Virus record (IMG/VR): IMGVR_UViG_3300010885_022061
Coordinates: 1-21,617 of that record
Source of the DNA: a virus
Length of the DNA stretch: 21,617 nucleotides
Reading direction: 5' to 3' (one strand)
Shown here: piece by piece, positions 1 through 21,617 of the stretch
Numbering within the stretch: the first letter of the stretch is position 1
How the letters are laid out: each line of letters begins with the position of its first letter
Translations under genes and position numbers: made by a program
Notes under the pieces: model-generated
Databases searched by the model: none
What the model was told of the DNA's origin: nothing
Seen by the model: the letters and a program-made list of their open reading frames with translations, nothing else

Positions 1-2855
1 ACAGTAGTTGCATTACCAGTAATACCATATTGTGATACTGTAATCTGTACATTACCACCAACATTAGCAGACGTAGAAGCATAGAACGTTGAAGTATTAA
101 CCTGACCCGTAATGTTAGCATATGTACCTGTAACATTAGCAAACACTAAAGGAGCATTAACATTGGCACTAGCATTTACAACAGTAGCTGATACGTTACC
201 GGTATGAATACCAGTGGTATTAGCATATACAGTAGTTGTGCTTATTGATGTAGTGTTAACAATCGTATTTCCAAGATTATTGGCAATATTAATCTGAGGT
301 GCACCAGTGATTGTACTATTGCCAATCGTCAATGATGATGCAGTAAGAGACATTGTTGGAACAGTAGTAGCATTACCTGTGATGCCGTATTGAGACACGG
401 TTATCTGAACGTTACCGCCAACATTTGCAGATGTTCCTGCATATAGTGTTGTGGTGTTAACTTGACCAGTTACATTAGCATAACCAGCAGATACGTTAGA
501 AGTAACTAATGTAGCAAGTACGTTAACAGTACTAACGTTTGAACTAGCAAATATAGAAGCAGTATTAATCTGATTCACAACGTTAATAGCAGCAGCATTA
601 ACTAATGTGGCATTAGCGGTAAATGTTGTTCCAACCGTGAATAATGCGGTATTAACGCTTGTTGTTACATTAGCATATCCAGTATGGACTAATGCTGTAG
701 CGTTAGCTATAAAATTGGTGCCAAAAGTTAGTAGTGCAGAATTGACACTTGTTGTTACATTAGCATATCCTGTACCAACAATAGCAGTTGAGTTAGCGAT
801 AAACCCAGAACCAGAAGTATGACTAAAAGAATTAACTACGCCACTATGATATATGCCTGAAGCGTTAGAACTTAATCCCCAACTAGATCCAATAGCAATA
901 GCATTAACTGTAGTATTACCTGTGCTATTTGCTAAGTTAATTGATGGAGCACCAGTGATAGTGTTATTACCAATTGTCAATGATGATGTAGTTAATGCCA
1001 TTGTTGGCACGGTGGCGGAACCAGTAATACCATATTGTGATACTGTTATTTGGGCGTTACCGCCAACATTAGCAGATGTAGTAGCAAATAACGTTGCTGT
1101 ATTTGTCTGATTAACTACATTAAGTGCTATAGCATTTACTAATGTAGCATTAGCAGTAAATGTTGTTCCAACAGTGTATAATGCTGTGTTAACGCTTGTA
1201 GTTACATTAGCATATCCAGTATGAACTAATGCCGTAGCATTAGCTATAAAGTTAGTTCCTACAGTATGACTAGAAGCATTAACTGCTCCAGTCACATTAG
1301 CATACCCGGTATGAACTAAGGCTGTAGCATTAGCAATAAATGTTGTTCCAACAGTGTATAATGCTGAGTTAACACTAGTGGTTACATTAGCATACCCTGT
1401 ATGAACTAATGCTGTAGCGTTAGCTATGAAACTTGAGCCAACTGTATGAGAAGCAGCATTTACAAAATTTGTAACATAAACGCCAGTATTATTCGCATCA
1501 AATCCCCAAGTCGAATCAATTGCATTAGCATAAATTATGGTGTTGCCAGTAGAGTTAGCAAGATTAATTGTTGGAGCACCAGTGATAGTGTTATTACCAA
1601 TTGTCAACGATGATGCAGTAAGAGACATTGTTGGAACAGTAGTTGCATTACCAGTAATACCATACTGTGAAACCGTCATTTGGACATTACCACCAACATT
1701 AGCAGATGTAGTAGCAAATAACGTTGCTGTATTTGTTTGGTTAACTACATTAAGCGCTATAGCATTTATTAATGATGCATTAGCAGTAAAAGCAGTTCCT
1801 ATATTGGCTGAAGTTGTAACATAAAGAGTTGCTGTATTTGTCTGATTAACTACATTAAGCGCTATAGCATTTACTAATGATGCATTAGCAGTAAAAGCAG
1901 TTCCTACGTTTGCGCTTGTAGCAACATATAATGTTGCTGTATTAACTTGTCCAGTTACATTAGCATAACTTGTATTTACACCAGTGACAGTGACTAAAGA
2001 AGAATTTACAACAGTGGCACCAATCGTTAATTCTTTAGGAGTAAGATTAGCTGTTGATGTTGAATTAGATGCTTTTACTAATCCTGAATTAACCACGACG
2101 TTTGAAATTGAATTTACAACTTGAATGCTTGAAGTTGTAAAATTAACATTAGCACCAATGTTTGCACCAGTTGAAAAATTGCCTGTTCCAATTGTAAGAA
2201 TAGTAGAGTTTACAATTGCACTACCTATTGTAAGATCTGATGGTGTAAGATTAGCAGTAGATGTTGAATTAGATGCTTTTACTAATCCTGAATTAACCAC
2301 AACGTTTGAAATTGAATTTACAACTTGAATGCTTGAAGTTGTAAAATTAACATTGGCACCTACATTAGCGCCAGTTGAAAAATTACCTGTTCCAATTGTA
2401 AGAACAGTTGCATTTACTACAGCAGAACCAATTGTTAAATCAAGTGGTGATAAATTTGCAGTTGATGTTGAATTAGAAATCTTAAGAAGATTTTGTGTTG
2501 CAACTAAATTTATAGTTGAGTTGCCAACAGAAACACTAATAGCATTTAACTGTACATTTGCACCAACTTTTAGAAAATCACCAGTTACTGAAGTGTTCGA
2601 AAGAATGTTAAGAACATTAGTAGTCGTTGCATTACCACCGCGCAAACCATCAGTCGCTACAACCGTGTTAGCGCCAAAGATACCAATAAGCTGTGCATTA
2701 CCCGTTGTATTAGCTAATGTTGCATTACCACCAGTAATAGATGTAGAAACCGTAATAACATCGGTTCTTAAAGCTTCTAGAAGTTTATTAGTTTGTGTGA
2801 TCCATGTTAAGAATGAATCTGTACTTATATTTACATTAGATACACTTCTAGACAT
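1..2855 (-). CDS. Long repetitive tail-fibre-like protein, C-terminus beyond the window
   Basis: An open frame of 951 codons runs from ATG at 2855-2853 to the window edge without a stop; it was read by hand from the reverse complement. The start is supported by an AGGA-type ribosome binding site about 9 bases upstream and by an 8-base overlap with the previous gene (ATGTCTAG). Residues 1-75 are non-repetitive (MSRSVSNVNISTDSFLTWIT..., ending TDGLRGGN). I associate this N-terminal pattern with attachment ends of marine phage fibres, an inference from memory. Residues about 127-280 are 68-residue tandem repeats. The rest is a hierarchy of Asn/Thr/Val/Ala-rich repeats (for example ATALVHTGYANVTTSVN and GNVQITVSQYGITGNA). 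No receptor-binding tip or chaperone domain is visible because the C-terminus is missing. Position after the peripheral baseplate genes fits a fibre or baseplate-attached adhesin. Structural role is likely; fibre identity is inference. Confidence 0.7.
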   Translation of the reverse strand, partial: MSRSVSNVNISTDSFLTWITQTNKLLEALRTDVITVSTSITGGNATLANTTGNAQLIGIFGANTVVATDGLRGGNATTTNVLNILSNTSVTGDFLKVGANVQLNAISVSVGNSTINLVATQNLLKISNSTSTANLSPLDLTIGSAVVNATVLTIGTGNFSTGANVGANVNFTTSSIQVVNSISNVVVNSGLVKASNSTSTANLTPSDLTIGSAIVNSTILTIGTGNFSTGANIGANVNFTTSSIQVVNSISNVVVNSGLVKASNSTSTANLTPKELTIGATVVNSSLVTVTGVNTSYANVTGQVNTATLYVATSANVGTAFTANASLVNAIALNVVNQTNTATLYVTTSANIGTAFTANASLINAIALNVVNQTNTATLFATTSANVGGNVQMTVSQYGITGNATTVPTMSLTASSLTIGNNTITGAPTINLANSTGNTIIYANAIDSTWGFDANNTGVYVTNFVNAASHTVGSSFIANATALVHTGYANVTTSVNSALYTVGTTFIANATALVHTGYANVTGAVNASSHTVGTNFIANATALVHTGYANVTTSVNTALYTVGTTFTANATLVNAIALNVVNQTNTATLFATTSANVGGNAQITVSQYGITGSATVPTMALTTSSLTIGNNTITGAPSINLANSTGNTTVNAIAIGSSWGLSSNASGIYHSGVVNSFSHTSGSGFIANSTAIVGTGYANVTTSVNSALLTFGTNFIANATALVHTGYANVTTSVNTALFTVGTTFTANATLVNAAAINVVNQINTASIFASSNVSTVNVLATLVTSNVSAGYANVTGQVNTTTLYAGTSANVGGNVQITVSQYGITGNATTVPTMSLTASSLTIGNSTITGAPQINIANNLGNTIVNTTSISTTTVYANTTGIHTGNVSATVVNASANVNAPLVFANVTGTYANITGQVNTSTFYASTSANVGGNVQITVSQYGITGNATT
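607..828 (-). repeat. 90-bp in-frame tandem repeats, cluster 1
   Basis: The sequence gttacattagcatatcc occurs at 664 and 754, exactly 90 bases apart. The unit encodes 30 residues of the form FIANATALVHTGYANVTTSV followed by a short linker (NSALYTVGTT-like). A third, diverged copy flanks them. Confidence 0.85.
1141..1452 (-). repeat. 90-bp in-frame tandem repeats, cluster 2
   Basis: The same 30-residue unit as cluster 1 appears here. The marker g(t/c)tcacattagcata-type sequence starts at 1201, 1291 and 1381, exactly 90 bases apart each time. The linker alternates between NSALYTVGTT-like and NASSHTVGTN-like forms. Confidence 0.85.
2020..2477 (-). repeat. 204-bp near-identical tandem repeat
   Basis: The sequence gt(t/a)gatgttgaattaga begins at 2053, 2257 and 2461, exactly 204 bases (68 codons) apart. 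Two full units (residues about 127-194 and 195-262 of the fibre protein) are nearly identical over long stretches, including the shared run tgaattaaccac. A third unit is partial and diverges after the ANLTP segment. The unit reads SNSTSTANL...LTIG...ILTIGTGNFSTGAN...VNFTTSSIQVVNSISN...VKA. Confidence 0.9.
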
Positions 2856-3069
2856 TCTTATTTCCTATTATCTGAAGAAGCATGTGTTTAATTTCATTGA
2901 AATCATTCTTTAAACTTTCAATTTGTAGTTGTACTTCTTTTATGGTGCTTGACTGTTGACGATTTGCAACAATTGTATCATAGTAAGAACTATCAGTATT
3001 TATAATAGCCATAGTTGACGTATCTCGTGCAAACTGATTATCAATTTTAACTAATCTTGGAAGAGCCAT
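2848..3069 (-). CDS. Small coiled-coil protein between the baseplate and fibre genes
   Basis: This gene encodes 73 residues starting MALPRLVKIDNQF. The N-terminal half carries a compact motif, RDTSTMAIINTD, followed by a YYDTIVANRQQ stretch. Residues about 42-69 have heptad-spaced hydrophobic residues (I, V, L, I, L, F, I, L) with Lys/Glu/Gln between, consistent with a short coiled coil. The start overlaps the upstream stop in TAATG at 3069, and its own stop overlaps the fibre start by 8 bases, so the three genes should be translationally coupled. I recall similar small proteins with an AI(I/V)NTD-type motif in other T4-like phages but cannot name a function. It could be a fibre-attachment adaptor or a small structural or assembly factor. 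It is a real gene by context; its role is unknown. Confidence 0.75.
   Translation of the reverse strand: MALPRLVKIDNQFARDTSTMAIINTDSSYYDTIVANRQQSSTIKEVQLQIESLKNDFNEIKHMLLQIIGNKNV
2997..3004 (-). promoter_or_regulatory. Possible T4-type late promoter element (TATAAATA) before the fibre gene
   Basis: TATAAATA on the minus strand matches the T4 late -10 consensus recognised by the gp55-type sigma factor. It lies inside the 73-residue gene (codons for IINT), about 140 bases upstream of the fibre start. An 8-base A/T motif is expected a few times per strand by chance at this base composition, so support is weak. Confidence 0.22.
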
Positions 3070-6000
3070 TATGCTGATACACCAATGACTCTTATATCTT
3101 CAACTTCAGGGACCAAGTTAATATTATTTGATAATAATACTATCTTGACTGCCATCACATTATACCCATCGAGTTCTACGTTCGTAGAAGCATAATATCT
3201 TACAATATTATAATTTTGTGGGTTAGTAAAAGCTGCGGTCTTATATTTAAGCCTATCAATCTTAAATCCTGATCCAATTACACTGCTGTTGGTTGTTGTA
3301 CTATTTATAGTCATTGATGTTGTATTTGCAATTGAAGTTGCAATTGCTACAAAGTAATTAGTATTAGATTGTAATGGATCATAGATTCTTATTAAATCAT
3401 TATTAGCAAGATCTGATGAAAAATTAGTACCAACGCCAGTAATAGTAGCACTACCAGATCCAACAGTAACGCTACCAGTTAGAGTAGAAAGTACTTCTGG
3501 ATATTTTGGAAATCCATATGTCAATGCAATAACATCATTTAAATTTGTTTTGCTACTCTGAAGTCCAGAACCATCAATCAGTTCTAAAGCACTCCAGCTC
3601 TTGTTGGTATAAGCTTCACCATCTGCTGTATGATAAATTTTTGCATAGACTTTAATATCTGTTCCAGATGGTTTGTATGCAGTCATGAATACACGAATAT
3701 CTTCAGCAAATTTGTTATTTGCAAAAGAAATTTTATTACTTACATACTTAGAATGAGCATTACCAGAACGAGTAGTTTCATTTGTATAATCACTGTTAAC
3801 GTCATATTGATAAGTAAACACATTTAGCATGTCAGTATGAAGAATTGGTGAAACATATAGTCCGCCACTAGAAGCGGCATATGGCTTCTTAGCATTCAAT
3901 CGTACTTTCATTACTGAAGATTTGTCTGAATTATAAAGATAAGTTGGAGAATTCACTTCATTAGATCTAGACATCATCAATCCACTATATTTCGTAATGT
4001 AGTTATTACCATCAGAAGTCGTAGCTAAAAATGATGTATTTACATAATAATTTCCACCATTTGAATATGCAAAATTATGTTGAATAGTTAATTCTGTATC
4101 AATAGATTCTCTATTCAATTTTATATCTGGATCAAATACGCTAATTGGTCGATTATCAACAGAAATTAGATTAGCTGAATATAGAGATGTTTCACCAAAG
4201 ATATATGACCCATCAATATTAGCAGTAAATGTTGCACCAGATCCAGCTGAAGAGTTGGATGTTAATACTGTTGAATTAGATACAATAAAATTTGGAGCAG
4301 AAGCAAACCCAACACCAACATTTGAGAACCTAAGAGCAACAATTCCACCTGCAGAATTTGTGACTACAGCTGCGGTTGCATTGAGAGTAGATCCACCACT
4401 ATATACACGAAGAATATCAGTATTTGTATAAGAACTTCCTCCTGCAGTAATGGTTACGTATGCAATTCCAGAACTTTGAAACTTAACTGAACTGTTAGCA
4501 TTTGTGTCAAAAAGAATCATGTTATTTGTACCATAATCGGCATCAAATACTTTAGCAATAGCAGTCTTCTTTACAAAAGCTGCAGTATTCGTAAATGTTA
4601 ATGGTTGATCCGTAGTCAAATATGTGTTATTTGCAATATAGGAAACTTGACGAATATCAGTGTTACTTCTGGTTAAATCTGTAACAACTATATAATCACC
4701 AATACCAAAGTCTTGAGTGAATACTGTGTTTGTTCCTATAAGAGCTGAATAAGAAGCGGATTCAGTTCCAATTCGTGTATCAACATTCACTGTACCTTGT
4801 TTAAAGAAACCTGAACCAGTAAATCCATGTGTTACGTTTGCAACTGTGTTACCATAATCTTGATACACAAATTCACCTGGATATGCGCTGTTTCCTGTTA
4901 AAGAATAACTTCCAACAGTAATAAATTCATAATCTCTGTGAGTAATTTCTACATCAGCAGTGTTGGCTTTGAACTTAGCAGCAAAAACTTCAAACATTAA
5001 ATCTTGATCGTTTATAGCTCTTAGTTGATCGTTTGTATAGTCAAAGTATTTGCCATCACCTTTACCACTTGCACCTGGTGATAGGTTAGAACCCGATTGG
5101 CCAATCGTACCAATTAATCTTTCACCTTGTTTGTTTGTCCATAGTTGGTATCCATTATCTTCATAATCTACAACAATACCATACAGAGTATCTGTCTTAA
5201 CGATTACCGGAGTGTCAAACAAAACCTTTGCAGCATTACCAAATACTTTAGAACCAGAAGAAATACCTGGAACTTTTATAGAACCAGAAAGAGCACTATC
5301 TGTCTTGATTGCGCTAGCATATCTAAGTATGCATACTACACTACAACCTTTTCCTGCGCCAAGTTGAATTGTGTATCTTCCGGAATCAGTTTTCTTATGA
5401 TTCCATGTAAATTTACCAACACCTTTGATTTCATTTGAGCCTCTTCCATATGACCAATCTGGTAAGGCTATAGCGCCACGACCAGCTTCAGCGGAATCAA
5501 GATACATTTTAGGCCCAACTGATTGTTTTTCAGTTGATGATAATTTAGAAATACCAGGGTAAGTAGCAGATGATGCTTGAATAAAGTTACCCTTTGTTGA
5601 ACTGGAAACATTATAATTTCCACCCTTGTTATCTGATCCTTTTGCATTAAAGAATAATGTGGCAGTAGAATCAATTGGAGCAAAATCAAAATATTGTGGA
5701 TCGATAGTTAATAAACTATCTTTTGGAACAACTATTTTAAATTTAGCATCAGTGTATAATGGACTATATGCATATGATTGAAGAGTTTCAGTATCAATCA
5801 CATCTTTTTGTACTACTTGATATTGAAGAATTGGAATCTCGTCATATGATAAACGAACTAGCGAATCAGTTAAGATATTGTCTGGCTTTGGTTCATGGTT
5901 TCCTTCTACGGGGCAAAGATGAACTGAGACACCAGGATTAAGTATACCAGAAATAGATTTTAATGCATCTGGTTTAGCTTTGAAGTATAAATCAACGCCA

Positions 6001-6077
6001 GTTAAAAAGCAATAGGGTGATCCATTCACGCGATCTCTAGGAACAAAAAAAGTTTGAATTGCATCGTACTTTGCCAT
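3069..6077 (-). CDS. Large virion structural protein, C-terminal partner of the DUF4815-type protein
   Basis: This gene encodes 1002 residues. The N-terminus DAIQTFFVPRDRVNG...CFLTGVDLYFKAKP resembles the module QTF.V...GVFLTSVDLFF that I recall at the C-terminal end of DUF4815-type phage structural proteins. It continues with KVLFDTPVIVKTDTLYGIVV and a QLWTN strand at residues about 284-314, ending at DQDLMFEVFAAKF (358-369). Residues about 428-507 and 866-940 are two copies of a G.GT.F....GD.I module. Residues about 536-622 are a GG.SYTN-type beta module. The C-terminus (residues about 778-1002) holds SNKISFANNKFAEDIRVFMT, KVYAKIYHT and AVKIVLLSNN...VPEVEDIRVIG, a closing domain typical of marine T4-like structural proteins. 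An AAAGG site 8 bases upstream supports the ATG, and its stop is in TAATG with the next gene. A peripheral baseplate or tail location is inferred from context. Confidence 0.75.
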   Translation of the reverse strand: MAKYDAIQTFFVPRDRVNGSPYCFLTGVDLYFKAKPDALKSISGILNPGVSVHLCPVEGNHEPKPDNILTDSLVRLSYDEIPILQYQVVQKDVIDTETLQSYAYSPLYTDAKFKIVVPKDSLLTIDPQYFDFAPIDSTATLFFNAKGSDNKGGNYNVSSSTKGNFIQASSATYPGISKLSSTEKQSVGPKMYLDSAEAGRGAIALPDWSYGRGSNEIKGVGKFTWNHKKTDSGRYTIQLGAGKGCSVVCILRYASAIKTDSALSGSIKVPGISSGSKVFGNAAKVLFDTPVIVKTDTLYGIVVDYEDNGYQLWTNKQGERLIGTIGQSGSNLSPGASGKGDGKYFDYTNDQLRAINDQDLMFEVFAAKFKANTADVEITHRDYEFITVGSYSLTGNSAYPGEFVYQDYGNTVANVTHGFTGSGFFKQGTVNVDTRIGTESASYSALIGTNTVFTQDFGIGDYIVVTDLTRSNTDIRQVSYIANNTYLTTDQPLTFTNTAAFVKKTAIAKVFDADYGTNNMILFDTNANSSVKFQSSGIAYVTITAGGSSYTNTDILRVYSGGSTLNATAAVVTNSAGGIVALRFSNVGVGFASAPNFIVSNSTVLTSNSSAGSGATFTANIDGSYIFGETSLYSANLISVDNRPISVFDPDIKLNRESIDTELTIQHNFAYSNGGNYYVNTSFLATTSDGNNYITKYSGLMMSRSNEVNSPTYLYNSDKSSVMKVRLNAKKPYAASSGGLYVSPILHTDMLNVFTYQYDVNSDYTNETTRSGNAHSKYVSNKISFANNKFAEDIRVFMTAYKPSGTDIKVYAKIYHTADGEAYTNKSWSALELIDGSGLQSSKTNLNDVIALTYGFPKYPEVLSTLTGSVTVGSGSATITGVGTNFSSDLANNDLIRIYDPLQSNTNYFVAIATSIANTTSMTINSTTTNSSVIGSGFKIDRLKYKTAAFTNPQNYNIVRYYASTNVELDGYNVMAVKIVLLSNNINLVPEVEDIRVIGVSA

Positions 6078-6085
6078 TTAAAATA

Positions 6086-6090
6086 CCTTT
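6086..6090 (-). promoter_or_regulatory. Ribosome binding site of the 1002-residue gene
   Basis: AAAGG lies 8 bases before the ATG at 6077 and overlaps the TAA stop of the preceding gene (6089-6091). Together with the 11-base gap it fixes the start. Confidence 0.7.
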
Positions 6091-9000
6091 AACTATTTGT
6101 AAATGTTACTTTTACTGGTAATACGCCTTCAGCTACTATCGTACCAGTAGAAGAACTTTCTTTCATTTGTAGAGTTTTGCTAGTGGATAATGTTTGGCCA
6201 ACTGCTTGTGATTCTGTTATCTTTCTTGTATTTAACTCTTTTGAAACTAAGTCTGATGGGACAGTATTTAAAAAGAATTGGAAATTAGCAATACCATACT
6301 TATCTGATTTTATTGGGTCGCCAATTTTTCCACCAATAGGTTTACACTTTGAACTATTATCTTTTCCATCAAAGAAAAAGTAAAATCTAGTAGAAGGTCT
6401 TAAACCATTTACAATAAACTGAAATGTTTGGCTAATGGTTGTTCTAACTGGAGTAGTTGGTTTTGGTGGCACAAATAGTGGGTTTAAAAATGGAAAAGTT
6501 ATAGTATTTAAAGTTTGATAAATTGGTGGAACAACCGCTTTCGGCGTAAATGTAGCAGGAATCTTAGTAAAGAATTTTCCTTTGTTATATGTCAATGGCA
6601 AAGCTGAACCAACATTTGGAACACCAGTTGCTTGTAATTGACTTACAACAGAAACGCTTTCAAATGGTAACATCAACGTCTTACCATATAAGCTTTGATT
6701 TATTGCTTCACCAGAATAAATCTTAAAAGGAAGATTTATTTGTTCATTTGCAGGCACTAATCTATTTCTTTCTGCATTATATCCAGCATTAAATTCTGGA
6801 TCATTAATATCTGCATAATTTAGAGAAGTAAAGTTATCAATAAAATAACCAAACTTAAACCGACTAACTTGAGTATTTGCACTGCTTGGAATTACTTCAT
6901 TTTTAACAGTATCTTCAACCAAAGATAGTGTTGAATAATATTCCAATGCTTCAACTCTATCCTGAAGGCTCTTAATGTCTCTCATTGTAAAGCCAGGTGT
7001 TTGACTATACTTGGTAGGATTAAGTTGAGCTTCTTTTGTAATTGAATAAAGTTTCTTTCTTTCATTCAAATTGACATGATTAATGACTTTAGTATCAATG
7101 AAAGCTAAAGTATTAGCAGACAAATTCTGAGGCAATGAAGGATATGGCACAATATTAAGTAATTCAATAACTAAACTATCGCTTGGAGTTTTTGGTGCAA
7201 CTGGAGTAAGACCAGGTTTTCCCTTGATTACATTGAAATCACCGTTAGATCCAATGATTACAAGATCCTTTCTTCCAACATAATATTCTGCATCAAATGT
7301 GATATCACTATCAGGCACAGGGAATTTTTGATCATTAACAGGATCACGCGTATTGCCAAATTTTGCAGCTCTTGCTGGTTCTGCTGGATGAATTGTAGCA
7401 GAAGCTTCAGTTGTGGACAAAACTGCAGTGTTTACAGAAAGAGGTCTAAAATCAAAGTATTCAATTAAATCTACATTCTGTCCTCTAGAAGTAATCATCT
7501 GAGGAATTTCTAATCTGTTAACGCTTGTAGTAAGATTAGCTAATAGTTTAGTATCATTTTCAGTATATGAACCAATACTGAATAGTGTATTTGATAAATT
7601 GTTGGAGAAACAATCAAATTGAACTAATAGTCTATCACCACCCGCCAAAGTCTGATTGGTACCAGGTTTAATGTAAAGATAGCTTTGGTTATATACATTC
7701 TCATCTTGATTATGATCAATCACAAAGTTTCTTGTAACATCTTCTATTCCGGACGTAGCAGACGTGAATGCATTTGTTGTTCCCTTATAAACTTTTCTTA
7801 GTCTGAATACATCAGGTACGCCTAGAGTCCAAGGACCAGAAGTGTTACCCGTATTATTGGAGCAGTCTATACGAACAAATAGATTTCTTTGAGCTTGCTT
7901 AGCAATTGGAGTAGCATTAGTTACTTTTACATTATATGCAACAGCAACGTTATTTGCGCCGCTTAATGTCTGGTTTAAATCAATGATCATTGTCTGTTGA
8001 GCGATATCAACGTTTGCAACACGCCCAGTTCTTGTTGAAAGAGGAACAGGAATAAAAGCAGGGAAAGCAAACGTGGCGGTCGAAACAGCATTTGTAAAAG
8101 AAGCATTAGAATCAATAGTTAAAAATGTACCATTCGTAATGCTTGTGATTCTTCTATGATCAAATCCACCAGTAGCATTTGCAGAAATTTTAATATAATC
8201 ACCAGCTTCAAATTGAGTAGTAAAACTTGTTCCAGTTCCAACTACATTTGTCGTTGTAGTATTGACTGAAATAGTTCCGGTGATAGCAGCTGCAGCAGCA
8301 ATATTGGCAAGGGGAATTACAATAATGTCTTCTTTTTCATTTGAATTTAGCGTACCAAGATAAGGGAACGTTTCATTACCAGTAACTGTTATTGTAATCT
8401 TACCGGCTGCGTTTGCAGTTAGCGCAGTTTGATTAATTGTTCTATACGTATATGAAATGTTGTTGACAGATTTAACTGCTTTTTCACCAACTGGGAAAAC
8501 TAATATATCATTAGCTGTTCCTTGAAGAGATGCAATGCTTGTGCCTAATGAAGTTGTGTCTAAAATAACATCAGCTACACCATCATAAGTTGCACCATCA
8601 TAGAACAATGAGCGAACATCTTTAAAGTTCTTGCCAGTGTTCATTGAAATATCAAATAGGTATAACCGATATATTGCTTGATTTGAACCAGGAATTCCTG
8701 ATTCATATATCATTGACCTAATTCTTGCAGAACCAATTTCAGAACCAGCAGCAGTTGGTGCAATGCCGTAGTTTGATCCAGTCGTTAAGAATGTTTTAGC
8801 AGTATCGCGTAAAGAAACTACGTCACCTGTTGAGAATAAGAATACGCCTGCAACGTTCTTAACGCGAATAAAGTTTTCATAATTTACACCGACTGATCTG
8901 TTTAATGCAATTTCGGTGTCAACAGATTTATCAAGAGTTGCTCTATAGTTACCCATTGTCTCTACGCGATAACCACTAATATATGCTTTGCCTGGATCAA

Positions 9001-10525
9001 TAATTATATCAAAATTATTTGCTTCATTTGAAGTGCCGGCATCTACCCATTCAAAATTTTCATCAGAAAGAGTAGAAACTAAGAAAGGATCGAGAACATA
9101 ATCTCCACTTTCTTCATATGTTCTTTTAGCAAGTTCATCTTCAATTGCTTTGTACTGTGTTACTCTATTCTGTTTAAAGGGTTTACCTTCAGAAAATTCA
9201 ACAATAGAGAAGAAATCATTATTCGCATCAGCATCGGTTTTATCAAGAACTACAAGAGTAGGAACTAGTTCAAGACGATCTGCGCCCGGTGCTGTATAAT
9301 TAAATGTTCCTAAAGCATTATCAAGAAGAGATTGATCTTGATTGCTGTTCTTAATAATTTCTGTGGTATCAAACCCAACTACTTTTGCGTCAGGTGTATT
9401 TGAATACTTTTCAACAATGGTAAACTGATTTGCAACTCTTGAAAAATAACCTAATTGATATATTACGCCATTACTAATAGAGAAACCATATCCGGTTCCT
9501 ACAGAAGAGTCTACAGTTGCGACTGTAACTTTAGCAAAATAATTTCTTGATTCTAAAGAAAGAGCGCTTGGAGTACCACCAATAGAAATAATAGTAGCAA
9601 AAGGAGGAACATAATATCCTTGACCACCAGAAGTAACGGTAAGTGTTATAAGCTTACCTGCACCATCTGTGACGAGTGAACCAGTTGCGCCTGAACCAAT
9701 TTTACTAATTAATCGTGCATTTGTTGGACCATTAGTTACTGTAACATTTTCTTCAGAAGCAAAAGTCCATTTTGCCGTATTTGCTGGGTTTGCGGTTAGG
9801 TCTGCATAAACTGGTCTTAGTTTAAGAACAATAGCTTCAGCATTTGCTGTAGTATTTGCTTCTACAACTACAGCTTGAGCACCAGAAGTAGATCCAATAA
9901 TTGTTTGGCCAGGAGAAAATGTAGAAAGAAGCCCTGAACTATTTGAGAATGTTTTACCTGAAGACGAATTTTGTACGCTTATAGCGCTTAAAAATAGTAC
10001 TGAATCTGTATTTGAGAATCCCGTGCTTCCATTATCAATACCAACTTCATAAACTGATTCTTCTTTATTATAGATTATAATTTGGTCATTTGAAGAAAAT
10101 GATGCTTCACCGGCAATACCACTGTTTATATACTTTAAGTATAGAGTATTTAAATCAGGAGCCTGTGTTTCAAACCCAGTGTTGGATGTAATAACATACG
10201 CATGAACGTTTGTGGTTTCATTGCGTGCATATAGACCAGGATAACCCGCAACGTTTACTGGAGCTCCGGTATTGGCTTCACTATCTTTGATTTTAATATA
10301 TGGAATATTATCATGAAAAGTAAAACCACAACCATCAATTATTGTTCCACGCTTAAAGATATTATCGCCAAACCGTTCAATCTGAGATTGAAGCATGGTT
10401 TGCAGTTGATTAAGTTCTCTAACCTGAACAGGAACTCCAGGCTTAAAAAGCACCTTATAGTAGTCATTATTACCATCATAGTCATCAAAATATGGTGGTG
10501 ATTCAAGGTTTGTCTTAATAGGCAT
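6089..10525 (-). CDS. DUF4815-type giant virion/baseplate structural protein
   Basis: This gene encodes 1478 residues. The N-terminus (MPIKTNLESPPYFDDYDGNN, then FKPGVPVQVRELNQLQTMLQ, F.DNIFKRGTIIDGC) is the hallmark I associate with the DUF4815 family of phage structural proteins. Further family-like landmarks are VIDHNQDENVYNQSYLYIK (about 934-952), LIEYFDFRP (1020-1028) and RDIKSLQDRVEALEYYSTLS (1182-1201), a short helical segment likely to oligomerise. Near the end (1366-1418) a domain reads FIVNGLRPSTRFYFFFDGKD...KSDKYGIANFQFFL. Residues 274-325 hold a GG.GYYVPP beta module and 747-820 a G.GTSFTTQFEAGDYI module, both shared with neighbouring genes. A GGAG site 6 bases before the ATG lies inside the last gp8-like codons, and the start immediately follows that gene's stop. 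It occupies the place of T4 gene 10, but I see no direct gp10 match. Precise role unknown; a baseplate or fibre-anchor protein is likely. Confidence 0.85.
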   Translation of the reverse strand: MPIKTNLESPPYFDDYDGNNDYYKVLFKPGVPVQVRELNQLQTMLQSQIERFGDNIFKRGTIIDGCGFTFHDNIPYIKIKDSEANTGAPVNVAGYPGLYARNETTNVHAYVITSNTGFETQAPDLNTLYLKYINSGIAGEASFSSNDQIIIYNKEESVYEVGIDNGSTGFSNTDSVLFLSAISVQNSSSGKTFSNSSGLLSTFSPGQTIIGSTSGAQAVVVEANTTANAEAIVLKLRPVYADLTANPANTAKWTFASEENVTVTNGPTNARLISKIGSGATGSLVTDGAGKLITLTVTSGGQGYYVPPFATIISIGGTPSALSLESRNYFAKVTVATVDSSVGTGYGFSISNGVIYQLGYFSRVANQFTIVEKYSNTPDAKVVGFDTTEIIKNSNQDQSLLDNALGTFNYTAPGADRLELVPTLVVLDKTDADANNDFFSIVEFSEGKPFKQNRVTQYKAIEDELAKRTYEESGDYVLDPFLVSTLSDENFEWVDAGTSNEANNFDIIIDPGKAYISGYRVETMGNYRATLDKSVDTEIALNRSVGVNYENFIRVKNVAGVFLFSTGDVVSLRDTAKTFLTTGSNYGIAPTAAGSEIGSARIRSMIYESGIPGSNQAIYRLYLFDISMNTGKNFKDVRSLFYDGATYDGVADVILDTTSLGTSIASLQGTANDILVFPVGEKAVKSVNNISYTYRTINQTALTANAAGKITITVTGNETFPYLGTLNSNEKEDIIVIPLANIAAAAAITGTISVNTTTTNVVGTGTSFTTQFEAGDYIKISANATGGFDHRRITSITNGTFLTIDSNASFTNAVSTATFAFPAFIPVPLSTRTGRVANVDIAQQTMIIDLNQTLSGANNVAVAYNVKVTNATPIAKQAQRNLFVRIDCSNNTGNTSGPWTLGVPDVFRLRKVYKGTTNAFTSATSGIEDVTRNFVIDHNQDENVYNQSYLYIKPGTNQTLAGGDRLLVQFDCFSNNLSNTLFSIGSYTENDTKLLANLTTSVNRLEIPQMITSRGQNVDLIEYFDFRPLSVNTAVLSTTEASATIHPAEPARAAKFGNTRDPVNDQKFPVPDSDITFDAEYYVGRKDLVIIGSNGDFNVIKGKPGLTPVAPKTPSDSLVIELLNIVPYPSLPQNLSANTLAFIDTKVINHVNLNERKKLYSITKEAQLNPTKYSQTPGFTMRDIKSLQDRVEALEYYSTLSLVEDTVKNEVIPSSANTQVSRFKFGYFIDNFTSLNYADINDPEFNAGYNAERNRLVPANEQINLPFKIYSGEAINQSLYGKTLMLPFESVSVVSQLQATGVPNVGSALPLTYNKGKFFTKIPATFTPKAVVPPIYQTLNTITFPFLNPLFVPPKPTTPVRTTISQTFQFIVNGLRPSTRFYFFFDGKDNSSKCKPIGGKIGDPIKSDKYGIANFQFFLNTVPSDLVSKELNTRKITESQAVGQTLSTSKTLQMKESSSTGTIVAEGVLPVKVTFTNS

Positions 10526-13500
10526 TTAGAGCTCCAAGATGATCTTTATTGTCTCTGTTTGTTCAGCTGAACGTGCAATTGGGTCCATGTTTTGAATGTA
10601 TACTACATCGCCAGACCAAGGAACCAAGTCACCTTTGTAAATCTTATTTATAGTTAATGTAGCACCGCTATTAGCACCAGTAATAGTATTAGCTATTAAA
10701 AAGTTTCCTTGCTCTTCTGTTACATAAATCGTATTGTTTAAAGTATTAGCAGTATGTAAATATGCATTAGCAAGGAATGCTCCGGCTGTATTTTGAATTA
10801 TTTTTTCATCTTCTACATAAGTTCCACTAATTGCAATAGATCCTTCATATCTTGTAGCTTGAAGAAAAGTAGTATAAGGTTTAGTTGCACCGCTAATTTG
10901 AATAGAATCAATGTTTGCTGTTGCAAGAGATGTGTTACCAATTACAAACGAGTTAACAGTAAAGAAACCTACACTATTTTGAACTTGAATTAAGTCAACA
11001 TCAAAAGTATCAATCGTTCCAGATGCACCAACATTCGCTAAGAAAATTGTAGCAGTTGAGTCTGTGAATAAGCCATTTGACATTAAACTCATGGTTGTTG
11101 CGTTTGCAATTGAACCAATTTTAGCCAACATTCTTCGTGAAGAAACAGGAGTTGTATTAACTACTGCAGATAAATTTGCACCAGATCCACCCGTCGTGGT
11201 TACTCCAACTGATGGTGCTGATGAATAATCATATCCCGAAGAACTCAAAATAGCTGAACGTATAACACCGTTTGCTGTGTCAACTGTACCTGAAGCATTA
11301 GAACTTGAAGTTGAACTACTAATTTGAACCGATTCATTTTCTACATAAGAAAATCCATTTTCAACTATAGAAACTGAAGTTAATCCACCAGTTACATTTG
11401 TCGTAGCTAATCCAGTTGCAACATTCACTACAGAATTTACACCTTTGATGTTTACTGTTTGGTTATTTGTAAACCCAGCACCTCCATTAGGAACTGTAGC
11501 AGTGTATACTGCATTAGTTAATGATGCACTAAGTGGTGTAAGAGAATGTGTTTGTATTGATGTAGGAACTGATGTTAAATTAATAGCTGCTCCACTATTT
11601 GTTGCTGTCAATTGAATATGAGTAGCATTTGTTGTAATTACAAAATAAGAAGTATTATTAGTTAATCCACCCAAAACTGTGTTTCCACTATTTGCAATAT
11701 ATGTTACAATATCATTGTTAACAAATCTCGTTCGGTTTGTGCCAAGACCAATAAATCCATTAACTGTAGCATTACCTATTAAAACAGAAGTTGTGTTACC
11801 AAAGAAAGTTTGAGCTGTAGTATTAGAAAATAGAACTGTTCCATTTACGTAACTTGCTTGGCCTTGAACAGTTACTGTTTCATTATTCGTATACCCTTTT
11901 CCTCCGGAAGTAAGAGTAATGCTTGTAAGCCCACCTGTAGCATTTGTTGTGGCAAAACCAGTAGCTGAAGAATTTCCGGAAGTTTGACCCGTAATTCCTA
12001 AAGATTGATTATTTCTGAATCCTGACCCACCTGAGGAGAATGTAAGATTAGTAATGCTATTGAATCTTACTTCCGTGATTGCTCCGTTTACAGTAACAGC
12101 ATATGCTACTGCGCCTGAACCACCGCCACCTGTGAACGTTAAGCTGTCGCCCGTAACGTAACCACTTCCACCTTGAGAAACAAGAATGTTAGTTACTTCT
12201 GAACCTTTAAGATCTGCAATGTAAACATAATCATTTATTTTAAATGTGTCTTGAAGATTAACACTATTTGAAGTAATAGAATTACTTGTATTGCTAATCG
12301 TAACCATTCCGTCTATTTTAATTGGTCTTACTTGATAAAGCTTTTCATTTGCTGCAAATGTACCAGAAATATTTCCAACAGTTAATCCAACGTTTGAAAA
12401 TGCAGGATCTTTAATGATACCGATTACTCTATAATCGTTTTCAGTAAGAATAGTATTAGATTCACCATTTGCAAATGAAACACTAATTCCTGCTCTGGAA
12501 CCTCCAAGTTCTGCTTGAACATTTGCTCCATGTCCACCGCGCGGAGGCATAATAACCGCTAAATTAGCAGAATTAGAAATAGAAATAACATTAGACACTT
12601 GAACGTTTGCAAATGCAAAACAATATCCAGCACCTCTATTTAATATTTCAATTTTATAGATTGAATTACTTGCTGCGGTATTGACGAGTGCTCGTGCTTC
12701 AGCTTCGGCAGTTTGTTTTCCATCACCAGTGATTAAAACTAAAGGAGAAATTTCATAAGTAGAAGTTGCATCTGGCGCAGTAGTAAATGCACTATTGACT
12801 ATGATCTGCTTAGTGTTACCAGAAACACGATAGCCATTTACTTTTCTATAACCACCTTTTCCTTTTCCTTCAGTGATCTTAATGATACAACTATAATATT
12901 GATTATTTGCAGGAGAAGCATCAGATCCTACATTATATACTAAAGTATTACCATTTACAGCAACATCTTCAGTTTTAAATTGCCCGCTATAAAAATTATT
13001 ATATCCGGCACCATTACTTGAAACTGTAATAACATCAATTGCGCCAAATATTGCATTTGCAGTGACATTAGTATCTTCAATTACTGGAATATAACTCGTA
13101 GTTGCGAATTTATCAAATACATCTTTAGTAATTGTAAAAAGATATTTCCACTGATATCCATCTGAAGTTTCATAGATAATGTCATCTGCTGCAGTTTCAT
13201 TATAGTCAGGTTTAATTGTAGATGGCGCACCATTGTTATTAAACAAGCATTTAAATACGTAATAATTGCTTCCAGCGCGCGATATTGTATAAAACATCTT
13301 TCCAAATAATTCACCATCTTGATCACTGTATTGCGTATAAACTGTTCCGGCTGTCCAATCATACCGTGGAATCATAACTTTAACATCATTACCGGTAATT
13401 TGTTTTCCAAAAACCATCTGTCTATAAGCATCAATATTTAACGATTGAGTGCTATTATTTGGATACGCAACATTAGAATCACCGCCAGTATATTCGGTAT

Positions 13501-13618
13501 GTTTACCGGCAAACGCATAAAAAATGGTATTCGCGGGTTCAGTTAATGATTCAATAAATTGATTAACCGAATAGTTTTTAAAATTATTTGTGACAAGTTT
13601 ATGTGTATTTGCTGCCAT
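10526..13618 (-). CDS. gp8: Baseplate wedge protein gp8-like, with large internal repeat insert
   Basis: This gene encodes 1030 residues; T4 gp8 has about 334. In T4, gp8 is a dimeric wedge subunit that binds gp7 and gp10. T4-like landmarks appear in order: TIFYAFAG near residue 31 (T4 has NTIFITFG), KVMIPRYDW at 80-88 (T4 AVIPRRDW), DGYQWKYLFTI at 153-163 (T4 DGYVWEYLFEI), NDYRVIGIIKDP at 394-405 (T4 GFRQISIITNP), and the C-terminus GDVVYIQNMDPI...QTETIKIIL at 1003-1028 (T4 GEMIYMENRPPI...QTEEINILF). T4 strings are from memory. Between about 410 and 990 sits an Asn/Ser/Thr/Gly-rich insert with two copies of a GG.GFTNN...ATTN(A/V)TGGLTS module. The ATG is 2 bases after the gp7-like stop and has no good Shine-Dalgarno sequence, suggesting reinitiation. 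Confidence 0.88.
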   Translation of the reverse strand: MAANTHKLVTNNFKNYSVNQFIESLTEPANTIFYAFAGKHTEYTGGDSNVAYPNNSTQSLNIDAYRQMVFGKQITGNDVKVMIPRYDWTAGTVYTQYSDQDGELFGKMFYTISRAGSNYYVFKCLFNNNGAPSTIKPDYNETAADDIIYETSDGYQWKYLFTITKDVFDKFATTSYIPVIEDTNVTANAIFGAIDVITVSSNGAGYNNFYSGQFKTEDVAVNGNTLVYNVGSDASPANNQYYSCIIKITEGKGKGGYRKVNGYRVSGNTKQIIVNSAFTTAPDATSTYEISPLVLITGDGKQTAEAEARALVNTAASNSIYKIEILNRGAGYCFAFANVQVSNVISISNSANLAVIMPPRGGHGANVQAELGGSRAGISVSFANGESNTILTENDYRVIGIIKDPAFSNVGLTVGNISGTFAANEKLYQVRPIKIDGMVTISNTSNSITSNSVNLQDTFKINDYVYIADLKGSEVTNILVSQGGSGYVTGDSLTFTGGGGSGAVAYAVTVNGAITEVRFNSITNLTFSSGGSGFRNNQSLGITGQTSGNSSATGFATTNATGGLTSITLTSGGKGYTNNETVTVQGQASYVNGTVLFSNTTAQTFFGNTTSVLIGNATVNGFIGLGTNRTRFVNNDIVTYIANSGNTVLGGLTNNTSYFVITTNATHIQLTATNSGAAINLTSVPTSIQTHSLTPLSASLTNAVYTATVPNGGAGFTNNQTVNIKGVNSVVNVATGLATTNVTGGLTSVSIVENGFSYVENESVQISSSTSSSNASGTVDTANGVIRSAILSSSGYDYSSAPSVGVTTTGGSGANLSAVVNTTPVSSRRMLAKIGSIANATTMSLMSNGLFTDSTATIFLANVGASGTIDTFDVDLIQVQNSVGFFTVNSFVIGNTSLATANIDSIQISGATKPYTTFLQATRYEGSIAISGTYVEDEKIIQNTAGAFLANAYLHTANTLNNTIYVTEEQGNFLIANTITGANSGATLTINKIYKGDLVPWSGDVVYIQNMDPIARSAEQTETIKIILEL
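10532..10535 (-). promoter_or_regulatory. Ribosome binding site of the DUF4815-type gene
   Basis: GGAG lies 6 bases before the ATG at 10525, within the penultimate codons of the gp8-like gene. The start codon directly follows that gene's TAA (10526-10528). Confidence 0.7.
11276..11488 (-). repeat. GG.GF/ATGGLT beta module, gp8-like copy 2
   Basis: Residues about 711-781 of the gp8-like protein read NGGAGFTNNQTVNIKG...ATTNVTGGLTSVSI...YVENESVQIS. It is more diverged in its second half than copy 1. Confidence 0.78.
11825..12037 (-). repeat. GG.GF/ATGGLT beta module, gp8-like copy 1
   Basis: Residues about 528-598 of the gp8-like protein read SGGSGFRNNQSLGITG...ATTNATGGLTSITLTSGGKG followed by YTNNETVTVQGQ. 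This is the closest in-window relative of the copy in the gp7-like gene. Confidence 0.8.
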
Positions 13619-13620
13619 TT

Positions 13621-16600
13621 TTACAATGATTCTATTTTTACTGCGGTTAAATTAGCGGTTGCGGCAGTTGTATTATTAGAATACAATACTACTACACCAT
13701 TGGAAGTCGAGTTAGCACTGAAAGTGCCTTGTGTATTTGAGATTACTAGTATATTTATTACTGATGCAATATTGCTGTCACTGATAATTTGTGTATTTGA
13801 TGTTATTGATGTAGCATTAGCAATACTATTTGCGCCAATAATTTGTCGATCACTTGCAAATGTTCCTACAACATCTTTGATTATTAAAGTTGTAGTGTTT
13901 GAAAGCACTACATTACCTGTTGCTGAATTTTGAGAAACTATCGAATTTATTACACCATATGAATTGGAAGTAGAACCAAATACTTGTCTAGTATTAGCAA
14001 AATTACCAAAGATATTAACCACTTGAATTGATGTAGAATTGACTGATACAACTTTACCCATTGCAGTATTTACATTATAAACATTAGCAGTTACGCTTGA
14101 ATTATGTTTATATTGATAAACTGATTCACCATTTGAGAAAGAATTAGAAACATTACTTAAGAATAATGTTTTTACTTGCTGATACACGGTTTGTGATGTT
14201 GGGAAAGTTGTTGATGTAACACCATTAGCAATTGCAGTAGTAGATGAATTAGAACTTGAAATTGTTGCATTGTTTGTAATTGAACCTGAAGTAGTTGAGA
14301 CTCTAATCACTGATGAATTAGATGCAATAACTGTTCCAATAAATGTTTCCGATCCAACTGAACCTTGATATACTCTTTCACCAGAAACAAATGATTGAGT
14401 AGTATTGCTTGGTAAAGCTACTGTTTTCATAATAACATCAATAAAAGGATTAACTACTATCTTACGCTGAATAATTGATTCAATATTTGAAGTATTCGCA
14501 AATGTTCCTCTTGTATTTGATAAGTATAGAGTAGTATGTGTTGCGTTTGAACTCTTATACTGCAAATACCCTGAAGCTGCATTTACTTGTGTATTAGACT
14601 GATATACTGTTGCTCCTACTTCATATGAAACCGTAGTATTGCTTAATACTAATTCAGCAGACGGATAATCTTTAGCATAACCAGTTGCAGTGTTGACTGA
14701 ACCATTTGTTTGATACACAAAAAGATTAGGAATAATTTGTTCAGTATTTGATACATTCTTAAATATTACATTAGCTGTCGTTAGATTTACATTAGCAATC
14801 TCTATTGGTAACTCATTAATTTCTTCCAATAATACTTTGCCAAATACTTCAGTACCTGCTACATGTAAAACTTTCTTAAACATGTTTGAATATTTTTCAA
14901 ATGGTAGTCTAGAAATAATCTGATAAGAATATTCTTGATAGAATTGACCATCAAATAAGTTTGAATTTTGACTCAAGAAGCCTTTTTGATTTCTAAAATA
15001 TCCTTCACCTTTTCCTTGCTTTTCAAGAATTAACTTAGCTGTTCCAAGCAGTGAACCGTCTTGTGATATAAAATCTAAAACATCACCATTTGAATATCCA
15101 AAGCCAGAATCAGCTAAGTCAAGTGAAACTACGTAACCATTGGCGATAGTTGAATCAGCAGTAACATTTGCATTGATTCCTGACTTTGTATCATCATAAT
15201 CAAATGCTACTAAGTTAGCAGAAACGCCTGAAGATAAACCAATAACCATACTATTAGTTGTGACTTCAAAGAAATTTGCAAGGCTTAACCGTTTAACATA
15301 TAATGTTGAATCATTTGCAACACCATGAATAAGGGCTTGCGTGTTGACGGTTATGTTAGAAGTATTTACAGTATCAACTATAGCATTTGCAACAGTTAAA
15401 GTTCCTCTAATCAAACCATTTGAACTATTTGAAGACACTTGAAAATTAGAAGAAACAGAATTAATTGTAATTGATCCAACTCGTGTTGTTGGATTTATAG
15501 AAACACTTTGAACAATTGCATTAGCAACAATGGTTGTGCTATTGGCATATTGTTGAATTTGTTCATTTACCTGGAAGAAGTTATAACTTACTAATGTTAC
15601 AGTTGCATTTGCACCTGAAGTTGCACCTTTTATTTTATAAACACCATTTGAAAACCCATTTGATACTGACCTAATAGTCATAGTTCCAGCATTAGAAGTA
15701 ATGACAGAAGTTTGCAAAGTACCATAACCAATATTTGCAGTGCCATTTGATTGATAAATTATTTCTCCAAGAGTGAAAGGAGCAGTTGCATCAGTAACAG
15801 TAAGTATATCTACATTACCACTCGTAGCACTTGATACTGTTAATATGTTAACATTTGCAATGTTTCTACTTTGTTGAATTAATTCACCATTAGCAAAGTT
15901 TCCTGTTGCGTTCATAACTGTAAAGATATAATCATTTGCACCCTGTGCAACAATTGCAGGTTCAACTACTGCAACAAATGGATCAAGCGTATAGTTTGTG
16001 CCTTTACTAATACCAGTAATTTCAGTAATAGTTCCAACCACTTTGCTTGAAATATCTAAACAGTCAAGAATAATAGAATTTATGTTTCCAGCTGGAAATT
16101 TAATAAACCCATAACCATTTGAAGAAATGCCAGAACCGGTACCATCTAAGATAAATGCAGTATTTGTAAAATATACGTTTGCTGCATTATTTGAAGAAAT
16201 TAAATCTTGATTGACTACTACAGTTTCTTCATATGATAAATCTCCAACTGAGAATCCAGCTAGAGAACCTTCACTAACAAGTTCGATATTTGCTATAGTG
16301 GATGAGCCAGGAATAATATTGATGACACCAGTAGCATTTGTAGATGATGTTCCACTTTGAATTGTGAGAGTTTCATTATCTATGTAATTAGATAATCCAG
16401 ATGTAATGGTTACTCTTGTTAATCCACCAGTAGCATTTGTAGTAGCTGTGGCAGTAGCCGTACTAATAGTTGAAGTATCACCAATCAAAGTTAATGCTTG
16501 AGCATTAACAAATCCAGCACCACCAGTAGAAACAACTACAAACCCAGATGGAACTTGAGCTCTAATGTAATTAGATTCAAGTTTTGAAAATGCATTATCA

Positions 16601-18045
16601 ACATCATAAACGCCAATGGTTGTAGAAAATGAATTTACTTGTGCATATGTAGAAATGGAAGCCCTTGTGTATACATTTGCAACGGATGGTCGGAATACCC
16701 CATTGACATTAGATACAGTTAATGCTAGATTTGCTGATGTTCCTATTACATCGTAGACTATGCCATTTGCCCATTCAACTGTTGAATTTCCTTGGTAAAC
16801 TTCATCATTTATTTTAAATGAACCATGTGAATCATAGCAATATAAAACTACATTACTCGAAACACCCATAACATTTGCGGTTGCTGTCTTATCAGTAATG
16901 CTTGTAGCCGTAGCAAATGTTGCATTACCCGTTATATAGATTGTGCTTGTTCCAAGTTCAACATTTCCTCTGTTCGTATTGACTAATAACTCACCAGTTT
17001 TAGTTACAGTATTTTGAGTGACTGCTAAAATTCTTCCATTTGCTGCAAGTGAACCATTTGAATGGTATTTTTGAAATACTTCTTTTGAAGCAAATGCGCC
17101 AGTCATCGTTGTGAATATGATATTAGCTAAAGGTTGTGTAACTTTCTCAAATAGCAAATATGTGTTTGGAACAGAGGTATTTGCCATAATCACATTATTA
17201 ACAACTAATACTCTCTCAGACACAATGACTTGAGCATTAGTAGAAAAACCCCAACCGCCATCAACCAAAGCAAATTCAACAACACCTGTAACGTTAGTAA
17301 CTTCTGTTACTCGACCTTTTGCTTGAGCTCCTGTAGTAGTTGAATCAATATCAACAATATCTCCTACAGCAAATCCTGAACCACCTGCAATTACTTCAAA
17401 TCTAGAAAGAGATCCAATTATTCTTGGAGAATCTGTGAAGTTATTAGAATAAGAAATTGGTTCATGGACTTGAAAATCTTTATTGATATTAGATATGAAA
17501 AAAACATCAATGTTTTGAGCGTTGATTCTTTTTCTAATTAATTTTTCAACGAAAGCCGTAGCACCAGAAAGAGCTCCTGTAATCTGACTTCCTACAAAAT
17601 TAATATTATCAGGATGACCAGTGATTTCAAGATAATATGGAGTTGTGTATTCACTAGCAGATAACCTAAAGATGTCATCTGCTGGAACATAAACTTGTGC
17701 TGGGATACCATATACTAATCTAAAGAATAGATCTATAGATCTTTGCGATCCTTTAGATTTATAGAATTCTAATGCATGCTTAATAAAAAGCTGTTTATTT
17801 GAATCAGTTGTAAATACAATATTTTTTAAATATTGTTCTTTAAATTGCTTTATGAAAGTATCTAAAGTTCTATCGATATCGCTATATTCTGAAAGACGAC
17901 GTGAATGATAAAGAGTATTTCCATTTTCCTCTAACCATTCATAATATGCTTTAACAAACGCAATAAACAACTCTCCTTCTTCATTATAAAAAGAAGGAAA
18001 TTGTGACTGAATTAAAGTCGATATATTTTTTTCAATATCTTTCAT
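13621..18045 (-). CDS. gp7: Baseplate wedge protein gp7-like, greatly expanded
   Basis: This gene encodes 1474 residues between gp6 and gp8, the position of T4 gene 7 (about 1032 residues, the wedge component joining gp6, gp8, gp10 and gp53). Residues about 24-120 (LFIAFVKAYYEWLEENGNTL, YLKNIVF, ALEFYKSKGS, SIDLFFRLVYG) resemble the C-terminal third of T4 gp7 as I recall it (FEAFCEAYIQYL, YKRNIYL, YDFYSTKGIE, YKFLFKVLY). A second conserved block at about 1036-1075 (QEYSYQIISRLPFEKYSNMF then VLHVAGTEVFGKVLLEE) resembles the later T4 segment SYYVMKIKSNLPSSRW...VHPVGFGF. Residues about 206-1005 are an inserted beta-repeat region and 1090-1474 a repetitive tail with many F..GE.VYQ motifs. The T4 gp7 N-terminal region is not seen. 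The start shares one base with the gp6 stop (TAATG). Family assignment rests on motifs and synteny, not on alignment. Confidence 0.78.
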   Translation of the reverse strand: MKDIEKNISTLIQSQFPSFYNEEGELFIAFVKAYYEWLEENGNTLYHSRRLSEYSDIDRTLDTFIKQFKEQYLKNIVFTTDSNKQLFIKHALEFYKSKGSQRSIDLFFRLVYGIPAQVYVPADDIFRLSASEYTTPYYLEITGHPDNINFVGSQITGALSGATAFVEKLIRKRINAQNIDVFFISNINKDFQVHEPISYSNNFTDSPRIIGSLSRFEVIAGGSGFAVGDIVDIDSTTTGAQAKGRVTEVTNVTGVVEFALVDGGWGFSTNAQVIVSERVLVVNNVIMANTSVPNTYLLFEKVTQPLANIIFTTMTGAFASKEVFQKYHSNGSLAANGRILAVTQNTVTKTGELLVNTNRGNVELGTSTIYITGNATFATATSITDKTATANVMGVSSNVVLYCYDSHGSFKINDEVYQGNSTVEWANGIVYDVIGTSANLALTVSNVNGVFRPSVANVYTRASISTYAQVNSFSTTIGVYDVDNAFSKLESNYIRAQVPSGFVVVSTGGAGFVNAQALTLIGDTSTISTATATATTNATGGLTRVTITSGLSNYIDNETLTIQSGTSSTNATGVINIIPGSSTIANIELVSEGSLAGFSVGDLSYEETVVVNQDLISSNNAANVYFTNTAFILDGTGSGISSNGYGFIKFPAGNINSIILDCLDISSKVVGTITEITGISKGTNYTLDPFVAVVEPAIVAQGANDYIFTVMNATGNFANGELIQQSRNIANVNILTVSSATSGNVDILTVTDATAPFTLGEIIYQSNGTANIGYGTLQTSVITSNAGTMTIRSVSNGFSNGVYKIKGATSGANATVTLVSYNFFQVNEQIQQYANSTTIVANAIVQSVSINPTTRVGSITINSVSSNFQVSSNSSNGLIRGTLTVANAIVDTVNTSNITVNTQALIHGVANDSTLYVKRLSLANFFEVTTNSMVIGLSSGVSANLVAFDYDDTKSGINANVTADSTIANGYVVSLDLADSGFGYSNGDVLDFISQDGSLLGTAKLILEKQGKGEGYFRNQKGFLSQNSNLFDGQFYQEYSYQIISRLPFEKYSNMFKKVLHVAGTEVFGKVLLEEINELPIEIANVNLTTANVIFKNVSNTEQIIPNLFVYQTNGSVNTATGYAKDYPSAELVLSNTTVSYEVGATVYQSNTQVNAASGYLQYKSSNATHTTLYLSNTRGTFANTSNIESIIQRKIVVNPFIDVIMKTVALPSNTTQSFVSGERVYQGSVGSETFIGTVIASNSSVIRVSTTSGSITNNATISSSNSSTTAIANGVTSTTFPTSQTVYQQVKTLFLSNVSNSFSNGESVYQYKHNSSVTANVYNVNTAMGKVVSVNSTSIQVVNIFGNFANTRQVFGSTSNSYGVINSIVSQNSATGNVVLSNTTTLIIKDVVGTFASDRQIIGANSIANATSITSNTQIISDSNIASVINILVISNTQGTFSANSTSNGVVVLYSNNTTAATANLTAVKIESL
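16321..16533 (-). repeat. GG.GF/ATGGLT beta module, gp7-like copy
   Basis: Residues about 505-575 of the gp7-like protein read GGAGFVNAQALTL...ATTNATGGLTRVTITSG... YIDNETLTIQSGTSSTNATG. The same ordered motifs occur twice in the gp8-like protein (positions 11825-12037 and 11276-11488). Similarity is also visible in DNA: aatccaccagtagcatttgt at 16421 compares with ccacctgtagcatttgt at 11931 and aatccaccagttacatttg at 11382. Confidence 0.8.
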
Positions 18046-19835
18046 TATATACGAACCTGTTCAATTGCAATTTCAACGTCATCTGCTACTATCTGAAGTA
18101 TTGAATTCTTAGTTGAGAATATATCTTTAAGCAAAGGCCTAACATATATCTTAATACTTGAACCATAATATGATTGGATATTTAATCCTGTAATATTCAA
18201 TCTTCCAGTTGTATAGTCGACGGTTCCAGCCGGAGCTAATTTCTCAATTGAAGCACTATCTGCTTTTACTATATTAAGACTACCTAAACCATCATCTTGT
18301 AATCTAGCAACTTGATTTTGAAAATCAAAACTAGTAGAAAATACTGGACTAGTACTTCTATTATTATGCCGCAATTTACCGGAAGTAACACCACTCTCTA
18401 AAGCAAAATTAAAATCTAATACTATAGGAGTATTACTATTCAATTGTGGACGTATTTTCTTAACTGCTTCAATGTCGGTTTCATTACCAACAATGTTTTC
18501 ATCTGCATTATCAATAGCTGTGACTAATTGGCTATATCTTAATGTTTTATTAAAATCATTCAGATAAGTACTAGAATAAGTGCTAATAGCTGATAGAACA
18601 AATGATTTAATATCACCGGCTGACAAATCTGTAGTGTTAATATTGTAACGAACAAGACTTGTGATATAGACATATATCATTTCTGGTTCAATGATAATTG
18701 GTTCAATTGATACTGGGCATCTAGTCTTTAAGAAACTATAATACTCATCTCGTTTACTTGCTGGTAAGCCATCAACTTGATCAATGTCAACTGCAACAAA
18801 CACCCGACCATATTGTGGAGGATCTACATCTTGACCGCCATAAGCTGATACAGCAAGAACTTCTGGAAAATTAATTTTCAAAAGATTTTCATAATCTTCA
18901 GTAGTGATTGCTCTTTCCTGAGCCGTAAAATAACGTGGAGCATTAAATTTAACAGATTCAATTGATTCATTAACTGAACCACCTATTGCTGCAGCAACTG
19001 TGCCAATTTGAACGTTTGATAGTCCGCCAATAGCGCCGTCAGATATAAATTTAAATGCACCATTAGGAATTTCACCATTTGTTACACGATATTCACACAA
19101 GACAACAGCATTATCTTTTGGTTTTCTACCACTAATACCATCACCAAATAAAATTTCATATTTTTGATCTTGGGCGGCTTGAACAAAATAGATTTGAGAA
19201 TTGCTAGTTTTATCTAATAGTGAAGTGGCTAAAGTAAAGTGAATTGTATTGCCACCATTATCTTCAATAGAAGCAACGGTAATCGAATCCGTGTCAATGT
19301 TTGTGCTATTTAAAACATATCGTTGAGTAGTATTTGCATAATTTACAACAAAACTTTCACTGACATAATCACCTTCGTAGATATCTACATTTTCCGCAGA
19401 ATATGTTCCATTAGCTCCAGTAAGAATAACGTTCTGATCCGTAACGAATACAAAGTTATTAGAACCAACCCTAGAAGTAAACGAGGTGCCCTTTGGTGCA
19501 ATGATTGATGTAACTGATGTGTTTCCACCATATACCGTAAGATCAACAATTGCGCGGGCAGATTTGAATGACCGTGGAACATAATTCAATAACTTAGCAT
19601 GAGAGACTACGCTGTCACGTAACACAGCGGTATCCATAAACATTTCGTTACCAACCATATTCAAGTAAAAAGAGTTTGTATAAGTATTATATGAAAGAAT
19701 GTCCAATAGAACGGATATATTACTTCCTTCAAAATCATAGTCTTTAAAAATATCTTGTGATTTAAGATAAGTTTTTAATTGAGTTTTTAATGAAGCAAAG
19801 TCAAGATTGACTAAGTTTATACTGTTATTTGCCAT
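18045..19835 (-). CDS. gp6: Baseplate wedge protein gp6
   Basis: This gene encodes 596 residues (T4 gp6 about 660). In T4, gp6 dimers form the inner ring of the baseplate with gp25 and gp53. N-terminal residues 13-90 (FASLKTQLKTYL, DYDFEGSNISVLLDILSYNT, MFMDTAVLRDSVV, LLNYVPRS) follow T4 gp6 closely (DYDFEGSRLNVLCDLLAYNT, LRSSVV, GYLPTS, from memory). Residues 295-320 (KFNAPRYFTAQERAITTEDY) are the conserved baseplate-J-type segment shared with P2 gpJ-like proteins. QKYEILFGDGISGRKP (224-239) is another family landmark. The C-terminal part (about 470-596) ends in DDVEIAIEQVRI. The ATG shares one base with the gp25 stop (TAATG at 19835), and its own stop overlaps the gp7-like start the same way, so translation is probably coupled across all three genes. 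Confidence 0.95.
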   Translation of the reverse strand: MANNSINLVNLDFASLKTQLKTYLKSQDIFKDYDFEGSNISVLLDILSYNTYTNSFYLNMVGNEMFMDTAVLRDSVVSHAKLLNYVPRSFKSARAIVDLTVYGGNTSVTSIIAPKGTSFTSRVGSNNFVFVTDQNVILTGANGTYSAENVDIYEGDYVSESFVVNYANTTQRYVLNSTNIDTDSITVASIEDNGGNTIHFTLATSLLDKTSNSQIYFVQAAQDQKYEILFGDGISGRKPKDNAVVLCEYRVTNGEIPNGAFKFISDGAIGGLSNVQIGTVAAAIGGSVNESIESVKFNAPRYFTAQERAITTEDYENLLKINFPEVLAVSAYGGQDVDPPQYGRVFVAVDIDQVDGLPASKRDEYYSFLKTRCPVSIEPIIIEPEMIYVYITSLVRYNINTTDLSAGDIKSFVLSAISTYSSTYLNDFNKTLRYSQLVTAIDNADENIVGNETDIEAVKKIRPQLNSNTPIVLDFNFALESGVTSGKLRHNNRSTSPVFSTSFDFQNQVARLQDDGLGSLNIVKADSASIEKLAPAGTVDYTTGRLNITGLNIQSYYGSSIKIYVRPLLKDIFSTKNSILQIVADDVEIAIEQVRI

Positions 19836-20260
19836 TATCGAACTCTTGATAGTTGAACGGTGAAAGATACAGGCTGCTGACTATTTGAGATGAAAAACTT
19901 AATAGTAACTACTAATAAATTTTGTTCTATATATGGAGTTACTATTACTTCTAAAAGACCAGCTCTTGGTTCATATCTCTGAATAGTGGTTTCAATTACT
20001 GTCTTTAAAGCGGACACCGATGCTGGAGTAAGTGGCTCAAATAGTATCTTGTTTATCTCACAACCAATGTCTGGTTGGAATAGTCTTTCATATTTATTTG
20101 TGAATAAAAGATTCCTAATGGATCTGATTACAGCTTTTTCATTGATATTCTTAACAACTTGCATATTATCCGGATGGGCGTCCAGATTGACAAGAAAATC
20201 ACTAAAGTATTCAGTCTTTGGAAGTGCTGTAGTTTTTCTATCGGGAAAAGATGTATCCAT
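19835..20260 (-). CDS. gp25: Baseplate wedge / sheath-initiator protein gp25
   Basis: This gene encodes 141 residues, close to T4 gp25 (132). It belongs to the GPW/gp25 family, conserved in contractile tails and type VI secretion (TssE), which sits at the inner baseplate and templates the first sheath ring. The diagnostic segment is RSIRNLLFTNKYERLFQPDI (46-65) followed by GCEINKILFEPLTP, then the invariant EPR motif at residues 97-99 (QRYEPRAGL). A short N-terminal extension (residues 1-35) precedes the family domain. The start lies 21 bases after the preceding stop. The Shine-Dalgarno sequence is poor (AGGAAT about 13 bases upstream, then an A-rich leader). Confidence 0.97.
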   Translation of the reverse strand: MDTSFPDRKTTALPKTEYFSDFLVNLDAHPDNMQVVKNINEKAVIRSIRNLLFTNKYERLFQPDIGCEINKILFEPLTPASVSALKTVIETTIQRYEPRAGLLEVIVTPYIEQNLLVVTIKFFISNSQQPVSFTVQLSRVR

Positions 20261-20278
20261 AGTAGTTCTTTTTATTCC

Positions 20279-20286
20279 TATTTATA
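20279..20286 (-). promoter_or_regulatory. Possible T4-type late promoter (TATAAATA) before gp25
   Basis: On the minus strand the sequence is GTATAAATAGG, and the first TAA is the stop codon of the 363-residue gene. A T4-type late promoter here would start transcription roughly 6 bases downstream, leaving a leader of about 13 bases to the gp25 ATG. It is the only one of four such motifs that sits at a gene boundary. A match by chance in AT-rich DNA cannot be excluded. Confidence 0.38.
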
Positions 20287-21373
20287 CCCGCGGAATAGCA
20301 GAAGCACTCACACTCGTTGCTTCGTTTACCGCATCTTGAACAGTTGGAATTGGAATACATATTGGAAAAAACAAAGCTTTAATAATGTCACCAATTACCG
20401 GTAAACTCGTAATAAAATCCCATATCAATTTATATACAAAGGTATAAATCGAATCAACCATATTGTTAACTTGCATCAATAATTCAACGCTCATCATTTT
20501 CACTGTATTAAACATATTATCTATTGCGTTGAACAACCATCCAGAAAGACTACCAAAAGATAATCCATTTAGTAGATCAGAAATTTTCATTCCAAAATTC
20601 ATCATTTTTCTAGCTAAAGCCATCACCTCATTAAATCCTCCTATTACCATATTCTTTAAATCAATGGCTTTAGCAATTGCAAACAATTTAATTTTTTCAT
20701 AAAGCTTATTGACTATTTCACCAATAGATGGAACTTGAGGAAGAGTAAAACTAAATAAGCCTAAAGATATGCTATCTAAAAAGTCAGTAAGTATACCTAC
20801 CAAATCCATGATTGGCTTTAAAATAATGTCTTTGTATTGTTTTAGAATCATTTGAAAGATATTAGGTAAAGAAATGTCAGGAAGATTCAAATCAATATAA
20901 AATGGTTTTGGAACAAAACTCCAAAGAACATCTAAACCATTGTCAATTGCTTCTCGTATTGCTTTGTAGATTTCTTTAGGAGATATTCCGCCAACAATAA
21001 TATCGTAAATGGATATTCCTAATCCTAAAATCTTTGGAAAGAATGAACGAAAAAGATTACTAAGCCCAACAAAATCAAGTATCTTTTTAACGCCTTTAAT
21101 GATTAGATCAAAGAAAGACATGTCATTTAAATGTGATAGTAAATGACAAACTTCCAGGTTAACGCTGCTGATATAAGATCTAGTTCTTTCAACTAAATTG
21201 CCTGCAGCATCAACAATATCTTCAACCGTCGAGAACATCTTTTCTTGGAGGGTTCCAATGATGTCTGGAACTACAATTCTTGAAAACAAAGGAGGATGCG
21301 TTAAACTGTCTTTGATTTGATTGTATAAAGAATCAAATCCACCAAATGGTCCATTCATACATACGATAACCAT
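20282..21373 (-). CDS. Hydrophobic helix-rich protein between gp5 and gp25, function unknown
   Basis: This gene encodes 363 residues. I do not recognise the family. Composition is unlike the neighbours: it is rich in Ile, Leu, Phe and Met, poor in the Asn/Ser/Thr repeats, and predicted by eye to be mostly amphipathic or hydrophobic helices. Notable stretches are FFPKILGLGISIYDIIVGGI (111-130), DIILKPIMDLVGILTDFLDS (182-201), LIWDFITSLPVIGDIIKALF (316-335) and FPICIPIPT (336-344). Two Pro-rich turns, LPDISLPNIF (164-173) and LPQVPSIGEI (211-220), look like an internal duplication. A strong GGAGG site 5 bases before the ATG at 21373 favours this start over the Met at residue 6. Its position after the spike gene and before gp25 suggests a hub, tail-tip or membrane-interacting virion component. 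That is inference; a scaffold or assembly factor is equally possible. Confidence 0.85.
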   Translation of the reverse strand: MVIVCMNGPFGGFDSLYNQIKDSLTHPPLFSRIVVPDIIGTLQEKMFSTVEDIVDAAGNLVERTRSYISSVNLEVCHLLSHLNDMSFFDLIIKGVKKILDFVGLSNLFRSFFPKILGLGISIYDIIVGGISPKEIYKAIREAIDNGLDVLWSFVPKPFYIDLNLPDISLPNIFQMILKQYKDIILKPIMDLVGILTDFLDSISLGLFSFTLPQVPSIGEIVNKLYEKIKLFAIAKAIDLKNMVIGGFNEVMALARKMMNFGMKISDLLNGLSFGSLSGWLFNAIDNMFNTVKMMSVELLMQVNNMVDSIYTFVYKLIWDFITSLPVIGDIIKALFFPICIPIPTVQDAVNEATSVSASAIPRV

Positions 21374-21374
21374 A

Positions 21375-21617
21375 TCAACCTCCGTTTATACTTACTTCAG
21401 GAGCTTGAAGTGTTATTTTAGTATCTGAATAGATTTCTGCTTCTCCCTTTACGATGATGGTTGACTTACCTTCAACAAAGACTTTTTCATCTTTAAGAGT
21501 AACGTTTGTATTGTTACCTTTAATATGAGTAGCCTGACTGCCATCTGCGGAAATCTCAATGTAAGTTCCGGATGAGTGATAAATGTGAATTCTATTTGCA
21601 CCAGGTGTATCATCAAA
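21375..21617 (-). CDS. gp5: gp5-like baseplate spike protein, C-terminal fragment
   Basis: The last 80 residues and stop of a gene entering from the right edge, translated by hand from the reverse complement. It reads GANRIHIYHSSGTYIEISAD, then GSQATHIKGNNTNVTLKDEK, then short alternating strands (VFVEGKSTIIVKGEAEIYSD, TKITLQAPEVSINGG). This NRI.I.H.SGT.IEI.ADG pattern followed by V..G.....V.G.....S...I....P.V.I.GG repeats matches the OB-exit and triple-stranded beta-helix region of gp5/VgrG-type spikes. Whether a lysozyme domain is present cannot be told because the rest is outside the window. The TGA stop is one base from the next ATG, and the last codons supply the next gene's ribosome binding site. 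Confidence 0.78.
   Translation of the reverse strand, partial: FDDTPGANRIHIYHSSGTYIEISADGSQATHIKGNNTNVTLKDEKVFVEGKSTIIVKGEAEIYSDTKITLQAPEVSINGG
21379..21383 (-). promoter_or_regulatory. Strong ribosome binding site of the 363-residue gene
   Basis: GGAGG with 5 bases to the ATG, embedded in the final Gly-Gly codons of the spike gene. It is the best Shine-Dalgarno match in the window and decides the start of the downstream gene. Confidence 0.85.

Follow-up and report, generated by a model that had tools for sequence, protein, structure and literature searches.

We describe a phage gene, gene A, that in our estimate (probability roughly 0.78) encodes a long fibre whose repeat shaft lies between fixed ends and changes in length by in-register recombination. 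The product would be a long tail or side fibre, probably a trimer, attached to the virion by a conserved N-terminal part. A beta-rich repeat shaft would come next, and a conserved beta-sandwich cap resembling the C-terminal part of gp9 would close the fibre. Recombination between imperfect copies in register, carried out by phage or host enzymes, would gain or lose whole in-frame units, so that shaft length would shift while the N-terminus and the cap stay unchanged; units may also pass between gene A and a second, fibre-like gene (gene C). Such changes in length may alter reach or adsorption, and reach may be the trait that is selected.

The window, that is, the whole stretch of DNA that was analyzed, is a complete IMG/VR record of 21617 bases. 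The source phage is water-borne, and all sequences compared with the window are metagenome assemblies (assembled contigs). Coordinates are those of the window unless another contig is named, and gene A with all of its features lies on the minus strand. The open reading frame at 3..2855 holds the nested-repeat array and is open at the contig end, which cuts off the 3′ end of the gene; 951 amino acids (aa) of the 5′ part of gene A are visible. The gene adjoins a T4-type baseplate module (3069..20260, minus strand) with gp8-, gp6-, and gp25-type wedge family matches and a DUF4815 match. Pfam and PHROG scans of the window proteins matched phrog_261, phrog_219, phrog_438, and Pfam Phage-Gp8 in this block; with gp25, gp6, and gp8 wedge homologues in a single block, the baseplate is that of a T4-type myovirus. 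The gp6 homologue is nearest to that of Caulobacter phage Cr30 (42%), not to that of a pelagiphage. At 10526-18045, two proteins of the baseplate-wedge type (1030 and 1474 aa) are far longer than the matched families and contain repetitive stretches, and a 363-aa protein inside the baseplate block (20282-21373) had no PHROG match at 0.001. No reverse transcriptase of a diversity-generating retroelement was among the matches of the window proteins scanned in these general family searches. In the related contig L003, a 2OG-Fe(II) oxygenase and a fatty acid desaturase are encoded downstream of the fibre genes (L003:7999-12083). The available text of PMC7029224 reports desaturase and 2OG-Fe oxygenase genes in freshwater SAR11 (Fonsibacter) myophages of PMP group D, and the pair in L003 is a lead that may point to the host of these phages.

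The N-terminal domain of gene A (aa 1-96; 2568..2855) is 95-100% identical in four strains; a helix at about residues 12-31 appears only in a low-confidence model. After this domain come 68-aa (204-nt) repeats at 1998..2477, with two full copies and part of a third, followed by two copies of a 35-aa (105-nt) repeat at 1723..1943. A first array of 30-aa (90-nt) units lies at 1131..1475 and a second at 588..836, and the start of a further 120-aa super-unit (3..107) is cut by the contig end. The initial annotation had proposed 90-nt units nested in larger super-units, and both levels were recovered: the 90-nt spacing is exact at starts 1201/1291/1381 in the first array (TRF period of 90 at 1143-1424) and 664/754 in the second, and super-units 648 and 627 nt apart are marked by members of one repeat family at 251, 899, and 1526. 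Its description of high DNA similarity between units was overstated, as the 10 pairwise comparisons of the five starts gave 58-77% identity over 90 nt. Further repeat offsets in the gene are 105, 204, 360, 537, and 630 nt. At codon offsets of 30, 35, 68, 120, 179, 209, 210, 215, 245, and 425, 7.0-10.9% of codons are identical, against a codon-shuffled mean of 4.6-4.7% at the tested offsets, and 10 of 11 offsets lay above all 200 shuffles. The 216-codon offset (648 nt) was not above chance across the whole gene (0.067 versus a shuffle maximum of 0.068) because the 648-nt repeat is local.

Searching for relatives with the first 130 residues of the protein gave six loci, of which four (L002 to L005) are close. 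Over the upstream genes, identity to the window is 99.96% for L002, 97.7-97.8% for L005 (95.0% over the nearest 2944 nt upstream), 97.1% for L003, and 95.6-95.9% for L004; the L004 figure is a BLAST value, since indels shift the ungapped comparison and make it invalid there. The complete gene A orthologues encode 714 aa (L003), 923 aa (L004), and 1253 aa (L002 and L005), that is, three lengths in four genes. The predicted length variation is thus present as in-frame, whole-unit copy-number differences between close relatives, the opposite of one copy number in all of them. All internal differences among the orthologues are whole in-frame blocks, and both gene ends are kept in every case. L002 differs from L004 by blocks of 630 and 360 nt and from L003 by blocks of 1257 and 360 nt, while L004 and L003 differ by one 627-nt block. 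No block distinguishes L002 from L005, which have an identical architecture with 124 substitutions. The 630-nt block missing from the L004 allele maps to 1035..1664, with a junction that slides over 15 nt, and the block missing from the L003 allele maps by pairwise alignment to 624..1790 (1167 nt, or 1257 nt relative to L002). Terminal gaps of 25 and 33 nt between the cut window gene and L003 and L004, respectively, were read as alignment end effects. The window and L002 are the only near-clonal pair and differ by 90 nt in pairwise alignment, with one more unit in L002; the site of this unit in the window is 658..771, and its exact position slides over 113 nt. A fifth contig, L018, starts inside gene A; its first 22 nt are the final 22 nt of the gene part present in the window. 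The window and L018 are probably two halves of one phage, for which arithmetic gives a gene A of 1223 aa; the case for length variation does not rest on joining them.

Synonymous difference between copies within the window is 0.46-0.64, compared with 0.09 between L002 and L005 over the gene. The copies thus predate the divergence of these strains, and the proposal that the window units are recent duplications is not supported. Given this age, loss is the best reading of the short alleles: the shorter genes more likely arose by in-register recombination that removed units, and a possible alternative is that the long alleles gained old units from another source. The extra unit of L002 is the only one that looks recent, and it could reflect assembly collapse. 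Between L002 and L005, a single pair, the synonymous difference falls along the gene from 0.22 at the N-terminus to 0.09 in the shaft and 0.02 in the cap.

Two further genes bear on the exchange of units. Gene B, directly downstream of gene A, encodes 302 aa in all five contigs holding it; from a list of 80 gene B loci, only these five strain-group contigs were used, the other loci matching weakly. Gene C lies two genes downstream of gene A, past the window's contig end. It encodes 1490 aa in L002 and in L018, where it is identical over 4473 nt, and 656 aa with another C-terminus in L003, and it is cut in L004 and L005. The first ~1170 nt of gene C are the same in L002 (13705-18177) and L003 (6032-8002), and the differing C-termini look like the outcome of a tip exchange beside shared repeats. 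Repeat units are common to genes A and C; one stretch of 341 nt in L002 matches at 84.5%, and the longest exact stretch between the two genes is 99 nt. In L005, nucleotides 1447-1533 of gene A equal nucleotides 3124-3210 of L002 gene C, exactly over 87 nt, with gene A flanks that are those of the L002 allele. Inside this unit, windows of 60 nt show 0 mismatches to gene C versus up to 12 to the allele. The unit is a clear non-allelic replacement by a C-type unit, at an allelic site corresponding to 1326..1404 in the window; the match is to gene C of L002, that of L005 being cut. Within L005 gene A, a second unit is identical to a different unit of that gene along 65 nt. A literature search combining gene conversion, unequal crossing, and tail fiber found no report, from which we do not claim absence from print.

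These length differences could have arisen during assembly if all of the phages carried one long array that short reads collapsed to various extents. L002 contains a 113-nt exact run at an offset of 90, which suffices for k-mer collapse, so the 90-nt difference between the window and L002 could be of this kind. Assembly is also stressed at the fibre genes, as four of the six contigs in the strain group (the window, L018, L004, and L005) end inside them. At the junctions of the 360-, 627-, 630-, and 1257-nt blocks, however, exact identity in the longer alleles extends over no more than 5-15 nt, and each junction links equivalent points of two repeat copies, which makes k-mer collapse unlikely there; repeat copies this far apart are about 69-77% identical. 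The 360-nt junction is located identically in L003 and L004, and the frame and both gene ends are preserved in every case. L003 matches its left parent as far as gene position 1070 and its right parent from about 1067 onward, a point that is the same in two copies of one unit. The check for a collapsed assembly that the initial annotation had advised thus speaks for the four larger junctions and leaves the 90-nt unit in doubt. Assembly artefact as the general cause is very unlikely, and recombination between copies, as originally suggested, is the best reading of these in-register joins.

Recombination need not have been driven by the repeats. The length classes could be old mosaicism, acquired from unsampled phages through allelic or horizontal exchange. 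L018 and L002 differ at 31 positions over 6467 nt, and 29 of these fall in one 217-nt tract of gene A (L018:138-354) with no donor among the sampled sequences; mosaicism is frequent in the tail fibre genes of T4-type phages, according to the available part of PMC2993671. We nevertheless regard mosaicism as an unlikely source of the length classes, since the L003 and L004 junctions are explicable from copies in L002 and L005, with no outside sequence needed, and every block consists of whole codons with copies joined in register. It is just as improbable, in our judgment, that the units are functional receptor-binding modules whose copy number sets avidity or specificity and not reach. That reading would suit the purifying selection on the units (pN/pS of 0.29-0.40 between copies), and duplications of the T4 adhesin segment (gene 37), studied by Tetart in 1996, reportedly widen host range. 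The copies differ mutually, however (pN of about 0.19-0.20), and no binding motif is evident in the units.

For the preferred reading, a shaft of changing length between fixed ends, the C-terminal end is the cap, the last 123 residues of gene A, in which 0-2 positions differ in all 10 pairs of five sequences. A model of the cap (pLDDT of 86, built with 23 related domains) has as its best PDB match T4 gp9 residues 170-283 (Z of 13.6, rmsd of 2.3, 106 aligned, 12% identity), and a fold like that of the gp9 C-terminal beta-sandwich is predicted for the cap. Other solved matches were C-terminal parts of tailspikes, and matches among predicted viral structures included cyanophage tail fibres. The cap domain also terminates gene B. 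A shared gp9-like fold by itself shows no function. The cap sequence had 0 matches in a search of the PDB, and no gp9 family was among the family matches of the complete protein, the structural match being to the cap only. The repeat protein matched no Pfam or PHROG family at an E value of 0.001, and at E values up to 1 the complete L002 protein gave weak hits only, none near the curated cut-off. No sequence match to a tail-fibre family of Pfam or PHROG was found that would indicate a T4 gp37-type adhesin. The units lack the G-X-Y periodicity of collagen-like fibres, and no collagen family was matched at E values up to 1. A tblastn search of 50,697 phage records with the window protein found no match at 1e-5; the C-terminal part matched three phage records, weakly. 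With no family match, the term fibre rests on position, composition, and cap fold. Modelling the complete L003 chain reached a pLDDT of only 40, too low to yield a shaft geometry.

An alignment search with the N-terminal part found 26 loci, comprising the four strains and 22 further loci, two of which (L115 and L125) are contigs already returned by the first search. Family members without repeats keep one length (222 aa in 4/4 and 267 aa in 5/5). L117 to L120 are short, 222-aa members with no repeats, and their C-terminal stretch may resemble an S74-type chaperone domain. The repeat members L129 to L131 and L134 all have 898 aa; the DNA of the first three is identical, and L134 has 91.7% gene identity. 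The lineage of L132 and L133 has 12/24-aa repeats in the homologous gene. These two contigs are 98.2% identical upstream and, in the repeat region, one is displaced against the other by 72 nt (24 aa), L132 being cut. Length therefore varies in a second lineage, yet the constant 898 aa indicates that variation is not universal. The shared architecture of L002 and L005 despite their 124 differences, together with the constant 898 aa, likewise indicates that change is not rapid everywhere.

In T4 gene 37, it is a segment of the receptor-binding adhesin that is duplicated. Gene A resembles it in the duplication of a fibre-gene segment in a T4-type phage but differs in that the cap is constant, the shaft varies, and no gp37 family is matched. 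The resemblance to T4 gp9, the long tail fibre connector, lies in the predicted 170-283 fold of the cap, one common domain at 12% identity, while the remaining protein differs. The available text of PMC6365445 describes 1.8-kb tandem in-frame tail-fibre duplications in Enterococcus phage EfV12-phi1, a myovirus, in the laboratory under host resistance. There too, in-frame fibre-segment repeats of varying copy number alter gene length, whereas the units described here are old, diverged, and nested, vary between natural strains, and are common to a second gene. In Streptococcus thermophilus phages, collagen-like repeats in tail fibres are recombination sites and can be lost (as cited in the available part of PMC7242381); gene A shares with them fibre-gene repeats as recombination sites but has nested units of 30, 35, 68, and 120 aa with no G-X-Y. 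The T4-related Campylobacter group II phages CP21 and CP220 also carry related repeat units at several places, but these are described, in the portion of PMC4546147 available, as lying mostly outside genes, separating genome modules, and thought to recombine, whereas the repeats here are coding. Variable tail-fibre islands are reported for marine and SAR11 phages in the accessible text of PMC3909814 and PMC7029224. Repeat-driven length change in tail fibres is already known; a constant cap combined with unit exchange between two fibre genes is less usual.

Research on phage fibres focuses on specificity-changing tips. In gene A, the tip region is more conserved than any other part (0-2 of 123 residues differ), and shaft length differs by as much as 539 residues among strains with an upstream identity of about 95% or higher. 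A bolder proposal, doubtful at present, is that genes A and C draw on a common pool of exchangeable shaft units and that recombination within and between the two genes may tune fibre reach while the gene A cap is held constant; natural phage populations would then possess a system that diversifies fibre length and preserves the tip. Contigs built from short reads often stop inside repeat fibre genes of this kind, which calls for caution. If the variation holds true at the level of reads, fibre reach would vary in nature and could be tested against host surface layers.
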